A stretch of 63,740 nucleotides of DNA, from contig VGIR01000007.1 of NCBI GenBank assembly GCA_016867815.1, forward strand, positions 1-63,740. The letters run 5' to 3'. Position numbers and translations under genes: made by a program. This DNA is from a candidate division WOR-3 bacterium. Its GTDB lineage: Bacteria > Hydrothermota > Tepidihabitantia > Tepidihabitantales > Tepidihabitantaceae. Below the pieces are notes generated by a model. The model was not told where the DNA came from. It searched no databases and was given only the letters and a program-made list of their open reading frames with translations. Below, piece after piece: positions 1 through 63,740 of this stretch (positions are counted from its first letter, which is position 1; every line of letters starts with the position of its first letter).

Positions 1-109
1 CCTGCAATAGCTCCAAGGCATCCTCCTGATCCAGCGAAGCCAGCACCTGCCTGCCTGCCGACCTGACGTTCCGACTTGCAGCCGACGACCATCTCCGGTA
101 CTTTCTCAC
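1..109 (-). CDS. Partial unidentified protein (N-terminus only)
   Basis: A GTG start at 109 follows an AAAGGAG Shine-Dalgarno by 7 nt and opens a stop-free frame of 36 codons running off the left edge. The visible residues begin MRKYRRWSSAASRNVR and continue with a Leu/Glu/Asp-rich stretch. They are basic at first, then look helical. No family is recognised; a small DNA-binding protein or the start of a transposase is possible. The ribosome-binding site lies in one arm of an inverted repeat (110-120 / 162-172), so translation may be controlled by a hairpin. The gene is called on its Shine-Dalgarno and open frame alone. Confidence 0.45.
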   Translation of the reverse strand, partial: MRKYRRWSSAASRNVRSAGRQVLASLDQEDALELLQ

Positions 110-172
110 AGCGGTTCTCCTTTCATAACATTCAAACAACCCAGATGCTACCATCCGGGCAGGGGAACCGCT
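110..172 (-). promoter_or_regulatory. Inverted repeat covering a ribosome-binding site
   Basis: AGCGGTTCTCC (110-120) and GGGGAACCGCT (162-172) are complementary over 11 bp with one mismatch, separated by 41 nt. In the minus-strand transcript the downstream arm contains the GGAG of the ribosome-binding site and ends next to the GTG start of the partial gene at 1-109. A hairpin would hide the Shine-Dalgarno. Similar hairpins in some insertion sequences block translation of read-through transcripts; that parallel is inference. Confidence 0.4.
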
Positions 173-280
173 ACTGATTTTCAACTAAGACAGGGACATC
201 CTCTGCTTTGACCCGCAGCCGGTCTCGTGCGCAAGTCCTGTCCCTGCGGAGTCACCAATTCGATGGACTCCTCACCCCGA

Positions 281-326
281 CCCTCTCCTCGGGTAGGAGA
301 GGGAGAGGGAGAGGGAGAAGGAGAGG
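281..326. repeat. Palindrome plus GGGAGA tandem repeat
   Basis: CCCTCTCCT (281-289) and AGGAGAGGG (295-303) form a perfect 9-bp stem with a 5-nt loop. The right arm runs on into about four GGGAGA-like hexamers. A near-identical palindrome occurs at 27716-27736. Both belong to the dispersed short-period repeat class described in the findings. Confidence 0.7.
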
Positions 327-425
327 CCCTGATTGCCATCTACATGTAGTGGTATACCGCTCTCGGACCACAGTTCTGCCGGGGAGTGGGCGGCCCACAG
401 GCTGCCTGGGGAGTGGCATCAGCCC

Positions 426-770
426 ATAGGAGAAGTCAAAAGTCAAAAGGTAGAAGTCAAAAGCCAACGCAAGGAACATCGAACCGAACATCGCCGAGAG
501 CAACAACTTGAGCAACTACTGGCAGAACTTCGTGAGCAACGCGCGGAGCAGCGAAGGATAGAGGTTGAGATTGAGGTCGAGATGGAGCGAACTACACACG
601 TGCCGACGCAACAGACTACGCGGCTGAAGACACTTCTGGACGTACTTCCCGACGTACTTCGCGCTGTGCTTCGAGAGACCCAGCCGCGGGTCCGCCGCGT
701 GGTTCAATTCGCCGGGAATCAGTTCCAGGGACAGGTTGAGGTTAAGGTTGAGAATGGGAAAGAGGGCGAG
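426..770. repeat. Composite of short-period intergenic repeat blocks
   Basis: Successive low-period blocks can be read: AGTCAAA-type (431-465), GAACATCG-type (474-500), GAGCAACT-type (497-555), GAGATT/GAGGTC hexamers (562-590), GACGTACTTC-type (637-665) and GGTTGA hexamers (733-757). Long frames cross this stretch only because it lacks stops. The predicted peptides (for example Arg/Glu/Gln-rich on the plus strand) resemble translated repeats rather than a protein, so no gene is called between 110 and 884. I see nothing else in this gap. Confidence 0.6.
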
Positions 771-845
771 GTACGGGTTGGCGGGTTGCGGGCCTCGGCT
801 CTAAGTGGCTCGCCGCCAAGATGTTGACCTGCCGGCCCGCATGCC

Positions 846-874
846 TTGACTATTGTGGCTTTCTGGCTTAGAAT
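846..874 (+). promoter_or_regulatory. Sigma70-like promoter of pdxJ operon
   Basis: TTGACT (846-851), 17-bp spacer, TAGAAT (869-874). The ATG of pdxJ is only 10 nt downstream and has no Shine-Dalgarno, so the mRNA is leaderless or nearly so. Confidence 0.65.
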
Positions 875-884
875 CCCCGCCACC

Positions 885-1601
885 ATGCCCAGTCTATCCG
901 TCAACATAGATCACGTCGCGACGCTGCGCCAGGCACGACTCGAGTCGTTTCCTGACCCGGTACAGGCGGCAGCTGCCGTGGAGCTGGGAGGGGCCGACGG
1001 TATCACAGTTCATCTTCGTCAGGACCGCAGGCACATCACCGACCGTGACGTCGAGTTGTTGCGCGCGACGGTGAAGACCGAACTCACCGTGGAGATGGCG
1101 GCTGTCGATGATCTGGTTCGGCTGATGGTCCGGGTCAGGCCTGACCAGGTGACGTTGGTCCCGGAACTGAAGACGGAGATAACGACCACGAGCGGCATTG
1201 ACCTGTTGAAGGAGCGGAGCAGGCTGGAGCCGGTAGTGAAACGGCTGAAGAAGGCAGGAATACGGGTCAGCACCTTCATCGAGCCGGACACCGCCCAAGT
1301 CGAGGCAGCCGGCCGGATCGGGGCAGAAGTGGTCGAGCTGAACACTGACCGTTACAGCCGGGGCTGGTCGCGCGGCCCGCGGCTGCTGGAAGAACTCACG
1401 ACCGCCGGCCGGGTTGCCGAAAAGGCGGGCCTGCTGGTTCACGTGGGGCACGGTCTTGGTTATCGAAACGTTGTGCCGGTTCTGGGGAATCGGATTGCCG
1501 CCGGTTACAGCATCGGGTTCGCGATAGTGGCGAGGGCGATCTACACCGGATTGCAGGACGCGGTTGCGGAAATGAAGCGGATCATGGAGGTTCACTCTTG
1601 A
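885..1601 (+). CDS. pdxJ: Pyridoxine 5'-phosphate synthase PdxJ
   Basis: PdxJ condenses 1-deoxy-D-xylulose 5-phosphate with 3-amino-2-oxopropyl phosphate to give pyridoxine 5'-phosphate in DXP-dependent vitamin B6 synthesis (cytoplasmic TIM barrel). The 238-residue product fits the family (E. coli about 243). It has the N-terminal NIDHVATLRQAR segment (residues 7-18), ITVHLRQDRRHI (39-50), TVEMA, VTLVPE, a VGHGLGY glycine loop and the C-terminal GFAIVARAIYTG phosphate-binding helix. The ATG at 885 was preferred over upstream in-frame codons because conserved sequence begins at its third residue and a promoter -10 ends at 874. It is first in an overlapping operon; its stop overlaps the secD start by 4 nt. 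Confidence 0.95.
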   Translation: MPSLSVNIDHVATLRQARLESFPDPVQAAAAVELGGADGITVHLRQDRRHITDRDVELLRATVKTELTVEMAAVDDLVRLMVRVRPDQVTLVPELKTEITTTSGIDLLKERSRLEPVVKRLKKAGIRVSTFIEPDTAQVEAAGRIGAEVVELNTDRYSRGWSRGPRLLEELTTAGRVAEKAGLLVHVGHGLGYRNVVPVLGNRIAAGYSIGFAIVARAIYTGLQDAVAEMKRIMEVHS

Positions 1602-3319
1602 AGGGAATAAGAGTCAAGTTTATCGGGCTTCTAGTCGTCGTAGCTCTGAGTATCTGGGCCCTGTACCCGACGTACCGTCTGTATTCGGCTATACCAAAGC
1701 AGGAGAAAGCGCTCAACGAGCGGCTCGCCCGGGCGACGAACAAGGACGACAGCGGCCGGGTCGCACTCGAGATCGCCGAACTCCAGAATGTGAAGGCGAG
1801 CGTCCACAAGCGCTCGCTCAATCTGGGGCTGGACATAGTTGGCGGCATGCATCTGACCCTGGAGGTCGATAAGAGTAAGCTGTCGGCCGAGGATGCCAAG
1901 GACGCGGGCGACCGTGCGCTTGAGGTCATCCGGAACCGTGTTGATGAATTCGGTGTGTTCGAGCCGGTCATTCAGAAGGTCGGCCGGGATCGCATACTCG
2001 TCCAGCTTCCCGGCGTGGACCGCGAACGGGCAAAGAACCTGATCGGTCAGACCGCGCAGCTCAAGTTCCAGCTCGTCCAGGAAGAACGCGCGACCTATGA
2101 CGCGCTGAAAGTGGTGGACGAGAAGACGAAAGCCGGGTCCGGTGCCGATACCGGAAAGGCCGCCAAGGCCGAAGCAGCTCCGGCCGTCAAGGCGGATACT
2201 TCGGTGCTACAGGCGATGCTCGACACGACCGGCAAGGACACCGGCTTGGCTGCTGCCGGCGAGATCGAAGAGGGAGCTCTCCTGAGCTACGTTCGAACCA
2301 CGGGCGGCGATTTCAGCGTTGATGAACGCGACTATGCGGAGTTCAAGATGCTCCTGGAACGCGCCCGGCCGTACTGGCCGGAAGGATACGAGTTCCTCTT
2401 TGGGCCGTCCGAGCCGGTAGAAGGCAGCCCAGTGCGCCGTCTGTACATGCTCAAGGCCGAACCGGAGATGCTGGGTTCCGCCATCAAGGATGCCAGGCCG
2501 GCTCCTTACCAGGGTTCGGAGCCGGGACTGTCGAATACCTGGATTGTCAATCTTTCGCTCGGACGCAAGGACGCGGGAGTGTTCGCGCAGGTCACGGGCC
2601 GCAACATCGGGCGCCGGCTGGCAATCGTGCTCGACAATGTCGTGAAGTCCGCGCCGGTAATCCAGTCACGGATCCCGGATGGCAACGCCATGATTACCAC
2701 CAATGATGTCAATCCTGACGAATCGCGTGACTTGGCGATTGTCCTGCGGTCCGGTGCGCTGCCGGCGCCGGTACGGATCGTCGAGGAGCGCTCGGTAGGC
2801 GCTTCGCTTGGCAGCGACTCGATTCGGCGCGGTATCCTGGCTGCCGTCGTCGGTTCGCTGGCGGTGGTCCTGTTCATGATCATCTACTACTCGGTGGGCG
2901 GAGTGCTGGCGGTGATCGCGCTGGCGCTTAACATCTTCTTTCTGCTCGCGGTTCTGGCCGGCCTGCGGGCAACCCTGACTCTGCCGGGACTGGCCGGTAT
3001 CGCTCTGACCATCGGCATGGCCGTGGACGCGAACGTGCTGGTGTTCGAACGAATACGAGAGGAGATGCGGGCGGGCAAGACCAACCTTGCCGCGGTCGAT
3101 ACCGGTTACGCGCGGGCGTTCGTCACCATCATCGACTCCAACGCGACTACCATCATAACCGCCATCGCGCTCTACTTCGTCGGCACGGGCGCCATTCGAG
3201 GGTTCGCCATAACGCTGACCGCCGGTTTGATCATCAACGTACTGACAGCAGTATTCGTTACGAGATGGATATTCGACTGGTGGCTGAGCCGCTTCCACGT
3301 CAACAAACTGAGGGTTTAA
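1598..3319 (+). CDS. secD: Protein translocase subunit SecD
   Basis: SecD is an inner-membrane RND-type subunit that, with SecF, uses the proton-motive force to help proteins leave the SecYEG channel. The 573-residue product has an N-terminal membrane segment (about residues 7-26), periplasmic P1 regions, and five C-terminal membrane helices from about 398. These include GMAVDANVLVFERIREE, the family hallmark. Between about residues 155 and 220 is a Lys/Ala/Gly/Thr-rich stretch that looks like an extra flexible loop in the periplasmic part. It starts at TTG 1598, overlapping the pdxJ stop (TTGA), and secF follows after 3 nt. Confidence 0.95.
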   Translation: MKGIRVKFIGLLVVVALSIWALYPTYRLYSAIPKQEKALNERLARATNKDDSGRVALEIAELQNVKASVHKRSLNLGLDIVGGMHLTLEVDKSKLSAEDAKDAGDRALEVIRNRVDEFGVFEPVIQKVGRDRILVQLPGVDRERAKNLIGQTAQLKFQLVQEERATYDALKVVDEKTKAGSGADTGKAAKAEAAPAVKADTSVLQAMLDTTGKDTGLAAAGEIEEGALLSYVRTTGGDFSVDERDYAEFKMLLERARPYWPEGYEFLFGPSEPVEGSPVRRLYMLKAEPEMLGSAIKDARPAPYQGSEPGLSNTWIVNLSLGRKDAGVFAQVTGRNIGRRLAIVLDNVVKSAPVIQSRIPDGNAMITTNDVNPDESRDLAIVLRSGALPAPVRIVEERSVGASLGSDSIRRGILAAVVGSLAVVLFMIIYYSVGGVLAVIALALNIFFLLAVLAGLRATLTLPGLAGIALTIGMAVDANVLVFERIREEMRAGKTNLAAVDTGYARAFVTIIDSNATTIITAIALYFVGTGAIRGFAITLTAGLIINVLTAVFVTRWIFDWWLSRFHVNKLRV

Positions 3320-3322
3320 CAC

Positions 3323-4225
3323 ATGAGACTGATACCTGAAACTCACATCGACTTTGCCGGCAAGCGGGGGCTCTTCTTCGGACTCACCGGAGTCCTGCTG
3401 TTGATCAGCATCGGCAGCCTCGTGTTCCGCGGCTTCAAGTACGGCGTAGACTTCACCGGCGGCAGCCTGCTGCAGATCCGGTTCGAGAAGCGGGTCTCGG
3501 TCGAAGCGATGCGGTCGGCGTTGAGCGCCGTCGGTGAGGGCGGCGCGACCATCCAGCAGGACGAACGCGGTGACTTCTTTGTCCGGGTGAAGCCGAAAGA
3601 CTTCGGCGGGCAGGAGACCTTCAGTTCGGTTCTCGGCCGGCAGTTGTCAGCGGCGTTCTCCGACAACCCGTTCGAAGTCCTGCGCGAGGAGACGGTCGGC
3701 CCGCAGGTCTCCAGGGAACTGCAGGGCAAGGTGCTGCTGGCGCTGGCCATCGGCCTGATCGGCATACTCATCTACGTCAGCTTCCGGTTCAACTTTCAGT
3801 TCGGCGTCGCCGCGGTGATGTCGCTGGTCTTCGTGACCGTCATCGAACTCTGCTTCCTGTCGCTGACCGGCATGGAGATAACGATGACGGTCATTGCGGC
3901 TCTACTCACGGTCATCGGCTACGCGGTCAACGATTCGATCGTCGTGTCCGACCGTATCCGTGAGGACGTGCGCAAGATCCGCAAGGAGACGTTCCTCCAG
4001 ATTGTGAACCGGGCTCTGAACGAGACATTGAGCCGCACCGTCATCACCGGGCTTTCCGTGTTCTTCGTCCTGATTGCGCTCCTCCTCCTTGGCGCTGCCA
4101 GCATCAGAGATTTCGCCGCCATCATGCTGGTCGGTATGGTGATGGGTACCTACTCGTCGATCTTCGTGGTGGCGAACGCGGTGGTCGAGTGGGAGCAGAA
4201 GTTCCCGAGCAAGCGCCGCCGCTAG
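3323..4225 (+). CDS. secF: Protein translocase subunit SecF
   Basis: SecF is the partner of SecD in the export-assisting membrane complex. The 300-residue product has an N-terminal helix (about 18-36), then the GVDFTGGSLLQIRF segment typical of SecF, a periplasmic domain, and five C-terminal helices with the GYAVNDSIVVSDRIRE motif in helix 4. Size and order match the family. It starts with ATG 4 nt after the SecD stop, so the two are translated together. Its last 37 nt overlap the proposed start of pgpA. Confidence 0.95.
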   Translation: MRLIPETHIDFAGKRGLFFGLTGVLLLISIGSLVFRGFKYGVDFTGGSLLQIRFEKRVSVEAMRSALSAVGEGGATIQQDERGDFFVRVKPKDFGGQETFSSVLGRQLSAAFSDNPFEVLREETVGPQVSRELQGKVLLALAIGLIGILIYVSFRFNFQFGVAAVMSLVFVTVIELCFLSLTGMEITMTVIAALLTVIGYAVNDSIVVSDRIREDVRKIRKETFLQIVNRALNETLSRTVITGLSVFFVLIALLLLGAASIRDFAAIMLVGMVMGTYSSIFVVANAVVEWEQKFPSKRRR

Positions 4226-4692
4226 GGCGGACGCGCTTCTTCCTGGAGGCGCTGGTCGGCAGCGGCCTCTTCACCGGCTACTTCCCGATTGCGCCGGCAA
4301 CAGCGACGAGCTTGTTCGTGCTGTTGCCGGCCTTCTTTCTGGCAAGATTGCCCGTCTGGAACGCCGCGACCGCTGTCCTACTTTTCTTCGTGGGCGTACC
4401 GATTGCCACGGACCTCGAACGAGTCTGGGGCAAGGACCCGCATCGGGTCACGATTGACGAGGTCGTCGGGACCCTCGTGACCTTCTTTCTCAACCCTGTG
4501 TCGTTGTGGGGCTTGGGCGTCGGGTTCCTGCTTTGGCGGTTCTTCGATATCGTCAAGCTGCCCTTCATTGACAAGTCCCAGCGTCTGCCGGGCGGCTGGG
4601 GCATCATGATGGACGACGTGCTCGCCGGGATCTGCGCTAATCTTGTACTGCGACTCGTCCTCCTTCTCTTGCCGGTCCTGAGGTATCACTGA
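4189..4692 (+). CDS. pgpA: Phosphatidylglycerophosphatase A
   Basis: PgpA removes phosphate from phosphatidylglycerophosphate to make phosphatidylglycerol. The 167-residue membrane protein shows SGLFTGYFPIAPATATS near the N-terminus, the acidic GKDPHRVTIDEVVG motif, and QRLPGGWGIMMDDVLAG before the last helix, all diagnostic for the family. The GTG at 4189 lies inside secF. There is no later ATG or GTG before the conserved region, so a 37-nt overlap is accepted, but the exact start is uncertain. The stop overlaps the next ATG. Confidence 0.88.
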   Translation: MGAEVPEQAPPLGRTRFFLEALVGSGLFTGYFPIAPATATSLFVLLPAFFLARLPVWNAATAVLLFFVGVPIATDLERVWGKDPHRVTIDEVVGTLVTFFLNPVSLWGLGVGFLLWRFFDIVKLPFIDKSQRLPGGWGIMMDDVLAGICANLVLRLVLLLLPVLRYH

Positions 4693-5186
4693 TGTCGATC
4701 CCGAGGGCAACAAGGGTCGAGCGGCTTGTTGGCCGGCTGCTCAAGAAGACAGGTTTGACCCTGTCCGTTGCCGAGTCCTGTACGGGCGGTCTGATTGGTG
4801 ACCGGCTGACAGATGTTCCGGGGAGTTCCGAGTACTTCGTCGGCGGTGTGATTGCCTACTCGAACGAAGTCAAGACGAGAGTCCTCGGCGTGAGAGAGCC
4901 GACTCTCACGAAGTGGGGGGCGGTCAGCGAACCGACCGTCAGAGAAATGGCGGCAGGGGTTCGCCGGAAGTTCGCAACCCAGGTCGGCGTTGCGGTCAGC
5001 GGAATCGCCGGTCCGGGCGGCGGGACTGGGGCGAAGCCGGTCGGGCTCGTTTACATCTGTGTGACGACCGCAGAACGAGTGATGGTCGAGCGCCACCTGT
5101 TCCGAGGAGGTCGCAGGTCAGTGAAGGAGCAGTCGGCTGAAGCCGCGCTGTGGCTCTGCCACCGGGTGCTGGGGGAAATCTCCTGA
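4692..5186 (+). CDS. pncC: CinA C-terminal domain protein / NMN amidohydrolase
   Basis: This is a stand-alone CinA C-terminal domain of 164 residues. Family members deamidate nicotinamide mononucleotide to nicotinate mononucleotide, recycling pyridine nucleotides. Recognisable segments are SVAESCTGGLIGDRLTDVPG (about residues 25-44), FVGGVIAYSNEVK, and SGIAGPGGGTGAKPVGLVYI in the second half. The N-terminal MoaB-like domain of full CinA is absent. The start ATG overlaps the pgpA stop (TGATG), so it is translationally coupled. The amidase role follows from the family and is not shown by sequence alone. Confidence 0.85.
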   Translation: MSIPRATRVERLVGRLLKKTGLTLSVAESCTGGLIGDRLTDVPGSSEYFVGGVIAYSNEVKTRVLGVREPTLTKWGAVSEPTVREMAAGVRRKFATQVGVAVSGIAGPGGGTGAKPVGLVYICVTTAERVMVERHLFRGGRRSVKEQSAEAALWLCHRVLGEIS

Positions 5187-5779
5187 GCGAGGCGATCCGC
5201 TCCTTCGTGGCACTCAGCATTTCCGAGGGCGCGCGGCGTCAGATTGCCGACCTGCTGGTTAGTCTCCAGCGCCAGCAGGGCCCGGTCGTGCGCTGGGTCA
5301 GGCCGGAACTGATGCATCTGACGCTGGCATTCCTCGGGGAAGTGCCTCAGGAGTTCCTTGATGCTGCGACTGCCCGGCTTTCCGCGGTTGCGCGTCAGCA
5401 CAGTTCAATCACTGCACAGTTGAGAGGGCTCGGAGCGTTTCCGAGTTCGTCGCGGGCTCGGGTCGTCTGGATTGGCACAGAGCAGGGCAGGCGAGAAGTC
5501 TGCAATCTGCAGGCAGAAGTTGTCCGAGCGCTGACCTCAGTTGGCTACCAGCCCGAGCGGCGGCCGTTCAGTCCGCACCTGACCATCGGCCGTCTGCGTA
5601 CGCCCGATGATGTGAGCAAGGCTGCCGCCGTTCGGTTCGAATCCGAGCCGTTCGTGATCGACCGCTTTGTCCTCATGCGCAGCGTGCTTGGGCCGGCCGG
5701 GCCGGCCTACTCGGTCCTCGCCGAGTTCCCGCTTGCCGTCCAGACGACTTGCCGTCCAGACGACTTGACATCGGCATAG
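5150..5779 (+). CDS. thpR: RNA 2',3'-cyclic phosphodiesterase (LigT/ThpR)
   Basis: Member of the 2H phosphoesterase family that hydrolyses 2',3'-cyclic phosphates on RNA ends. The two signature HxTx motifs are present: HLTL at about residue 56 and HLTI at about 143, with the usual spacing. Length (209) is slightly above the family norm. The GTG at 5150 lies within pncC and adds about 11 unconserved residues. A CTG at 5183, 6 nt after GGGGGA, would begin closer to the conserved SFVALSI strand, so the true start is uncertain. It is the last gene of the pdxJ operon. Confidence 0.85.
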   Translation: MALPPGAGGNLLSEAIRSFVALSISEGARRQIADLLVSLQRQQGPVVRWVRPELMHLTLAFLGEVPQEFLDAATARLSAVARQHSSITAQLRGLGAFPSSSRARVVWIGTEQGRREVCNLQAEVVRALTSVGYQPERRPFSPHLTIGRLRTPDDVSKAAAVRFESEPFVIDRFVLMRSVLGPAGPAYSVLAEFPLAVQTTCRPDDLTSA

Positions 5780-5795
5780 TCCTTGCCATCATAAT
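5765..5795 (+). promoter_or_regulatory. Possible promoter for nfeD
   Basis: TTGACA at 5765-5770 is followed by weak -10 candidates: ATCATA with a 17-bp spacer, or CATAAT with 19. It overlaps the end of thpR. nfeD follows after a short leader with a GGGAGG site. Confidence 0.35.
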
Positions 5796-5835
5796 GAGTG
5801 GACTGTGCGAGCCATGAACTAACCGGGAGGTCCTC

Positions 5836-6276
5836 GTGTTTCAACTAACGCCGGCAGTCTGGATAATCGCGGGCCTGATTCTGGCTGCCCTGGAGATGGT
5901 CGTGCCGGGGTTTGTCATTATCTGGTTCGGCGTCGCCGGCGTCATCACCGGCATCTTGGCGATATTCGTGTATAACTCTTACATCCAGTTCGGGGTCTTT
6001 GTCGTTCTGTCGAGCTTGATGGTCGTCTTCTCGCAGCGGATTGCGCGGAGGATCACTCATGCCGAACCAGAGCCGGTCGGCGCCAACCGGTGGGTGGGCA
6101 TGGGCGGCCGGGTGATTGCCGACATCCGGCCACCCGAACTGGGTCGCGTGAAGGTGCGCGGCGAAGAGTGGCGGGCAACGGCGCAGTGCGAGCTCCCGAC
6201 CGGCGCGACGGTCAGGGTAGTCGCGGTCGATGGAACCCACCTGGTGGTCGAACCCGAAAAAGAAGGGAGTTGTTGA
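5836..6276 (+). CDS. NfeD-like membrane protein
   Basis: A 146-residue short NfeD homologue. It has three closely packed hydrophobic segments (about residues 8-28, 28-46 and 52-66), then a soluble OB-fold-like domain containing the [19 protein letters not shown] and VRGEEWRA strands typical of NfeD C-terminal domains. NfeD proteins are usually encoded next to an SPFH/stomatin partner, as here; they are thought to act together in membrane microdomains or quality control. GTG start, 7 nt after GGGAGG. Its stop overlaps the ATG of the SPFH gene. Confidence 0.88.
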
Positions 6277-7211
6277 TGAGCGGAACACTGCTGGTAGTCA
6301 TTCTGATCTTCCTCTTTCTGATGGCCCTGATGGGCATCAAGACGATTCGTCCCTACGAGCGGGCCTGTGTCGAGCGGCTCGGCAAGTACCAGAGAACCGT
6401 CCAACCCGGCCTGAACTTCATCGTTCCCTTCATCGAGCGGCTGATCAAGGTCGACATGCGTGAGCAGGTTGTAGACGTGCCGCCGCAGGAGGTCATCACC
6501 AAGGATAACGCGACGGTGACGGTCGACGCCATCATCTACTACGAGGTGACCGACCCGGTCAAGGTGCTGTACAACGTCGCCCAGTTCCGGCTGGCGACGA
6601 TCAAGTTGGCCCAGACCAACCTGCGCAACGTCATCGGCGACATGAGCCTCGACGAGTCGCTCACCTCGCGCGAACGTATCAATGCCAAGCTGCGCGACGT
6701 GCTCGACGAGGCGACCGACAAGTGGGGAGCGCGGGCGACGCGCGTCGAACTGCAGCGGATCGAGCCGCCGTCGGACGTGACCGAGGCGATGCACCGGCAG
6801 ATGAAGGCGGAGCGCGAGCGGCGGGCGGTAGTCCTTGAGGCCGAGGGAATCAAGTCGGCGGCGATTCTCAAGGCCGACGGCGAGAAGCAGTCGCGGATAC
6901 TGCAGGCCGAAGGTCAGGCCGTAGCCATCGAGAAGGTCGCGGCGGCCGACAAGTTCCGGCTGCTGACCGTCGCCGAGGGCGAGGGACAGGCGATCGAGCG
7001 CGTCTACGGTGCCATCCACAAGGGCAATCCGACCAAGGACCTGATCACCATCAAGTACCTCGAAGCACTCGCCAAGATGGCGGACGGCAAAGCCAGCAAA
7101 CTCTTTGTCCCCTACGAGGCATCGGGTGTGATGGCCAGCGTCGGCATGATTGCCGACCTGCTCAAAGACAGGAAAGAGACAGACGAGAAGGCAACAACCG
7201 AGAAGGCATAG
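6276..7211 (+). CDS. SPFH/Band 7 (stomatin-like, QmcA family) protein
   Basis: A 311-residue stomatin/paraslipin. One N-terminal membrane helix (residues 3-21) is followed by the Band 7 domain ([19 protein letters not shown] start, [38 protein letters not shown]), then a charged coiled coil rich in AEGEKQ repeats (about 185-240) and an Asp/Lys-rich tail. Such proteins oligomerise on the inner membrane and modulate proteases or membrane domains. The ATG at 6276 overlaps the nfeD stop. A longer upstream frame overlaps nfeD and lacks conserved sequence. Confidence 0.92.
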
Positions 7212-7222
7212 AGAAGTCAATT

Positions 7223-7260
7223 GACCGGCGGCGTCTGGGCTTGACCATGCGCCGCCGGTC
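7223..7260. promoter_or_regulatory. Perfect 11-bp inverted repeat overlapping the ATPase promoter
   Basis: GACCGGCGGCG (7223-7233) and CGCCGCCGGTC (7250-7260) are fully complementary with a 16-nt loop. The TTGACC -35 box lies in the loop and the right arm fills most of the promoter spacer. It could be a regulator operator for the ATPase, or a terminator for the upstream SPFH gene, though no T-tract follows. Confidence 0.5.
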
Positions 7261-7268
7261 GGCAGAAT
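7241..7268 (+). promoter_or_regulatory. Promoter of P-type ATPase
   Basis: TTGACC (7241-7246), 16-bp spacer, CAGAAT (7263-7268). The ATG is 8 nt beyond the -10 with no Shine-Dalgarno, so the transcript is probably leaderless. Confidence 0.5.
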
Positions 7269-7276
7269 AGACACCC

Positions 7277-10036
7277 ATGACACAGAGAGAAGCTGGCGAC
7301 GAGCAGGTTGAATGGCATCAGCTTACCGCTGATGCAGCGCTGAGCCGCGTCGCATCGCACCGGGACGGGCTGAGTGCGAGCGAAGTGCAGGCGCGGCTGG
7401 CGAGATACGGGCAGAACGCGCTGATCGAGCACGGGGGAAAGAGCCCGCTGGCGATTCTCAGAGACCAGTTCGTTTCGGTGATGGTGTTCCTTCTTGTCGG
7501 CGCCGGCATCGTGTCCGTCGTGCTGGGTGAACACACCGATGCCATCGTCATCCTCGCGATAGTGATACTGAACGCCGTCCTTGGTTTCTTCCAGGAGTAC
7601 CGCGCCGAGCGCGCGATACAGGCGCTCAAGTCGCTTGCCGTGCCGACGGTACGTATCCGACGGGGAGGACATGTCGTTGAGCTGTCGGCACGCGAGCTCG
7701 TGCCCGGCGACATTGTTATGCTCGAGGCCGGCAGCCATGTCCCGGCCGACGGCCGACTGCTCGACGCTGCCAACCTGCGCATCCAGGAGTCGACGCTGAC
7801 CGGTGAATCCGAGCCGGTCGAGAAGACTTGCGAGCCGCTACCCGAGGGAGACCGCGCCCTCGGTGATCGTCGAAACATGGCCTACATGGGGACGGCGGTC
7901 GTGGCCGGTCGCGGTGCAATGGTGGTCACCAGCACGGGCATGACCACGGAGCTCGGACGCATCGCCGATATGCTCCAGGGAGTCGAACGCGAGCCGACTC
8001 CGCTCCAGCGGCGGATGGCGCAACTCAGCCGTGGGCTGCTGCTGGCCGTGATTGTACTCGTGGTGATCGTATTCGTGCTTGGCCTGCTGCAGCACAAGGC
8101 CGACATCCGGGTGCTGGTGCTGACCGCCATCAGCATGGCGGTCGCGGCCGTGCCCGAGGCCTTGCCTGCGGTTGTAACCATCGCCCTGGCCCTGGGCGCG
8201 CAGAGGATGCTGAGGCGCCGCGCTCTGATGCGCAAGCTGCCGGCGGTCGAGACCTTGGGGTCGGTGGACGTCATCTGCTCGGACAAGACCGGTACGCTCA
8301 CCGAGAACCGGATGACGGTGACGGTGCTTGATGTCCTTGGCCACCGGTTGGAGGTCACGCCTGACACCACGCATGTCGACGTAGAGAAGGCCGGCGCGCC
8401 GGTGACCGCCATCGAGTTGCTGCTGGTCGGCGGCGCTCTATGCAACGACGCCGCACTCGAAATCGGCGAGGACGGCCGCCACCGGGCGATTGGCGACCCG
8501 ACCGAGGGAGCACTCGTGGTCGCCGCCAGCCGGTTCGGCTTCAGCAAGCCCGAACTCGAACAGGCGCTGTCCCGCGTGGCCGAAGTGCCGTTCAGCTCCG
8601 AGCGCAAACGCATGACGACCGTGCACGAACTGGACGCCAACAAAGGCGGCCGGGCCGGCCAGGTGCTGGCGGCCGTGGTCGGGGATTCTCGTTACGCCGC
8701 AATAATGAAGGGCGCGGTCGACGTCATTCTGTCCGATGCCGTCGGCGTGCTTGCCGGCGATTCGGTCACGCCGATGGGGCCAGAGGTACGCGGCCGCGTC
8801 GAGGCGGCCAACGACCGCCTTGCCCTGAGCGGCATGCGGGTGCTCGGGCTGGCGGTGCGGCCCCTGGCCGAGCTGCCGGCAACGGTGGACGAGGCGACAG
8901 CCGAGCGGGGCATGGTCTTCGTCGGGATGGTGGCGATGATTGACCCGGCCCGGGCGGAAGTGAAGGACGCGGTCGCGACGTGCCGGGCGGCAGGGGTCAG
9001 GCCGGTGATGATAACCGGGGACCATCCTTTGACCGCGCGCTACATCGCCTCCGAACTCGACATGGCCGGCACCGACACGGAAGTGCTTACCGGCGTCGAC
9101 CTCTCGCGGACTTCCGCCGAAGAGCTCCAGAGTACCGTCGAACGAACGTCCGTGTACGCCCGCGTGGCGCCCGAACACAAGCTGGCAATCGTCGAGGCGC
9201 TGCAGAAGAAGGGCCACATCGTGGCGATGACCGGTGACGGCGTGAACGACGCGCCGGCACTCAGAAGGGCCGACATCGGCGTCGCCATGGGCATCACCGG
9301 CACCGATGTCTCCAAGGAAGCGGCCGACATGGTGCTGCTCGACGACAACTTCGCAACGATAGTCGCGGCGGTCGAAGAGGGCCGGGTCATCTATGACAAC
9401 ATCCGCAAGTTCCTCAAGTACACCCTGACGTCAAACGCAGGGGAGATCTGGGTGATGCTGCTGGCTCCCTTCCTCGGTATGCCTATGGCGCTGCTCCCGG
9501 TCCAGATTCTCTGGGTCAACCTGGTGACCGATGGCCTGCCCGGCCTGGCGTTGACTGTGGAGCCGGCTGAGCGGAACACGATGCGACGACGTCCCTACCA
9601 CCCGTCACAGAACATATTCGGTCGAGGCCTGGCCATCGATGTTGTCTGGGTTGGGTTGATGATGGGACTGACTTCGCTGGCCGTCGGCTACGTGTCGTGG
9701 TTAGTGAACCACCAGGGCCACTGGCAGACGATGATATTCACGACGCTGACGATGGGGCAGATGGGCAACGCCCTCGCAACCCGGTCCGAATGTGACTCAC
9801 TATTCTCTCGCGGCCGGAAGGTGAACTACCTGCTGTACGCTACGGTGGTACTGACCCTCGGGCTGCAACTGGCAGTGACCTACGTCCCGTTCCTCCAGCG
9901 GGTATTCTACACGGTCGCGTTGACCCCGCTGGAACTCCTCTTCAGCCTGGCAGTGAGTACGGCGGTTTTCTGGTCAGTCGAACTGGTCAAGCTGGCAGCG
10001 CGGGTCCGCGGTAGCCGCCGCAGTCGTCAGTCATGA
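7277..10036 (+). CDS. P2-type cation-transporting ATPase
   Basis: A 919-residue P-type ATPase of the Ca2+/PMR1-like P2 class. In order: an N-terminal cation-ATPase domain, helices M1-M2 (about 70-105), the TGES actuator motif (about 175), M3-M4 with PEALP (the ion-binding turn, usually PEGLP in Ca2+ pumps), the phosphorylated Asp336 in DKTGTLTE, the nucleotide-binding domain, TGDGVNDAP hinge, and six C-terminal helices with a cation-ATPase C domain. It would export Ca2+ or a similar divalent ion at the expense of ATP; the ion is not certain from sequence. It is transcribed alone. The promoter overlaps a perfect inverted repeat, which hints at regulation. Confidence 0.9.
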   Translation: MTQREAGDEQVEWHQLTADAALSRVASHRDGLSASEVQARLARYGQNALIEHGGKSPLAILRDQFVSVMVFLLVGAGIVSVVLGEHTDAIVILAIVILNAVLGFFQEYRAERAIQALKSLAVPTVRIRRGGHVVELSARELVPGDIVMLEAGSHVPADGRLLDAANLRIQESTLTGESEPVEKTCEPLPEGDRALGDRRNMAYMGTAVVAGRGAMVVTSTGMTTELGRIADMLQGVEREPTPLQRRMAQLSRGLLLAVIVLVVIVFVLGLLQHKADIRVLVLTAISMAVAAVPEALPAVVTIALALGAQRMLRRRALMRKLPAVETLGSVDVICSDKTGTLTENRMTVTVLDVLGHRLEVTPDTTHVDVEKAGAPVTAIELLLVGGALCNDAALEIGEDGRHRAIGDPTEGALVVAASRFGFSKPELEQALSRVAEVPFSSERKRMTTVHELDANKGGRAGQVLAAVVGDSRYAAIMKGAVDVILSDAVGVLAGDSVTPMGPEVRGRVEAANDRLALSGMRVLGLAVRPLAELPATVDEATAERGMVFVGMVAMIDPARAEVKDAVATCRAAGVRPVMITGDHPLTARYIASELDMAGTDTEVLTGVDLSRTSAEELQSTVERTSVYARVAPEHKLAIVEALQKKGHIVAMTGDGVNDAPALRRADIGVAMGITGTDVSKEAADMVLLDDNFATIVAAVEEGRVIYDNIRKFLKYTLTSNAGEIWVMLLAPFLGMPMALLPVQILWVNLVTDGLPGLALTVEPAERNTMRRRPYHPSQNIFGRGLAIDVVWVGLMMGLTSLAVGYVSWLVNHQGHWQTMIFTTLTMGQMGNALATRSECDSLFSRGRKVNYLLYATVVLTLGLQLAVTYVPFLQRVFYTVALTPLELLFSLAVSTAVFWSVELVKLAARVRGSRRSRQS

Positions 10037-10335
10037 GCGGTGTGGGGTCGCTTCGCCCTAGCTGCTATCTGCCAACTGGATAACTAACGGCCTTCGGCAG
10101 CGTCCATCTGCGATGACTGCTGATGGGCGGGAGATGTAAAACCGGCGTTTGTTGTCGGCCGACGGGCGTGGCTCATCACTATTGACGCAAACGAGCAGGC
10201 GGCCAACGATACTACGGTCGCTGCCTCGCGATGAACGAAGAGCGGTGCAGCGCGAGACACAACTGACCCGATGGCTCGGTCTGCGAAGCAGGCGGGGTTA
10301 GGATGTCGAAGCCTGCCTGCAGGCATTTGGCAAGT
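10037..10335. other. Intergenic region without a recognisable gene
   Basis: About 300 nt with no convincing frame and no RNA gene. The only local structure noticed is a short palindromic GCCTGCCTGCAGGC near 10310. It may contain part of the control region of the MinD-like gene. Confidence 0.5.
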
Positions 10336-10364
10336 TTGACCATGACGCCGGTTGGCTGTAGTCT
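10336..10364 (+). promoter_or_regulatory. Promoter of the MinD-like / oxidoreductase operon
   Basis: TTGACC (10336-10341), 17-bp spacer, TAGTCT (10359-10364). The ATG at 10374 is 9 nt downstream without a Shine-Dalgarno. Confidence 0.45.
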
Positions 10365-10373
10365 ATCAACTCC

Positions 10374-11303
10374 ATGATTACACGAGGCCCACGGACTGCC
10401 GGCGATGGTGTGGCGGGCGCGTGCGCACCGCCAGACCCGGGATCGAAGACCGCGGAGCGGGTGAACTGGTTCCACGCTGAAGCCTTCCTGAAGGAACTGA
10501 GACGCATCAGCATCTTCTGCGGCGGGTTCGGGTCGGGCAAGACCGAGGTCGCGGTCAACTTCACGCTGCGGATGCGGGAACTCGGACGCAGGGTGTCGAT
10601 TGCCGACCTGGACATCGTGAACCTCTATTTCCGCAGTCGCGAGGTGAGGGAGCAGCTACGGAGCCAGGGCGTCGAGGTGCTGATCCCGGGCGGGGCGCTG
10701 GCGAACGCGGACCTGCCGGTTATTGTGCCGGAGGTGAAGGGAGCGATTGAGCGGCGAGAGGACGGAGAACGACGGAACGGAGACTGCCACCAAGACACCA
10801 AGGCACGAAGAGGGCAAAGCTCGAATCAAGCGGAAGGCGAAGGGCGAAAGGCGAGTAGCGAGGGCCCCGTGGTCGTGCTCGACCTGGGCGGGGACCCGGC
10901 CGGGGCCAGGGTGATGGCTTCGATTGCCGAAGGTATGCGGCCGGAGGATTACTCGAGTCTCTTAGTGCTGAATTCGCGGCGGCCTTTCACGGCCACGGTG
11001 GAGGAGGCCGAGAGGATGATGGCCGGCATCAGCGCCGCAGCGGGAATCAACGTGGACCGCATCGTGGTCAACTCCCACCTGGTCGAGGAAACCACTCCGT
11101 CGGTCATCGAGGAGGGGATTGAGCTGGGCGAGGCGCTGGCAAGAAAGACCGGCGCCCGCATCGCCTTTGTGGCGGTGCAGCGAGCCATGCTCGACCGTTT
11201 CGCCGCGGACAAGTGCCGCTACCCGGTAATGGTCCTGGACCGGCTGATGCTGAAGCCGTGGGAGCGGTCGAACTGGATAGGAAAGTACCGGGTCCAGCAA
11301 TGA
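10374..11303 (+). CDS. MinD/ParA-like P-loop ATPase with inserted repeat segment
   Basis: A 309-residue ATPase of the CobQ/MinD/ParA class. It has a deviant Walker A GGFGSGKT at residues 50-57, a switch-like SIADLDIVNLYFRSRE segment (75-90), and VVVLDLGGDPAGAR (about 166-179) as the Walker B/A' region. It is encoded just upstream of a ferredoxin and the 2-oxoacid oxidoreductase subunits. Its role there is unknown; assembly or cofactor delivery is a guess. Residues 128-163 are low-complexity and encoded by short-period repeat DNA (10755-10862), inserted exactly between the helix after VPEVKGAI and the Walker B strand. The start is uncertain: ATG 10374 fits the promoter, while GTG 10461 would trim about 29 unconserved residues. 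Confidence 0.8.
   Translation: MITRGPRTAGDGVAGACAPPDPGSKTAERVNWFHAEAFLKELRRISIFCGGFGSGKTEVAVNFTLRMRELGRRVSIADLDIVNLYFRSREVREQLRSQGVEVLIPGGALANADLPVIVPEVKGAIERREDGERRNGDCHQDTKARRGQSSNQAEGEGRKASSEGPVVVLDLGGDPAGARVMASIAEGMRPEDYSSLLVLNSRRPFTATVEEAERMMAGISAAAGINVDRIVVNSHLVEETTPSVIEEGIELGEALARKTGARIAFVAVQRAMLDRFAADKCRYPVMVLDRLMLKPWERSNWIGKYRVQQ
10755..10862. repeat. Short-period repeat DNA inside a coding region
   Basis: Three phrase blocks follow each other: GGACGGAGAACGACGGAACG-type, CCACCAAGACACCAAGGCAC-type, and GGCGAAGGGCGAAAGGCGAG-type. The length (108 nt) is divisible by three and contains no in-frame stop, so the host frame is kept. The composition and periodicity match the intergenic repeats, not the surrounding gene. 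Confidence 0.75.
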
Positions 11304-11359
11304 CCGATTGCCAATCACTGATTCCTAATGATGGCGGGCTGTAGTATGACAGGAGCATT

Positions 11360-11584
11360 ATGGCCAAAGTCAACAAGGTGACCATCGAGAAGAACCGCTG
11401 CAAAGGCTGCGGGCTATGCGTCAACACCTGCCCGAAGAAGGTGCTGGCGTTGACCAAGGAGATAAACGACAAGGGTTACTTTTTCTCCTATCCGGAAAAC
11501 CAACCGGCCTGCATCGGCTGCCGCTTCTGCGCGTTCATGTGCCCGGAAGTGGCAATCACAGTAGAGCAGGAAGACGCGGCCTAG
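11360..11584 (+). CDS. 4Fe-4S ferredoxin-type delta subunit
   Basis: A 74-residue protein with two 4Fe-4S motifs: CKGCGLCVNTCP (about residues 14-25) and CIGCRFCAFMCP (about 50-61). This is the delta (electron-transfer) subunit of a four-subunit 2-oxoacid:ferredoxin oxidoreductase, passing electrons from the thiamine-diphosphate subunit to ferredoxin. ATG start with AGGAG about 6 nt upstream. It begins the set alpha-beta-gamma that follows within 14 nt. It resembles the KorD/VorD type. Confidence 0.9.
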   Translation: MAKVNKVTIEKNRCKGCGLCVNTCPKKVLALTKEINDKGYFFSYPENQPACIGCRFCAFMCPEVAITVEQEDAA

Positions 11585-11597
11585 AGGGAGCAAGCAC

Positions 11598-12662
11598 ATG
11601 GCAAAAGTACTGATGAAGGGCAACGAGGCGATTGCGGAGTCGGCGATTCGGGCCGGCGGACTGGTCTATTTCTGCTACCCGCTCACCCCGCAGTCCGAGG
11701 TGGCGGAGTACCTGTCGCGCCGCATGCCCGAGGTCGGAGGGGCCTACCTGCAGGCGGAGAGCGAAGTGGCGGTGGTGAACATGGTCTACGGCGCGGCCGG
11801 GGCAGGAGCCCGAGCCTGGTCCACGTCGTCGAGCCCGGGCATCAGCTTGATGGTCGAGGGGATCAGCTACATTGCCGCGGCCGAACTGCCGGCGGTGTTT
11901 GTGAACATCGTCCGCGCCGGCCCGGGCCTGGGCGGCATCCTTCCTTCGCAGGGCGACTATCGTCAGGCGGTCAAGGGCGGCGGTCACGGCGACTACCGGT
12001 GCCTGGTGCTGGCTCCTTCCTCGGTACAGGAGGCGGTTGACATGATGCCTTTGGCCTTTGACCGGGCAGACCGGTATCGCGGTCCGGTGCTGGTTGTCGG
12101 CGACGGCATGATCGGTCAGATGATGGAGCCGGTTGAGTTCAAGGAACCGAACTTCCCGCCCCTGCCGCCCAAGGATTGGGCCACGACCGGAGCCAGGGGA
12201 CGCAAGCCGAACGTGGTCAATTCACTCCACCTGGCGCCGTCGGTCGAAGAGGAGCTCAACATCACGCTGGCGGCCAAATACGAGAAGATGAAGCGAGAGG
12301 AGGTCAGGTTCGAGGAGTACAACACCGACAAGCCCTACCGGGTCCTGCTCGTTGCCTACGGTACGACCGCCCGCATCTGCAAGACGGCGATAGCTCAACT
12401 TGCCGCGCAGGGCATCGCCGCGGCGCTGTTGCGGCCGATATCGCTCTTCCCGTTCCCGGATGCCAAGATACTGGAGCTGGGGCGCAAGGCCGAGTTCCTG
12501 ATGTCGGTCGAGATGTCCATGGGCCAGATGGTCGAGGACGTAGGCTGTGCCATGGGGCACGAGAAGCCGGTCTACTTCTTCGGACGTTCCGGCGGCATCG
12601 TGCCGTCTCCGGAAGAGGTCGTCACCGCGGTCAAGACCCGGCTGAATGGAGGCAAGTCATGA
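11598..12662 (+). CDS. 2-oxoacid:ferredoxin oxidoreductase, alpha subunit
   Basis: A 354-residue pyrimidine-binding subunit (KorA/VorB type). It carries the N-terminal [28 protein letters not shown] segment, the [33 protein letters not shown] core, and a C-terminal transketolase-like domain. The complex oxidises a 2-oxoacid with CoA to acyl-CoA, CO2 and reduced ferredoxin, or works in the reductive direction. Whether the substrate is 2-oxoglutarate or a branched-chain 2-oxoacid cannot be told from the sequence. GGGAG lies upstream, and the stop overlaps the ATG of the beta subunit. Confidence 0.9.
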
Positions 12663-13444
12663 AGACCCTGTTCAAGCGACCTGAGTCTCTCACCTTGGCG
12701 TCGACGCACTACTGCCCGGGCTGCACGCACGGCGTCATCCATCGGCTGGTGGCCGAGGTAATCGACGAACTGGGCCTGCGCGAGCGCACCGTGGGCATCG
12801 CGCCGGTCGGGTGTTCCGTGCTCGCGTTCAACTACTTCAACATGGATTTCCAGCAGGCCGCGCACGGGCGCGCCCCGGCCCTTGCCACCGGCGTCAAGCG
12901 GGCGAGGCCGGACCTCATCTGTTTCACCTATCAGGGCGACGGCGACCTGGCTTCGATCGGCATGGCCGAGATCATCCACGCCGCCAACCGGGGCGAGAAG
13001 TTCACGGTAGTATTCGTCAACAATGCCATCTATGGGATGACCGGCGGCCAGATGGCCCCGACCACGATGCCGGGACAGGTCAGTACTACCAGCCCCAAGG
13101 GCCGCGACGTGAAGGACGTTGGCTACCCGATACGGATGTGCGAGCTGCTTGCCAGCCTGCGCACCCCGGGTTTCATCGAACGCGTCGCGGTCCACACGCC
13201 GCAGCAGGTGGTGAAAGCCAGGCGCGTGCTCAAGACCGCCTTCGAACTGCAGCGCGACAACAAGTGCTTCACTTTCGTCGAGGTCCTTTCCACCTGTCCG
13301 ACCAACTGGGGAATGACGCCCTTCGACGCCACGAAGTGGCTGCAGGAGAACATGGTTCCCTACTACCCGGTGCAGAACTTCAAGGTCTTCGAGGAAGCTC
13401 CGGCCGGGGAGAAGCCCGCCGAAGCCGTGGGAAAGGCGGTGTGA
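12659..13444 (+). CDS. 2-oxoacid:ferredoxin oxidoreductase, beta (TPP) subunit
   Basis: A 261-residue thiamine-diphosphate-binding subunit. Hallmarks: [15 protein letters not shown] near residue 18, GIAPVGCSV, the TPP/Mg motif [24 protein letters not shown] followed by [18 protein letters not shown], and [11 protein letters not shown] near the end. The start ATG at 12659 overlaps the alpha stop (ATGA), so the two are coupled. The Pro/Ala/Glu-rich C-terminus is unremarkable. Confidence 0.93.
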
Positions 13445-13445
13445 G

Positions 13446-13994
13446 ATGCAGGTCGAGACGGTCTTCGCCGGTTTCGGTGGACAGGGAGTGATGCTTGCCG
13501 GCAAGTTGATGGCTGAGGTCGGCATGGAACTGGGAAAGGAAGTCGTCTGGCTGCCGTCGTACGGACCCGAGATGCGAGGCGGCACGGCCAACTGCACGGT
13601 CATCATCGGCGACGAGCCGATAGCCTCGCCGATTGTATCGAATCCCCGTGACACCGTGGTGATGAACCGGCCCTCGCTCGAACGGTTCTGTCCGACACAG
13701 CGCCCCGGCGGACTCTGTATCGTGAACACGTCGCTCATCACGGTCCGGCCGGACCGGAAAGATGTCGTCGTCGTCGATGTGCCGGCCAACCAGATTGCGA
13801 TAGACGCAGGTTCAGGCAAGGCCGCGAACATGGTGATGCTCGGCGCCTATGTCGGCGCCAGCGGACTCGTGCCATTCGACGCCGTGGTCGAGATGACCAA
13901 ACACGAGTTCGCCAAGAAGGCCACGCTGATCCCTCTCAACGTCAAGTGCCTGGAAGAGGGTTTCCGAATCGGAAAGGCCGGCGCCAGAGGGTAG
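13446..13994 (+). CDS. 2-oxoacid:ferredoxin oxidoreductase, gamma subunit
   Basis: A 182-residue gamma subunit (KorC type). It has the N-terminal FAGFGGQGVMLAGKLMAE glycine motif and WLPSYGPEMRGGTANCTVIIGDEPIASPI, both characteristic, and a C-terminal NVKCLEEGFRIG segment. It completes a delta-alpha-beta-gamma set for CoA-dependent oxidation of a 2-oxoacid with ferredoxin, typical of anaerobes. ATG one nt after the beta stop. Confidence 0.92.
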   Translation: MQVETVFAGFGGQGVMLAGKLMAEVGMELGKEVVWLPSYGPEMRGGTANCTVIIGDEPIASPIVSNPRDTVVMNRPSLERFCPTQRPGGLCIVNTSLITVRPDRKDVVVVDVPANQIAIDAGSGKAANMVMLGAYVGASGLVPFDAVVEMTKHEFAKKATLIPLNVKCLEEGFRIGKAGARG

Positions 13995-14027
13995 AGACCA
14001 AAGGTCGCCGAAAAGGGAACGGGGAGA

Positions 14028-15347
14028 ATGGGTATCAAGCTATTGGCGGGCATATTGGCGCTGGCGGGCGCGACGGCGGCTCAGGTCAGCTTCGTGTCCG
14101 CGGCCGACGCCGTGCGCCCGTCTCTTGTCAGCATCATCACCGATAAGGTGGGCCCAGCAGCAGGAGCGGACACGGGCCGCCCCGGGCTCGCCGAGACACA
14201 GGCGCTGGGCAGCGGGTTCGTCATCGACACCCTCGGTCACATCCTTACCTGCCACCACGTGGTGGCAGGTTATGCGGACCTGACTGTCCGGTTCTCTGAC
14301 GGTGAGACCTACAGCGGCAACGCCGTCGTCGTGGTCGGTGTGGATCCACTCACCGACCTCGCGGTCATCCGGGTGAAAACGAAGCGGGTGTTCGCGCCGG
14401 CGCCACTTGGCAACTCCGCGGAACTCGAGATCGGCCAGCCGGTCATGGCCATGGGCAGTCCGTTCGGACTTGAAGGCACGGCAACTGCGGGCATCGTGAG
14501 CGGGCTGTCGCGCTGGGGCGAGGCCAAGTCGTCCGGACCCGACTTCCAGGATTTCATCCAGACCGACGCGCTGGTCAACCCGGGCAACTCGGGCGGACCA
14601 CTCATCGACATCCGGGGACGGGTGGTCGGAGTCAACAGCTTCATCCGCACGACCCGCGCAGGTCCGACCGGTATCGGCTTCGCTACGCCCATGAACCTGG
14701 CGAGGTCCGTTGCCGAGCAGCTCATCCGCGACGGCACGGTGACCCGCGGCTTTCTCGGCATCTCGACCCAGGCGATAACCGAAGGCATCCGTCAGGCTTT
14801 GGGCCTGCGCACGCGTAGCGGTGTGCTGGTTGCGGCGGTCGAGCCGGGCCGGCCCGGCGACAATGCCGGCATCAGGCCGGGCGATGCCATTGTCACAGTT
14901 GACGGCAAGCCGATTCCGGACGCACGCTGGTTCCAGAGCGAGGTAGCCGGCCGCAGGCCGGGCACGGCAGTCACGTTCAACCTGGTTCGCGCAGGACAGC
15001 GGATGACGGTGACGGCGACTCTCGCATCATGGGTCGTACCGGTGCAGAGAGGTCCGAAGATCATCTCAACCAGGAACTGGTTGGGGATCGTGGTGAGCGA
15101 CTACCGCGGTTCGGAGTCGGAAACCGGCGGGCCGGAATACGGAATCGCCATCACCCAGGTCGAGGGCGGCACCGGCGCGGAAGCCGGGCTGCGGACGGGC
15201 GACGTGGTCAACGAAGTCAACCTCGCGCCGGTACGCAACGTGGCGGACTTTGAGCGCATCGAGAAGGTGATGGCCAACACCGGTCGGCCGTTGCTCCTTC
15301 GGGTCTTCCGGGGACGTCAGTCTTTCTATACCACGGTTCGGCCCTAG
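14028..15347 (+). CDS. HtrA/DegP-like serine protease with two PDZ domains
   Basis: A 439-residue exported protease. It has a short hydrophobic N-terminal signal (about 1-19), a trypsin-like domain with the triad His77 (in CHHVV), Asp110 (DPLTDLAVI) and Ser188 (GNSGGPL), a PDZ domain at about 245-335 (GVLVAAVEPGRPGDNAGIRPGDAI) and a second at about 345-435. Such proteases degrade or refold damaged envelope proteins. ATG follows GGGGAG by 3-4 nt. It ends before a perfect-stem terminator. The cleavage site is not obvious, so it could be membrane-anchored. Confidence 0.9.
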   Translation: MGIKLLAGILALAGATAAQVSFVSAADAVRPSLVSIITDKVGPAAGADTGRPGLAETQALGSGFVIDTLGHILTCHHVVAGYADLTVRFSDGETYSGNAVVVVGVDPLTDLAVIRVKTKRVFAPAPLGNSAELEIGQPVMAMGSPFGLEGTATAGIVSGLSRWGEAKSSGPDFQDFIQTDALVNPGNSGGPLIDIRGRVVGVNSFIRTTRAGPTGIGFATPMNLARSVAEQLIRDGTVTRGFLGISTQAITEGIRQALGLRTRSGVLVAAVEPGRPGDNAGIRPGDAIVTVDGKPIPDARWFQSEVAGRRPGTAVTFNLVRAGQRMTVTATLASWVVPVQRGPKIISTRNWLGIVVSDYRGSESETGGPEYGIAITQVEGGTGAEAGLRTGDVVNEVNLAPVRNVADFERIEKVMANTGRPLLLRVFRGRQSFYTTVRP

Positions 15348-15416
15348 TCCGCCTTCCCGCAGCCTACCGGCCCGTGTCCGTTCGCGTGACCGCCCGGCAC
15401 TGCTGACCACAAACCT

Positions 15417-15449
15417 CAACCGGCAGGAGCGAATCGCCCCTGCCGGTTG
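15417..15449 (+). terminator. Rho-independent terminator
   Basis: CAACCGGCAGG (15417-15427) and CCTGCCGGTTG (15439-15449) form a perfect 11-bp stem with an 11-nt loop, followed by CTCTTTGCTCC. It sits between convergent genes (protease, plus; lipoprotein, minus). Confidence 0.75.
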
Positions 15450-15469
15450 CTCTTTGCTCCTGCTAGGAG

Positions 15470-16894
15470 CTAGAAGTGCTGGATCAGGCGCAGTCCCTTG
15501 ATCAACTGGAACCAGGTTTCCAGGTAGACTTCGCCAGCTGTCGGCCTGGCGTCGGACACGCGAATCAGCGCGTAGCGCTGGTCTTCAGTGGTGTAGCAGG
15601 CGACCAGCCTGGGCAGAGAGTCCAGCGCGCCGGTCTTGTCGTACCGCGAAGGTGTGTACCTGGGCAGGGCGCTCTGCTCGGTCGCGGTGCTGTCGAGGTG
15701 ACTGAACTCCGTGATGTGCCAGGCGCCCGACGGCACTGCGCCACCCGGGTCATCGGGTGCCGTGTCCGGGCTTGCCGTAAAGTAGTCGGGGCCGGTGAAA
15801 CCGGCAGCAAAGTCGGAGATGTAGAAGTCAACCTTGGCGAGGCTGTCGGGCGTCGTCATGTCGTACAGGAAGGCTTGACCGGTTGTCCGGTCCCAGCCGT
15901 AGCCGGTGTTTGTCCCGGTGACACTCAGTTCCGGAATCCACCGCAGGCTGTTGGCGACCGGTATGGTGGACGGCGACTGAGCCGAGTTGACCTTGCTGCT
16001 GTCGTACACGGCCGCGACTTTGTATGTCCCTGTTCGGCCAACCGGGTTGTGGACGAAGCTGTCGGCAGGGGCGCCGCCCACTGAGTCGAAGTTGGTCGCG
16101 CCGACTTCCTTGAACAGGACCACGTAGCGGCTCGGGTTGAAAGCGGTGTCGGTCGGAGCAGACCAGACAACCCTGACGGTCGAATCGGTGGCGGCGGAAA
16201 GCGCTAGGTTACGCGGCGCTCCTTGCGGAATGGTCGAAGCAGAGTCCACTCTGACGAGCAGCGTCTCCGACCACCCTGATTCCAGTCCCCGGGCATCGCG
16301 GGCACGGGCGGTAACCCGGAACAGGCCGGCCAGGCTATAGGTGTGTACCTCATCATAGGACTGGTTGCTGGCAACGAAGGGTCCCCAACTTGAGGTGTCG
16401 CCGCTGCCCCAGGAGAACTGGAAGGAGACGCTATCGTGCAACGGGTGCACGGCCTTGACTCTCCACGTGTAGGCAAGGCCGGTAGAGCAACTGACAGGGC
16501 CGCTGGGCCGGAACGGCGTTTCGGGCGGATACGACCCGACCCTTGCCCGGATCGAGTCCGACCAGTCGGACTCGGCGTTGAGTCCGTCTTTGGCCTTGGC
16601 CTTGATGTAGTAATCTCCTGAATCGGTGTAGACGTGAGCCTGAGCGTATTCCTCCCCGTTCGCGGTGGCCGGCGACCACTGGCTGGTGGCACCGTCACCC
16701 CATGAGATCATGAAGAACACACTGTCATCTTCCGGGTCGGTACTGCTGAAACGAAAGCTGAGGGTATCTCCCGGCCGGGCTCTCGTCGTGCCCTGAACGG
16801 TCGGCGGCTCAGGTGCGGAGTTCTTCTCGCATCCGGCTCCGAGCAAAATGGCCAGGGCGGCGGCCGCAGCCGCGAAACGTAGCGATAAAGTCAT
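15470..16894 (-). CDS. Lipoprotein with two PKD-like and one fibronectin-like domain
   Basis: A 474-residue putative lipoprotein: signal peptide ending in the lipobox LLGAGC (Cys22), two repeats with SWGDGATS/SWGSGDTS and VYTDSGDYYIKAKAKD/TYSLAGLFRVTARARD motifs (PKD-like, about 30-120 and 120-215), then a fibronectin-type-III-like segment (about 225-325), and a C-terminal region (about 330-474) of unknown fold that is rich in Asp, Ser and Thr. It probably sits on the cell surface in binding or adhesion. AAGGAGG is 4 nt before ATG, and a promoter lies at 17005-17032 with a leader of about 100 nt. Confidence 0.8.
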   Translation of the reverse strand: MTLSLRFAAAAAALAILLGAGCEKNSAPEPPTVQGTTRARPGDTLSFRFSSTDPEDDSVFFMISWGDGATSQWSPATANGEEYAQAHVYTDSGDYYIKAKAKDGLNAESDWSDSIRARVGSYPPETPFRPSGPVSCSTGLAYTWRVKAVHPLHDSVSFQFSWGSGDTSSWGPFVASNQSYDEVHTYSLAGLFRVTARARDARGLESGWSETLLVRVDSASTIPQGAPRNLALSAATDSTVRVVWSAPTDTAFNPSRYVVLFKEVGATNFDSVGGAPADSFVHNPVGRTGTYKVAAVYDSSKVNSAQSPSTIPVANSLRWIPELSVTGTNTGYGWDRTTGQAFLYDMTTPDSLAKVDFYISDFAAGFTGPDYFTASPDTAPDDPGGAVPSGAWHITEFSHLDSTATEQSALPRYTPSRYDKTGALDSLPRLVACYTTEDQRYALIRVSDARPTAGEVYLETWFQLIKGLRLIQHF

Positions 16895-17004
16895 CGGTCC
16901 TCCTTAGTCCCTGCATCAAAGCCGGTTCCGGTGACCGTGCCGGCGGATGGAAGCCGGTCGTGCTGCTGGTGCTCCCGCTGGGTGCCGGTCCGAAACCTCA
17001 AATG

Positions 17005-17032
17005 ATGTTACGCTGGTCGAGTGATGTGTCAA
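17005..17032 (-). promoter_or_regulatory. Promoter of the PKD lipoprotein
   Basis: On the minus strand: TTGACA (17032-17027), 16-bp spacer, TAACAT (17010-17005). The leader of about 100 nt ends in a strong AAGGAGG site. Confidence 0.5.
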
Positions 17033-17094
17033 CTGGGACACAACCGGTCCTGCGGCACCAGGCCGAAGTGCCGGGCCACCTGGCTTCGTGAAGA

Positions 17095-17122
17095 GAGGCC
17101 CTGCCAGTCTCGGCAGGGCCTC
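17095..17122 (-). terminator. Hairpin downstream of tRNA-Pro
   Basis: GAGGCCCTGCC (17095-17105) and GGCAGGGCCTC (17112-17122) form a perfect 11-bp stem with a 6-nt loop, beginning 10 nt past the tRNA 3' end. On the minus strand only TCTTC follows, so the T-tract is weak. It probably ends the tRNA transcript. Confidence 0.6.
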
Positions 17123-17131
17123 GACTTCAAG

Positions 17132-17205
17132 TCGGGGCGACCCGATTTGAACGGGCGACCCCCAGCACCCCAAGCTGGTGCGCTAGCCAACTGCGCCACG
17201 CCCCG
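17132..17205 (-). tRNA. tRNA-Pro (GGG anticodon)
   Basis: The complement folds as a standard cloverleaf of 74 nt: acceptor CGGGGCG/CGCCCCG, D arm GCGC..GCGC with AGTTGGCTA loop, anticodon stem CCAGC/GCTGG around the loop TTGGGGT (anticodon GGG, decoding CCC/CCU), variable loop, and T arm with TTCAAAT. The discriminator base is A and CCA is not encoded. A promoter lies 9 nt upstream and a hairpin lies downstream. Confidence 0.95.
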
Positions 17206-17214
17206 AACTCGGCA

Positions 17215-17243
17215 ATCGTAACCGACACCGACCGGGAAGTCAA
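17215..17243 (-). promoter_or_regulatory. Promoter of tRNA-Pro
   Basis: On the minus strand: TTGACT (17243-17238), 17-bp spacer, TACGAT (17220-17215), 9 nt before the tRNA 5' end. Confidence 0.6.
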
Positions 17244-17278
17244 GCTGCAGGCTGACGGTACGGGGGAGATGCTATCGC

Positions 17279-17728
17279 CTACTCGAGCGGCACGGCCTGT
17301 ACGTAGGCGTGCTCCGGATGCAATGACGGCAGCGAGTAGACAAGCTGAACCTGCCATCCGGCGATCTCATCCTGAACAGCGGCGCGCGAGAAGTAGCGCA
17401 GGATGAGTCGGTGATTGGTGGAATCGTGACCTGCATACATGAACTGAAACTCAAGCGGGGATTTGACGGAGATGCGGTCCCGCACCAAACGGCGCAAGAC
17501 TTGTTCGTGGGATTCCGCATCGGCACGTAGACTGTTGGCCTTGACCGCAAGCGGATGATCCGATCTGAGCATCTGCAGAGACCCGGGATAGCGTCCGCTG
17601 TCCACGGGCGGTCCATCTGCAACCGTGAACCGCGTCACCGACTGAGAAGCTCCGACCACACCGCACCGAAGCGAGCGGTGACATCCCCCAAGGAGCAGGA
17701 ACGCCAGGAAGAGCGCGCAGTGACGCAT
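17279..17728 (-). CDS. Hypothetical lipoprotein
   Basis: A 149-residue protein beginning MRHCALFLAFLLLGGC: a short signal with a lipobox (LLGGC, Cys16). The rest is soluble with no recognised domain; it has a basic helix-like part (about 65-85) and beta-like segments at the end (VQLVYSLPSLHPEHAYVQAVPLE). The start is supported by a promoter whose -10 lies 5 nt before the ATG, implying a leaderless mRNA. Function unknown. Confidence 0.65.
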   Translation of the reverse strand: MRHCALFLAFLLLGGCHRSLRCGVVGASQSVTRFTVADGPPVDSGRYPGSLQMLRSDHPLAVKANSLRADAESHEQVLRRLVRDRISVKSPLEFQFMYAGHDSTNHRLILRYFSRAAVQDEIAGWQVQLVYSLPSLHPEHAYVQAVPLE

Positions 17729-17733
17729 GGTCT

Positions 17734-17761
17734 AGTGTAGGTGCAGGGCCGTCCGTGTCAA
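17734..17761 (-). promoter_or_regulatory. Promoter of the 149-residue lipoprotein
   Basis: On the minus strand: TTGACA (17761-17756), 16-bp spacer, TACACT (17739-17734), then 5 nt to the ATG. No Shine-Dalgarno. Confidence 0.6.
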
Positions 17762-17782
17762 TGGTAGGTTCGGCCGCCCGGT

Positions 17783-17810
17783 TTGATTCCGTTGTCGGGT
17801 TCTCTATCAT
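17783..17810 (+). promoter_or_regulatory. Promoter of the dehydratase-related pair
   Basis: TTGATT (17783-17788), 16-bp spacer, TATCAT (17805-17810), then CTCTGC and the TTG start at 17817. No Shine-Dalgarno, so it is predicted to be leaderless. Confidence 0.55.
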
Positions 17811-17816
17811 CTCTGC

Positions 17817-18788
17817 TTGGCCAAGAGAATTGGTATCTGCCGCGCTCTGCACGCGTATCACCACTTTGCCTTCTGGCGAACGTTCCTCACCGAGCTGGGC
17901 TGGGAGGTGGTGCTTTCGCCGGTGACCAGCCGGCCGGCGGTCGAGCAGGGAGTACGTTTGTCGCCTTCCGAACTCTGTCTGCCTGCCAAAGCGTTCCTCG
18001 GCCATGTTGCGGAGCTCAAGGACCAGGTCGATGCACTCTTCTTGCCGAGGATCGTCTGCACCCGGGTCGCCAACGACTGGTTCTTTGGCTGTCCCAAGGC
18101 TATCGCGCTCCCCGATCTGACCCGGGCCGTGTTTGACTCGCTGCCCGTGATTGTCGAGCCGGTTCTGGACGCACAGAAGGTGACCGAGGAGCAGGCCTAT
18201 GGTGCCGCGGTGTCGCGCACGAACAACAGGGCCGACGTTCGCAGCGCCTGCAGGAGTGCAGCGGCCGCGGCCGCCACGGCAAACCAAAGGACGCGAGGCG
18301 ACAAGTCGCCTCTGCATATGTTCTCGGAACACAGCAACAGGTATGACGGACCGGAGGCCGAAGCTGGGAGAGCGGTGGTCAGGATCGGGGTCGTGGGCCA
18401 TTCCTACCTGCTGTTCGACTCCGGCATTGGCCTCGGCGTACTGGACAAGGTTCGCGAGGCCGGGGCACTGCCAGTGGTGGTCTTTCCCTCCGATGCCGAA
18501 GTCAGGCAGGAGTCCCAACGCGAGACAGCCATCAATTGGTACTACGAGCTCGAGCTGCTCGCTGCCGCACGCCGTTTGCTGGAGGTCGAGAGAGTCGACG
18601 GCCTGTTGCTAGTGGCGAGTTTCGCCTGCGGAACCGGCGCAGTGACGAACGGGTTGATTCAGCGCCAGGCGGTGCACCGTCACGGCGTACCGACGATACT
18701 GGTGTTGTTGGACGAGCATACCGGCGAGGCCGGGCTGACTACCCGGGTCGAGTCTTTCGTCGACCTGCTGCGGTTGAGAAGACGATGA
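17817..18788 (+). CDS. 2-hydroxyacyl-CoA dehydratase-related protein (DUF2229/COG3580 type)
   Basis: A 323-residue protein resembling the DUF2229 part of 2-hydroxyacyl-CoA dehydratase activase-like proteins. Conserved features: an N-terminal IGICRALHAYHHFAFWRTFLTELGWEVV, SPSELCLPAKAFLGHV, LFLPRIVC, and GVVGHSYLLFD in the second half. The family is linked to anaerobic CoA chemistry or iron-sulfur handling, but no activity is established for this subgroup. Between residues about 128 and 180 is an Ala/Arg/Ser-rich insertion carrying an 18-bp DNA palindrome. TTG start on promoter evidence. The stop overlaps the next gene's ATG. Confidence 0.7.
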   Translation: MAKRIGICRALHAYHHFAFWRTFLTELGWEVVLSPVTSRPAVEQGVRLSPSELCLPAKAFLGHVAELKDQVDALFLPRIVCTRVANDWFFGCPKAIALPDLTRAVFDSLPVIVEPVLDAQKVTEEQAYGAAVSRTNNRADVRSACRSAAAAAATANQRTRGDKSPLHMFSEHSNRYDGPEAEAGRAVVRIGVVGHSYLLFDSGIGLGVLDKVREAGALPVVVFPSDAEVRQESQRETAINWYYELELLAAARRLLEVERVDGLLLVASFACGTGAVTNGLIQRQAVHRHGVPTILVLLDEHTGEAGLTTRVESFVDLLRLRRR

Positions 18789-19870
18789 GGGTTGCCTTCC
18801 CCTACATGGGCACGGCCCCGATAGCCCTGCAGGGACTGCTGCAGGTGCTGGGAGCCGATGTGGTGTTGCCGCCCAAGCCGACCCGGGAGACGGTCGAACT
18901 TGGCGCCCGGCTGGCACCGGAGATGATGTGTATTCCCTTCAAGCTCACCCTCGGCAACATGGTCCGCAGCCTCGAGGCGGGCGCCGATGTCCTTGCCTAT
19001 GTGACCGGGTCCTGGTCGTGTCGTTTCGGCTACTACGGCCGACTCCAGGCTCAGATTCTGCGCGATGAGGGATACCGGTTCCGACTGCTGGAGTTGCGCC
19101 ACGACCGGATTCCCGACATCGTCAGAGAAATCTGCGCGCTGAATGGGGGCCGGCTGTCGTCGGCGGTGGTCAACAGCTTGCGCGCTTTCCGGGTCGGGTG
19201 GTTGAAGTCCACTGCTGTTGACGAGGTCGAAAGTCGTTTCCGGCAGGTCATGCCGGATGCGAAGGAACCGGGCAAGTGCCGTGAGTTGCAGGACCGGATG
19301 CTGGAAGAAGTCCGGGCGGCACGCAACACAGAGGAGATGGTCCGCGTCCGCACCTCGGCCGGTTGCAGGTTCGCGGCCCTGGGGAGAAACGGCAGGACGC
19401 GGGTCCCGAGAGTCAAGTTGGTGGGTGAGAGTTTCTGCGTCGTCGAACCATTCATCAACTTCGACGTCATCTCCCGGATGGGAGAGATGGGCGTGCAGGT
19501 CGAGCCCTTCCTGACCTCGCACCGCTGGCTGGGATTTCACGGGTTCCGCATCGGCAAGGGAGAGGTCCAGCAGATGCGCGTCCTGAGCGAACCTTACTGG
19601 CGATACTGTGTCGGGGGAGAGGATCAGAACTCGGTTGGCCAACTGCTGCTGGCCGCTCAGCAGGGCTATGACGGCGTCATACACGTACACCCGTTCGGAT
19701 GCATGCCCGGTACCGTGGTTCAGCCGACCATGACCAAGGCCGCGCGCGACGTCGGTATCGCCTACCTGCCGCTGTCACTGGACGAACACTCCAGCGAGAC
19801 CGGAATCCTGACGCGGCTCGAGGCCTTCGCTTCGCTGCTTGAGAAACGGCACCGTCGCCATGCGGTTTGA
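18785..19870 (+). CDS. 2-hydroxyacyl-CoA dehydratase-related protein (COG3581 type)
   Basis: A 361-residue protein that starts MRVAFPYMGTAPIALQGLLQVLGADVVLPP and has APEMMCIPFKLTLGNM, GSWSCRFGYYG, GESFCVVEPFINFDV, and VHPFGCMPGTVVQPTM, all with conserved cysteines typical of the COG3581 relatives of dehydratase D-subunits. With the preceding gene it forms the usual COG3580-COG3581 pair and may bind a shared iron-sulfur cluster. ATG at 18785 overlaps the upstream TGA by 4 nt; the longer upstream frame overlaps the neighbour and was rejected. Confidence 0.75.
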   Translation: MRVAFPYMGTAPIALQGLLQVLGADVVLPPKPTRETVELGARLAPEMMCIPFKLTLGNMVRSLEAGADVLAYVTGSWSCRFGYYGRLQAQILRDEGYRFRLLELRHDRIPDIVREICALNGGRLSSAVVNSLRAFRVGWLKSTAVDEVESRFRQVMPDAKEPGKCRELQDRMLEEVRAARNTEEMVRVRTSAGCRFAALGRNGRTRVPRVKLVGESFCVVEPFINFDVISRMGEMGVQVEPFLTSHRWLGFHGFRIGKGEVQQMRVLSEPYWRYCVGGEDQNSVGQLLLAAQQGYDGVIHVHPFGCMPGTVVQPTMTKAARDVGIAYLPLSLDEHSSETGILTRLEAFASLLEKRHRRHAV

Positions 19871-19915
19871 CAGCCGATGCGGACAATCTATAATTCAGCG
19901 CCTCGATTTCGAGGC
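19867..19915 (+). promoter_or_regulatory. Consensus promoter and leader hairpin
   Basis: TTGACA (19867-19872), 16-bp spacer, TATAAT (19889-19894): a perfect sigma70 match. Just downstream GCCTCG (19900-19905) and CGAGGC (19910-19915) can pair in the leader before the GAAAGGA site of the HDAC-like gene. The stem may only stabilise the 5' end. Confidence 0.75.
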
Positions 19916-19940
19916 ACGAACGTGAACCGAAAGGACCCCG

Positions 19941-20906
19941 ATGAGATTCGTCTACTCTGATCGCTACAAGCTGGACCTGGGCGCCCACGTCTTCCAGACC
20001 GAGAGATACGGCATGGTTCGGGAGAACCTGTTGACGACCAACCAGGCCGTCCCCGACGACTTCGTTGAGCCGCCGGAGCCGGATCTCGCGGACGTCCAAC
20101 TGGTGCACACGAAGGAGTACCTCGATGATCTACTGAACCTGCGCTGGAGTCCGCGGACGGTCCACTCCGAGATGCCTCTGACCGCCGAGGTGGTTCACGG
20201 CTTCATGTTGTTCGCTGCCGGCACCGTCGCCGCCTGCCGGATCGCGCTCGAAGAGAAGGTCGCGATGCACATCGGCGGCGGCTGGCACCACGCCTTCGCC
20301 GACCACGGCGAGGGATTCTGCTACATCAACGACATCGCGGTCGGCATCCGCAAGATGCAACAGCAGAAGCTGATAGAAAGGGCCGCGGTCATCGATTGCG
20401 ACCTGCACCAGGGCAATGGTACCGCCAGGATATTCCAGGGCGACCCGACCGTCTTCACCTTCTCCATTCACCAGCAGCGCCTCTACCCGGTCAAAGAGAA
20501 GTCCGACCTGGATATTGGGCTGGATGAGGAGACCGGCGACGAAGCCTACATCGCACAACTGCAGGGCGTTGTCGGGAAGATACTCGCGCAACACAAGCCC
20601 GAACTGGTCGTCTACGTGGCCGGCGCCGACCCCTACAAGTACGACCAACTGGGAGCCCTGCGGCTGACCAAGCGCGGCCTGGCCCTCCGTGACCGGCTGG
20701 TCATTGATAGCTGTTACAGGCGTGGGATACCGGTGGCGACGGTAACGTCGGGCGGTTATGCGCTTGACCCGAAGGATACCGCCGACATCCACACCAACAC
20801 GGCACGGGAGAGCCTGCGCGTGCTGGGTCAGCTCAAACCGTCGGTGAAGCCGGAGGAGCCGGCCCCTCAGGCTGCGCCGCCCCAAGCAGAAGAACTGCCG
20901 TCTTGA
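19941..20906 (+). CDS. Histone-deacetylase-family (AcuC/HDAC fold) hydrolase
   Basis: A 321-residue zinc amidohydrolase of the HDAC/AcuC superfamily. Key residues are visible: the His116-His117 pair in GGGWHHA, the metal ligands Asp154 and His156 in DCDLHQGNG, Asp230 in AGADPY, and Tyr273 in GGY. Bacterial members deacetylate small acetylated amines or acetyl-lysine (AcuC). The true substrate here is unknown. The C-terminal 25 residues are a Pro/Ala/Glu-rich tail. ATG with GAAAGGA 6 nt upstream. The stop overlaps the TTG start of the next glycosyltransferase, so it is cotranscribed with the polysaccharide genes. Confidence 0.85.
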   Translation: MRFVYSDRYKLDLGAHVFQTERYGMVRENLLTTNQAVPDDFVEPPEPDLADVQLVHTKEYLDDLLNLRWSPRTVHSEMPLTAEVVHGFMLFAAGTVAACRIALEEKVAMHIGGGWHHAFADHGEGFCYINDIAVGIRKMQQQKLIERAAVIDCDLHQGNGTARIFQGDPTVFTFSIHQQRLYPVKEKSDLDIGLDEETGDEAYIAQLQGVVGKILAQHKPELVVYVAGADPYKYDQLGALRLTKRGLALRDRLVIDSCYRRGIPVATVTSGGYALDPKDTADIHTNTARESLRVLGQLKPSVKPEEPAPQAAPPQAEELPS

Positions 20907-22042
20907 GTCAGGTCGGAAGACCAACGCGAGTCTGTCTCATGACCACCTCGCACCCGGTCAGATACAGCCGGTTCTTTGACCGTGAGGCGGTCTCGCTAGC
21001 CCGGGCCGGCTATGATGTGAGGATCGTCGGTATCGGCTCCCGGGACGAATGGCAGTCGGAAGCAGGCGTGAAACTCGTCAGTGTGGTCCGCAGGACCAAG
21101 CGCCAGTTGATCGCCGACGTCTCCCGAGCCGCGGAACAGGAATCCTGCGACATCTACCAGTGTCTCGATCCCTGGACGCTGCGAACCGGGTTCACGCTCA
21201 AACGTCGCAGAGCCGGCAGAAAGCTCATCTACGAATCGAGCGAGTGGTTTCCCCGGATGTGGCTGGACCGCAGGGACAAACCTCTGCCGACTCGCTGGCT
21301 GGGTTGGCTGGCGGTGACGCGCTACGAATCAGCTGCCTGTCGCAGCGCCGACGCGGTAGTTGAGACCAATGCTACGCGCGCCGCGCGGTTTGCCCGGCGG
21401 GGCTGCACCCCGGTGCTGGTGCCGAACTACCCGCCGCTCGACCTGCTACCCGAACCCGCGCCGGACCGCGAGCCCTGGTTGGCGTGGACCGGGCTCGTCA
21501 GCCGGCCGCGGGGTTTCGACCGCCTGCTGCAGGCGCTGGTGCCGGTCGCCCGGCGGTTTCCGGCTGTCAGGCTGCGGGTAATCGGCGAGTTTGATCCCCG
21601 CGACGACATCCAGGCATGGGCTCGGCAGTTCACCTCCGCGCACGGCATCGAGGCCAACGTGGAGTACCTGGGATCTTTGTCCTACCAGGCGATGTTCGCG
21701 GCGCTCCGTCCCTGTCTTGCCGGACTGATTCTGTTCCAGCCGAAACGGGGAAACGACTTCACGGGCCAGCCGAACAAGCTCTTCGAGTTCATGGGTAGCG
21801 GGCTCGCCGTGATTGCGAGCGAATTCCCGGAGATCGCCCCGGCCGTGCGGGAAGCGAACTGCGGCTGGCTCGTCGACCCGCGCGCCCCGGAGGAGATCGC
21901 CGCCGCCCTGACCTCAGTTCTCTCCGACCCGGAAGCCTGTCGAGCCAGGGGAGAGGCCGGGAGGCGGGCAGTCGTCGCCCGCTATCACTGGGGCATTGCC
22001 GAGCGGGCGCTGCTCGGCCTCTACGCGAGACTGGCGGAATGA
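20903..22042 (+). CDS. GT4-type glycosyltransferase
   Basis: A 379-residue GT-B glycosyltransferase. The N-terminal domain begins MTTSHPVRYSRFFDREAVSLARAGYDVRIVG; the C-terminal domain contains LAWTGLVSRPRGFDRLLQAL, PNKLFEFMGSGLAVIASEFPEI (the nucleotide-sugar-binding ExxK-like helix), and GWLVDPRAPEEIAAAL. It would add a sugar to a surface glycan. The TTG start overlaps the previous stop by 4 nt, and the end overlaps the flippase ATG, giving a chain of coupled genes. Donor and acceptor are unknown. Confidence 0.85.
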   Translation: MSQVGRPTRVCLMTTSHPVRYSRFFDREAVSLARAGYDVRIVGIGSRDEWQSEAGVKLVSVVRRTKRQLIADVSRAAEQESCDIYQCLDPWTLRTGFTLKRRRAGRKLIYESSEWFPRMWLDRRDKPLPTRWLGWLAVTRYESAACRSADAVVETNATRAARFARRGCTPVLVPNYPPLDLLPEPAPDREPWLAWTGLVSRPRGFDRLLQALVPVARRFPAVRLRVIGEFDPRDDIQAWARQFTSAHGIEANVEYLGSLSYQAMFAALRPCLAGLILFQPKRGNDFTGQPNKLFEFMGSGLAVIASEFPEIAPAVREANCGWLVDPRAPEEIAAALTSVLSDPEACRARGEAGRRAVVARYHWGIAERALLGLYARLAE

Positions 22043-23436
22043 GAAGCCCGTTCCGGAACGCTAGCTACCTACTTGCCGGTGAAGCGGCGTCGCGGATTCT
22101 CGGTTTCCTGACTACTGCCGTGCTGGCTCGCCGACTCGGGTTGGATGGGTTCGGCCAGATCGGCTTTGCTGCCGCAATGATGAGCTACGGCGTTGTCTTT
22201 ACTGACCTCGGGTTGATAACGGTCGGCACTCGCTCGATCGCCCGGGATCGGACGGTTGCCGCGGGTCTGGCCGGCGACCTCGCGCCGTTGCGGCTTCTCC
22301 TCGGACTGGCCGCCGCCACGGTCATGGTATTGGTCGCTTTGGTCCTGCCTCGGCCGGCAACAGTGAGGTGGCTGGTCCTGCTGTACGCCGGGGCCGTGGT
22401 TGTCCAGAGCACCATACTCGAATGGGTATTCATCGGGGCTGAGAAGACGGGCATAGTGTCGGTCTCCCGAGTGGTGACGAACTGCGCCTACTTCGGGCTG
22501 GTGGTGGTCCTGGTCGGGCATTCCCGCAACATACTCCATGTCCCGGTAGCGTTCGGAGCGGCGGCAGCGCTGGGCGGGCTGGTTCTGCTCGCTGCCTTCG
22601 TTGCGGACTTCGGGCCGCCCCGGCTGCGACTTGGCTCGACCAGATGGCGCGACCTACTCAGGACCGCCTGGCCGATCGGCGCATCCTCGCTCCTCACCCA
22701 ACTGCACGTCAACCTCGGCTTGATACTGCTCGGCCTCATCGCCACCTTCCAGCAGGCGGGGATATACAGCAGCGCGTACCGGTTGGTCTTCTTTCTGATG
22801 ACCCTTGACCGCGTCTTCTACACCGTCTTCTTTCCGGTCGTCTCGCGGTTCGTCAAAGACCAGCCGGGCCGGCTGGCCGAACTCATCGGCACGGCGGTCA
22901 GGATGATTCTCGCACTCAGTATCCCGTTCTGCGCCGGTGCGTTCATCCTGGCTCGGCCGATCCTGCAGACGGTCTTCACAGTCGAGTACGCTGGTGCTGT
23001 TCCGGTCCTCCGGATCCTCGTCTGGTTCCTGCCGCTCAGCATGCTCAACAGCCTTGCCGGGTCCACACTGCTGGCCGCGGGCAGCGAGCGCCAGTTCTTC
23101 AGCAGCACGGCGAAGGGTGTCGTGGCTGCGGTCGTGCTCAATCTGGTGGCGGTTCCCCTCGCCGGCGCTATGGGCGCGGCGCTCGCGATTGTGGCCGGCG
23201 AGGCATTCCTTCTCTTGCTCATGGGTAGAGGCCTGCTCCGGCTGGTCAGGCCCAGGCTGGGACTCAGGACCTTTGCGCCGCTGGCCGCGACCGCAGGCAT
23301 GGCCGTCGTCGTCTACTTCCTGCGCGGCATGAACCTCTCCGCCTGCATCGGGTATGGGCTCCTGGCATACTCCGTACTGCTGATAGTCCTGCGTGCTGTC
23401 ACGGCCGAGGATATCGGCCTGACGAGAAACGTATGA
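22039..23436 (+). CDS. Polysaccharide flippase (Wzx/MOP superfamily)
   Basis: A 465-residue integral membrane protein of about 12-14 helices, starting with SYLLAGEAASRILGFLTTAVLARRLGLDGFGQIGFA. This N-terminal signature is typical of oligosaccharide flippases of the MOP superfamily. It would turn lipid-linked glycans from the cytoplasmic to the periplasmic leaflet. It lies between glycosyltransferase and deacetylase genes with 4-nt overlaps on both sides, which supports a role in the same glycan pathway. Confidence 0.88.
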   Translation: MRSPFRNASYLLAGEAASRILGFLTTAVLARRLGLDGFGQIGFAAAMMSYGVVFTDLGLITVGTRSIARDRTVAAGLAGDLAPLRLLLGLAAATVMVLVALVLPRPATVRWLVLLYAGAVVVQSTILEWVFIGAEKTGIVSVSRVVTNCAYFGLVVVLVGHSRNILHVPVAFGAAAALGGLVLLAAFVADFGPPRLRLGSTRWRDLLRTAWPIGASSLLTQLHVNLGLILLGLIATFQQAGIYSSAYRLVFFLMTLDRVFYTVFFPVVSRFVKDQPGRLAELIGTAVRMILALSIPFCAGAFILARPILQTVFTVEYAGAVPVLRILVWFLPLSMLNSLAGSTLLAAGSERQFFSSTAKGVVAAVVLNLVAVPLAGAMGAALAIVAGEAFLLLLMGRGLLRLVRPRLGLRTFAPLAATAGMAVVVYFLRGMNLSACIGYGLLAYSVLLIVLRAVTAEDIGLTRNV

Positions 23437-24992
23437 TAACGCTCTGGAGCGAGAACCTCTGCTGGCAGGAACTCCTGAAGCAGGAGGGCATCAGCTTTGA
23501 CGTTGGTACGCGCCTGGCCGGCCGGGAGGTGATAATCCTGAACGAGAAGCCGGGCGCACTCCACGCCCATCGGCTCTGGCAGCACATAGAGAGCGGTGGC
23601 AGGCTGCTTGCCGGCGGACGGAGCGCGGCCGCGGTGTGGCAGGAACTGAGGCCCACGTCCGCGCGCCTGCGCTGGATCGCGCCGGGTGGCGATTCGTCCT
23701 TGTTCCGCAACGTCGGCATCGTCGATACCGAGACGACCGGCTCGCTTCTACTGGAAGCGAACGTCGGCGTCACCGATTCCGGCCCCAAGGCAGTTCAGGC
23801 GACTCCTGCCGGAAAGGGCTATCTGGTACTGCTGCCGTTCGAAGTCACCCAGGTCCTGACCGCCGTCGCTTCCGGGGTCAAGCAGTTCCCGGCCAAAACA
23901 CCGCGGTTCCCCTTCGATAAAGTGGCAAGCTGCAGCAGGGGAGAAGTGCGGCGATTGGTGGCCAACTGCCTCAGGCTGCTGCTTGAAGGCAAGGGCCTTC
24001 CCTATGTGCACCTGGCATCGGTTCCGGGCCGGTCCGGTAGCACGTTCGCGTTCCGCGTGGACACCGACTTCGGCCCGCGCCGGGACCTGGAGGCGGTAGC
24101 CCGGCTCGCCGAGCGCGTCGGCATGAAGTTCAGCTGGTTCGTGAACGTGGGCGCGCACAAAGCCCATCTCGACCTGTTCGCCGACCTCGCGCGCCAGGGC
24201 CACGACATCCAGCTCCACTGCCAGCGCCATACCGTCTACCCTGACTACAAACGCAACCTTGAGAATTTCAGACTGGGCAAAGAAGCGATGGCAGCTGCCG
24301 GCATTCCACCGGTTGGGGTCGTGGCCCCGTTCGGCGAGTGGAACCCCAACCTGAACCGCGCCTTCGAGACGCTCGGCTTCGAGTATTCCTCCGAGTTCTG
24401 CCTTGCCTACGACGACCTGCCGTTTCGACCGGTAGTCGGCGAGCGTCTCAGCCAGGTCCTGCAGGTGCCGGTTCATCCCATCTGTCTGGGCAGGCTGGTT
24501 GCAGCCCGGGCCAGCGAGAAGCAGATGGCGGCCTACTACCGTTCCGTGATTGACCTGCAGGCCGCGCGCCAGGAGCCATGCTTCCTCTATGACCATCCGG
24601 AACGAATCGCCCAGTACGGCGACCTGCTGGCCGACGTCATCGAGTACGGAAAGAAGCGCTGCGGCTCGGTGACGACCATGACCGAGTATGCGCGCTGGTG
24701 GCAGGAGCGCGAGCGCTGCAAATGGGGCGCCACCGTTTCTGGTAAGACTCTGCAACTCACTACCAGGAAAGACTATAGCAACATATCAGTGGGCGTGGAG
24801 CAGGATAAGCGTTCCGTCACTTTGCCTGCCGTTTCGAGCGAATACAACCTCTCTGAACTCAAGTGGCGACCAATGCCTGAACCCATCCCGTTCGACCCGA
24901 ATGCCCTACTGGCCCGCAAGCCCAGTCTGCTGCTTCAAGCCAAGAGCCTGCATCGACAGGTGCGGAAGAACTTGCAGGGGCATCGCGGCTGA
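23433..24992 (+). CDS. Polysaccharide-deacetylase-like (NodB fold) protein
   Basis: A 519-residue protein. The first about 190 residues look like a receiver or GATase-like cap without motifs I can name. About 200-420 is a NodB-type deacetylase domain: FRVDTDFG provides the acidic motif, IQLHCQRHTVYPD a divergent His-x3-His metal motif, and VAPFGEWN and the late HPERI fit motifs 3-5. The last about 80 residues are beta-rich and may bind glycans. There is no signal peptide. It could N-deacetylate a surface polysaccharide. ATG overlaps the flippase stop. Downstream, repeat DNA fills the gap to the next gene. Confidence 0.75.
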   Translation: MITLWSENLCWQELLKQEGISFDVGTRLAGREVIILNEKPGALHAHRLWQHIESGGRLLAGGRSAAAVWQELRPTSARLRWIAPGGDSSLFRNVGIVDTETTGSLLLEANVGVTDSGPKAVQATPAGKGYLVLLPFEVTQVLTAVASGVKQFPAKTPRFPFDKVASCSRGEVRRLVANCLRLLLEGKGLPYVHLASVPGRSGSTFAFRVDTDFGPRRDLEAVARLAERVGMKFSWFVNVGAHKAHLDLFADLARQGHDIQLHCQRHTVYPDYKRNLENFRLGKEAMAAAGIPPVGVVAPFGEWNPNLNRAFETLGFEYSSEFCLAYDDLPFRPVVGERLSQVLQVPVHPICLGRLVAARASEKQMAAYYRSVIDLQAARQEPCFLYDHPERIAQYGDLLADVIEYGKKRCGSVTTMTEYARWWQERERCKWGATVSGKTLQLTTRKDYSNISVGVEQDKRSVTLPAVSSEYNLSELKWRPMPEPIPFDPNALLARKPSLLLQAKSLHRQVRKNLQGHRG

Positions 24993-24998
24993 GCTATA

Positions 24999-25128
24999 GT
25001 CCCTCAAGGTAAAATCCGAATGACGAATCCCGAATGACGACTGAAACCCGAATGGCGGAGAAGCCCGAATTGGTCATTCGAGCTTAGAGCTTGACTCGTC
25101 ATTCGCGCTTCGTGCTTCGAGCTTCATT
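24999..25128. repeat. Intergenic phrase repeat with inverted arms
   Basis: The left arm reiterates CGAATGACGAATC-like units (25016-25060); the right arm reiterates their complement, GTCATTCG and GCTTCGTGCTTCGAGCTTC (25072-25125). The element fills the complete gap between two genes and ends on the next start codon. No Shine-Dalgarno or consistent -10 is seen. Confidence 0.75.
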
Positions 25129-26160
25129 TTGAGAGTAATCTTCGGCTCCTTCTCGGCGATAACCGTCCTCGGCGGAGGCGTAGAGGTCCAGATGCGCGCC
25201 CTCGCGCGAGAACTGGGCAGGCTCGGTATCGAGGTCGAGCTGTTCGACCCGTGGAAGCGATACGGTCTTAAGGACTACTCGTACTTCCACCTGTTCGGCT
25301 CGCACGTCGGCACCTACCATCTGGGCCGGTCCATGCACGGCCTGGGCATCAGGCTCATCGTTACGCCGGTTTTCTACTCGCGCCACAACCCGGCCCGGGT
25401 GGCGACCGCGGTAGGCATTGCCGGCAAGGTCAGACAGCGAGGCGGGTTCTGGACCGAGCATATGTTCTGCAAGGAACTCTGTGACATGGCCGAGCTGGTC
25501 CTGCCCGACACCAGGGATGAGATGGAGATGCTGGCCCGCGGGTTCGGCGTGCCGGCAAGCAAGATGCACGAGTTGCCCAATGGCGTGGAGGAGAGGTTCG
25601 CCAATGCCACCCCTGACCTGTTCGTCAAGGAGCACGGCCTGAAGGACTTCGTCCTCTACGTCGGGCACATCGGCCCGGCCCGCAAGAACGTCTTCCCCAT
25701 GCTCAAGGCGGTGAAAGCCCTGGGCCTCCCAACCGTGCTCATCGGCCCGGTCTCTGAGACCGGCTATGCCAACCAGTGCATGAAGCTGGTTGCCGAGACG
25801 CCGAACATCAAGGTCATCCCCGGGCTGGCACCGGACTCGCCGGTGCTCGAGTCGGCCTACGCGGCCTGCGACACCTTTGTCCTGCCGTCCCTGTATGAAA
25901 CTCCCGGCCTGGCCGCGCTCGAGGCCGGTCTGGCCGGCGCCAAGGTCTGCATCACGCGCTACGGCGGCACCCGGGAGTACTTTGACGAGCACGCGACCTA
26001 CCTGGAGCCGGGCTCGGAAGAATCCATCGTCAACTCGATCAAGCAGGCGCGCGAGCGAAAGAAGGACTCCGCCCTGCGTGACCGCATCCGCGCGAACTAC
26101 CTCTGGCCCAAGGCGGGGGAGATACTCGCCTCAATCTACAAGACCGCAGCCCAGACATAA
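25129..26160 (+). CDS. GT4-type glycosyltransferase
   Basis: A 343-residue GT-B glycosyltransferase: N-terminal FGSFSAITVLGGGVEVQMRALARELGRLG, a middle NGVEERF segment, then the donor-binding domain with LYVGHIGPARKNVFPMLKA and LPSLYETPGLAALEAGLAGAKVCITRYGG (the ExxxxxxxE motif). It probably belongs to the upstream polysaccharide cluster. TTG at 25129 is the first usable start; it lacks a Shine-Dalgarno and directly follows the short-period repeat, so this gene may depend on readthrough from upstream or on a start I cannot see. Confidence 0.82.
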   Translation: MRVIFGSFSAITVLGGGVEVQMRALARELGRLGIEVELFDPWKRYGLKDYSYFHLFGSHVGTYHLGRSMHGLGIRLIVTPVFYSRHNPARVATAVGIAGKVRQRGGFWTEHMFCKELCDMAELVLPDTRDEMEMLARGFGVPASKMHELPNGVEERFANATPDLFVKEHGLKDFVLYVGHIGPARKNVFPMLKAVKALGLPTVLIGPVSETGYANQCMKLVAETPNIKVIPGLAPDSPVLESAYAACDTFVLPSLYETPGLAALEAGLAGAKVCITRYGGTREYFDEHATYLEPGSEESIVNSIKQARERKKDSALRDRIRANYLWPKAGEILASIYKTAAQT

Positions 26161-26263
26161 CCCGTCGGTTCCTCATACGGCCCTACAGAGGTTTTCCACA
26201 TGCAGTTTACATAATCCATATTATCGGAAGAAGGGGTGAATAGAATGTGGACGGATGCAGGCA

Positions 26264-26288
26264 AAGGAAACGCCGCCCGAAGGCGGCG
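26264..26288 (-). terminator. UUCG-type terminator
   Basis: On the minus strand: CGCCGCC, TTCG tetraloop, GGCGGCG, then TTTCCTTTGCC. It ends the transcript of the 26315-26677 gene. Confidence 0.85.
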
Positions 26289-26314
26289 CTTCTCCTCGAC
26301 GGCAGACGATAAGC

Positions 26315-26677
26315 CTAGAACTTAAACCACTTCTCGGCCAGGGGCGCAACACCCAGCGGGCACTTCCAGTACTTGCCGCCGAGCGAGTTGATGAGGCCCA
26401 TAATCGCGAGCACGAGCACGATGATCGAACCCACCGGCGCGACAATGAACCACCCGAGGAACGGAATCGCTCCGCCGACCACGCCCACGGCAACTCCGTA
26501 GATGGTGAGCACGATGCCCTGCTTCACATGGAACTTGGCAAACTCGTTCTCCTTCATCGTCAGCAGCGGTATCAGCCACAGGATACCGACGTAGGACAAC
26601 CAGGCAGTCCCCTTGGCCTTCTCAACCTCATCGCCACCAGCCGGCGGCGTGCTCACGGACTTCGGTGCTTCATCCAT
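26315..26677 (-). CDS. DUF4870/Tic20-like small membrane protein
   Basis: A 120-residue membrane protein. A polar N-terminus (about 1-22) is followed by three hydrophobic segments (about 26-41, 54-72 and 76-97), with FAKFHVKQGIVL between the first two, the signature of DUF4870 proteins. No activity is known. GAGGAGG lies 5 nt before the ATG. It follows a related gene by 33 nt and is probably cotranscribed. The two may be paralogues or subunits of one complex. Confidence 0.75.
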   Translation of the reverse strand: MDEAPKSVSTPPAGGDEVEKAKGTAWLSYVGILWLIPLLTMKENEFAKFHVKQGIVLTIYGVAVGVVGGAIPFLGWFIVAPVGSIIVLVLAIMGLINSLGGKYWKCPLGVAPLAEKWFKF

Positions 26678-26710
26678 TCATGCCTCCTCGCATTGGTTCT
26701 ATAAGGAACA

Positions 26711-27130
26711 TCACAACCTGAGCCGCTCGGCGAAAACGCCGACTACGGGTATGCGCCAGTACTGACCGGTCGCGGCTTGCGCGATACCGGCAATGACAAC
26801 CGCCACGTAGGCAAGAGCTACCACCAACCCGGCAGGATAGTGAATCAGCCAGGCCACGGCCCGGAAAAAGAGCCCGATCAAGAACATGCCACCCAGCATC
26901 CTGCCGAGAACCAGGTCGGTTATCCCGACACCGATGTTGAAGACCAGGACCGCGGCGAAGAGCACCAGGCTCTGGCGGCCATGGAACCGTGCGAACGGCT
27001 CCCTGGTCCCGACGAACAAAGGCAGAAAGAACAAGAGTGGCACGTACCCGAGCGCGGCCAGCAGGACCGCGTCGGAGCTCGCCCGTTCCTCAGCCGCAGG
27101 CCCGATTTCCTTCAAAGTAGCGTCTGCCAA
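26711..27130 (-). CDS. DUF4870-like membrane protein
   Basis: About 139 residues with a polar N-terminus and four hydrophobic segments, containing FARFHGRQSLVLFAAVLVFNI, which matches the FA+FH..Q motif of the downstream gene. The frame can be extended to TTG 27154, but a consensus promoter (TTGACT-16-TATAAT) has its -10 at 27137-27142, so transcription starts below that codon. TTG 27130, 6 nt past the -10, fits the leaderless pattern seen elsewhere in the window and is adopted here. Confidence in the gene is good; in the start, moderate. Confidence 0.65.
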   Translation of the reverse strand: MADATLKEIGPAAEERASSDAVLLAALGYVPLLFFLPLFVGTREPFARFHGRQSLVLFAAVLVFNIGVGITDLVLGRMLGGMFLIGLFFRAVAWLIHYPAGLVVALAYVAVVIAGIAQAATGQYWRIPVVGVFAERLRL

Positions 27131-27136
27131 CGCCCG

Positions 27137-27164
27137 ATTATAACGGTGCGACAACCTAAGTCAA
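27137..27164 (-). promoter_or_regulatory. Promoter of the DUF4870 pair
   Basis: On the minus strand: TTGACT (27164-27159), 16-bp spacer, TATAAT (27142-27137). It overlaps the first codons of the longest frame and so corrects the start of the gene. Confidence 0.75.
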
Positions 27165-27284
27165 GCAGTCGGGCAGCACTGGAGCCGAGATTGACGGCCG
27201 GCGGCGTGCCGCTCAGTGTCAGGTCAGAAGAAGCGAAAGGAGTCCGGCAGCCGGTGGCTGCAACCGGTCGCAGCGGCGAGTTGC

Positions 27285-27536
27285 TCAGCGGTCGCGCGGC
27301 TTGATCACCGCGAAGAGCAAGACCGAGAAGGCCATGGCCACCGCGCCCATGAACAGGCCGGCGACCATACCCAGCCCGGCGCCGCAGCGGACGAGCGAAG
27401 CGCTGCCCGGAGGCGCGGCACAGCTTCTGACCAGTTCGGGCGCTACCAGGGCTACCGCTGAACCGAACAGCCCGCCGACCACGGCGGCGAACAGCGAGGC
27501 ACCGACGATGGACAGGAAACAGCGCAGTACCGACAC
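27285..27536 (-). CDS. Small two-helix membrane protein
   Basis: An 83-residue protein with two hydrophobic segments (about 8-32 and 52-76) separated by a loop with two cysteines (RSCAAPPGSASLVRCGAGLG). The GTG start is preceded by AAGGAGG with 5-nt spacing. No family recognised. It lies between a membrane-protein operon and the insertion sequence. A real but uncharacterised gene is likely. Confidence 0.6.
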   Translation of the reverse strand: MSVLRCFLSIVGASLFAAVVGGLFGSAVALVAPELVRSCAAPPGSASLVRCGAGLGMVAGLFMGAVAMAFSVLLFAVIKPRDR

Positions 27537-27649
27537 GGATTCCTCCTTACAGGATAGCGACGAAACTGGCAGGTAAAGGTTCTTTCACTTTGATAGTTAT
27601 GCGAAAGGATACTATGTCAGACGGCTCGCCCGGCGTTCTGGTTTGCTGC

Positions 27650-27892
27650 CATGCTCCATGCTCCTGCCTCCTCATCGTCGTGCCTCTCCCCTCTCCTCCT
27701 TGACTCGTTTCTCTCCCTCTCCTCACCGAGGAGAGGCGTTTGGAGAAACGATAGCGGGCGGGGTCCGGCAGCAGAACCCCACCCGCTTTCAGACCGAACC
27801 ATCAGGTCACAGGTCAACGCCAGCGTTCGTGCAGTTCGTCCAACTTCCGGACTTCTGCCTTCTCCGCTCTGTCTTCTGACTTCTGACGTCGA
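27650..27892. repeat. Composite intergenic repeat next to the insertion sequence
   Basis: It contains CT-rich blocks, a perfect palindrome CCTCTCCTC / GAGGAGAGG (27716-27736) like that at 281-303, and, from about 27790, a stretch of about 105 nt closely similar to 62105-62208. The shared stretch ends in CTTCTGACTTCTGACGTCG. The insertion sequence begins immediately after it. Together with 27537-27649, where I see nothing, it accounts for the gap before the element. Confidence 0.65.
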
Positions 27893-29308
27893 GGTCCTGT
27901 CAAATGTTGTGGAAATAGCTGAGCGGTGTCTTGGGGTCATGCTGCTGCTTTCACTTGAAGGCCATTGCGGTACCTGGCACCGGCCACCACCGCCGCGACC
28001 AGTTCCGGCGCATTCAATCGGTGCCAGCGTGTCTGCTGGTCCTGCATCAGTTTGAACACGAGCCCCAAGGCCGACCAGTGCTGCATCATCCGCTTCGCCC
28101 GCTTCACCCGGCTCTTGACCGCTGAGAACGGCGACTCGACCGGATTCGTCGTCCTCAGGTGCCGCCAGTGCTCTTTGGGGAAGTCGAAGTATCCCAACAG
28201 GTCGTCCTGGTTCTCAACTAGACACCTCACTGCCGGCGGATAGGCCTTGTAGCTCTCGGCGAAGCGAGCTATGCGTGCCAGAGCCTCGGCTCTCGTCACC
28301 GCACCGTAGATGCGCTGGAGTGATTTGCGCGCCTGGCTCTGCTTCGACTTGGGCAGCTTGTCCAGGATGTTCCGCATCATGTGCACCCAGCAACGCTGCC
28401 GCCGCGTGGCCGGGAAAGCCTGGACCAGAGCACTCCAGAATCCGGCTATCCCATCCGCTACTGCCAGCCCGACCCAAGTCACACCCCGCTCTTTGAGGTC
28501 GTGTAGCACTTCCAACCATTGATCCTCACTCTCCCGCTGCCCGGCGATCAAAGTTAGAAGCTGCTTCCGACCGTCCACGTCTGCACCCATCACTACGAGC
28601 AGCGCCAGCTTCTCTTTGTTACGGCCCACCTTGATGTAGATGCCATCGGCCCAGATGTAGGCGTAGTGTGAGAAAAGCGGCCGTTTCCGCCAGGCCTCGT
28701 ATTCCTCGGCCCACTTCTCCTTCAGCCGCGAGATCGTTGCCGGACTCAATGCTGCGCCGACTCCCAACAGACACTCCAGCGCTGCCTCAAAGTCACCGGT
28801 CGAGATACCGTAGAGATAGAGCTGCGGTAATGTCTCCAGCACCTTCGGACTGGTCCGCTGATAGGGCGCCAAGAGGCCGGACCTGAAGTCACCGCCGTCC
28901 TCGCTCACCCGCGGTGCCTCGACTTCGACGCTGCCGCCGCTCAGGTGTACCTGCCGTGGCTTCGCGTACCCGTTTCGATACCCCCGCAGCTTGGCTCTAC
29001 CGGCACGCACATATGGCTCGCGCGCAAGAAACTCATCCCGCTCCGCCTCCAGTGTATCTTGGATCTTCTCCCGGGCTCCGGTGAGCGCAACCTTGTCCAA
29101 GAGACAGGCTGCCTCCTGCTTCATCACGCGCCGCATCCGGCGCTCCGATCGCCTCTCACGTCGCTCCTGCCTTCTTCTTACGGCTTCCTGCTCTTTCTGA
29201 TAGTCTGACATCGTAGCGGTGTCTCCTCTCTCGGGCTAAAACCCGTCATAACAATCACATGGAATCGTAGACACCGCTCTCTCTTTTTCCACAACTTCTG
29301 ATGATACC
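27893..29308 (-). mobile_element. IS256-family insertion sequence, complete
   Basis: An element of about 1.4 kb with imperfect terminal inverted repeats: 27893-27931 and 29269-29308 share GTTGTGGAAA and GAGCGGTGTCT in the same order. A single transposase gene fills it. No clear 8-9 bp target duplication was found at these boundaries, so either the ends are slightly off or the element has lost its duplication. It lies directly against a dispersed repeat. Confidence 0.75.
27937..29211 (-). CDS. IS256-family transposase
   Basis: A 424-residue Mutator-type DDE transposase. It has IWADGIYIKVGRNKEKLALLVVMGADVDG around the first catalytic Asp region, GLAVADGIAGFWSAL with the second Asp, RCWVHMMRNILDKLPK (the C/D-x2-H helix), and NPVESPFSAVKSRVKRAKRM with the catalytic Glu. 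The frame is intact, so it may be active. The ATG follows GAGAGGAG by about 11 nt. It cuts and pastes or copies the flanking inverted repeats. Compare the different, partial relative at the right edge. Confidence 0.92.
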   Translation of the reverse strand: MSDYQKEQEAVRRRQERRERRSERRMRRVMKQEAACLLDKVALTGAREKIQDTLEAERDEFLAREPYVRAGRAKLRGYRNGYAKPRQVHLSGGSVEVEAPRVSEDGGDFRSGLLAPYQRTSPKVLETLPQLYLYGISTGDFEAALECLLGVGAALSPATISRLKEKWAEEYEAWRKRPLFSHYAYIWADGIYIKVGRNKEKLALLVVMGADVDGRKQLLTLIAGQRESEDQWLEVLHDLKERGVTWVGLAVADGIAGFWSALVQAFPATRRQRCWVHMMRNILDKLPKSKQSQARKSLQRIYGAVTRAEALARIARFAESYKAYPPAVRCLVENQDDLLGYFDFPKEHWRHLRTTNPVESPFSAVKSRVKRAKRMMQHWSALGLVFKLMQDQQTRWHRLNAPELVAAVVAGARYRNGLQVKAAA

Positions 29309-29361
29309 TCCTGCCGAACCGGACAACGGCTGCGGCCCTCGGCCAAGCCACCCAAGAGCAA

Positions 29362-29385
29362 GCTGCCCGCGAGAACGCGGGCAGC
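29362..29385 (-). terminator. Terminator of beta-propeller gene
   Basis: GCTGCCCGCG (29362-29371), AGAA loop, CGCGGGCAGC (29376-29385): a perfect 10-bp stem 26 nt past the stop codon. On the minus strand TTGCTCTTGG follows, a weak T-tract. Confidence 0.6.
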
Positions 29386-29411
29386 GATGTTACGGCGGGT
29401 TCGAGGAAGGG

Positions 29412-31814
29412 CTACTTGGTCAAAACAACCTTCCGCACGTCGCCCGGTCTCCCGTCTTCGGTCATCGGTCCACGGACGAAGTACACACCCGGAGCGAGTG
29501 CCCGCACGTCATTCTCTCCCGGCTTGAGGTTCCGGACCTCTCGTCCCGTGGCGTCCAACAACACGCTTGACGCCCTACGCTCAACGCCCGACGCCAGAGG
29601 CAGATGCAGGTTGCCGCGCAGAACCGTCGGGCCGGGACTCGTCGTTCGCACGTCGGCGTTCGGCATTTCCTCGACCCCCGGCGGCGCGTCCGGGTAAACC
29701 AGGATCACGTCGCCGCATCCTACGTAGATGCACCGCTGCTCCGGGTTCGATGCAATACACCCGGGGTAGGGATAGGGCAGGTGTGAATAGACGCCAACCA
29801 GACTGTCCGCCCGCGTGTCGTAGACTCTGAGAGCGCTATCATATGGAGAAGAACAGAACATGTACCTGCCGGTGTGGTCAAGGCATGTGCCATGGAGCGA
29901 TACACTGGTCGCCATCCGGGCCGTGACCGTGTCGCTGGTGGCGTCAATCGCGAGAACGCTGTCATCACCCACGAACCAGTAGAGCTTCTTGGTCGTGTCC
30001 GCATATGCCAGGAAAGTGCTCTTGTATCTACCGTCGTAGTACGGCCAGTAGATTGTCGTCAGCAAGGAAAACGAATGGGAATCCCAGGCCTCTAGTCGGT
30101 CCGGGTCCCTGCGAGTAACGTACATCTTCCCACCGTCTCCAGTGTGGGCGGTCGCGCCCACGCCGCCAATCGGCGCATAGAGCGGGATGCTGTCCGTCCG
30201 GCTGTCGATGACGGCAAGGCTCTCCCCCAAGTAACAGAGCATGCGACCATCGCCCAGGTATTCGAGCCGCATGACGATATCGCTGGCTGCTATGTTCCGT
30301 ACCACGGAGTCGGTGTTGCAGTCGACCACGGCGATCTGGACAGTTGAGTCATCCACGAAGCTGTAGACCTTGTTCCCGTCCGGGCACCAGCTGGGGCTGA
30401 GGTCCGGATCCCTCTTGGTGTCGATGACCTTGAGCAGGCTGTCTGTCGCCCCGTCCAGCACGCCAATGCCTTTCCGGGCGGCGAAGTAGAACTTGTTGCT
30501 GTGTCGGCTATACGTCATTTCATGGCCGTAGTAGGCTTCACCCAAGAACGACTGTTTGACCACGCTGTTGACTCGTTCGTCTACGACACCTACCCCACCG
30601 ATGGTTACGCCCCAACGGCAGTACAGCCTGCTGGTCGCAGGGTTGTGGTACATTACACGCCTCCAGCCGCAGAGCGGGACGGCCGTGACCACCGACGTGG
30701 TGTCGTACCTGCAGTCAACCGGCAGCAGCACGGCCTCCTCCGAATCTCCATAGACGTACAGCATCCTGCGTCGGTCCGGGTCCGACTCGATAATCCTGCC
30801 CCACCCCGCGCATCCAACTTTGGAAACGACATCGAAGGTCTCGCAGTCGAACTCGATGAGACTGCCCCAGTTTGTGAGGCTGTACAGCCGGTCACGCACA
30901 GTGTCACAGGCAATTGCCAAGCTGTAAGCATCATCCCAAATGTAGCAGGCGCGCGTGAACGTGTCGCCCGAGCAGTCGAACTCGAGTATGCGGTCCGGGT
31001 CCGAACTCCTCATTGCGTACAGGCGGTCGGTGGCCTCGTTGCACGCCAGGCGACCCCGCCGAAAAGCCACGCCATGCATCGCGGCTATCACGGAGTCGGA
31101 TTGGGTGGAGATAACGTATATGGTGTCGAGGCCCTGGTACTCCGGACCCACCGCGTACAGCTTCTGGCGGCGCTTGTTGACACACAGGCTGACCGGCCTC
31201 TTTGCCGCAGTGATGGCTGCGACCACGGAATCGGCGGAGCAGGATATCGCGAGCACACCATCGCGCGTCGCGGCGTACACCTTATTCGAAGTCGGGTCGT
31301 AGGCCATGGCAGCAAGGCTTCTTCCGACCGGGACAACTTTCAGAAGCGCGTTGCTGGCACAGCCTATGACCGAGACGGTCTTGTCGATGGTGTCGCCGCA
31401 ATACAGCTTGTCGCTGCCTGAGCTGTAGCAGAGAAGCGTCGGTCGGGACCCGACGAGAATCGAGCCGACCACCTCGTTGGTCGAGCAGTCGATGACCCCG
31501 ACTCGGCCCTGCGACGGATGAGAAACGTACAGCCGGTTGTGCTTGCTGACCAGCAGCGCGCCGCCGACGGGCGTGCCGGTGTTGATGCGCTTGATGCGCT
31601 GGAAGGTGTTCCCATCCACGACAATGATGTCTGACGACTCACTTGCCACGTAGATGTTGTCGGTCGAGCTGCCGAACGCCAGATGATAGCCCGGCCGCAG
31701 CGGCCCCAGCGAGTCCGGCAGCAGGATTGTATCCGGAACCGTCGGCGTCCACGCCAGACTCACCCCGACGCCCAGCGCCAGCGCACAGAGGAGGACCAGG
31801 CTTGGCTTCTTCAT
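29412..31814 (-). CDS. Secreted YVTN-type beta-propeller protein with C-terminal sorting-like domain
   Basis: About 800 residues. Signal peptide MKKPSLVLLCALALGVGVSLA, then a dozen or more beta-propeller blade repeats (NxIYVASESSDIIVVDGNTFQ, NRLYVSHPSQGRVGVIDCSTNEVV, DKLYCGDTIDKTVSVIGC and so on) similar to surface YVTN repeats. The last 70 residues read LLDATGREVRNLKPGENDVRALAPGVYFVRG, a FlgD/T9SS-type C-terminal domain. It is probably exported to the cell surface. ATG 31814 begins the signal peptide; the frame extends 8 codons to a TTG, but that codon precedes the expected transcription start. Ligand unknown. Confidence 0.82.
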   Translation of the reverse strand: MKKPSLVLLCALALGVGVSLAWTPTVPDTILLPDSLGPLRPGYHLAFGSSTDNIYVASESSDIIVVDGNTFQRIKRINTGTPVGGALLVSKHNRLYVSHPSQGRVGVIDCSTNEVVGSILVGSRPTLLCYSSGSDKLYCGDTIDKTVSVIGCASNALLKVVPVGRSLAAMAYDPTSNKVYAATRDGVLAISCSADSVVAAITAAKRPVSLCVNKRRQKLYAVGPEYQGLDTIYVISTQSDSVIAAMHGVAFRRGRLACNEATDRLYAMRSSDPDRILEFDCSGDTFTRACYIWDDAYSLAIACDTVRDRLYSLTNWGSLIEFDCETFDVVSKVGCAGWGRIIESDPDRRRMLYVYGDSEEAVLLPVDCRYDTTSVVTAVPLCGWRRVMYHNPATSRLYCRWGVTIGGVGVVDERVNSVVKQSFLGEAYYGHEMTYSRHSNKFYFAARKGIGVLDGATDSLLKVIDTKRDPDLSPSWCPDGNKVYSFVDDSTVQIAVVDCNTDSVVRNIAASDIVMRLEYLGDGRMLCYLGESLAVIDSRTDSIPLYAPIGGVGATAHTGDGGKMYVTRRDPDRLEAWDSHSFSLLTTIYWPYYDGRYKSTFLAYADTTKKLYWFVGDDSVLAIDATSDTVTARMATSVSLHGTCLDHTGRYMFCSSPYDSALRVYDTRADSLVGVYSHLPYPYPGCIASNPEQRCIYVGCGDVILVYPDAPPGVEEMPNADVRTTSPGPTVLRGNLHLPLASGVERRASSVLLDATGREVRNLKPGENDVRALAPGVYFVRGPMTEDGRPGDVRKVVLTK

Positions 31815-31840
31815 TTTGGCACCACGCCCTAGCTGCAAGG

Positions 31841-31869
31841 AGTCTAGACCTGCCGTGGCGCTCTGTCAA
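31841..31869 (-). promoter_or_regulatory. Promoter of the beta-propeller gene
   Basis: On the minus strand: TTGACA (31869-31864), 17-bp spacer, TAGACT (31846-31841). A leader of about 20 nt precedes the ATG at 31814; no strong Shine-Dalgarno is seen. Confidence 0.6.
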
Positions 31870-32265
31870 TGGTCAATCGCGTTCGTTCTTCCCCATGCTC
31901 TTCGCCCCGCTCCGAGGTTGGCAGCAGAATCAACCATAGCCTCCACCCTCTCCCCCGCTCTTGGGCAAGTGGCGGGAACGCAGCTTCCTCCGCCCCGCCC
32001 GCCGCTCGCCCTCTCCCCTGCCATCAGGTCAAGCCGAGAGCCGCGCGCCGTAGGCCAGCGTTCGCGCTACGGCCTGGGTCTGACTGTGAGTGTTATCGGG
32101 TTGGAAGAGGCGTTGCCGTGCCGGAGGCCAAAGGATAGTCCGGAGTTCAGAGTCCAGAACCCGGAGACTGGAATTGCGGCCCGAACCCGGCCCGGCGAAT
32201 CCCTGCGCGCCAGAACGCTCTCCATCACTGGACCACCGGACCCAAGGAGCACTTGAGCGCTCTGC
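31870..32265. repeat. Intergenic region with fragments of the dispersed repeats
   Basis: No gene is seen. Pieces match repeats elsewhere: GGCAGCAGAA, CCATCAGGTC and GCCAGCGTTCG (31910-32065) occur in the same order at 27771-27828, and 32139-32175 has short-period GGAGTTCAGAGTCCAGAACC-like text. Neither looks coding on codon grounds. Confidence 0.5.
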
Positions 32266-32658
32266 TCAATCTACGTCCATGGACTCGATGACCAGTTCTT
32301 GTCCGGAAATGATGTCGCCACCGGCGTTGCAGGCGCACATGCCTTGAAGGATGTGGTCTAGTGGTCCAGTGGCCGATTGGTCGACTGAGTCAGCTCGGCC
32401 TGGAGCAGACGAAGTACCCCATTCGGCGCTGCATTTGGGGCAACGGATGCGCAAGGGGACTCGCTTGAACTCAAGCTCGGCCTCGGCCGCGGCCGTGCCT
32501 TTCTTCATCTCGTCGAAGTAGAGCTGGACGCAGTCAGGCACGACGCTGCCGCCCGTACCGAGCAGCAGCCGGATGCGGCCTATGCGCTTGGCGCCGTGCT
32601 TCTCAGCTTCAGCCAGTGCCTGGTCGAGCAGCGCACGGGTGATGGAAAGCTCGTGCAT
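32266..32658 (-). CDS. hypA: HypA-like nickel/zinc metallochaperone with inserted loop
   Basis: A 130-residue HypA, the accessory protein that supplies nickel to [NiFe]-hydrogenase or urease. MHELSITRALLDQA carries the conserved N-terminal Met-His-Glu nickel site; EFKRVPLRIRCPKC leads to the first zinc pair, Cys73 and Cys76. Normally about 13 residues separate this pair from a second CxxC. Here about 31 residues intervene and the second pair reads C108-A-C110. The extra loop (about residues 82-106) is encoded by repeat DNA matching intergenic elements. Zinc binding may be altered. No Shine-Dalgarno is visible before the ATG, which follows another repeat. Confidence 0.8.
   Translation of the reverse strand: MHELSITRALLDQALAEAEKHGAKRIGRIRLLLGTGGSVVPDCVQLYFDEMKKGTAAAEAELEFKRVPLRIRCPKCSAEWGTSSAPGRADSVDQSATGPLDHILQGMCACNAGGDIISGQELVIESMDVD
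32343..32415. repeat. Phrase repeat inside the hypA zinc loop
   Basis: Contains GTGGTCTAGTGGTCCAGTGG (32354-32373), the same phrase found in gaps at 32659-32755 and 40586-40673. It is in frame on the minus strand and encodes the SVDQSATGPLDHILQG loop. Confidence 0.75.
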
Positions 32659-32755
32659 AACAGGGAGAGTGCTCCAGTGATCAAGTGGTCAAGAGATCCA
32701 GTGGAGAAACGGACCGGGGCACTAGACCACTGGAACACTGGGCCACTTGGCCACT
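32659..32755. repeat. Phrase repeat with inverted arms filling a gap
   Basis: Left arm GTGCTCCAGTGATCAAGTGG and on (32668-32704); right arm CACTAGACCACTGGAACACT and GGGCCACTTGGCCACTA (32719-32755). The arms are complementary in kind. The element spans the gap from the stop of the DUF2723 gene (which shares its last bases) to the hypA ATG. Confidence 0.8.
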
Positions 32756-35582
32756 ACGATATCTCTCTCAGCAGATTGGCCGCGGTCGTGTCCGACGGGA
32801 CGCGCTGGAGCCACTGCTGCATCAGAATCCGCGCCCTGCCCGTATCGTGCAGGTCGTCCAGGTACAACCGGTAGAGCGCCTGGATCGGATCCGGCCGGGT
32901 GGGATCTTCGAGGACGGCCGCTCGATAGGCCGACTCGGCCCTGGCAAACTCGCCCTTGCCCTGGTAGGCGTAGCCGCGGCGCAAAGACAGGTCCGGGTCC
33001 TGGTAGCCGCGGGCCTGGATGGAATCGAGGAAACCGATTGCTTTGTCGTATTGGCCGTTGAGCATCGCGAACATGGACGCGTGGTAGAACAGCGGGACCT
33101 TCTTGTCCTGGTCGAGGCCGAAGCGCAGAGCCTTCTCGATAACGTCAAGCGCCTCGACGTTCTGGCCCGCCTTCTGGAACTCGCCGGCGAGCGCCAGGTA
33201 GCTCGCGGCGTAGTTGATGAGGAGTCCGCGCGTGTTCTCGTCCTTCTCAACGTTGGGGTCGAGCATGGCATCCATCTTGTACACGTCGTACATCATGTGG
33301 CGTGTCTTCGCGACGTCAACCATGTTCGGACCCTCTTCCTTGACCACCCGATTGACCAGACCCTCGAGACGGAGATGCGGATCCACCTCCTCGAGGTTGT
33401 CGCTGGAGACGGTCGTGGCATAGTAGACCGGCGAACGGGGATTGTAGTCAGCAGTGAAGACCTTGGCCCGGTACTCCTCCGGCGTGCAAGCGTAGTCATC
33501 CGGCCACCTCAACTTCACGCCCGCGCTCGTGGCGACGATGTCGCGCATCATGATGTCCTTGAGCAGATACGTACGATTGTCCTTGCCGACGAAGCCCTGC
33601 GGCAGCCTGTCGATCTGCGCCTCGGAGAACGAGATGGGCGCCCCCCAGCGCTTGAGCTGCTTGCAGTACCAGGTCGTGTTGAGCAGCGAGAGGTTGGCGA
33701 CCGCCACGTTCTTGCCGAACTTCGGATCGTAGTTCGAGACCCGCGACAGCACGGTCTGCATGAACCAGAGCGGGAACGTATCGTTGTCACCGTTCGTGAA
33801 GAGGACCGCGTGCTCGCCCGGGCAGGATATCAGCATGTTGTACCCGTACTCCGCCGGTATCCAGTCGCCGCGGCGGGTCACCGACTTGTAGTTCAGGAGC
33901 ATCGGGACGAAGGCGAATGCCAGCAACGCTCCGGACATAGAGTAGACGGGGAGCTTCCGCGCCCTCACCCTGTCGGCAAACCAGCGCAGGAACGCGTAGG
34001 CCCCGACGCCGATGAAGATGGTGTAGAACACGAACGAAAAGGCGTAGAAGTAGTCACGCTCGCGCACCTCGCGGAACCGGAGCTGAGACCGCGGATCTGA
34101 GGTCGAGTACTTCAGGTTCAGGTAGGTGATGAGACCGGCCGATGCGACCAGGAATGCCACCAGAATAAGCACGAATGACCGCTTCTCTTTCTTGAGCTGG
34201 TGCCACATACCCCAGACCCCGAGCAACGGCGGGATCAGCCCGAGCAGGGCCTGCCAGCTGACGTGCAGGAAGATATCGAAGAACCGCGGGTTGCCCCACT
34301 GCCAGAAGAAGTAGCGTATGTAGAACTTCACCTGCTCAAAGTAGGCGACGAACAGGTTGAATTGCGGGTTCTGGTTCATCCGCCAGTCATCTTCGGTCAG
34401 GAACTGGGTCTTGCGCGGTAAGAGCTTCATCGGGTCATACTGCTCGCGCTTGAGCACGCCGACGAAGTCACGCCAGTTCGACGGGTTCACTTCATTGATG
34501 CTGGGTTCGCGTCCGGCGCGTATGAGCATGATGAACTGGACGCAGCCGGCAAGAAACACCAGCCCGAGCATCAGGCCGACGTATCTGAGGCTCAGCTTGC
34601 CCTGGCGGTGCAGCCAGTAAAGGTATCCGCTGTACCCGGCCGCGAGCAGCAGGAGTAGTACCGGCGTCTGCACCCACCGCTCGATGAAGGCCACGGTCGG
34701 TGAAGCAAGGAACAGGACCGTGTCGTCCATCACCCGGTTTCCCGCCGCCACGTAGGCAATCACAAAGACCAGGAAGAATAGGCCGAGTCCGTAGAACACC
34801 GACCTGGTATGGGTCGAACGTTCCATCACCCTGATGCCGTACCAGGTTGCGCCCAGCATCAGCGGGATCGCGACAAACGTGCCCGCGGAGAAGCCCAGCT
34901 CACCCATCGTCAGGATGATCAGGTATCCGGCGACCAGCTCGAAGAGCCTCAACTGCAGCACGGATTCGCGATCCACCACCATCGCGAAGACCAGCACCGC
35001 GAACAAGGTCATCATCGGCGTGAAGTGGATGCCGGTCGAAAGGAAGAGCAGGAACAGTGCGGCCAGTATCAGGCGGTTGTCGCCGTCGGAACGCTGGATG
35101 TGGTCGCGCCAGACCAAGGCCATGTAGAGAACGGACAAAGCGACTACCACGCACGGCCCGTACACCTCGGCCTCGACCGAGTTATCCCAGAAGGAGAACG
35201 CGAAGGCGCAGGCCAGGGCGCCAAAGACGCCGGCGACGTGCGGCAGCCACTTGTCGTGACGCCGTTCCGGGCTCGTGTACGGCGCAATGAGTCTGAGGAC
35301 GAGCAGGTAGATGAGCCCGCAGGAGAAGGCGCCGAACAACACCGGAATGAGGTTGATTCTGAAGGCGTGCTCCGGGCTGGTCGGGAGCATCGAGAAGATG
35401 CGACCGATGGTCACGAAGAGCGGCGTGCCCGGCGGGTGTGGGACTCCGTATATGCAGGCAGTCGCGATCAATTCGCCGCAGTCCCAGAATGCCGCGGTCG
35501 GCGCGACAGTCGAGAGGTAGGCAACCAGCACCACGGCAAACACAGCGGCGAAGAGAATGATGCGTATTCTTCGGTCGTTCAT
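32754..35582 (-). CDS. DUF2723 membrane protein with TPR tail (copy A)
   Basis: A 942-residue protein. The N-terminal DUF2723 domain has AAFWDCGELIATACIYGVPHPPGTP (about residues 30-55), the region thought to hold the acidic catalytic site of GT-C-type transferases, followed by about 12-14 helices to about 560. A soluble middle domain with TNGDNDTFPLWFMQ is next. From about 790 the C-terminus contains TPR-like repeats (YDKAIGFLDSIQARGYQDPDLSLRRGYAYQGKGEFARAESAYRAAV). DUF2723 proteins are related to TMEM260-type O-mannosyltransferases, so a surface-glycosylation role is possible. ATG with GGAGG 8 nt upstream. A paralogue lies just upstream (35745-38591). Confidence 0.8.
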   Translation of the reverse strand: MNDRRIRIILFAAVFAVVLVAYLSTVAPTAAFWDCGELIATACIYGVPHPPGTPLFVTIGRIFSMLPTSPEHAFRINLIPVLFGAFSCGLIYLLVLRLIAPYTSPERRHDKWLPHVAGVFGALACAFAFSFWDNSVEAEVYGPCVVVALSVLYMALVWRDHIQRSDGDNRLILAALFLLFLSTGIHFTPMMTLFAVLVFAMVVDRESVLQLRLFELVAGYLIILTMGELGFSAGTFVAIPLMLGATWYGIRVMERSTHTRSVFYGLGLFFLVFVIAYVAAGNRVMDDTVLFLASPTVAFIERWVQTPVLLLLLAAGYSGYLYWLHRQGKLSLRYVGLMLGLVFLAGCVQFIMLIRAGREPSINEVNPSNWRDFVGVLKREQYDPMKLLPRKTQFLTEDDWRMNQNPQFNLFVAYFEQVKFYIRYFFWQWGNPRFFDIFLHVSWQALLGLIPPLLGVWGMWHQLKKEKRSFVLILVAFLVASAGLITYLNLKYSTSDPRSQLRFREVRERDYFYAFSFVFYTIFIGVGAYAFLRWFADRVRARKLPVYSMSGALLAFAFVPMLLNYKSVTRRGDWIPAEYGYNMLISCPGEHAVLFTNGDNDTFPLWFMQTVLSRVSNYDPKFGKNVAVANLSLLNTTWYCKQLKRWGAPISFSEAQIDRLPQGFVGKDNRTYLLKDIMMRDIVATSAGVKLRWPDDYACTPEEYRAKVFTADYNPRSPVYYATTVSSDNLEEVDPHLRLEGLVNRVVKEEGPNMVDVAKTRHMMYDVYKMDAMLDPNVEKDENTRGLLINYAASYLALAGEFQKAGQNVEALDVIEKALRFGLDQDKKVPLFYHASMFAMLNGQYDKAIGFLDSIQARGYQDPDLSLRRGYAYQGKGEFARAESAYRAAVLEDPTRPDPIQALYRLYLDDLHDTGRARILMQQWLQRVPSDTTAANLLREIS

Positions 35583-35605
35583 CAGGCGGGCCTCCGGGAA
35601 AAGAA

Positions 35606-35645
35606 AGGAGTCAAGGATTCAAGGAGTCAGGTGCCAGGCACACGG
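35606..35645. repeat. GGAGTCAAGGATTCAA-type short repeat
   Basis: AGGAGTCAAGGATTCAAGGA (35606-35625) and onward has an approximately 8-nt period and is followed by a GTGCC/GGCAC palindrome (about 35631-35642). It occupies much of the gap upstream of DUF2723 copy A. Confidence 0.55.
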
Positions 35646-35744
35646 CCCGGCAGCACGGTTCTGTGGCTCACTCACGCAGGCTGATACTATAGAGAGAACC
35701 AAATGGAGTCAAATCAGACGTCCGCAGGCAGCCGCGAACCCCGG

Positions 35745-38591
35745 CTAGGAAAGCTGTTGCAGCTGGCGGGCGGCGGCCGAGTCGGACGGGGCGCGACGCA
35801 ACCAGAGCTGAAGAAGTGCCTTGCCTTTGGCCGTATCGCCAAGCTTGCCCAGGTAGAGATGGACCAGTGCCTGCACGACTTCGCCCCGGCCTGGGTCAGC
35901 GCTCATTGCCTCGATGTAGGCCGACTCAGCCTGCTTGAGGTTCTCCTTGCCCTCGTGGGCCAGGCCGCGTCGCAATGCGAAGTCGGGCTGCGTGAACCCG
36001 AGCGCCTGGATAGTATCGAGCGCGGCCAGGGCCCTGTCATAGTTCCCGTTCTCCAGCGCGACACTCGAAAGATGATAGAGGACCGTCATCCGGCGGTCCC
36101 GGTCAAGATCCAGCCCGGTAGCCAGGGTCAGGACGTGCTCGGCGTCGAGCGGACGATTCAGGCGCCGGTAGCCATTGGCCATCGACATGAAAGTCGCGGC
36201 ATAGGTCAGAAGCAGTCCCCTGGTATTCTCATCTTTGCTGACGCGAGGGTCAAGTATCGACTTCATGCTGTACACGGAGTCAACCAGGTAGCGGCTCCGG
36301 TCCAGGTCCACTTGCTCGCTCCCCGCGTCGGGTACGACGCGATAGACCAGGCCTTCCAACCGGAGGTGCGACTTCACATCCTGCAGGCTGCCGGGCGAAA
36401 CCGTGGTCGCGATATAGACCGGCGTCCGGGGTTTGTAGCCCGGGCCGAACACCTTCGCAATGTACTCCTCGGAGGTCGCAGCGTAGTCTTCCGGCCAGTT
36501 GAGTTTGACTCCACCGGCGGTCGCCACCATATCGCGGATCATTACGTCCTCAAGCAGGAACGTCCGGTTGTTCTTGCCGACGAAGCCGCGCGGAAGCTGC
36601 TCTATCTCCTCCTCGGTGAAGGAGATCGGCGCGCCCCACCGCTTCAGTTGCTTGATGTACCAGTTCGTGTTCAGAAGCGAGAGGATCCCGACCCGGACGT
36701 TCTTGCCGAAATCGTGGCTATAGCCGGCAATACGCGAGGGCACCGTCTGCATGAACCAGAGCGGGAAAGTGTCGTTGTCGCCATTGGTGAAGAGGACTGC
36801 GCGCTCGCCCGGGCAAGATGCGAGCATATTGTACCCGTACTCGGCCGGTATCCAGTCGCCCCGGCGGCTGACTTCCGGATAGTTCAGCAGCATCGGTACG
36901 AACCCGAATGCAAGGAGCGCGCCGGACAGCGCGTAGGCCGGTGCGCGTCTGAATCGGAGTCGATCGATGACCGTCCGAAGAAATGCGTATGCCCCGACAC
37001 CGACGAAGATCGTATAGAAGACAAAGGAGAAGGCGTAGAAATAGTCGCGCTCGCGCACCTCCAGGTATCCGTACCCGCCCTGGGCCGGGTTGCCGCGCCT
37101 TGGATCCGAGGGCGAGTACTTCAGATTCAGGTAGGTGACCAGGCCGATCGAAGCCACCAGGAAGGCAACGAAGATGAGGACGAAGGATCGCTTCTCGCGT
37201 CGGAACTGATGCCACATGCCCCACAGCCCAAGCAAAGGCGGTATCAAGCCGAGCAGGGCCTGCCAGCCAACGTGCAGGAAGATGTCGAAGAAGCGCGCGT
37301 TGCCCCACTGCCAGAAGAAATAGCGGAGGTAGAACTTGACCTGCTCGAAGTACGCAACCAGCACGCCGAAGCGCGGGTTCCGATTCATCCGCCAGTCATC
37401 TTCGGTCAGGAACTGCGTCTTGCGCGGCAGGAGCTTCATTGGATCGTACTGCTCGCGCTTGAGCACGCTGACGAAATCGCGCCAGTTTGACGGGTCCGCC
37501 TCGTTGATCGTGGGCGAGTGACTCGCGCGGATGAACATGATGAACTGCACCGTACCGGCGAGAAGTACCAGTCCGAGCATCAACCCCACGTACTTTGGGC
37601 TCAGCCGCCGCTGGCGGTGGAGCCAGTAGAGGTACCCACCGTAGCTCGCTACCAGCAGCAGCAGCAGCATTGGCGAGCGCACCCACCGTTCGATCAAAGC
37701 CACGGTCGGCGACGCAAGGAACAGCACCGTATCGTCCATTATCGCGTTCCCTGCCGCCACGTAGGCGATGACGAACACGAGGAAGAACAGGCCCAGGCCG
37801 TAGAACACCGACCGCGTATGGGTGGAGCGATCCATCACCCTGATACCGTACCAGGCCGCGCCCAGCATCAGCGGTATGGCGACGAAGGCAGCGACGGAGA
37901 GCCCCAGTTCGGCCATCGTCAGTATCACCAGGTAGGCGGCGAACAGCTCGAAGAGCCTGAGCTGCAGTACCGCTTCCCGGTCGACGATGAGTGCAAACAC
38001 CAGCACTGCGAATACGGTCATCATCGGGGTGAAGTGGATACCGGTGGAAAGAAAGAGGAGGAAAATCGCGGCCAGAATCAGGCGATTGTCGCCGCCCGCC
38101 CGCTTGAGTTGTTCGCGCCAGACCAGCGCCATGTAGAGCACCGACAAAGCGACGACCACGCACGGGCCGTAGACCTCGGCCTCGACCGAGTTGTCCCAGA
38201 ACGAGAACGCGAAGGCGCAGGCAAGGCCGCCGAACACGCCGGCGACGTGCGGCAGCCACCTGTCGTGCCGGCGTTCGGGAACGACGTAGGACGAAATGAG
38301 TTTGAGGACAAGCAGGTAGATGAGCCCGCAGGAGAAGGCACCGAAGAGCACCGGGATCAGGGTGACTCGGAAAGCCACCTCTTTCGCCACGGGCAGCATG
38401 GAGAAGATGCGCCCCAGGGTTACGAACAACGGCGTGCCGGGCGGGTGCGGGACGCCCATCGTGAACGCCGCCGAAATCAACTCGCCGCAGTCCCAGAACG
38501 CCGCGGTTGGGGCGGCGCTGTACAGGTACACACCGGCCACGACGACGAACACCGCCGCGAACACCAGCAGCCGGACTCTAGTATCGTTCAT
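35745..38591 (-). CDS. DUF2723 membrane protein with TPR tail (copy B)
   Basis: A 948-residue paralogue of copy A, very similar throughout: AAFWDCGELISAAFTMGVPHPPGTP near residue 30, the membrane region to about 560, TNGDNDTFPLWFMQ, and a C-terminal TPR-like segment (AESAYIEAMSADPGRGEVVQALVHLYLGKL). The two differ most in the TPR tail and in an insert RRGNPAQGGYGYLEVRERDYF. They probably arose by tandem duplication. GGAGG is 8 nt before the ATG, which lies 3 nt after the cdaA stop, so copy B belongs to the folP-cdaA transcript. Confidence 0.8.
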   Translation of the reverse strand: MNDTRVRLLVFAAVFVVVAGVYLYSAAPTAAFWDCGELISAAFTMGVPHPPGTPLFVTLGRIFSMLPVAKEVAFRVTLIPVLFGAFSCGLIYLLVLKLISSYVVPERRHDRWLPHVAGVFGGLACAFAFSFWDNSVEAEVYGPCVVVALSVLYMALVWREQLKRAGGDNRLILAAIFLLFLSTGIHFTPMMTVFAVLVFALIVDREAVLQLRLFELFAAYLVILTMAELGLSVAAFVAIPLMLGAAWYGIRVMDRSTHTRSVFYGLGLFFLVFVIAYVAAGNAIMDDTVLFLASPTVALIERWVRSPMLLLLLVASYGGYLYWLHRQRRLSPKYVGLMLGLVLLAGTVQFIMFIRASHSPTINEADPSNWRDFVSVLKREQYDPMKLLPRKTQFLTEDDWRMNRNPRFGVLVAYFEQVKFYLRYFFWQWGNARFFDIFLHVGWQALLGLIPPLLGLWGMWHQFRREKRSFVLIFVAFLVASIGLVTYLNLKYSPSDPRRGNPAQGGYGYLEVRERDYFYAFSFVFYTIFVGVGAYAFLRTVIDRLRFRRAPAYALSGALLAFGFVPMLLNYPEVSRRGDWIPAEYGYNMLASCPGERAVLFTNGDNDTFPLWFMQTVPSRIAGYSHDFGKNVRVGILSLLNTNWYIKQLKRWGAPISFTEEEIEQLPRGFVGKNNRTFLLEDVMIRDMVATAGGVKLNWPEDYAATSEEYIAKVFGPGYKPRTPVYIATTVSPGSLQDVKSHLRLEGLVYRVVPDAGSEQVDLDRSRYLVDSVYSMKSILDPRVSKDENTRGLLLTYAATFMSMANGYRRLNRPLDAEHVLTLATGLDLDRDRRMTVLYHLSSVALENGNYDRALAALDTIQALGFTQPDFALRRGLAHEGKENLKQAESAYIEAMSADPGRGEVVQALVHLYLGKLGDTAKGKALLQLWLRRAPSDSAAARQLQQLS

Positions 38592-38594
38592 GAA

Positions 38595-39353
38595 TCAGAC
38601 CTCCGTGGCCAGGGCTTGCTGGATGTTGTACTTGAGCTGGGACGGCGTGAGCCCGGACAGCAGCGCACCGCGGTTGGCAAAGCTGATCTTGCCCGTGGTT
38701 TCCGAGACAATCACGGCGATGGCATCGGTCACGGTCGCGATGCCGAGTCCGGCCCGGTGGCGCATCCCCAACGCATTCTCGACGTACCGCTCTTCACTCA
38801 AGGGCAGCGTACAGCCGGCGGCCACAACTTGCCCGGCGATGATGATGGCACCGCCGTCGTGCAAAGGCGCAGGGGGAGTGAAGATCGAAACCAACAGCGG
38901 CGCCGAAACCCGCGCTTCCACCCTGGTCCCGGTCTCAACATAGTCGCGGAGCCCGATATCGCGTTCGATGACCAGCAGCGCACCGATCCTGTGGTCTTTC
39001 ATCTGCGCCGCCGCCTCGACGATCTCTTCGACGGCGGCAGCATCCGCCCCGTGCTTCAGGAGGAACCGCAGCGGCCGGTAGCGGCCGAACCGGGACAGGA
39101 TGTTCCGAATCTCGGGCTGGAAGATGATGACGAAGGCGACAATCCAGACGGTAGTCAGCGAGTTGACGATGAGACCGACTGCTTTGAGGTCGAGCCAGCG
39201 TGCAACGAACGACACCGCTACCAGGAAGAAAAGTCCGTAGAGCATGCGGATGGCGCGCGTGCCCTTCAGGAAACGGAGGAAATAGTAGGCCAGCAGGGCC
39301 ACCATCAGGATGTCGAAGGCGTCTACCCAGCGGAAACTGACGAACGACAGCAC
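38595..39353 (-). CDS. cdaA: Diadenylate cyclase CdaA
   Basis: A 252-residue membrane diadenylate cyclase that makes c-di-AMP from two ATP. Three N-terminal helices (about 10-75) are followed by the DAC domain with LHDGGAIIIAG (the DGA motif) and GMRHRAGLGIATVTDA (the RHR motif). Size matches CdaA. In many bacteria cdaA lies next to cdaR/glmM or folP; here it directly follows folP (GTG immediately after the TAG) and is followed by a DUF2723 gene. Its product signals envelope and osmotic state. Confidence 0.92.
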   Translation of the reverse strand: MLSFVSFRWVDAFDILMVALLAYYFLRFLKGTRAIRMLYGLFFLVAVSFVARWLDLKAVGLIVNSLTTVWIVAFVIIFQPEIRNILSRFGRYRPLRFLLKHGADAAAVEEIVEAAAQMKDHRIGALLVIERDIGLRDYVETGTRVEARVSAPLLVSIFTPPAPLHDGGAIIIAGQVVAAGCTLPLSEERYVENALGMRHRAGLGIATVTDAIAVIVSETTGKISFANRGALLSGLTPSQLKYNIQQALATEV

Positions 39354-40547
39354 CTAGGCTCTCATCTCCACGGCATCGGCCAGCTTCAAAGCCTTCACAA
39401 CCGGTTTGACGTCATGAACACGCAGAACGTTCGCCCCGTTCCTCGCCGCCAGCACACACGCAGCGATTGTTCCCTCGACTCGCTCTCCCGGCGGCGAGTC
39501 CGAAACCGCACCGATGAAGCGCTTGCGAGACGGGCCAACTACGACCGGTGCACCCAGGGACTCAAGCTCAGCCAGCCGGCGCAGGATTTCGAGATTGTGC
39601 GCCACGGTCTTGCCGAAGCCGATGCCCGGGTCAACGAGCATCTGCGTGCGCGCGATGCCGGCGGCCTCTCCCCGCCTCAACGCCTCAGCCAGGAAGTCGG
39701 TTACTTCGGCCATCAGGTCGGAGTATTCGGGCTTCTTCTGCATGGTGCGGGGCCGGCCTTTCATGTGCATCAGTATACATGGGACTCCGGCTCGCGCCAC
39801 AATCACTGCCATTTGCCTGTCTCCGGCAAAGGCAGACACGTCGTTCACGATATCCGCGCCCTCGCTGAGCGCGATGCTCGTGACCGTCGCGCTGGTTGTA
39901 TCAACTGACACCGGTGTCTTCAGCCTCTTCTTCACCGCCCGCAGCACCGGGAGAAGCCGCGCCTGTTGCTCCCTCACCGGAACCGGTCGGGAACCGGGCC
40001 TGGTCGACTCCGCTCCAATGTCTATGAAATCAGCACCTTCCTCCGCCATCGACAACGCATGCTCGACTGCAGCCGACGGCTCAAGGAACCTTCCGCCGTC
40101 GGAGAAGGAATCGGGAGTGACGTTGAGTATGCCCATCACGTACGTTCGTCTGCCCAGATCCAGGGTTTTCCGCCCCAGCTTGATGGACCGCGTCCGTGAC
40201 TGCAGGTTTCCAACCAACTCGCTGAGTTCCGGGACAAGTCGGGCCACACATTCCGGCTGGTCTGCCAGTCGGTACCCGAGCGTCTGCAGTTGTCGTTTGG
40301 TCAGGAAGAGAATCGCATCCGTGCGCCTGACTCGACCCGAGACGACCAACCGGTTCACCGCACAGTCCCCTCCGCAGGCCATCGCGGTCTGCTTCAGGAT
40401 GTTCGCTGTCGCCGTTGATAGGCAGTCAACCTTGATGGCGACCACCCGGCTCTTGGCCCGGAAAATCGGCCAGCTCAGCGGGTCGGCTCCAACCCGGGTG
40501 AGCTCAACATCGAGGTCGGCCTGGTTCGCTACGGAGAGCAGACGCAT
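39354..40547 (-). CDS. folP: Dihydropteroate synthase
   Basis: FolP joins p-aminobenzoate and dihydropterin pyrophosphate in folate synthesis. The catalytic domain (about residues 130-397) has YVMGILNVTPDSFSDGG, ADFIDIGAESTRPGS, ILMHMKGRPRTMQ and VVGPSRKRFIG, all characteristic. The protein is 397 residues against about 280 for E. coli FolP; the first about 130 residues are an additional N-terminal domain of the type seen in some long DHPS proteins. The promoter -10 (TATAAG) lies 5 nt before the ATG, so it is predicted to be leaderless. It is first gene of a folP-cdaA-DUF2723 operon. Confidence 0.92.
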   Translation of the reverse strand: MRLLSVANQADLDVELTRVGADPLSWPIFRAKSRVVAIKVDCLSTATANILKQTAMACGGDCAVNRLVVSGRVRRTDAILFLTKRQLQTLGYRLADQPECVARLVPELSELVGNLQSRTRSIKLGRKTLDLGRRTYVMGILNVTPDSFSDGGRFLEPSAAVEHALSMAEEGADFIDIGAESTRPGSRPVPVREQQARLLPVLRAVKKRLKTPVSVDTTSATVTSIALSEGADIVNDVSAFAGDRQMAVIVARAGVPCILMHMKGRPRTMQKKPEYSDLMAEVTDFLAEALRRGEAAGIARTQMLVDPGIGFGKTVAHNLEILRRLAELESLGAPVVVGPSRKRFIGAVSDSPPGERVEGTIAACVLAARNGANVLRVHDVKPVVKALKLADAVEMRA

Positions 40548-40552
40548 GTGAA

Positions 40553-40581
40553 CTTATAGGCTAGCTGACGCCGGAAGTCAA
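40553..40581 (-). promoter_or_regulatory. Promoter of the folP operon
   Basis: On the minus strand: TTGACT (40581-40576), 17-bp spacer, TATAAG (40558-40553), then 5 nt to the ATG. The phrase repeat starts immediately upstream. Confidence 0.65.
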
Positions 40582-40585
40582 GCAA

Positions 40586-40673
40586 TAGTGGACAAGTGGT
40601 CTAGTGGTCCAGTGCTCCAGTGTGGAACCTGCAACACTTGATCACTAGGCCACTAGATCACTCGACCACCTTC
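40586..40673. repeat. Phrase repeat with inverted arms
   Basis: Left arm GTGGTCTAGTGGTCCAGTGC (40596-40615); right arm CACTTGATCACTAGGCCACT and AGATCACTCGACCACC (40635-40670), complementary in type. It fills the space between the folP promoter and the rocD stop codon, and shares its phrase with hypA and 32659-32755. Confidence 0.8.
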
Positions 40674-41870
40674 CTACCTCAGGACCTGCCCGATACGGTC
40701 CAGTGCCCAGTCGACCTCCGATTTCGCTATGATGAGCGGCGGGGCGAGACGGATGACCGTTCCGTGTGTCTCTTTCGCCAGCACGCCCAGCCCCATCAGC
40801 TTCTCGCAGAAACCGCGCGCCGGTCCTGACTCGGGCTTGATGTCTACGCCGATGAGTAGACCCCTGCCCCTGATTTCCGCGATGTGGGGCGAGTTCATCT
40901 TCGCTAGTTCGGTGCGCAGGTATTCGCCCATCGCAAACGAGTTCTCCGGCAGCTTCTCTTCGAGGATGACCTCGACCGCTGCCTTGCCGACAGCGCAGGC
41001 CAGCGGGTTCCCGCCAAAGGTCGAGCCGTGGTTGCCGGGCGTGAAGACCGACATGAGTTCTTTGGATGCAAGCGCGCCGGATACCGGGAAGCAACCTCCG
41101 CCCAGCGCCTTGCCCACAATCAGCACGTCCGGCTTGACGCCGTCGTACTCGTAGCAGAAGAGCCGGCCGGTCCGACCCAGCCCGGTCTGGATCTCATCGG
41201 TCATCAACAGGACATTGTTGCGCGTGCAGATTTCGCGCGCCGCCCTAAGGAATCCGCCCTTCGGCACCTTGATCCCGGCTTCGCCCTGGATCGGCTCAAC
41301 CAGGAACGCCACCGTGTTCGGCGTGATGGCCTTCTCCAGCGCCGCAGTGTCGTTGTACGGAATCATCCTGAACCCGGGCGTGAAAGGCCCGAAGCCGTCA
41401 CTGTAAAGCTTCTCCGGCGAGAAACCGACAATGGTCGTGGTCCGGCCGTGGAAGTTGCCGTCGCAGACGATGACCTCGGCCTTGCCCTCGGGCACTCCCC
41501 GCCTCGTGTAGCCCCAGCGCCGGCACAGCTTGATCGCAGTCTCGACCGCCTCGGCCCCGGTGTTCATCAAGAGCACCTGGTCCATCCCGCACGCCTCAGT
41601 CACGGTCTTGCAGAAAGGCCCGAACGTATCATGGTGGAACGCACGAGAGGTCAGGCAGAGCCTGTCCATCTGCTCTCGCATCGCGGCCAGTATCTTCGGA
41701 TGGCGGTGCCCCTGGTTCAGGGCCGAGTAGGAGGAGAGCATGTCAAGATAGCGCTTCCCTTCGACGTCCTCGACCCACACGCCTTCGCCCTTGGCCAGGA
41801 CGACCGGCAAGGGCAGGTAGTTGCGGGCGCTGTGTGCTTCGGCCAGATGAATGTAGTCCAGGCTCTTCAC
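40674..41870 (-). CDS. rocD: Ornithine aminotransferase-like class-III aminotransferase
   Basis: A 398-residue PLP enzyme of the ornithine-oxoacid transaminase group. It begins LAEAHSARNYLPLPVVLAKGEGVWVEDVEGKRYLDMLSSYSALNQGHRHP; has TGAEAVETAIKLCRRWGY, VEPIQGEAGI, TDEIQTGLGRTGR, and VGKALGGGCFPVSG with the PLP lysine; ends with a STFGGNPLACAVG segment. Role: interconvert ornithine and glutamate semialdehyde, by family. GTG 41870 is chosen: AAAGGAG lies 5 nt upstream and family homology starts here. The frame extends 45 codons further without conservation. Promoter at 41903-41931. Confidence 0.85.
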   Translation of the reverse strand: MKSLDYIHLAEAHSARNYLPLPVVLAKGEGVWVEDVEGKRYLDMLSSYSALNQGHRHPKILAAMREQMDRLCLTSRAFHHDTFGPFCKTVTEACGMDQVLLMNTGAEAVETAIKLCRRWGYTRRGVPEGKAEVIVCDGNFHGRTTTIVGFSPEKLYSDGFGPFTPGFRMIPYNDTAALEKAITPNTVAFLVEPIQGEAGIKVPKGGFLRAAREICTRNNVLLMTDEIQTGLGRTGRLFCYEYDGVKPDVLIVGKALGGGCFPVSGALASKELMSVFTPGNHGSTFGGNPLACAVGKAAVEVILEEKLPENSFAMGEYLRTELAKMNSPHIAEIRGRGLLIGVDIKPESGPARGFCEKLMGLGVLAKETHGTVIRLAPPLIIAKSEVDWALDRIGQVLR

Positions 41871-41902
41871 TAGAACTCCTTTCGCTTGCGGGCTGGACTC
41901 GT

Positions 41903-41931
41903 ATTCTAGCCGATACACTGCACTGAGGCAA
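41903..41931 (-). promoter_or_regulatory. Promoter of rocD
   Basis: On the minus strand: TTGCCT (41931-41926), 17-bp spacer, TAGAAT (41908-41903), followed by a leader of about 25 nt with AAAGGAG. Confidence 0.55.
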
Positions 41932-42136
41932 GCTCGCTCGAACCGGACCCGCAACTTCCGGTCAACAATCTGCGCCGCGGCTTCCTTGGCTACATCCTGA
42001 GACAAAGATTGACATCCGGACGCGTTTGAGTCAAATAGAAGAGGTCACTGCCAACGATCCGTGCGGAGGCGCGATCGTCCTCTGGCTTGGAAAGCAACCT
42101 GGGTCACGAGTGTTGAAACTGGAAAAGGAGCACAAG

Positions 42137-42712
42137 ATGCCACTGACTTCTCACGACTTGCATCGTCTGGTCTGCCGGTCAACCGTCCTGATCGTCGCTG
42201 CGCTGTTCCTGGTGCTTCCGAATCTCTCCTGCACCAGAGCACCCCGCTACAGCGACGAGTCGTTCTACGAGGACATCGCCTGGGGTATCATGACCGGGCT
42301 CGTCGACATCTATAACCAGAACATCGCCGGCACGCCCGCAGGACCGGTGGACATCGTCGCCAATGGACCGTTCGGCGGCACCGTACACATCACCGGGACC
42401 ACGAGCTACGATTCGGGCAACGGCATCGAGACCGTGCACCTGGAGTACGACTTGACCAACTGCCGAGTGTCCTCCACCTCGTCTTCCTCGAGCCTGAACG
42501 TCGACCTCACACTGAACGGGATAGTCAGCGAGGATGGCACCTGGTCATCGAGCTACGTCAGTCTCTCATACAGTTCGGCCAATCTAGGTGTGGCCGGTTC
42601 CTCCGAGCGGGGTACGAAGATGCGCGACGTCAGTGGCGCCACGCCGTTCAAGGCTAACCGCACCAGCTCGGGCACATCGGCTGAGCTATTCGGCCTGAAG
42701 GTATCCTGGTAG
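42137..42712 (+). CDS. Hypothetical lipoprotein
   Basis: A 191-residue protein: signal segment to a lipobox LPNLSC (Cys31), then a short helical part and a beta-rich Gly/Ser/Thr domain (about 60-190) with VHITGTTSYDSGNGIETVHLEYDLTN and a tract of about eight serines. No domain family is recognised. ATG 42137 is chosen because AAAGGAG is 6 nt upstream; the frame extends to TTG 42026, but those codons are unlike a signal peptide. TTGACA (42009-42014) followed 16 nt later by TCAAAT is a possible promoter. Confidence 0.7.
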   Translation: MPLTSHDLHRLVCRSTVLIVAALFLVLPNLSCTRAPRYSDESFYEDIAWGIMTGLVDIYNQNIAGTPAGPVDIVANGPFGGTVHITGTTSYDSGNGIETVHLEYDLTNCRVSSTSSSSSLNVDLTLNGIVSEDGTWSSSYVSLSYSSANLGVAGSSERGTKMRDVSGATPFKANRTSSGTSAELFGLKVSW

Positions 42713-42765
42713 GCAGGTCCCTAGCGGCGACTCCCCAGCCTCGCGCGAGCCCGGCTGTCGCCGGC

Positions 42766-42793
42766 CTGCAGGCTACGGGCCGGCAGCCTGCAG
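42766..42793. terminator. Hairpin between convergent genes
   Basis: CTGCAGGCT (42766-42774) and AGCCTGCAG (42785-42793) are fully complementary with a 10-nt loop. It overlaps the stop codon of the minus-strand TPR gene and lies 53 nt beyond the plus-strand lipoprotein stop. No T-tract, so it is only a candidate terminator. Confidence 0.4.
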
Positions 42794-43993
42794 ACTGAGT
42801 AGCGGGGCGGGTCGCTTCATGCGAATCTGGTCCATGCGATCAAGCACGTCCTCGACCTTGCCTTCACGCAGCCCGAATTCTCTCAGCAACCCTTCGATGC
42901 GGCCGCGGCCGAGCCTGTCCTCACAGACGACCAGCCCGGTCAGGGCCTGCCTCGGCCCATCAGCAACCTGGACTGACGAGAGAATCGTCAGGGCCGCCGC
43001 CAGCCTGGGTACCGCCTCCGAGTGTTTTCTCCGGCTCATCAGGTCGAGCCCGATGTTGCCAAGGTAGGCCGCCATACCGATCCTGTCTCCGGCCTTCCGG
43101 GCAACGGCGAGCGCTTCCTTCTCGAGCTGGAGGGCCTTGCCGAGCCTGCCTTCACTGCGGCAGATGCTCGCGACATTTGCCAGACCCGTAGCCACGCCGA
43201 GTTGGTATCCAATGGCGCGGGCCATCGCCAGACCCTGAAGGTAGTACCTGAGCGCCCGGTTAGGTTCGCCCTTGTCCAGGTAGACGCTCCCGATGTTGCC
43301 AAGTTCGCACGCCTCGCCCCAGCGATCCCCGATTTCGTGTGTCGCTGTCAGCGCCTGCTCGTGATAGCTGAGAGCAGTGGCGAGGTCACCCTTGTCGTGC
43401 CAGACATTCCCGATGTTGCCGAGCAGGATTGCGACCACCCACTGGTCCGCCAGTCCACGGGTCAGGGCCAGCGACTCGGACAGGGTCGCGAGCGCCGGGT
43501 CCAGTTCGCCGCGGTCGCGACGGATAAGCCCGATGTTATTGAGGGCACGAGCTCTCCCCCTCCCGGCATGCAGCGTAGCTGCCAGCCGCTCAGACTCCTC
43601 GAAGTCCCTCAACGCCGCGTCCGCGCGGCCGCTGGTGTAGTTGCAGACACCGCTCAGGTTGAGCAGCGCGACCAGGTGGACACCGTTCGTTTCCGTCTTC
43701 GCCTGCTGGAGGTGCGAGATCGCGTCGTGCCAGTTGCAGGCACGCATGGCGGAAATGCCGCGGTCGAAGAGCCGTCTAGCTGTGGGGTCCGACGCGCACA
43801 GGCCGTCATGACATTCCGCCATCCGACCCATGCTGCGCCGCAGCGCATCTAGCCTCTTCAGATCCGTCTGCGGCTGCCGTCTCCCGGGAGCCAGCATGCG
43901 CTTGATGACGCCTCCCATACCCACGCTGACCCACAGGCCGGGGGCAATAGCCCGACAGGCCGCAATCAACTCGTGTCCGGGAGCCATAGCCAA
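42773..43993 (-). CDS. TPR protein (copy 1)
   Basis: A 406-residue protein with about eight tetratricopeptide repeats of about 40 residues, each containing ALNNIGLIRRDRGELDPALATLSESLAL-like helices (about residues 110-350). It has no signal peptide or membrane helix. Such repeats bind other proteins. The N-terminal 60 residues are hydrophobic in part and unique. It is a paralogue of 44086-45315, with the same promoter design and the same start region. The TTG start follows the -10 by 7 nt; ATG two codons later is an alternative. Partner unknown. Confidence 0.75.
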   Translation of the reverse strand: MAMAPGHELIAACRAIAPGLWVSVGMGGVIKRMLAPGRRQPQTDLKRLDALRRSMGRMAECHDGLCASDPTARRLFDRGISAMRACNWHDAISHLQQAKTETNGVHLVALLNLSGVCNYTSGRADAALRDFEESERLAATLHAGRGRARALNNIGLIRRDRGELDPALATLSESLALTRGLADQWVVAILLGNIGNVWHDKGDLATALSYHEQALTATHEIGDRWGEACELGNIGSVYLDKGEPNRALRYYLQGLAMARAIGYQLGVATGLANVASICRSEGRLGKALQLEKEALAVARKAGDRIGMAAYLGNIGLDLMSRRKHSEAVPRLAAALTILSSVQVADGPRQALTGLVVCEDRLGRGRIEGLLREFGLREGKVEDVLDRMDQIRMKRPAPLLSLQAAGP

Positions 43994-44000
43994 GCTAGTG

Positions 44001-44028
44001 AGTGTAGCATTGCAGGGCCGACTGTCAA
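44001..44028 (-). promoter_or_regulatory. Promoter of TPR copy 1
   Basis: On the minus strand: TTGACA (44028-44023), 16-bp spacer, TACACT (44006-44001), then 7 nt to the TTG start. No Shine-Dalgarno. Confidence 0.6.
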
Positions 44029-44085
44029 CCGCAGGAGGTCGGCACCAGGCTTTTCGCGGGTTGTGATCCTGGGGCAGGTCGGCTG

Positions 44086-45315
44086 TTAGCCGGCCACCGG
44101 AGGAAGAAGTTGACGGTCGGCCGTTTTCGCGGGCCGCTTCATGCGCGTCTGATCTACCCGGCTCAGAAGGTCGGATGCACTGTCGTCATCAAAGCCCGAC
44201 TGCTTGAGGAGCGCTTCCACGCGCTGTCGCCCGAGCCTGTCCGCGCACCTGTCCAGTCCGGTCAGGGCCTGGCGCGGCCCGTCGGCGACTCTGATTGAAA
44301 GGAGAATGGACAGCGCCTCGGCCAGCTTGGGAACGGCTTCCTCATGCTTTCCTCTGGCCAGCAGGTCAAGTCCTATGTTGCCGAGCTCGCTCGCCACCCC
44401 GAGGCCGTACCCGGCCTTCCGCGCCACCGCCAGGGCCTCCTCCTCGCATTTCAGCGCGTCGTCCGGCCTGCCCCGCCGGCGATGGATGTCCGCGATGTTG
44501 GCAAGACAGGTGACCACGCCCAGCGGATAACCGACGCTGCGGGCGTTCGCCAGCGCTTGCTCGTCGTACTTGAGCGCCAGGTCTGGTCTCCCTTTGTCCA
44601 TGTAGATACTGCCGATATCTGCCAGCTCGCTGACCACGCCCCACTGGTCCTTGATCTCGCGGGATATCTTCAACGCCTCGATGTGGTACTCAAGTGCCTT
44701 CTCCAGTTCGCCCCGGTCGTGCCAGACGTTGCCGGTGTTGCCCAGCAGTATGGCAACTGCCCACTGGTCATCGAGCTCGCGCGCCAGAGTCAGCGATTCC
44801 TCCAGGTACTCAAGCGCTCCATCCAGTTCGCCGCGGTCGCGATGGATAAGCCCGATATTGTTGAGTGCTTGGACCCGACCGCGCTTAGTATGCAGCTCAT
44901 CTGCCAGTCGGGCCGACTGATGGAAGCAGCGCAACGCGTCTTCAACGCGGCCCTGCGTATAGCGACATACACCGATCTGGTTCAAGAGCGCGACAAGGTG
45001 GACGCCGCTCGTGACCGACATCGCCTGCTTGAAGTACGCGACTGCCTCGTCCCAGCGGCACGCGCGCATCGCCGCCAGGCCAAGCTCAAACGGCTGTCTG
45101 ACCACTGGCGGCGACAGTGGCAGGCCATCGAGATACTCCGCCATCCTGCCGAGGTCGCGCCGCACGCACTCCGGCCTCTCCGGCCGAGACTCCGGACTGC
45201 GTTCCTTGGTATTCAGTAGTCGGGCAACAAACGCGGCCGCTCCCGTGGCCGCGCCGGTTGACGGCGCGTTGCGGGTAACGGAAGCAGGCAGATCGAGACC
45301 GGGAGTTTCAGCCAA
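44086..45315 (-). CDS. TPR protein (copy 2)
   Basis: A 409-residue paralogue of copy 1, with the same order of about eight tetratricopeptide repeats (GRVQALNNIGLIHRDRGELDGALEYLEESLTLARELDDQWAVAILLGNTGNVWHDRGELEKALEYH). The C-terminal part (VADGPRQALTGLDRCADRLGRQRVEALLKQSGFDDD) is also shared. No signal peptide. The duplication is direct, with about 90 nt between genes. TTG start 7 nt after the -10. Probably a cytoplasmic scaffold; its ligand is unknown. Confidence 0.75.
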   Translation of the reverse strand: MAETPGLDLPASVTRNAPSTGAATGAAAFVARLLNTKERSPESRPERPECVRRDLGRMAEYLDGLPLSPPVVRQPFELGLAAMRACRWDEAVAYFKQAMSVTSGVHLVALLNQIGVCRYTQGRVEDALRCFHQSARLADELHTKRGRVQALNNIGLIHRDRGELDGALEYLEESLTLARELDDQWAVAILLGNTGNVWHDRGELEKALEYHIEALKISREIKDQWGVVSELADIGSIYMDKGRPDLALKYDEQALANARSVGYPLGVVTCLANIADIHRRRGRPDDALKCEEEALAVARKAGYGLGVASELGNIGLDLLARGKHEEAVPKLAEALSILLSIRVADGPRQALTGLDRCADRLGRQRVEALLKQSGFDDDSASDLLSRVDQTRMKRPAKTADRQLLPPVAG

Positions 45316-45322
45316 GCAGATC

Positions 45323-45350
45323 AGTCTAACGACCCCCGACTCTCAGTCAA
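45323..45350 (-). promoter_or_regulatory. Promoter of TPR copy 2
   Basis: On the minus strand: TTGACT (45350-45345), 16-bp spacer, TAGACT (45328-45323), then GATCTGC and the TTG start. Same geometry as copy 1. Confidence 0.65.
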
Positions 45351-45472
45351 ATGTCGGAGCGGACGCTGACGCAGTGGAAGAGCGAGAGCCCGGGCCGGGC
45401 ATCGTCACCGGCTCGGGCCCGACAGGACGGGATGGGGGCGGCAGCGCCACCCCAAACGCTGATGTTCCTCCT

Positions 45473-46501
45473 CTATCTGACCACCAGCTTGAGAGAGAGA
45501 CTCGCGCCGCCGGCGTGCAGCCGGACGAAGTAGACACCGCTGGGCACGACCAGTCCCGAATAGTCGGTTCGGTCCCACGCTGCCTGCCCGGCACCCGCCG
45601 GCTGGTTGCCCGATAACAGTGTCCTCACCGCCTTACCGGCAAGGTCGTAGACAACGAGCGAAGCCCGGCCAGCAACCGCCAGATCATAGCTGACTCTCGT
45701 GCGGAAACGGAATGGGCTCGGTATGGCTTCGCGCAGTTCGACGCCGGGTCCCGGAGTCTGTCTTGAGTCATCGACTCCCGTAGAATCAGGTGATGCCGCC
45801 CATTCGATCGCCTGCTTGAGCAGGAGCATCGCATCGGCATCGTCGTAGTAGGGTTCGTTCTCGTAGTTCTGAAAGTCCCCGAAGTAGATCGGCCCCAGGT
45901 ACACGGAGCGCCCGGCGCCGACTTCGCGCACCGCTATCGAAGCCTGACCGGTGGTATCCTCACTGTAGCCGCCGAGGGCCGTTGCTCCGGGCTGAAGTCC
46001 GGCGTTGGCCCACTCGCCATGGCTCTGGATGTCGAAGTCATGCACATTCAGAGTCACCGGATGGGTGCTGTCGGTGACGAGGATCCGACCGGATGCGAAG
46101 AAGTTGTAGTCCAGGGAGCAACTCACCGGCAGTATCGAGTCCATCTGCCAGGCGCTGGCGCGGTATACGCCGTAGACAATCCAGCCGAGGCCGACAAAAC
46201 CTCCTCCGCTTCGAACCCAGTCCTTCAACGCGCTCTGATAGGTCTGGAAATCGTTGTCGGCGTATCCACGATCGCCGGTGACGACCACGTCATATTCCGC
46301 GAGTTCCGAAGCCTCGTCAATATCGGAACCGGTGACGATGGAGTCCTCCCAGCCCTGCGCCTTGCAGAGCGAGTCAATCCGGTAGCACGCATTCGGCGGA
46401 ATGCGGCCCGTCGATGCGGAGTCGATCTCGATGGCCACTTTGATCTCAGTAGCCAGAGCCACGGCTGCGAAAAGCGTCAGCGGCAGTACCAACATCCTCA
46501 T
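45473..46501 (-). CDS. Secreted ThuA/GATase-like protein with C-terminal sorting-like domain
   Basis: A 342-residue exported protein. Signal MRMLVLPLTLFAAVALA; a domain (about 20-230) with the pattern of GATase/ThuA-like proteins (YDVVVTGDRGYADNDFQTYQSALKDWVRSGGGFVGLGW); and a C-terminal FlgD/T9SS-type domain (LAVAGRASLVVYDLAGKAVRTLLSG and VVPSGVYFVRLHAGGASLSLKLVVR). ATG 46501 is chosen because GGGAGGA lies upstream and the signal starts there; the frame extends to 46669 without signal-like sequence. Exact role unknown. Confidence 0.75.
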   Translation of the reverse strand: MRMLVLPLTLFAAVALATEIKVAIEIDSASTGRIPPNACYRIDSLCKAQGWEDSIVTGSDIDEASELAEYDVVVTGDRGYADNDFQTYQSALKDWVRSGGGFVGLGWIVYGVYRASAWQMDSILPVSCSLDYNFFASGRILVTDSTHPVTLNVHDFDIQSHGEWANAGLQPGATALGGYSEDTTGQASIAVREVGAGRSVYLGPIYFGDFQNYENEPYYDDADAMLLLKQAIEWAASPDSTGVDDSRQTPGPGVELREAIPSPFRFRTRVSYDLAVAGRASLVVYDLAGKAVRTLLSGNQPAGAGQAAWDRTDYSGLVVPSGVYFVRLHAGGASLSLKLVVR

Positions 46502-46609
46502 CCTCTGTCCTCCCTGGTTGCGGACATCCAAACATCCACTTCTACCGGACACGGGCACGGCCGGATAGAAGCCGCATTCTGAGTATCTCCGGCCGCAACC
46601 CGAGGGCCT

Positions 46610-46638
46610 ATTCTCTGGCGCTCTCACCCGCCTGTCAA
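46610..46638 (-). promoter_or_regulatory. Promoter of the ThuA-like gene
   Basis: On the minus strand: TTGACA (46638-46633), 17-bp spacer, GAGAAT (46615-46610); leader of about 100 nt to the ATG at 46501. Confidence 0.4.
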
Positions 46639-46670
46639 GTAAAGTCATCTCGCCCCCCCACACACACAAA

Positions 46671-46698
46671 AGGCCGACCCCGCGCGAGGCGGGGCCGG
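46671..46698 (-). terminator. Terminator of the GyrI-like lipoprotein gene
   Basis: On the minus strand: GCCCCGC, loop CTCGC, GCGGGG-type stem followed by TCGGCCTTTTGTG. It lies 26-53 nt beyond the stop codon at 46724. Confidence 0.7.
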
Positions 46699-46723
46699 AA
46701 ATCGCGTAGGCGAAACCCGCGGG

Positions 46724-47374
46724 CTACTTCTTGGTCGGGGGCTTCGGCCCTTCCTTCTTCGGCTCCTCGGCCTTCTTAGTAGTATCGACAGGCGGAGCGA
46801 CCGGCTTGATCACGGCGCCGACCTTGGTCTGCAGCGACTCGGGCTTGACCTTGGCGGGATCGTTCAGATAGTACTCAAGCATGGGGCCGGCGGCCTCGTA
46901 CTTGTTCTCTGCGATCCACTTGTAGAGCTTCTCGTAGACCGGCCCGACCTGATCGTAGGGACCCATGTAGTCGGTCACGGCAATCATCATCGGCTCTGCG
47001 TCCTTGACGACCATACCGGTCTTCTTGTCGGTCATATTCTTGGTGGCCGTGTCGAGCGGGACGCTGACCTCGTAGCGGGTGCTCTCCGGCTTGACGGCCG
47101 CCGGGTTGTCATGGAAAACGGCGAACGGCGTGCCACGCACGGTCAGCTTCTGCTCCTGCACCGCGGCCATCAGGACGCTCAGGTCCTTGCCGATCTCGGC
47201 ATAGGGCCCCGTCTTGGCAATCGAGGCCACCTTCATCGCCGGGAGGTTCATGGTCTGCGCAACAAACGCCGGTTCGGCCGGCTTCTCGGTCTTGGCCGGC
47301 TGTTCGCTGCCGCCGCAGCCGACCATCATGGCTACTACCATCAGGCCGATGGCGAAGCTCAGGACTCTCTTCAT
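46724..47374 (-). CDS. Lipoprotein with GyrI-like (effector-binding) domain
   Basis: A 216-residue protein: signal MKRVLSFAIGLMVVAMMVGC (lipobox, Cys20), a Pro/Lys/Glu linker, then a GyrI-like small-molecule-binding domain (about 40-185) with LPAMKVASIAKTGPYAEIG, GTPFAVFHDNPAAVKPESTRYEVSVPL, and DYMGPYDQVGPVYEKLYKWIAENK. A Lys/Pro/Glu-rich tail ends the chain. Such domains usually bind ligands in cytoplasmic regulators, so an exported version is notable. ATG 47374 is chosen because AAAGGAG is 8 nt upstream; the GTG two codons earlier is too close to it. Confidence 0.8.
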   Translation of the reverse strand: MKRVLSFAIGLMVVAMMVGCGGSEQPAKTEKPAEPAFVAQTMNLPAMKVASIAKTGPYAEIGKDLSVLMAAVQEQKLTVRGTPFAVFHDNPAAVKPESTRYEVSVPLDTATKNMTDKKTGMVVKDAEPMMIAVTDYMGPYDQVGPVYEKLYKWIAENKYEAAGPMLEYYLNDPAKVKPESLQTKVGAVIKPVAPPVDTTKKAEEPKKEGPKPPTKK

Positions 47375-47422
47375 CTGCACTACTCCTTTTTTGGGTTTCT
47401 ACGAATGTCGAGGAACGGCGGG

Positions 47423-47450
47423 ATTATAGACCCGGCTGTCCGCTTGTCAA
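47423..47450 (-). promoter_or_regulatory. Consensus promoter of the GyrI-like lipoprotein
   Basis: On the minus strand: TTGACA (47450-47445), 16-bp spacer, TATAAT (47428-47423): a perfect sigma70 match with a leader of about 45 nt. Confidence 0.8.
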
Positions 47451-47465
47451 GTCCAGTACCCCTGT

Positions 47466-47879
47466 TCAGCAGTCGTCAGCCGGGGCGGTGCGCAACGCCT
47501 TCTTGCGGGCCTGCAACGACTTAGCCGCAAGAACTTTCTCCTTCGCCCGGCGCGAGCGGCGCCGCTTCTGGCGTCTCAACTTCGCGACCCTCGCCGCCTC
47601 CGCGCTTTGCTCGCCCAACAGACGGGCCTCAAGTCTGTCCGCCAGCGCCCTTCTCGCCAGAAACCGGTTGAGAGCCTGCGACCGCTCCTGCTGGACCTTG
47701 ACCTCGATACCGGTTGGCACATGCTTGAGATAGACCGCTGTCGAGGTCTTGTTGACGTTCTGCCCGCCCGGGCCCCCGGCCCTGATGAACCTCTCAATCA
47801 GGTCACCGGGTTTGACGCCGAGTGCTGCGAGCCGGGCGGTAAGTACCGCCTCTTTGTCGGTGCTCACACCTGAGGCCAT
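47466..47879 (-). CDS. Release-factor-like (GGQ) protein
   Basis: A 137-residue protein with the peptidyl-tRNA hydrolase motif AGGPGGQNVNKTSTAV (about 34-49), and a long basic C-terminal tail (RRQKRRRSRRAKEKV) as in ArfB/PrfH-type rescue factors that enter the mRNA channel of stalled ribosomes. No codon-recognition domain is present. It would release peptides from stalled ribosomes. ATG 47879; no clear Shine-Dalgarno or promoter is seen, and repeat DNA lies upstream. Confidence 0.8.
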   Translation of the reverse strand: MASGVSTDKEAVLTARLAALGVKPGDLIERFIRAGGPGGQNVNKTSTAVYLKHVPTGIEVKVQQERSQALNRFLARRALADRLEARLLGEQSAEAARVAKLRRQKRRRSRRAKEKVLAAKSLQARKKALRTAPADDC

Positions 47880-48008
47880 TACTCAGCCACTGACCCTCGA
47901 GGTTGCCACGAAAACGCGAGAGACACAATACAGAGGGACAGAAAGAGACCAGGAATCCGTTTCATCCGTTTTCGTGCTTTCGTGGCTCAGTACTCCAGGC
48001 CCTCGAAC
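47880..48008. repeat. Phrase repeat with CACGAAAACG / CGTTTTCGTG arms
   Basis: Left arm GCCACGAAAACGCGAGAGAC (47905-47924); right arm CCGTTTTCGTGCTTTCGTGG (47967-47986), complementary over CCACGAAAACG. It is followed by CTCCAGGCCCTCGAACCTAC (47993-48012), a phrase shared with 57219-57236. It fills the gap between the release-factor-like gene and the ABC-F stop. Confidence 0.8.
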
Positions 48009-49946
48009 CTACCCCCTACCGCCGTCGACCTGGTCGGCCTTGCGGGCCTGAAGCTCGGCTTCGAGGTACCTGCGCTCGTCGGCCAGCTCCCGCACCCGGT
48101 TGAAATCCATCGTCTGCCGGGCTGAATCGTACTCGTTCTCGAGTTGCCTCAGCCGGCGTTCGATGTCGGCCACCCCATCGCCCTGGTGTTGATGAGCAGA
48201 ACTCGGACCATGGGACTTGGACTTGGGACCCCGGGCATGGGACGTGGGACCGTGTACATGCGACTTCGGAGTTTTGACTTCGGGCCTCGTCGGGTGCCCT
48301 TCTTGCCTTGTCTTTGGCGCTTGAGGCTTCGGGCCTGCCGCCTCGCGCTTGACTACGCGGCCTGCCGCATAGCTGTAATTCCCGGGGAACAGCACCGCCC
48401 TGCCGCCTTCGATCCGCACCGTTTTGTCTGCCAGCTCATCGAGCATGAACCGGTCGTGCGCGGCAAACACGACGGTCCGACTGTACCGTCTTATCGCCTC
48501 AAAGAGTATCTCCCGCGACTGAATGTCAAGGTGGTTGGTCGGCTCGTCAAGGATCAGGAGATTCGACGGCGTCAGCAGCGCCCGGATGATCGCCAGCCGG
48601 CTGCGTTCGCCGCCGGACAGCACCGCTACCTTCTTGTCTATTGCGTCTCCCGAGAAGAGAAACGTGCCCAGAATGCCTTTGAGTTCATTCTCCGTGAACC
48701 CGGCACCCGCGTCGGCGGCAGCTTCGAGCACGGTCATCTCCGGGTTGATGGTCTCCTCCGCGCCCTGCTCATAGCACGCAACCTGCGTCTTCTGGCTGGT
48801 CCAGGCTTCGCCCGAATCAGGTTCCAGCTTGCCGGCAATGGTCCGCAGCAGCGTCGTCTTGCCCTGACCGTTCGCGCCGAAGAGACCAATCTTCTCTCCT
48901 CCGCCTACCGCCAGGTTCACGTCCCGGAGCACCTGCTTCGGGCCGAACGACTTGGACACTCCGCGCAGGTCGACTGCCTTTCCGTAGACGGTATCCGATT
49001 CCGGGAACCGGATGCGGATTGCCGGCGCTGACTCCGGCGGCGTCACTCGCTCCAGCCGGTCGAGCATCTTCTGCCGGCTCATCGCCCGCGGAGCGGTATC
49101 CTTGCGCCCCTTGTACTGGGCGATGAACTGCTCGGTACGCTTGATGAACTGCACCTGCTCTTCGTACTTCTTGAGCTGCCGCTCATCCCGCTGCACCTTG
49201 TCACTCAGGTACTTCGAGTAGTTGCCGGGGAAGATGTGGACGCGCTTCGACTCGATCGCCCAGATCTTCTGCACCAGCGCGTCAAGCAGATACCGGTCGT
49301 GGGCGATCATCACCACCGCACCCTTGAAGCTGGTGAGGTACTCCTGAAGCCACTCGATGGATCGGATGTCGAGGTAGTTGGTCGGCTCGTCGAGCAGCAG
49401 CACATCCGGGTCTTCGAGCAGCATCCTCGCCAGTGCGAGTCGGACCTGGAATCCGCCGCTCTGGGTGCGGGTCTGCTTGTGAAAGTCATCCTCCTCAAAC
49501 CCGAGGCTCATGAGCACCTTCTCGGCCCGGGCCTGCCGGTCGTAGGCTTCATGGCCGTAGTGGTGATCGAGCACGGCGTAGCGGTCGAGAATCTCCTGCA
49601 GTTCCTCGGCCGGCATGTTCGCGTCCTGCATCCGGTGCTCGAGCGCCCGCATCTCGTCATGGACTTCATCCAGGTGCTTGAAGGCCGTGAGCGCCTCCTC
49701 CAGGACGGTGCGCGTGCCCACGACCGCGCCGGTCTGAGGAAGATACCCGATACAGGTGCCCTTGCGCTTGTCCACGGAACCGCGGGTCGGCTCCAGCTCG
49801 CCGGACATCAACTTGATGATCGTCGACTTGCCCGACCCGTTGGCCCCGGCCAGCCCTATCCGGTCCTCAGGCCCGACAAAGAGGTTCACGTCCCGATAGA
49901 GCTCCTGCGTACCGAACTCCATCGTGATGTTTGACAGGGAAATCAC
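48009..49946 (-). CDS. ABC-F family ATPase
   Basis: A 645-residue soluble ABC-F protein. Domain 1 has Walker A GANGSGKST (about 34-42), LDEPTNYLDI and an atypical signature QSGGFQVR in place of LSGGE. Domain 2 has GANGQGKTT, a canonical LSGGERSR and LDEPTNHLDI. A coiled linker joins them. ABC-F proteins bind ribosomes and govern translation or antibiotic tolerance. Residues 533-590, between the second ATPase domain and the C-terminal coiled coil, are Pro/Lys/Ser/His-rich and encoded by short-period repeat DNA. GTG start 6 nt after a TAGGCT -10, so leaderless. Confidence 0.9.
   Translation of the reverse strand: MISLSNITMEFGTQELYRDVNLFVGPEDRIGLAGANGSGKSTIIKLMSGELEPTRGSVDKRKGTCIGYLPQTGAVVGTRTVLEEALTAFKHLDEVHDEMRALEHRMQDANMPAEELQEILDRYAVLDHHYGHEAYDRQARAEKVLMSLGFEEDDFHKQTRTQSGGFQVRLALARMLLEDPDVLLLDEPTNYLDIRSIEWLQEYLTSFKGAVVMIAHDRYLLDALVQKIWAIESKRVHIFPGNYSKYLSDKVQRDERQLKKYEEQVQFIKRTEQFIAQYKGRKDTAPRAMSRQKMLDRLERVTPPESAPAIRIRFPESDTVYGKAVDLRGVSKSFGPKQVLRDVNLAVGGGEKIGLFGANGQGKTTLLRTIAGKLEPDSGEAWTSQKTQVACYEQGAEETINPEMTVLEAAADAGAGFTENELKGILGTFLFSGDAIDKKVAVLSGGERSRLAIIRALLTPSNLLILDEPTNHLDIQSREILFEAIRRYSRTVVFAAHDRFMLDELADKTVRIEGGRAVLFPGNYSYAAGRVVKREAAGPKPQAPKTRQEGHPTRPEVKTPKSHVHGPTSHARGPKSKSHGPSSAHQHQGDGVADIERRLRQLENEYDSARQTMDFNRVRELADERRYLEAELQARKADQVDGGRG
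48177..48350. repeat. Phrase repeat inside the ABC-F linker
   Basis: The plus strand reads GGACCATGGGACTTGGACTT and then GGGACCCCGGGCATGGGACG with GTGGGACC, an approximately 7-8 nt period. It is in frame on the minus strand and encodes the SHVHGPTSHARGPKSKSHGP linker. Confidence 0.65.
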
Positions 49947-49952
49947 GTGCCA

Positions 49953-49980
49953 AGCCTACCCTGAAACGTCCGCCATTCAA
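49953..49980 (-). promoter_or_regulatory. Promoter of the ABC-F gene
   Basis: On the minus strand: TTGAAT (49980-49975), 16-bp spacer, TAGGCT (49958-49953), then 6 nt to the GTG start. No Shine-Dalgarno. Confidence 0.5.
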
Positions 49981-50093
49981 GAACGGTGGACGTAGCCGCC
50001 AGACCTCGGTCGAGAGTCCCGCACCAGCGCCAAGGAGCGCCGCCAGGAGGTCTATGGCGGCGAAGAATGGTCGCGGGTCGCGTCCCGTGTTCT

Positions 50094-50871
50094 CTAGAAG
50101 CAGCCGGCGGTGTGTCCTTTGCCGTCGACGTCTATCGCCGGCGAGCTCTTCTCAAGTCTGTAGTCGCCGCCCTTCGGATTGATGAACCTCGGGTCGCTCT
50201 CGACGTTACCCTCACCTTCGGGTACGTCATCGAAGTTCTCACCTTCGTTGTCGAGCACATTGTACTCAATCGTCATCCCGCCCTTGTCTTCGTCCGAAAC
50301 GACACCGCGGCCGTTGCCCGCGATGATGCAGAAACGGATCTCGGTCCCCGACGGGTCGTCTATCGAGTAGATGCCGGAAGGACCGTTGTCGACGATAGTG
50401 CAGTACTCGATACGCGCGGTGCCGGTCCCGAACATGTTCGACAGGTAGATACCTCGGTCGTCGTTGCCGTAGATCAGACAACGACTGATGTCGTGATGGC
50501 CGTCCTTGACGTTGATGACGTGCGATACACCACCGGTGAGGGTTAGACCTTCCACCGTGCAGTCCTCGCCCGAGAGAGTGAGCGCCGCGAACTCGCCGCC
50601 GGCGTCAATGACGGTCTTGCCCGGACCGGCGCCGAGTAGGGTAGTTTCGTCCTTCTCGACCTCGACCTCCTCCTTGTAGGTCCCCGGGTGCAACATAGAG
50701 GACGACGCCGTCATCGGCCGCATCCAGGGCTTCGTTGATTTCCTTGTAGTCGCCCGAGCCGTCCGCTGCGACGACGATGTCGGCGCTGGGCGGTCTGGCG
50801 ACGGTCTGCTTCTTCGGACAGCCGACGAATGCCAGCATCAGGATGGACAGGAACGGGAGCAGTTTCTTCAT
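50094..50871 (-). pseudogene. Parallel beta-helix lipoprotein, frameshifted
   Basis: The gene starts MKKLLPFLSILMLAFVGC (signal with lipobox, Cys18) at ATG 50871 and reads ADIVVAADGSGDYKEINEALDAADDGVVLYVAPG, the start of a right-handed beta-helix (pectate-lyase/NosD-like). At about 50682-50685 the frame shifts by one base in a CCCC run; the continuation is in the other minus-strand frame, TYKEEVEVEKDETTLLGAGPGKTVIDAGGEF, and the helix runs to 50094. One extra G in the coding strand explains it. Either the gene is broken, or slippage restores it, or it is a sequencing error. GGAGG is upstream of the ATG. Confidence 0.75.
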
Positions 50872-50891
50872 ATGGTCATTACCTCCGAGCG

Positions 50892-50920
50892 ACTATCCTC
50901 GCCAAGGGCTGGCCTGTCAA
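50892..50920 (-). promoter_or_regulatory. Promoter of the beta-helix lipoprotein
   Basis: On the minus strand: TTGACA (50920-50915), 17-bp spacer, GATAGT (50897-50892), leader of about 15 nt with CGGAGG. Confidence 0.5.
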
Positions 50921-51071
50921 ACCACGCCGAATAGCACTGCGTCCTCGCAGGAAGCTGTTCGAGCCGGCGCAAGAGGCAGCGGGTCGTCATGACGCAAGAC
51001 CAAGCCGGCTGACGGCTTCCCGCTATGCCTTGTCCCATGGGTCTTTCGCTCTCTCCCACATCTCCGAGGCC

Positions 51072-51106
51072 AAACCCCGCGGTTCACTTAGATGAACCGG
51101 GGGTTT
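51072..51106. other. Hairpin in a divergent intergenic region
   Basis: GGTTCA (51081-51086) and TGAACC (51093-51098) pair around a 6-nt loop, extended outward with interruptions (CCC/GGG and AAA/TTT). It lies in the 411-nt gap between divergent genes, away from both promoters, so a terminator is not expected. I see no gene in 50921-51251. Confidence 0.4.
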
Positions 51107-51251
51107 CGAGGACACGGCCCGTCTAGGAACGCAGCACGGCAGGCGCGGCCTTGTCGCACGGGCCTCAAGCCACAAGCTCCAGTCCGCAGACCGGAGGTCG
51201 CAGTCTTCGACAGCCGACCTCTTCCCTGCGAGGCAGGGCCTGCCGTTTCCG

Positions 51252-51279
51252 TTGACAGCCTTGAGCCTACCGATAGAAT
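51252..51279 (+). promoter_or_regulatory. Promoter of the divIVA operon
   Basis: TTGACA (51252-51257), 16-bp spacer, TAGAAT (51274-51279). The ATG at 51286 follows by 6 nt; no Shine-Dalgarno. Confidence 0.7.
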
Positions 51280-51285
51280 CCCGTG

Positions 51286-51786
51286 ATGGCTATCACACCC
51301 ATGGACATCAGAAAGAAGACCTTCTCGACCCATCGGGGCGGCCTTGACAAAGCCGAGGTCGAGGAGTTCATCGGCGAGCTCGCCACTGAGATAGAGAACC
51401 TGCGCAAGGAACGTGCGCAGCTCACCGAGAAAGCGGAAGAGCTGGCCAAACACCTGAAGGCGTACGAGGACACTGAGCAGCTGCTGAAGGATACGCTGGT
51501 GACCGCGCAGAAGGCCACCAACCAGCTGCGTGATGACGCGAAGAAGGAAGCTCAACTGATCATCGAGAAGGCGAAGCTCGAGGCGGAGCAGATCAAGCGC
51601 AATGCCGAACAACAGACCCGGGGCACCGGCGAAGAACTGCGCGCGCTCGAGGCGAAGCGCCTGGCCCTGAGTGAAGAGGTGGCCGCAGTCGCCCGGACCT
51701 ACCTGGCGCTGGCCGAGCGAATGAGCAACAGGAAACCGAATGCTGAAACAGCAGATAGCCCAAAGCGTCCAGGCGATAAGAGCTAA
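51286..51786 (+). CDS. DivIVA-like protein
   Basis: A 166-residue coiled-coil protein. It begins MAITPMDIRKKTFSTHRGGLDKAEVEEFIGELATEIENL, the DivIVA N-terminal membrane-binding segment, followed by a continuous heptad coiled coil (about 30-145). DivIVA proteins mark cell poles and septa. ATG 51286 lies 6 nt after the -10, predicting leaderless initiation; a GTG three nt earlier is also possible. It is first gene of a long run of housekeeping genes with overlaps, and its last 47 nt overlap punA. Confidence 0.82.
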   Translation: MAITPMDIRKKTFSTHRGGLDKAEVEEFIGELATEIENLRKERAQLTEKAEELAKHLKAYEDTEQLLKDTLVTAQKATNQLRDDAKKEAQLIIEKAKLEAEQIKRNAEQQTRGTGEELRALEAKRLALSEEVAAVARTYLALAERMSNRKPNAETADSPKRPGDKS

Positions 51787-52555
51787 GACCGACTTCCAAC
51801 CAGAACTCGGCATCATCCTCGGCACCGGACTCGGGAAGCTGGCCGGGGACGTCGCTGTAGACACCGCCATCCCCTACTCGGAGATACCACACTTCCCGCC
51901 GCCAACCGTAGAAAGCCACCGCGGCCGTCTGCTACTCGGCATGCTGGGCGGTCGCCCGGTGGCCGTGATGCAGGGACGGTTCCACTACTACGAGGGCTAC
52001 GAACCCGATCAGATCGCCCACCCCGTACGCGTCATGAAGGAGCTGGGCGTGGGCACGCTGATTGTCTCGAATGCCTCCGGCGGCGTCAACCCGCAGTTCC
52101 ACGCAGGCGAGGTTGCCGTCATCACCGACCACATCAACCTGACCGGACTCAATCCCCTGCGCGGGGCAAACGACGACACCCTGGGTCCCCGCTTCCCGCA
52201 CATGGCCGGCTGCTACGACCCCTTGCTGGTGAGCCTTGCCATGGATGCGGCGCTGAAGCTCGGCATCCGTCTCTACCCCGCCGTCTATGCCTGGGTCACG
52301 GGCCCGAACCTGGAAACCGCAGCTGAGTACCGCTACATCCGGACCATCGGTGCCGACCTCGTCGGCATGTCTACCGTCCCCGAGGTCATTGTCGCCCGGC
52401 ACGCGGGGCTGCGCGTGCTTGGATTCTCCGTGATTACGGACATGGGCCTGCCGGACGCCATGCAACCGGTCGGCCTGCAGGAAGTCCTGGCCATGGCAGC
52501 CAAAGCCGAACCGAGCCTGACGGCAGTCGTCGGCGAGGTGGTGAAACTCATATGA
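51740..52555 (+). CDS. punA: Purine nucleoside phosphorylase
   Basis: A 271-residue PNP (PunA/trimeric class) that splits purine (deoxy)nucleosides with phosphate for salvage. Motifs: ILGTGLGKLAGDV (phosphate loop, about 26-38), HFPPPTVESHRGRLLLG, GRFHYYEGY, SNASGGVNPQFHAGEVAVITDHINLTGLNPL, and the C-terminal GFSVITDMG with an Asn/Asp base-recognition region. ATG 51740 lies within divIVA. Its stop overlaps the bamD ATG by 4 nt. Confidence 0.92.
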   Translation: MLKQQIAQSVQAIRAKTDFQPELGIILGTGLGKLAGDVAVDTAIPYSEIPHFPPPTVESHRGRLLLGMLGGRPVAVMQGRFHYYEGYEPDQIAHPVRVMKELGVGTLIVSNASGGVNPQFHAGEVAVITDHINLTGLNPLRGANDDTLGPRFPHMAGCYDPLLVSLAMDAALKLGIRLYPAVYAWVTGPNLETAAEYRYIRTIGADLVGMSTVPEVIVARHAGLRVLGFSVITDMGLPDAMQPVGLQEVLAMAAKAEPSLTAVVGEVVKLI

Positions 52556-53301
52556 TGCGCTTGCGCCGATTCACATTCATCTTGCTCTTCTTTGCCGCCG
52601 CCGGGTGCACGAAGCGCGCCCAACTCCAGAACGTTCCCCGGGACGCGCAACAGGCAATAGACCGGGCAACTGCCAGCCTGGAAGCGAAACTCTATAAAGA
52701 GGCCGAGGAGCAGTTCACGTTCGTAATCTTCAACTTTCCCGGCTCCCGCCAGGCCTCGGACGCCCAGTACTACCTGGCCGAGACCTACTTCCGCAGCAAG
52801 GACTACATCCAGGCCCAGAGCGAGTTCGACTTCTACTTGAGGAACTTCCCGAACGCCCGGTTCCAGGAGGAAGCCACCTACAAGCTCGCAGTCTCCTACC
52901 TGCGATCCGCGCCAAGTCATGTGCGTGATCAGGTCCGGGCGCTCAAGGCCCGCGAGACCATCGACCAGTTCCTGGAATCCTACCCGGACTCGCCGTTCCG
53001 CCCGGAGGCCGAGCAGCTGCTCGGGGACATCGCCGAGCGGCTCGCCCTACGAGAATTCGACGCCGCTAGGATCTACTACACCTCCGGCGAGTACAAATCG
53101 GCACTGATCTACTATCATTATGTGAACGGGACCTACCCGGCAGATCGCTGGCCCGGCATCGAAAGGTACCGGTTCGCTGTCAGCCTGCTGGAGACCGCAG
53201 ACACAGCGAAGGCACGCGAAGTGCTGATGGAGATCGCAACCGGCTCGTCGGAGGAGACGGTCAAGAAGCTCGCTCGCGGCGCGCTGGCCCGCACCGACTG
53301 A
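52552..53301 (+). CDS. bamD: Outer-membrane assembly lipoprotein BamD
   Basis: A 249-residue lipoprotein: signal with lipobox FAAAGC (Cys19) and TPR-like repeats (ASLEAKLYKEAEEQFTFVIFNFPGSRQASDAQYYLAETYFRSKDYIQAQSEF) typical of the BamD/ComL family, which belongs to the BAM complex that inserts outer-membrane beta-barrels. Its presence implies a diderm organism. ATG overlaps the punA stop. nadD follows one nt later. Confidence 0.88.
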   Translation: MMRLRRFTFILLFFAAAGCTKRAQLQNVPRDAQQAIDRATASLEAKLYKEAEEQFTFVIFNFPGSRQASDAQYYLAETYFRSKDYIQAQSEFDFYLRNFPNARFQEEATYKLAVSYLRSAPSHVRDQVRALKARETIDQFLESYPDSPFRPEAEQLLGDIAERLALREFDAARIYYTSGEYKSALIYYHYVNGTYPADRWPGIERYRFAVSLLETADTAKAREVLMEIATGSSEETVKKLARGALARTD

Positions 53302-53302
53302 A

Positions 53303-53911
53303 GTGCCGCTCCGGCTCGGTGTGTTCGGAGGGTCGTTCAATCCCATTCATTTCGGTCACCTGCTGACGGCCGGGGATATGCGGTATCAGCTGCGCCTGGA
53401 CCGCATCCTCTTCGTTCCTGCCTACCATCCTCCCCACAAACATGGTCCCCTGACTGCCTATCGCCATCGGCTGTCCATGACGCAGCTCGCCATCGATAGC
53501 GAACCCGGGTTCAAGCTGTGCGCGATTGAGGAAAGCCGCCCTGGGCCCTCCTATACAGTCGATACGCTGCGCGAACTGCGGTCGCTGCACCCGGGAGCGA
53601 CACTGCACCTGATCGTGGGTAGTGACCAATACCGGGACGTCGCGTCCTGGCATCAACCCGGCCGGCTCACCAACCTGGCGCGGATCGTGGTCATGAGCCG
53701 GCCCGGAGAGGAGCGGCCTCCGCTCTTCCCCGGACACGACCCGAAACGGGTCCGGTTCTGCCCGGTGATTCCGGTCGGAATCTCGGCCGCAGCCATCCGG
53801 GCAAGACTTGCCAAGAACCTCTCTATCCGCTATATGTTACCTGTAGTTGTCGCCGAGTACCTGCGGCGACACCGCCTGTATCCTGGCCCGCGAACAAGAA
53901 GAACCGCATAG
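53303..53911 (+). CDS. nadD: Nicotinate-nucleotide adenylyltransferase
   Basis: NadD joins nicotinate mononucleotide and ATP in NAD synthesis. The 202-residue product has GVFGGSFNPIHFGHL (residues 6-20, the HxGH nucleotidyltransferase signature), SYTVDTLREL, and the ISAAAIRARL motif near the C-terminus. GTG start one nt after the bamD stop. The last about 10 residues are basic. Confidence 0.92.
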   Translation: MPLRLGVFGGSFNPIHFGHLLTAGDMRYQLRLDRILFVPAYHPPHKHGPLTAYRHRLSMTQLAIDSEPGFKLCAIEESRPGPSYTVDTLRELRSLHPGATLHLIVGSDQYRDVASWHQPGRLTNLARIVVMSRPGEERPPLFPGHDPKRVRFCPVIPVGISAAAIRARLAKNLSIRYMLPVVVAEYLRRHRLYPGPRTRRTA

Positions 53912-53934
53912 GGCAATTGCCCAAAGGAGACCTT

Positions 53935-54270
53935 ATGTTTGGAATCGCCCTCGCCCAGACGCCGGCCCCAACCGCGACTCCGGGCGCGCCTGCTGCCGGC
54001 GGCATGAACTCGATCCTCGGGTTCCTGCCCATTATCCTGATCTTCGCCGTCCTCTATTTCCTGATGATCCTGCCCCAGCAGCGCCGCCAGAAGAAGCACA
54101 CGCAAATGCTGGAACAGATCAAGCGGGGCGATCGCGTAGTGCTCGGTTCCGGCATCCACGGCATAGTGTCCAACGTCAGGGAACAGACTTTCCTGGTCAA
54201 GGTCGCTGAGAACACCGAACTCGAGGTCGACAAGTCAGCGGTCAGCTACAAGTTTGGCGCCGAAAAGTAG
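53935..54270 (+). CDS. yajC: Preprotein translocase subunit YajC
   Basis: A 111-residue YajC: one membrane helix (SILGFLPIILIFAVLYFLMILPQQRRQKKH, about 26-55) followed by the soluble domain with IKRGDRVVLGSGIHGIVSNVREQTFLVKVAENTELEVDKSAV. It associates with SecDF. The N-terminal 25 residues are Ala/Pro/Thr-rich. AAAGGAG is 5 nt before the ATG; the frame extends upstream to TTG 53917 but homology starts at the ATG. Its end overlaps the def start. Confidence 0.92.
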   Translation: MFGIALAQTPAPTATPGAPAAGGMNSILGFLPIILIFAVLYFLMILPQQRRQKKHTQMLEQIKRGDRVVLGSGIHGIVSNVREQTFLVKVAENTELEVDKSAVSYKFGAEK

Positions 54271-54805
54271 CCCGGCAGCGAAACCGGCGGGCGTCAACCG
54301 CCGGGTAGTCCTGTACGGCCACCGGGCACTCAGGACCAAGTCACGGCTCATCGGGGAACTTACGTCCGATCTGGTCAAGTTCCTGGAGGACCTGAAAGTC
54401 AGTATGCTGACGCAGGACGGGCTGGGACTCGCCGCCAACCAGATTGCCGAGACGGTCGCTGCGTTTGCCATCAACCCGCGCGCTGTCGACGACGACCGGG
54501 AGCCGTACTGCATCATCAACCCGGAGGTGGTCGCGACCGAGGGCCTCGTCGAAGCCGAAGAAGGGTGTCTCTCCCTGCCCGGGCTGTTCGACTTCCTGCC
54601 CCGTCCCGAATTCGTGCGCATCTCCGGGCTCAACGAGGAACTGCAGCCGATCACTGTCGAAGGCACGCGGCTACTGGCTCGGGCACTGCTGCATGAGATA
54701 GACCACTTAAACGGGGTGCTGTTCATCGACCACCTGAGCGAGTCGCGGCGGCGGATGCTCGGCACGAAGCTCAAGGAACTGGAGGAAAGGGAACGGTGCG
54801 CGTAG
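54254..54805 (+). CDS. def: Peptide deformylase
   Basis: Def removes the formyl group from nascent proteins. The 183-residue product shows all three motifs: GLGLAANQ (57-64), EEGCLSLPG with metal-binding Cys105, and HEIDHLNG with His147, Glu148 and His151. TTG start inside yajC; the first about 15 residues are unconserved. It overlaps fmt by 10 nt, so formylation and deformylation enzymes are coexpressed. Confidence 0.95.
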   Translation: MAPKSSPAAKPAGVNRRVVLYGHRALRTKSRLIGELTSDLVKFLEDLKVSMLTQDGLGLAANQIAETVAAFAINPRAVDDDREPYCIINPEVVATEGLVEAEEGCLSLPGLFDFLPRPEFVRISGLNEELQPITVEGTRLLARALLHEIDHLNGVLFIDHLSESRRRMLGTKLKELEERERCA

Positions 54806-55725
54806 CTTTCTTCGGCACTTCTGACTTCGCGGTGCCTGCCCTGCGTAGCCTCGCCCGGTCCGCGCACAGGATCGAAACTGTTGTCACCGCGCCGCCGCAA
54901 CCCAGCGGCCGAGGCCGGAAGCTCGTCCCCAGCCCCACAGAACAAGAAGCGCGTGCGCTCGGCATCAAAGTCCTGACCCCCCAGGACCCCAACGCTCCGG
55001 CGTTCATCTCTGAGTTTGGATCTCAAGCCCCGGACGCCGCGGTCCTGGCCGCGTACGGCTATATCCTGAAACCAGCCGCACTCTCAGTCCCTGCCTTCGG
55101 TTTCCTGAACATCCACCCTTCGTTACTTCCCCGGTATCGAGGTGCGGCGCCGATTCAGCGCGCCCTGCTTGCGGGCGAACACGAAACCGGCGTGACCATC
55201 ATCGCTCTTTCCGAGCAGGTTGACGCCGGCGACATAGTCGAGCAGGAGGTCGTCGCCGTCGGCCCGAACGAAACGGCGGGCGAGTTGTCGCGCAGACTGG
55301 CGGATGTCGGCGCCCGGCTCATCTTGCAGTCCCTGACTCAGCTTGCAGAAGGCAAGGCCCGCCGCGCTTTGCAGGACCCGGAACTGGCCACCCGTGCCGC
55401 GAAGATAGCCAAGGCAGAACGCAGCATCGACTGGCGGGAATCGGCTCAACAGATACACAATCGGATTCGGGCACTCTCCCCCGAGCCCGGAGCGGTAACC
55501 AGCTTCCGCCAGAGGCGCATCGTCCTGCTTCGCTCTGAGGTCAGCCCGGTTTCAGACCCGGGAGAGCCCGGCCAGATCCTCTTCGATCACCCGGGTCTTG
55601 TGGTCGCCGCCGGTGCGGGCGCGCTGGAGATCACCGAACTCAAGCCCGAGGGCAAGCGGGCCCAGACCGGTCAGGATTTCCGCAACGGCCACCGTCCGGT
55701 TGCCGGTGAAAGGTTTGCCGCATGA
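54796..55725 (+). CDS. fmt: Methionyl-tRNA formyltransferase
   Basis: Fmt formylates initiator Met-tRNA. The 309-residue product has RVAFFGTSDFAVPALRSL at the N-terminus, GFLNIHPSLLPRYRGAAPIQ with the catalytic Asn-His, and the C-terminal OB-like domain. GTG start within def. The stop overlaps the next ATG. Confidence 0.95.
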   Translation: MRVAFFGTSDFAVPALRSLARSAHRIETVVTAPPQPSGRGRKLVPSPTEQEARALGIKVLTPQDPNAPAFISEFGSQAPDAAVLAAYGYILKPAALSVPAFGFLNIHPSLLPRYRGAAPIQRALLAGEHETGVTIIALSEQVDAGDIVEQEVVAVGPNETAGELSRRLADVGARLILQSLTQLAEGKARRALQDPELATRAAKIAKAERSIDWRESAQQIHNRIRALSPEPGAVTSFRQRRIVLLRSEVSPVSDPGEPGQILFDHPGLVVAAGAGALEITELKPEGKRAQTGQDFRNGHRPVAGERFAA

Positions 55726-56465
55726 GACAGCGCCGCAAGCGCCGCAGCCACGCCCTGCGCACGCTCATCCTCATTCTGCTGGCAATCGCCCTGCTCATCG
55801 TCGTCCTCAATTGGCTCGTGATGCCGATGGTCGTCGGGCGCGGACGGGAAACAACAGTACCAGATCTCGTCGGCATTGACCGATTCGCAGCCGAGGAGTC
55901 GATCATCAAGGCCGGGCTGGTTCTCGGCGACGTTCGCAGCGTCTCCAACGCAACCGTACCCCCGGACCGGGTAGTGACCCAGCACCCTGAACCCCGGCAA
56001 AGGGTCAAGCTCGGGCGCAAGGTGCACATCGACGTGAGCATAGGCGGCTCCCGGATGAAGGTCCCCCATGTCGAAGGGCTCACTCTCGCCCGAGCCACCA
56101 CCCTGCTCTCCGCGTCGGGGATCTCCGTTGCCGGAGTCGAATCACTCCGCTCACTAACTCTGCCGGCGGGACAAGTGGTATCAACGCGTCCCCCCGCCGG
56201 CTTCGAGGTCGACGAAGGCGAACGCATAACCATCCAGATCTCCTCCCGGGTCGGCAACTTCCCGATGCCGGGCCTGGTCGGCATGAACGTGGGAGCCGCC
56301 TCCGGCATACTGGCATCACAGGGACTCATCCTCGGAAACGTGAAACAGGCCCCGAGCGACGAACCTGCAGGCAACGTGCTTATCCAGTACCCGGAAGAAG
56401 GCATGACGGTCCGTGACCTCGATACGGTAAGCCTGATCGTAGCCATCCCGCCGGGCAGAAGATGA
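55722..56465 (+). CDS. PASTA-domain membrane protein
   Basis: A 247-residue protein: a basic cytoplasmic start, one membrane helix (about 14-35), and three PASTA domains of about 67 residues (VPDLVGIDRFAAEESIIKAGL, VPHVEGLTLARATTLLSASG, MPGLVGMNVGAASGILASQGL). PASTA domains bind peptidoglycan fragments. Unlike PASTA kinases, no kinase domain is attached. ATG overlaps the fmt stop. It may sense or organise the cell wall. Confidence 0.85.
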   Translation: MRQRRKRRSHALRTLILILLAIALLIVVLNWLVMPMVVGRGRETTVPDLVGIDRFAAEESIIKAGLVLGDVRSVSNATVPPDRVVTQHPEPRQRVKLGRKVHIDVSIGGSRMKVPHVEGLTLARATTLLSASGISVAGVESLRSLTLPAGQVVSTRPPAGFEVDEGERITIQISSRVGNFPMPGLVGMNVGAASGILASQGLILGNVKQAPSDEPAGNVLIQYPEEGMTVRDLDTVSLIVAIPPGRR

Positions 56466-57100
56466 AGGTATCCGCGTCGATACTCGACTGCGACTTCCTC
56501 CGTCTCTCCGACGAACTGGCGGCGGTGGTGAACGCGGGCGCGGACGCCATCCATCTCGACGTGATGGACGGCCATTTTGTCCCGAACCTGAGCTTCGGAG
56601 TCCCGCTGGCAAAGGCCGTGCGCCGGGCCGTGAACGTGCCTGTCCACTCTCACCTCATGGTGCAGGAACCGGAGTGGCTGGTTGAGAAGTTTCTCGCCTA
56701 TTCCGACCTCATCACCTTCCACATCGAAGCAGCTGAGTCGCCGGAGCAGTGTATCGAGACAATCCGCGCCGCCGGCAAGGCTGCCGGGATATCTCTCAAC
56801 CCCAACACTCCGGTCGAGTCCCTCCGCCCGGTCATCGCCGACGTGCAGGACGTGCTGGTGATGAGCGTCTACCCGGGCTTCGGCGGCCAGGAGTTCTCCC
56901 GGGAATCGGCGGCCCGTATCCGCGAGACGGCCAGGCTCATCGCCGAGTCTGGCTCCAGAGCGACGATATCGGTCGACGGCGGGGTCAACCCGCAGAACTG
57001 CAACCTGGTGGCTGAAGCAGGCGCGCACTGGGTCATCGCCGGCAGCGCCATCTTCCGCAGCCCGGACTACGCCGCAGTCATCAAGGCCCTGAAGTCGTAA
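56462..57100 (+). CDS. rpe: Ribulose-phosphate 3-epimerase
   Basis: A 212-residue TIM-barrel enzyme of the pentose-phosphate pathway. Motifs: VSASILDCDFLRL (3-15), HLDVMDGHFVPN with metal ligands His31 and Asp33, SVYPGFGGQEF, and ISVDGGV. ATG overlaps the PASTA gene stop (ATGA). It is the last gene of the overlapping run; repeat DNA fills the following gap. Confidence 0.95.
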   Translation: MKVSASILDCDFLRLSDELAAVVNAGADAIHLDVMDGHFVPNLSFGVPLAKAVRRAVNVPVHSHLMVQEPEWLVEKFLAYSDLITFHIEAAESPEQCIETIRAAGKAAGISLNPNTPVESLRPVIADVQDVLVMSVYPGFGGQEFSRESAARIRETARLIAESGSRATISVDGGVNPQNCNLVAEAGAHWVIAGSAIFRSPDYAAVIKALKS

Positions 57101-57243
57101 CGAATGTAGAAGATGATGACAAAGTGGAAAGGGGCAATGACGAAGTCCGGACCTGGGACCGCCACTCTCGGACGTCTCTCCTGTGGCCCGGTGTATGACA
57201 CTGGAACCCTAGAACCCTCCAGCCCTCGAACCCTTTTCTAGAT
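57101..57243. repeat. Phrase repeat filling the rpe-ffh gap
   Basis: The left part has GAAGATGATGACAAAGTGG and CAATGACGAAGTCCGG text. The right part, 57201-57240, is a heptamer-like series, CTGGAACCCTAGAACCCTCC then AGCCCTCGAACCCTTTTC. The element ends 4 nt before the ffh ATG. No Shine-Dalgarno is visible. Confidence 0.75.
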
Positions 57244-58530
57244 ATGTTCGACGCACTGACCGACCGGTTCACCCAGCTTCGCCGCAAGCTGCTGGGTTTC
57301 GGACGCCTATCAGACCGCGAGGTATCGCAGGCCCTGCGCGAGGTCCGCACGGTGCTGCTCGAAGCCGACGTCAACTACAAGGTCGTCGGTCACTTCATCC
57401 GCTCGGTCGAGGCCAAGCTCAAAGAGAAGAACGTGGCGGCCAGCCTCAAGCCCGGTGAACTCATCAACGCCACTCTCTACCAGGGACTGGTCGAGCTGCT
57501 GGGCGAGACAACGCCCAAGCTCGACTTGAGTTCCAACCCTGTGGTCATCAGCCTCGTCGGCCTGCAGGGCACCGGCAAGACGACCTTTGCCGGCAAGCTC
57601 GCGCACAAGTTCCGGAACCGCAAGCCTCTGCTCGTCGCCTGCGACCCCAAGCGGCCGGCCGCTTCCGACCAGCTCCGCTCGGTCGCCGAGCGCGCCAAGT
57701 GCGATTTCTATCCGGTATCCAGCGACGTAGTCGCGACCAGCCTGGCCGCGCTGAAGCAGGCCCGAAACCGCGGCAACGGCTTCGTGGTCTTCGACACCGC
57801 GGGCCGCCTCCACATCGACGACGACCTGATGAACGAACTCGGGGCAGTCCAGGACAAGGCCAAACCCAATGCCAGTCTGCTGGTCCTCGACGGCATGGTC
57901 GGACAGGACGCCGTCAGCCAGGCCGAGCAGTTCAGCACGCGGCTCAAACTGACCGGCTGCTGCTTCACCAAGCTCGACGGCGACGCCCGGGGCGGGGCGG
58001 TGATGTCGGTACGGCACGTCACCGGGCTGCCGGTCTTCTTCGTCGGCACCGGCGAGCACCTCGAAGACGTGGAGGATTTCCACCCCGACCGGATCGCCTC
58101 GCGCATCCTCGGCATGGGCGACATGAAGAGCCTCGCCGACAAGGTCCAGGCCGCCACCGAAGGGCAGGACCAGCGCGCGATCGCCGAGAAGTTCCTCAAG
58201 GGGAAGTTCGACCTCGACGACTTCCTGGGCCAGCTCAAAGGCATAAAGAAGATGGGCAACATCTCCAAACTGCTGGCAATGATACCCGGGGCAGGCAACC
58301 TGGAAGTCGACGACAGTGAATTCGCTCAGGTCGAGGCCATGATTCAATCCATGACCCCGGCCGAACGGAGAAACCCGGACATCGTCGACGGCTCGCGCCG
58401 CCGCCGCATTGCCTCAGGAAGCGGCACCACGGTCACCGACGTCAACCGGCTGCTGAAGGAATTCGCCCAGGCGCGAGTCCTGGCCAAACAGATGTCCGGC
58501 GGCCGCACCCCGCGCCCGCGCATGCGCTAG
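57244..58530 (+). CDS. ffh: Signal recognition particle protein Ffh
   Basis: A 428-residue SRP54. The N domain (about 1-85) precedes the G domain with GLQGTGKTTFAGKLA (106-120), ACDPKRPAASDQL, FDTAGRLHIDD, TKLDGDARGG and VGTGEHLEDVEDF; the M domain (about 295-428) contains SRRRRIASGSGT, the RNA-binding motif, and ends in a short basic tail. It targets membrane and secreted proteins to the translocon. ATG 57244. The start directly follows repeat DNA and has no visible Shine-Dalgarno. Confidence 0.95.
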   Translation: MFDALTDRFTQLRRKLLGFGRLSDREVSQALREVRTVLLEADVNYKVVGHFIRSVEAKLKEKNVAASLKPGELINATLYQGLVELLGETTPKLDLSSNPVVISLVGLQGTGKTTFAGKLAHKFRNRKPLLVACDPKRPAASDQLRSVAERAKCDFYPVSSDVVATSLAALKQARNRGNGFVVFDTAGRLHIDDDLMNELGAVQDKAKPNASLLVLDGMVGQDAVSQAEQFSTRLKLTGCCFTKLDGDARGGAVMSVRHVTGLPVFFVGTGEHLEDVEDFHPDRIASRILGMGDMKSLADKVQAATEGQDQRAIAEKFLKGKFDLDDFLGQLKGIKKMGNISKLLAMIPGAGNLEVDDSEFAQVEAMIQSMTPAERRNPDIVDGSRRRRIASGSGTTVTDVNRLLKEFAQARVLAKQMSGGRTPRPRMR

Positions 58531-58622
58531 GCCACACCGCCCCGCTTCACTCCCGCCCGATTGTAGATTCTGAAACCACCGCACCTCATCATGGAGGCCG
58601 GCAGCGTCGCGGTCGCGACCGT

Positions 58623-58793
58623 CTAGATCGCGATGCTCATCCTCACGTAACCGACGACCTTCTGCTCCTTGAAGGACGCGACCAACTCGCCTTCCTTGAA
58701 GAACCGGAAGTAGCCGTCCAACTCCTCAACCCGGTCCGCGTCAACGATCACCTGTGGCCGCTTGTCCGACTCGATGAAAACATCGTAAGGCAC
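58623..58793 (-). CDS. Small conserved-looking protein, 56 residues
   Basis: A GTG start at 58793 follows AAAGGAG by 5 nt and encodes PYDVFIESDKRPQVIVDADRVEELDGYFRFFKEGELVASFKEQKVVGYVRMSI. The shape suggests a single small beta domain with one helix. The consensus promoter at 58866-58893 and the good ribosome-binding site make this a likely real gene despite its size. The frame extends 31 codons upstream but without such support. Function unknown. Confidence 0.7.
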   Translation of the reverse strand: MPYDVFIESDKRPQVIVDADRVEELDGYFRFFKEGELVASFKEQKVVGYVRMSIAI

Positions 58794-58865
58794 AGCAACT
58801 CCTTTCAGGGAACCGCCCCGGCACGTCCCGGACTCAAGGTGCTCGCACCGGCGACCTCCCAAGAC

Positions 58866-58893
58866 ATTATAACAGACAGAAGCCATCTGTCAA
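58866..58893 (-). promoter_or_regulatory. Consensus promoter of the 56-residue protein
   Basis: On the minus strand: TTGACA (58893-58888), 16-bp spacer, TATAAT (58871-58866): perfect boxes. The leader is about 65 nt. Confidence 0.85.
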
Positions 58894-59039
58894 TAGTGAC
58901 CCGTGCGACCCATGGTTCTCCCGGACGCGGCGCGACAGCGGCCGGCGGACAGGAACAACAGGAACGAAAGGCGCCGTCGTCCCCGGTGCCGACCGGGCCG
59001 CCCCGACAAGCCGGCATCCGCATCGCCGTTCGACAACGC

Positions 59040-59068
59040 TTGACACCCAGGGAAGACAGGTGTCTAAT
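59040..59068 (+). promoter_or_regulatory. Promoter of the large secreted protein
   Basis: TTGACA (59040-59045), 17-bp spacer, TCTAAT (59063-59068). The leader of about 110 nt carries AAGGAGG before the ATG at 59185. The rest of the 58794-59184 gap holds no recognised gene. Confidence 0.6.
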
Positions 59069-59184
59069 TGAGCAACAGGAACGGGCGGTCGCGGCTGAAC
59101 GGCCGCCTTCCGACACCCGGCTGCAACGGAGGCCGGCCGGATGCCACGCCAGGAGTGCCGCCTCCAACCAGACAAGGAGGAAAG

Positions 59185-62022
59185 ATGTCCAGAACTGTGC
59201 TGGTTCTGATACTCAGCGCCATCATGTCGGCCGCGGCCGGCTTCACGGGCACAGCGACCACCGCCACCCCGACGGCTTCGGGCTCGGCAGCGCAGCCCGC
59301 ACAAAGGCCGACCCCGCTGCCCGCGATGCAGACCCAAGGTACGGCAAACACCTGCTTGCCGGTTATCCGCTGGGACAAGTTCTACGACCGCAACGGCAAC
59401 CCGCTGCCGGTCGACCCGCAGGAGAACGTCGGCGCCGACTCGCTCTACTTCAAGAACTACTACTCCCTGACGGCCCTCCTGGGCAGCCCCAAGTCGGAGG
59501 TCCCGAATCCGACCCCGGAGAGCTGCCGGCCCGCCTTCGCCTGGCAGGACGCTCAACCCGTCGCCTGCATGGACCCGCAGGGCGTCTACTGCTACGAGGT
59601 GTTCAACACCACGCTGCGCCGGACCAACACCAACACGGGTGCATATGCTGACTACACCATCCCGCGCGGAGAGTCGGCGTGTGGTACTGACGGTCAGTAC
59701 CTCTATGTGCCGGTCAACGACACGGTCTACAAGTACACGCCGACCGGAGCCCTGGTAACCATAACCACCATTGATATCAGCCCTGCCTACTACGAGTTCT
59801 CCGTGGTGAACGACACGGTCTGGTGTCACGACGGGTTGAGCACCGTACTCAACGGCTACGCCTGCTCGAAGTTCAGCGGCGGCTCGCTCACCAAGGATGC
59901 GGCCTGGGATGTCGGCACCGGCAGCCATTCGCCGGCGCAGGTCGCATGGGACGGCGAGTACTACTACGTCTCCTGGGCGGGGTATTCCTCCAACACCTTC
60001 AAGCGGTTCAATGCGGACCGGACCCTGTCGGCCAGCGGCACAATCAGCATCGACACGCGTGGGGTGATGTGCAGCGTACGTGGCACGCGACCGGTGACGC
60101 AGGATTCGCTCTACTGGAAGCTCTACTCCAGCACCGCGGACTTCTACTCCTCGGGTAAGGCGCAGGATGTGACCGCGGCCCAGCCGACGCCGCTTGCCTG
60201 GCAGTACGACCAGTCCGTATCGTGTATGACCCCGGACGGCCACTACGTATTCGAGGTGTCCGGCACCAACCTGCGCCGCACCGACCTTCTCTCCGGCGAC
60301 GTGGAGAACTACACCCTTGCGAACACCAGCGGCGGTACTTGCGGCACCGACGGCCAGTACGTCTATGTCCCGAACGGCACCACCACGCGCAAGTACACGC
60401 TCAACGGTACGCTGGTCAGCTCGACCACGACTGACTACGCGCCGGCAGTCGGTGCCAGCACCTTCTGCTACGGCGTCGCCAACGACACGGTCTGGATTTC
60501 CCCCACCCTCTCCGGCGCGACGTGGTATGGCTACGCCTGCGCCAAGTTCACTGGCGGCAGCATCACCCACGATGCGACCTGGTCCACGGGCGGGGTCCAG
60601 AGCTCGGCGATGGCCGTTACCTTTGACGGTCAGTACTACTACATGGCTTGGGGTGGCTTGGGCAGCAACACCTTCAAACGCTTCTACCGCGACCGCACGC
60701 TCTACTCCGACGGCACCGTGACCGGTGACGCCCGCAGCGTGATGTGCAAGCAGGGCGGTTACCCGGTGATGATCTGTCACGCCGAGGGAAGCTGGGACGT
60801 AGTCGACAGCCTGCGCCGGATACTGCTCGATTCCTGCGGCGGCAGGTTCGCTGCGTTGGACACATACAACATCGGCGCGGGCGGTCACGCCGCGTTCCCG
60901 GCCGGCGACTGGTACCGTTTCGGCTACCGGGCGATACTCACGTGGACCAACAGCCAGCCTGCCGACTCGGCCGCGCTCGGTGACAGCCTGGCCCGGTTCG
61001 TCGAACTGGGCGGCGGCGTGGTCGAAGCCGTCTTCGCGGACTACGGTCCGAGCTTCGTGATAACCGGGGACTGGCGCGACTACTACGCCCCTTTCACGGA
61101 TCAGGCCAACTCCTACACGCCGGACGCTCTCGGAACGGTACACCAACCCCTCCACCCGGTCATGTCCGCAATCTCCGCTCTCTCGGTCGCCAACTACGTC
61201 ACCGGCAACACCCACAACACGCTGCGCAGCCCGAACTCCCTCTGCCTGGCGGAATACACCTCCTCCAATCGCTGCCTCGCCGCCTGCTTCGACAGCGCGG
61301 GCAGGCGGGCCGTCTCGGTGGGCATGTATCCGCTGTCGGCCTGGTCGGGCGGCGCCTACGGACAGTGGTCTCGCCTGCTGGTGAACGCGCTCAACTGGGC
61401 GGCGGTCGGACCGAGCGTCGGCGTAACCGCTCCGAACGGCGGCGAGAGCTGGATTGTCGGCAGCGCCCACAACATCACCTGGACCCAGACTCCGAGCGGG
61501 GTCAAAGACTCGATCTACTACTCGACCGACGCCGGCGCGAGCTGGGTCGGCGTGGCTTTCTATGACCCGCCGCCGGTACCACTCCAGCACACCTGGACCA
61601 TCCCGAACACGCCGACTACGCAGGCGCGGGTCAAGGTCGTCACCTGGGATGCCGAGGGTGGCAGGGTCGAGGATATGAGCAACGCCAACTTCACCATCGA
61701 ACCGTTCGTCGGCATCGCCCAGCCCGAGAACAACGCCCTGCCGCTGACTTTCGCCCTATACCGGCCCTTCCCGAACCCGCTGGCCTCGGGCGCCGGGATC
61801 CGCTACGCCCTGCCGCGGCCGGCCCGCGTCGAACTGAACGTCTACGACGTTGCCGGAACGCTGGTCCGGCGGCTGGTGGACGGTGCCCGGCCGGCCGGGT
61901 ACCACAGCGTCCACTGGAACGGCGGCGACGAACGGGGCAGAAACGTCGCTGCCGGCGTCTACTACTGCCGGTTCAGCGCCGGCGGCTTCCTGGCCACACA
62001 GAAACTCGTCGTGCGCCGCTAG
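59185..62022 (+). CDS. Large secreted protein with duplicated propeller-like region and sorting-like domain
   Basis: About 945 residues. Signal MSRTVLVLILSAIMSAAAG; a Thr/Ala/Pro-rich linker; two related blocks of about 180-200 residues (CMDPQGVYCYEVFNTTLRRTN and CMTPDGHYVFEVSGTNLRRTD; then CGTDGQYLYVP and CGTDGQYVYVP; both ending SNTFKRFxxDRTL), a ThuA/GATase-like middle (about 550-730), an Ig-like SVGVTAPNGGESW domain (about 745-840), and a C-terminal FlgD/T9SS-type domain (RVELNVYDVAGTLVRRLVDG and NVAAGVYYCRFSAGGFLATQKLVVRR). Exported, probably at the cell surface. ATG 59185 has AAGGAGG. Function unknown. Confidence 0.82.
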   Translation: MSRTVLVLILSAIMSAAAGFTGTATTATPTASGSAAQPAQRPTPLPAMQTQGTANTCLPVIRWDKFYDRNGNPLPVDPQENVGADSLYFKNYYSLTALLGSPKSEVPNPTPESCRPAFAWQDAQPVACMDPQGVYCYEVFNTTLRRTNTNTGAYADYTIPRGESACGTDGQYLYVPVNDTVYKYTPTGALVTITTIDISPAYYEFSVVNDTVWCHDGLSTVLNGYACSKFSGGSLTKDAAWDVGTGSHSPAQVAWDGEYYYVSWAGYSSNTFKRFNADRTLSASGTISIDTRGVMCSVRGTRPVTQDSLYWKLYSSTADFYSSGKAQDVTAAQPTPLAWQYDQSVSCMTPDGHYVFEVSGTNLRRTDLLSGDVENYTLANTSGGTCGTDGQYVYVPNGTTTRKYTLNGTLVSSTTTDYAPAVGASTFCYGVANDTVWISPTLSGATWYGYACAKFTGGSITHDATWSTGGVQSSAMAVTFDGQYYYMAWGGLGSNTFKRFYRDRTLYSDGTVTGDARSVMCKQGGYPVMICHAEGSWDVVDSLRRILLDSCGGRFAALDTYNIGAGGHAAFPAGDWYRFGYRAILTWTNSQPADSAALGDSLARFVELGGGVVEAVFADYGPSFVITGDWRDYYAPFTDQANSYTPDALGTVHQPLHPVMSAISALSVANYVTGNTHNTLRSPNSLCLAEYTSSNRCLAACFDSAGRRAVSVGMYPLSAWSGGAYGQWSRLLVNALNWAAVGPSVGVTAPNGGESWIVGSAHNITWTQTPSGVKDSIYYSTDAGASWVGVAFYDPPPVPLQHTWTIPNTPTTQARVKVVTWDAEGGRVEDMSNANFTIEPFVGIAQPENNALPLTFALYRPFPNPLASGAGIRYALPRPARVELNVYDVAGTLVRRLVDGARPAGYHSVHWNGGDERGRNVAAGVYYCRFSAGGFLATQKLVVRR

Positions 62023-62040
62023 CCGGCGACCGGTCAGATC

Positions 62041-62068
62041 AACGGGGCGGGCTTCGGCCCGCCCCGTT
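62041..62068 (+). terminator. UUCG-loop terminator
   Basis: AACGGGGCGGGC (62041-62052), TTCG, GCCCGCCCCGTT (62057-62068): a perfect 12-bp stem 18 nt past the stop codon. T-tract weak (CCTCTC). Confidence 0.8.
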
Positions 62069-62097
62069 CCTCTCACACCGCGAAGACCAACCTGCGT

Positions 62098-62208
62098 CCG
62101 CCACCCCGCAGACCAGACCATCGGGTCCAGAAGTCAGCGCCTTCGTGGTGCGTTCAGTCTTCGACCAGACTTCTGCCTTCTGCACTCTGCCTTCTGACTT
62201 CTGACGTC
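62098..62208. repeat. Second copy of the element at 27790-27892
   Basis: The stretch from CAGACCAGACCATCGGGTCC to CTTCTGACTTCTGACGTCG aligns along its whole length with 27790-27892. Differences are scattered. Its distal end has the period-7 series CTTCTGCCTTCTGCACTCTG. Confidence 0.7.
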
Positions 62209-62842
62209 GGTCGTCCCTCGAACCAAGGCCCGATCGGAGCGCCGATGTTGAAGACATCGCCACGGATGGCCCGAAGTGTGCGCCGCCCCACTAAGGGCAG
62301 TCCAGACCGCTGTCCGCCGAACAACCGGGAAAGCAGTTTCCGGAACCGCGAGGAGTGCAGCACTGACTGCAATTCGGACGGCAGCGTGCAGAGGAGTCCG
62401 TAGAACAGTCGCCCAGACGGCAGGACATACAACCGTCTAAGCAACCGGCAGGGCAGAAAGCCGGACACCGGACAGAACTGCAGACAGCACAATGCGAGAA
62501 ACAACCCGGAGAACAGCATGACGGACAGTCGCCGGAACAACAGTGGACACAACTCGGCGAACTGCCTCGGAGGTAGTCCCCCAGGTGGGGGTGTCATTCT
62601 GGCCCAATACGACTCAAGCTACTGTTTCATCGTGGCTTACCGCCGCAAACCCAGACTCACTCTATTCTACGACCCTGTAGAATGCCATCGAAACGACCAT
62701 CTCTTGGGCGGCCGCGTTTTTGCCGTCACATAGGAATTGCGGGTTTCCGGCGGTTTTGGTCAACGGAGAATCGCGTAAGTCACGCATTCCACGTCCGGGG
62801 GTCGTTGGGGGGGGTCCTTGTCCCGAACCCTGTCCGGGTTGC
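62209..62842. other. Low-complexity intergenic region
   Basis: No convincing gene is seen. 62320-62590 is a degenerate run of CGGACAG-, GAACAAC- and GGCAG-like words without a fixed period, and minus-strand frames across it are Leu/Arg/Phe-rich artefacts. 62590-62842 has no recognisable feature. Confidence 0.5.
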
Positions 62843-63100
62843 AGGGAGGGCTCATCCCCGAGCTCAAGGGACCGCTCATCCCCGGACTCATGCCGGGGCT
62901 CATCCCCCAACTCAAGGGATAGCTCCTCCCCGGTCTCAAGGGGGGGCTCATCCCGGAGCTCAAGGGACCGTTCCTCCCCGGTCTCAAGGGAGGGCTCATC
63001 CCGGAACTCAGGGGACAGCTCATCCCCCAGCTCAAGGGGGGGCTCATCCCCCAGCTCAAGAGGGGGCTCATCCGTCAGCTCATGGGCCGGCTCTACCCCC
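62843..63100. repeat. 24-bp tandem repeat with exact 12-bp phase
   Basis: Units alternate CTCATCCCCCAG-like and CTCAAGGGGGGG-like 12-mers. From 62851 to 63094 every CTCA (or CTCC/CTCT/TTCC variant) falls on the same 12-nt grid, about 21 half-units, without one indel. On the minus strand it would encode DEPPLELG octapeptides in a frame open from 63102 to 62662; on the plus strand RGGSSPSS octapeptides. No Shine-Dalgarno or promoter was found for either, so coding is unproven. Confidence 0.85.
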
Positions 63101-63165
63101 ATCCCGCCCGCCGAACCGGGTCAAGTGCCGAATTGTCTGCAAATGGAGTCTCTTCCTGTACGTCT

Positions 63166-63740
63166 TCACGGGGTTGTTGCTGGTGCTGCCTGCGGGTGGA
63201 GCATGTCCCAGCGTTCCAGTTCTGCCATGTCCAGATACGTGAGCTGAGTGGCCCATTCCGCCGCCTGCTCCTGCGCCAGCGACGTCATCAGTCGAAGACA
63301 GGCCGCAGCATTGGGGAAGATCCTGATGACCCGGCTCCGTCGACGCAACTCCTCATTGAGCCGTTCCATCATGTTGGTCGTCCGGATCCGCATCCTATGC
63401 CCGGCCGGAAACTGGAAGCAGGTCAGTGTATCTTCGGTCTCCTCTTCCAGTTTGTCGGCAAGGTCCGGATAACACGGGCGCCACTCTGCCACCACTTCCG
63501 CCAGCCGTGCCTTGGCATGCTCCAGCGTCGGCGCATCGAAGACCGATCGCAACGCCTGCCACAGGGCTTTGCGGTCACTCTTGGTCACCAGCGCCAGCAC
63601 GTTATGCATGAAATGCGTCTGACAGCGCTGCCAGAGCGCTCCCTGAAAGCACCGCCGGACACTGGCCACCAGCCCTTCATGGTCGTCCGATACCACCAGC
63701 CGGACACCGGCGAGCCCACGCCGGGAGAGGTCCCGGAAGA
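63166..63740 (-). CDS. IS256-type transposase, partial (C-terminal part)
   Basis: The frame is open from the right edge to the stop at 63166 (about 191 residues shown). It reads FRDLSRRGLAGVRLVVSDDH (second catalytic Asp), RCQTHFMHNVLALV, and TTNMMERLNEELRRRSRVIRIFP with the catalytic Glu, all IS256-family. It is clearly different from the 27937-29211 transposase, so it is a second element. The N-terminus and one inverted repeat lie outside the window; the other end is probably near 63117, where GGGTCAAGTGCCGAATTGTC resembles an IS end. Confidence 0.88.
   Translation of the reverse strand, partial: FRDLSRRGLAGVRLVVSDDHEGLVASVRRCFQGALWQRCQTHFMHNVLALVTKSDRKALWQALRSVFDAPTLEHAKARLAEVVAEWRPCYPDLADKLEEETEDTLTCFQFPAGHRMRIRTTNMMERLNEELRRRSRVIRIFPNAAACLRLMTSLAQEQAAEWATQLTYLDMAELERWDMLHPQAAPATTP

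Follow-up and report, generated by a model that had tools for sequence, protein, structure and literature searches.

The ATPase locus

The window analysed here, a stretch of 63,740 nucleotides from a candidate division WOR-3 bacterium, carries a P-loop ATPase gene that adjoins, on the upstream side, the genes for subunits of a 2-oxoacid:ferredoxin oxidoreductase. The ATPase gene is interrupted, in frame, by blocks of short repeated phrases, and the features of interest are the following:

10374..11303, plus strand: P-loop ATPase gene, predicted SIMIBI (MinD-ParA-SRP) class (open reading frame, Pfam, AlphaFold2, Foldseek)
10521..10547, plus strand: Walker A P-loop GGFGSGKTE (sequence; invariant alignment columns)
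About 10752..10863, plus strand: lineage-specific in-frame insert, net +35 codons over the 8-residue loop of congener G116 (alignments; insert-free homologues)
About 10752..10783, plus strand: phrase block 1, CGGCGAGAGGACGGAGAACGACGGAACGGAGA, purine-rich (sequence; matches in loci L002, L005 and L008)
10788..10811, plus strand: phrase block 2, octamer array CACCAAGACACCAAGGCACGAAGA (CACCAAGA x3) (TRF)
10830..10854, plus strand: phrase block 3, heptamer array GCGGAAGGCGAAGGGCGAAAGGCGA (GCGAAAG x3.6) (TRF)
10869..10886, plus strand: Walker B strand VVVLDL, immediately 3' of the insert (AlphaFold2 strand 166-171; D170 invariant)
11598..13994, plus strand: 2-oxoacid:ferredoxin oxidoreductase subunits (open reading frames; Pfam POR_N, PFOR_II, POR)
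25070..25124, minus strand: copy of the phrase sentence that fills the ATPase loop of congener G117 (82% over 55 bp)

Within the oxidoreductase cluster, Pfam identifies a POR_N gene at 11598-12662 and a POR gene at 13446-13994, with one open reading frame in between. The ATPase itself gives only weak, sub-threshold matches to ParA and CbiA. Its AlphaFold2 model (mean pLDDT 73.5, pTM 0.74) retrieves SRP/FtsY GTPases in Foldseek, with E values down to 1e-7, Get3 and AF2382 also being among the matches, and this resemblance to SRP-type GTPases and Get3-like proteins indicates a SIMIBI-class NTPase. By modelled fold and invariant P-loop the host protein is therefore placed, at the level of the class, among the SIMIBI P-loop NTPases.

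The insert sits between the GAIE motif (E126, 10749-10751), which ends helix 119-126 of the model, and the Walker-B strand VVVLDLGGDP (residues 166-171). Residues 131-160 have pLDDT values below 50, the rest of the fold being well modelled, and the insert is predicted to be disordered. The original prediction had described three phrase blocks in a row ahead of Walker B, which are present as described, and an in-frame insert of 36 residues; the reading frame holds, and the size is a net gain of 35 codons (43 versus 8 residues), one codon off. The last part of block 1 is leader-like for block 2 (cf. ACCGGAGTCTTACC), its likeness to the intergenic leader being weak (leader score p=0.027). Since the segment is charged, purine-rich and predicted to be disordered, it could be regarded as an ordinary fast-evolving, low-complexity loop whose likeness to intergenic DNA is one of composition only. 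Period-7/8 arrays, however, essentially vanish upon local codon shuffling that keeps composition, which places the insert beyond chance.

Filled and empty loops among homologues

Loop length was compared in an alignment of 82 proteins, 79 of which lack the insert: 78 from a genome collection covering WOR-3, Zixibacteria, Myxococcota, Deltaproteobacteria, Planctomycetes, Cloacimonadota, Riflebacteria and Firmicutes, and one from congener G116. The loop measures 8-11 residues in all 79, and is filled only in three congeners, with 43 residues in the genome studied here, 65 in G114 and 35 in G117. The gap between the GA and LDLGG motifs is of 9 residues in 12 of 12 pattern-matching homologues of the same genome family, G116 included; a thirteenth, from G104, did not fit the pattern. 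The precise insertion that homologue alignment was expected to reveal is thus what is seen, and no homologue from a distant phylum, among the 79 without the insert, carries a conserved segment that matches it in length. That the insertion is lineage-specific and precise is near certain. Loop lengths also show no gradual spread from 8-11 towards 35-65 residues, which counts against an ordinary fast-evolving loop.

The inserts themselves are related, with 78% identity over 78 bp between the genome studied here and G114, and 90% over 48 bp between G114 and G117. A single gain in the common ancestor of these three species is the simplest history; it is likely, and not proven, because no ATPase match was obtained in G115 and G118 (both incomplete genomes) and support within the genus tree is weak, with inner nodes at 41-72%. 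An assembly artefact or contamination was rejected: inserts are found again in congeners assembled independently, UBA2258 among them, and the array-bearing loops of LipA, MltG and PrmC likewise recur in several genomes.

Relatives of the insert in the genome and genus

When the insert was searched against its own genome, 19 places besides itself were recovered. In a comparison pool of 1.6 Mb sampled from five congener genomes, the best relatives are L006 (74% over 85 bp), L008 (74% over 90 bp) and L002 (85% over 52 bp), followed by L003, L005 and L007 at 81-86% over 43-52 bp, so that the same blocks do occur elsewhere in the genome, as had been proposed, in six loci at 74-86% over 43-90 bp. 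Block 2 has 45 further copies in the genus sample, finds short matches of 94-100% identity elsewhere in its own genome, and is related to a dispersed intergenic hairpin element, namely to its left arm. The insert of G117 likewise matches dispersed loci, one of which lies inside the window (25070..25124).

The dispersed sequences that the insert resembles are intergenic, and the best relatives align across several insert blocks in the same order; the phrase order of block 3 is common to L006 and L008, and the real order of the four insert blocks ranks first among 24 permutations against the genus pool. This shared order favours copying-in, and argues against composition as the only basis of the resemblance. 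The search for a fixed donor locus found none, and with no more than 74-86% identity to the nearest dispersed relatives no single donor can be named.

Period-7/8 arrays and their shared lexicon

The insert belongs to a much larger population of arrays. In 457 kb of its genome, 94 period-7/8 arrays were detected (TRF score of at least 35), versus 1 in codon-shuffled sequence. Periods 7, 14 and 8 are strongly enriched in five of the five sampled congeners by a lag-match detector, and codon-shuffled sequence of all five gave no period-7 or period-8 arrays. Few such arrays turned up in the small samples taken from other WOR-3 genera and from Zixibacteria, Myxococcota and Deltaproteobacteria. A third period class, of 12 bp (and 24), is also in excess in a sample of the genome composed of the window and L119-L138 (55 TRF rows versus 13 shuffled), and a 24-bp tandem repeat of about 10 copies, AGGGAGGGCTCATCCCCGAGCTCA, lies near the end of the window (62843-63101); it is unlike the 7/8-mers.

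The vocabulary of these arrays is large: 328 arrays fall into at least 134 rotation/strand word classes, the largest of which has 11 members. The word pattern CAGAANNCAGAANNCAGAA occurs 84 times in the genome studied here, versus 1 for a reversed control, and 32-172 times per congener. Its distribution in the phylum is patchy (CAGAANNCAGAANNCAGAA is also present in G131, G139, G135, G120, G105 and G134), and it is nearly absent in 48 genomes of other phyla, save for one deltaproteobacterium with 22. The CAGAANN lexicon recurs outside the genus in G183 (the genome of L084, deltaproteobacterium Ww513), G014 and G015, in a dialect whose NN often ends in A (GA, AA), as it does in 0 of the 216 listed genus units. 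Shaping of the words by coding, through stop avoidance, was considered and rejected: non-coding words are not clearly stop-depleted (0.79/0.73 versus 0.73/0.77 when shuffled).

An alternative source of such arrays would be replication slippage alone, by which they would arise and grow in place in steps of 7-8 nt, with loops merely tolerating them and shared words reflecting shared sequence preferences. According to PMC4679880 and PMC4692102, which cite earlier work, heptanucleotides form the most frequent class of long SSRs in many bacteria, and a polymerase contact (footprint) of 7 nt has been proposed. Slippage easily explains those arrays that are perfect or near perfect, such as the CAAACTG x5 array in LipA of G118, and array length does vary at some sites. 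Neighbouring units, however, barely resemble each other more than distant ones do. Among CAGAANN neighbours, tested as a family, the NN positions agree in 0.149 of cases versus 0.139 at random in one sample, and in 0.176 versus 0.144 across 108 genus pairs (p=0.15); this near independence argues against nearest-neighbour duplication as the sole source. For period-7 arrays overall, where the other word families were tested in aggregate only, identity is 0.787 at one unit apart and 0.780 at three, and variants are common to the next unit in 0.299 of cases versus 0.266 for the unit after, a slight difference. Words also coincide between genomes about 6-fold more often than letter-shuffled ones (0.0089 versus 0.0015), and slippage would not account for a multi-block order common to the insert and distant loci. 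The unit data fit, by inference, a reshuffling of units between arrays.

Arrays inside genes

A strict screen of the 1.6 Mb, requiring an array within an open reading frame and coding signal on both sides, identified 64 in-frame intragenic arrays. The ATPase, which had been put forward as a second case of gene invasion, is accordingly one of dozens. Words of the non-coding arrays are used in 48 of 58 intragenic 7-mer arrays, versus 20% for letter-shuffled words, a 4-fold better fit to the intergenic lexicon that composition would not predict; together with the evidence given above, it leaves the purely compositional reading largely refuted and scarcely credible. Hosts in the genome studied here, identified with a less strict screen and by family searches, include LipA, MltG, PrmC, MnmG, a MEMO-AMMECR1 protein, RadC (at its N-terminus) and a metallo-beta-lactamase-fold protein. 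A 1120-aa UvrD/AddA-like helicase-nuclease open reading frame (L119:5899-9258, minus strand, G000:C1) carries six in-frame arrays with six different words.

Clean gains relative to array-free congeners were found in G117 (+8 aa before the VDVCGPICTPLDC motif) and in G114 (+10 aa before VVDDLGSG). In aligned orthologues the arrays occupy variable segments between conserved blocks, and their density per kb in coding DNA is 13- to 69-fold below that in non-coding DNA. Both observations are consistent with the further proposal that selection keeps only in-frame, loop-located events, which itself would be an inference from them.

Array-bearing loops recur in LipA and MltG of six genomes each and in PrmC of five, and at these sites the words differ between species. 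LipA has different words in one loop in six congeners, four of which share a loop length of 37 residues. PrmC has exactly 23 loop residues in each of five congeners with different heptamers, AGCTGTA-like in G116 and G117, AGCCAGA-like in the genome studied here and AGGCAGA-like in G114. MltG has 27 loop residues, with different words, in the genome studied here, G115, G117 and G118, and in another gene the array in one and the same loop has period 8 in G117 and period 7 in G116. Against family models, PrmC and MltG of the genome studied here measure 254 versus 251 and 306 versus 313 positions, near-equal lengths which suggest that the words took the place of loop sequence and did not make the protein longer. 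From constant length and changed words, rewriting of loops in place thus seems to occur as well in PrmC and MltG. The original formula, mobility or generation within genes, holds if its two terms are taken as alternatives, with shared phrase order on one side and in-place word change at PrmC and MltG on the other. Single 7-nt steps would frameshift LipA, MltG and PrmC, where words changed at constant length, and this further point makes slippage on its own an unlikely explanation.

Octamer hairpins and transposases

A different source of movement would be a transposase-mobilised hairpin element of the REP, RPE or MITE kind, moved for instance by a RAYT, of which the ATPase insert would be one half. 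Octamer phrases do form the arms of imperfect hairpins, which are dispersed and have a conserved leader: CACNAAGR octamers mostly follow a GGAGTCTTACC-like leader, a complementary arm lies within 110 bp in 21 of 46 cases, and the paired elements fold into hairpins (z -3.0 to -4.1) with a mismatch at regular steps. Long hairpins of this type, with a stem mismatch every 4 or 8 nt at the variable N positions, were noted at L132:11280-11385, L124:9965-10055 and L218:9980-10090, and opposite-strand octamer pairs typical of the intergenic hairpin class, AGTGGTCN / CACTNGAC, lie in the window at 32668-32755 and 40587-40662. The three-unit CACNAAGR pattern is found in at least 80 stretches of viral-labelled IMG/VR contigs (L253-L332; 106 in all), often as opposite-strand pairs about 40-60 bp apart, so the element occurs widely among uncultured microbes or their viruses.

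Each congener genome has 4-7 RAYT-type Y1 transposase genes (Y1_Tnp), and in-frame intragenic RPE and REP insertions are known (PMC10969869, PMC3733652). The insert of the window, however, resembles one hairpin arm only. It has no inverted repeat within or spanning it (the sole one found, 10892-10907, lies outside) and folds worse than its shuffles (z +1.75), while heptamer arrays lack common ends or a consensus. Neither a target-site duplication nor defined ends were found at the insert, where the empty site differs too much between species for a duplication to be judged. A hairpin or RNA element inside the ATPase gene was ruled out on the basis of the missing structure and of Rfam, in which neither the insert nor the intergenic hairpin region of L132 has a match. 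At four transposase loci inspected there were no flanking phrase hairpins, the only arrays in the vicinity, at L249, being about 600-700 bp away, and RAYT-driven REP mobility was rejected on these flanks. Among the Y1 transposases, noted at L247, L249 and L250, several are flanked by short motifs such as CGGGGACA...TTTAATT and GTCCCTAAAATAG, which are unrelated to the phrases. A reverse transcriptase as the copy source was ruled out for the genome studied here and G118, in which no RVT_1 domain was found, and no phrase-mobilising enzyme was found. Taken with the arguments on structure, these results make a transposase-borne half-element an improbable origin for the insert.

Comparison with known repeat systems

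The closest precedent is found in Geobacter metallireducens, for which the available text of PMC2700814 describes four-fold GGACCGG heptanucleotides in 49 copies within and between genes, opposite-strand paired octamers GTTGCTYN and five-fold MTYCTGA, and interprets them as regulator-binding or RNA elements, giving there no insertion history. Shared with the WOR-3 phrases are dispersed tandem 7-/8-mers with degenerate positions, located between and within genes, and octamers in opposite-strand pairs; the word MTYCTGA approximates the reverse complement of WOR-3 CAGAANN. As far as that text describes the Geobacter elements, the WOR-3 genus differs in its at least 134 word classes, its dozens of intragenic cases with empty sites, and its species-specific words at one site.

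RPEs and GTAG/CGTC REPs, in Rickettsia conorii and Opitutus terrae, enter unrelated genes in frame, DNA-repair genes included, and their inserts of 20-80 residues are tolerated, probably in loops or linkers (PMC10969869, PMC3733652). The 64 strict arrays resemble them in their in-frame entry into unrelated protein genes. In contrast to these fixed-consensus palindromes, tagged at one end, the ATPase insert is non-palindromic, has no fixed consensus and consists of degenerate 7/8-mers, and, unlike GTAG-type REPs, the phrases show no association with RAYT (Y1) genes at the four loci inspected.

Genome-wide tandem heptamers are known from Xanthomonas (GGGAATC) and Nostoc (GGGGA(C/T)T) (PMC4692102) and from Beggiatoaceae (TAACTGA; PMC4679880). 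They are mostly intergenic, with 7-11% intragenic in xanthomonads and more in Nostoc, where 68% are intergenic (PMC4692102). The WOR-3 arrays resemble these in keeping their positions while sequence and length vary, and resemble heptanucleotide SSRs at large in that 7-nt tandem units exceed chance genome-wide. Instead of one or few words per genome, however, they have a large shared lexicon and invade the loops of housekeeping genes, and, unlike slippage-type SSRs, their CAGAANN units do not look like copies of their neighbours. Bacillus tandem repeats of constant size and variable sequence (PMC8161180) likewise conserve unit length and not unit sequence; they belong to another phylum, have longer units (20-21 or 52 nt) and are mostly non-coding. 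A literature search with the phrase sequences gave no bacterial repeat paper among the matches listed, and the part of the literature covered held no published description of a large shared lexicon, of many conserved enzymes with empty-site comparisons, or of word change at constant length.

A proposed copying process that may rewrite protein loops

The explanation that we consider probable on balance is that dispersed 7-/8-mer arrays are spread by templated copying, with selection keeping in-frame loop events. The segment in the ATPase would be a dispersed, non-autonomous repeat sequence, a mosaic pieced together from short, degenerate tandem arrays of heptamers and octamers. It would have been copied into a surface loop with the frame intact, most simply in the common ancestor of the three species of a single WOR-3 genus that carry it, and would then have diverged in length and words in each of the three. 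Phrases would be spread and rewritten by short-tract templated copying between arrays, possibly through template switching or ectopic gene conversion via short anchors such as CAGAA. Copying of this kind would leave the 7/8-nt register intact and, where two arrays are equally long, the reading frame as well. Purifying selection would purge frame-shifting copies and those that land in the core of the protein, and the encoded peptide (RREDGERRNGDCHQDTKARRGQSS...) would be tolerated as a flexible, charged loop. The interpretation offered in the original prediction is supported by the analysis.

A wider process could be envisaged, in which words from the shared lexicon overwrite unconstrained DNA genome-wide, loops of essential enzymes included, with length and register kept, so that one protein loop would bear different 7-mer, or even 8-mer, words from species to species. 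This broader reading is doubtful; if true, it would amount to a concerted evolution of dispersed micro-arrays that diversifies protein loops without frameshifts.

The data suggest that dispersed repeat DNA can lengthen or rewrite protein loops. The genus thereby offers a natural experiment on how repeat DNA, selfish or passive, becomes protein, with filled and empty sites in conserved enzymes, a lexicon traceable between gaps and genes, and species-specific words in the same loop. The arrays also bear on why bacteria favour heptamers among their long SSRs. The near independence of CAGAANN neighbours speaks, in at least one word family, against slippage as usually invoked, and makes inter-array copying testable. 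Finally, the inserts affect the annotation, gene calling and alignment of proteins from metagenome-assembled genomes.

What the first reader, a model, noticed from the sequence alone, without database searches (positions are those of the whole stretch)
32343..32415. Intergenic repeat phrase inserted in the zinc loop of HypA
The extra loop of HypA is encoded by GTGGTCTAGTGGTCCAGTGG, the phrase that fills the neighbouring gap (32659-32755) and 40586-40673. The distance from the first to the second Cys pair grows from about 13 to about 31 residues, and the second pair reads CxC (C108, C110) in place of CxxC. The repeat has invaded a gene in frame at a metal site.
Basis: partly seen in the sequence, partly recalled or inferred. 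Interest (0 to 1): 0.78.

Follow-up and report, generated by a model that had tools for sequence, protein, structure and literature searches.

The report
Short repeats inserted inside bacterial genes
A piece of an eight-letter DNA repeat that normally sits between genes is spliced in frame into a loop of the nickel-chaperone gene hypA, and it turns out to be one of dozens of such insertions, including in core housekeeping genes, across one genus of uncultured bacteria (candidate division WOR-3).

Summary
hypA (32266-32658, minus strand) carries four octamer units (AGTGGTCN, 32352-32383, 25 of 28 positions matched) of the family that forms hairpin arrays at 32668-32755 and 40587-40670. The family is real: 35 arrays in 1.2 Mb of the same genome, none in the reversed control.

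The repeat is an in-frame insertion: the nearest insert-free relative has 10 residues between the Cys pairs, here 31. But the CxC second pair is not caused by it; relatives of the same order with short loops also have CxC.

The wider finding matters more. In this genus (candidate division WOR-3), 7- and 8-base tandem arrays lie inside called genes about 80 times in 1.2 Mb (shuffled control: none), including uvrA, uvrC, mfd, metG, lipA, nadB and urocanase. A related genus has none in 400 kb. At one site of urocanase and one of UvrA, sister species carry different repeat families; relatives outside the genus lack the urocanase insert.

Best reading: a spreading repeat tolerated in permissive protein loops, like Rickettsia palindromic elements and intragenic REPs, but with different units and turnover at fixed sites. 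Nothing shows that HypA function changed; its core is under purifying selection.

The parts
32266..32658 (-). hypA, 130 aa nickel metallochaperone; ORF intact
   Evidence: Pfam HypA E 4e-22, 78.7 bits against cut-off 28.9; core dN/dS about 0.13-0.15 against congeners; hypB present elsewhere in the genome
32352..32383 (+). four octamer units AGTGGTCN inside hypA, read on the minus strand as ...ATGPLDHI
   Evidence: 25 of 28 informative positions; exact phrase at 32353-32372
32347..32415 (-). extra loop of HypA, residues about 82-104, net +21 residues against insert-free relative G002
   Evidence: codon alignment with G002, G003, G004
32431..32442 (-). first Cys pair, C73-P-K-C76
32329..32337 (-). 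second Cys pair, C108-A-C110 (CxC, shared by relatives of the order without insert)
32668..32755 (.). intergenic octamer hairpin upstream of hypA; overlaps the TAG stop of the upstream gene by two bases
   Evidence: both arms detected; RNA fold z = -4.1
40587..40670 (.). second intergenic octamer hairpin of the same family
   Evidence: both arms detected; RNA fold z = -4.9
32226..32257 (-). degenerate octamers just downstream of the hypA stop codon
   Evidence: read directly from the sequence; octamer DNA at the same place in G003 and G004

Best explanation
The hypA insert is a fragment of a genus-specific family of short tandem-repeat arrays (octamer AGTGGTCN, in its fuller form an intergenic hairpin). 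It was copied into the gene in frame and kept because the loop between the two zinc-binding Cys pairs tolerates extra residues. Arrays of this and several other 7- and 8-base families spread through the genome, fill gaps between genes and enter coding sequences. Purifying selection leaves only those that are a multiple of three, free of stops in that frame and in permissive loops or linkers. Once a site is occupied, the array there can be lost, or replaced by another repeat family, so sister species show different units at the same codon position. Shown: presence, in-frame state, absence in outgroups, different units at the same sites, and purifying selection on the HypA core. Inferred: the copying mechanism (array-to-array conversion or template switching, or mobilisation in trans) and the neutrality of the encoded peptide.
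For: Octamer arrays: 35 in 1.2 Mb, 0 in the reversed control; 29 between genes or at gene edges, 6 in genes (with hypA added by hand). The pattern is strongly enriched only in the genus: 68-153 hits in G000-G005, near control level elsewhere. Tandem arrays of period 7/8: 247 in the sample, 77-83 inside called genes by the stricter and looser rule, against 2-4 in total and 0 in genes after shuffling. Density in genes is 68 per Mb in G000 and 98 in congener G003, against 20 in G007 and 0 in G006. Hosts include metG, mfd, nadB, uvrC, lipA, thrC, hydE, hutU, chrA and uvrA, each with a match above the curated cut-off of at least one model of its family. Urocanase: outside the genus no insert (EIRTPGKIGSWKYPGF and similar); inside, the same site carries AGTGGTCN (G000), AGGGATCN (G003), AGGGGTCN (G002) or a CCAATCG heptamer (G004, G005). 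UvrA: the octamer is at one site in G002, G003 and G004, but a heptamer (AAGTCCC) is there in G000; family relatives have shorter loops. In the FtsX-like permease only G000 carries the insert. HypA core dN/dS 0.13-0.15 for G000. Inserts are read in either orientation (PLDHSTT or SGQVVK type peptides), which points to a DNA-level process rather than a selected peptide.
Against: No mobilising enzyme is identified: six Y1/RAYT-like transposase genes exist but none has octamers in its fetched flanks, and no reverse transcriptase was found. No target-site duplication was demonstrated. G000 and G003 share the hypA octamer junction although G003 and G001 branch first and G002 lacks the insert, so loss, recombination or repeated insertion must be assumed. 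Gene calls are home-made; some hosts are hypothetical proteins, and a few arrays counted inside genes look like ordinary coding sequence (for example C16:21672, PPGVGKTSLGRSIARALG).
Confidence: 0.8

Rival explanations
1. The insert is a functional innovation: the repeat-encoded loop changes metal affinity or partner choice of HypA and is kept by selection.
For: It sits between the metal-binding Cys pairs, and three of four congeners read have enlarged loops there. An archaeal HypA of solved structure has a loop of similar length.
Against: Loop length and sequence differ widely among congeners (10, 25, 31 and about 61 residues) and are built from different repeats. The same DNA is found in unrelated enzymes in both orientations. 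Relatives of the order without any insert have the same Cys pattern.
Confidence: 0.08
2. The arrays grew locally by slippage from low-complexity coding sequence; no copying between places took place.
For: Tandem 7- and 8-base units are what slippage amplifies; the metG and chrA linkers are low in complexity.
Against: The same octamer occurs at 35 places in 1.2 Mb with none in the reversed control and is enriched in one genus only. Intergenic copies are inverted-repeat hairpins with both arms, which slippage alone does not make. Unrelated units replace each other at one site. Slippage may still adjust copy number after arrival.
Confidence: 0.1
3. The insert is an assembly or binning artefact.
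For: All genus members in this comparison appear to be metagenome assemblies in many contigs, and short repeats can misassemble.
Against: G003 carries octamer DNA at the same hypA junction, and independent genomes carry frame-preserving inserts at the same sites of urocanase and UvrA. The reading frame is kept in each of these cases except one stop reported in the G004 urocanase hit, and the arrays are shorter than a sequencing read.
Confidence: 0.02

Closest known systems
Rickettsia palindromic elements (RPE)
   Same: Repeat DNA found both between genes and in frame inside unrelated protein genes that stay open (reviewed in PMC10969869).
   Different: RPEs are palindromes of about 150 bp or shorter REP-like units; here the unit is 7 or 8 bp in tandem, in-gene copies show one arm only, and different families replace each other at one site.
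Intragenic REPs, GTAG and CGTC families (PMC3733652)
   Same: Short repeats inside genes, DNA repair genes among them (uvrA there; uvrA, uvrC and mfd here); REPs often supply the TAG stop codon of flanking genes, as the array at 32668-32755 overlaps one here. That paper also notes different REPs at about the same site in recB of two Xanthomonas species.
   Different: Octamer arrays rather than a single 20-40 bp stem-loop, consensus without the GTAG or CGTC tag, no RAYT neighbour found.
Short tandem heptamer repeats of Cyanobacteria (STRR) and Beggiatoaceae (TAACTGA, PMC4679880)
   Same: Many tandem heptamer arrays of a few families dispersed through a genome.
   Different: Those reports concern mainly intergenic arrays; here a large share lies inside genes, and the octamer family forms inverted-repeat hairpins.

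Membership tests
HypA nickel metallochaperone | Profile match over curated cut-off | tested here: met
   Pfam PF01155 78.7 bits against 28.9. NCBIfam TIGR00100 is below its equivalog cut-off (57.9 against 88.1), but so are insert-free relatives (64.6 and 75.6), so this is a lineage effect.
HypA nickel metallochaperone | N-terminal MHE nickel motif and two Cys pairs (CxxC, CxxC) | tested here: inconclusive
   MHE and the first CxxC are present; the second pair is CxC here and in relatives of the order without insert.
HypA nickel metallochaperone | Partner HypB in the genome | tested here: met
   TIGR00073 match over the cut-off at C27:30711.
Rickettsia palindromic elements | Same repeat family between genes and in frame within protein genes | tested here: met
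Rickettsia palindromic elements | Insert is itself a palindrome of RPE type | tested here: not met
   In-gene octamer copies show one arm only, 0 of 6 with an opposite arm against 10 of 29 outside genes; six cases are too few for a firm contrast. The unit is an 8-mer.
REP / RAYT system | GTAG or CGTC tag and association with a RAYT gene | tested here: not met
   Consensus AGTGGTCN; no octamer near any of the six Y1_Tnp genes.
STRR-type tandem heptamers | Tandem 7-mers dispersed in the genome | tested here: met
   147 heptamer and 100 octamer arrays in 1.2 Mb
STRR-type tandem heptamers | Mainly intergenic location | tested here: inconclusive
   About two thirds outside called genes and one third inside

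The most novel reading that the evidence does not exclude
Fixed permissive sites in core genes act as docking sites at which one tandem-repeat family is exchanged for another between sister species, by an active copying process between arrays that works inside coding sequence and preserves the frame through selection. Protein loops in this genus would then be continually rewritten by intergenic DNA.
Probability: 0.4. Interest if true: 0.75.

Novelty: new variant of a known kind. Interest (0 to 1): 0.58.

Why it matters
Selfish or spreading DNA that enters protein genes in frame is best documented in Rickettsia and in some REP-bearing bacteria. Here is an uncultured genus in which short tandem repeats have entered many core genes, with orthologues from sister species at different stages: empty, occupied, re-occupied by another family. 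That gives a natural series for asking how intergenic DNA becomes protein sequence, how such short arrays are copied without an obvious transposase, and why DNA repair genes recur among the hosts. A practical consequence is that loops and linkers in predicted proteins of this lineage can be repeat-derived and should not be over-interpreted.

Tried and rejected
AlphaFold of HypA with only two sequences gave mean pLDDT 52, below 50 throughout the loop, and was not used or searched further. Y1/RAYT transposases and reverse transcriptases as movers of the octamer: no octamer near the six Y1 genes, no RVT_1 match. The idea that the repeat created the CxC pair was rejected on the short-loop relatives. 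Literature searches for tandem repeats in WOR-3 found nothing in the open library, which is not proof of absence.

Full report
What is there. The minus-strand ORF 32266-32658 encodes a 130-residue HypA (Pfam 78.7 bits against a cut-off of 28.9). Its Cys residues C73, C76 and C108, C110 are separated by 31 residues. Inside that loop, 32352-32383 reads as four octamers TGTGGTCT AGTGGTCC AGTGGCCG ATTGGTCG, 25 of 28 informative positions of the consensus AGTGGTCN. The same phrase forms inverted-repeat arrays at 32668-32755 and 40587-40670, which fold as strong hairpins (z = -4.1 and -4.9; the in-gene copy z = -2.1). The remaining inserted bases, 32384-32415, are not recognisably octamer.

Is it more than chance? 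Yes. Seven matches in the window against 0 expected; 132 genome-wide hits of a 13-base version against 14 for the reversed pattern; 35 arrays of at least three units in 1.2 Mb against 0 in the reversed sequence. Among relatives the pattern is strongly enriched only in the genus (68-153 hits in G000-G005), with weak traces in two other genomes of the family, G014 and G007. The organism is a candidate division WOR-3 bacterium, judged from the congener behind L061.

Is it an insertion? Homologues from the other genera of the family, and the congener G002, have 10 residues between the Cys pairs. G003 has about 61 residues, with octamer DNA at the same junction before ...GMC plus a palindromic GGGACTGTCCC-type repeat; G004 has 25 residues made of that second repeat. 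That second repeat is itself over-represented in the G000 sample (16 sites, 1 in the reversed control). Outside the loop the gene is under purifying selection (dN/dS about 0.13-0.15 for G000 against its congeners), and hypB is present in the genome. HypA is therefore probably a working protein with a repeat-derived loop.

What is wrong in the first interpretation. The CxC second pair is not produced by the repeat: relatives of the same order without any insert have CxC as well, in the frame C-x-C-N-A-G or close to it. The low score against TIGR00100 is also shared by insert-free relatives. A loop of about this size between the Cys pairs is seen in HypA structure 3a43.

The wider pattern. In the 1.2 Mb sample, Tandem Repeats Finder gives 147 arrays of period 7 and 100 of period 8; 77 (83 by a looser rule) lie inside called genes, against 0 after shuffling codons within genes and resampling the gaps. 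Congener G003 is alike (98 per Mb in genes), G007 has 20 per Mb, G006 none in 400 kb. Hosts recognised by NCBIfam include methionyl-tRNA synthetase, Mfd, L-aspartate oxidase, UvrC, lipoyl synthase, threonine synthase, HydE, urocanase, a chromate transporter and UvrA. The gene caller is home-made and missed hypA itself, so these numbers are approximate in both directions.

Turnover at fixed sites. Urocanases outside the genus share an uninterrupted stretch EIRTPGKIGSWKYPGF (with small variations). All five genus members that span the site carry an insert there, but with different units: AGTGGTCN in G000, AGGGATCN in G003, AGGGGTCN in G002 and a CCAATCG heptamer in G004 and G005. In UvrA, G002, G003 and G004 carry the octamer just before the stretch DLVFSAALACPEC (DMVFSAALACPEC in G003); G000 carries AAGTCCC heptamers there; relatives outside the genus have shorter loops. 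In methionyl-tRNA synthetase, G000 and G001 carry a heptamer array and G003 other inserted sequence at a place where G002, G004, G005 and the outgroup G010 have none. In the FtsX-like permease only G000 is interrupted. The genus tree places G001 and G003 apart from G000, G002, G004 and G005, with G000 and G002 poorly resolved; the hypA pattern therefore needs loss, recombination or repeated insertion.

How it probably works. Shown: the repeats are copied to many places, inserts are in frame, host genes stay open, and different families occupy one site in different species. Inferred: arrays are copied into new places, or converted one into another, by recombination or template switching between arrays, or moved in trans; selection keeps only inserts that are in frame, free of stops and in tolerant loops. 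Peptides are read from either strand of the octamer, which speaks against selection for a particular peptide. In-gene octamer copies show only one arm (0 of 6, against 10 of 29 elsewhere), suggestive of selection against hairpins in coding sequence but too few to prove it. No mobilising enzyme is linked to the octamer.

Comparison with what is known. In-frame repeats in protein genes are known from Rickettsia (RPE; PMC10969869) and from GTAG and CGTC REPs in several species, DNA repair genes among them (PMC3733652; uvrA is named there). Dispersed heptamer arrays are known from Beggiatoaceae and Cyanobacteria (PMC4679880). The present case joins the two: short tandem 7- and 8-mers that enter core genes in frame, with exchange of families at the same site. 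It works like RPEs and intragenic REPs but is not a member of either, since the defining palindromic unit or tag and the transposase association were tested and not met. I rate it a new variant of a known kind.

Noticed in passing
L018 (G007) HypA: A different insert of about 12 residues (ASGHKGRKQSAGPGRC region) lies between the first helix and second strand of HypA in G007, which has the short zinc loop.
   Followed up: no
L003 and L002 hypA loops; 16 sites in the 1.2 Mb G000 sample: A second palindromic repeat, GGGAC[AT]GTCCC, over-represented (16 against 1 in the reversed control), also enters genes (3 cases), and makes part of the HypA loop in two congeners.
   Followed up: partly
G000 contig C6, about 25061-40996: Several secreted-protein genes carry CAATCTG-type heptamer arrays at the same place of their C-terminal domain (LNLQSATCNLQ and similar peptides).
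   Followed up: no
window 62843-63101: A 24/48-bp tandem array (GGCTCATCCCC...GAGCTCA) near the end of the window, ten copies.
   Followed up: no
G000 uvrA (C16:17484), uvrC (C19:32404), mfd (C10:1839): Three nucleotide-excision-repair genes are among the hosts of in-gene arrays, echoing the bias to repair genes reported for intragenic REPs in PMC3733652; no enrichment test was made.
   Followed up: no
window 32668-32755 and the gene ending at 32754: The intergenic array starts on the TAG stop codon of the upstream gene, as reported for GTAG REPs; the same junction is seen in G003 and G004, while G002 keeps the TAG but has other repeats in the gap.
   Followed up: partly
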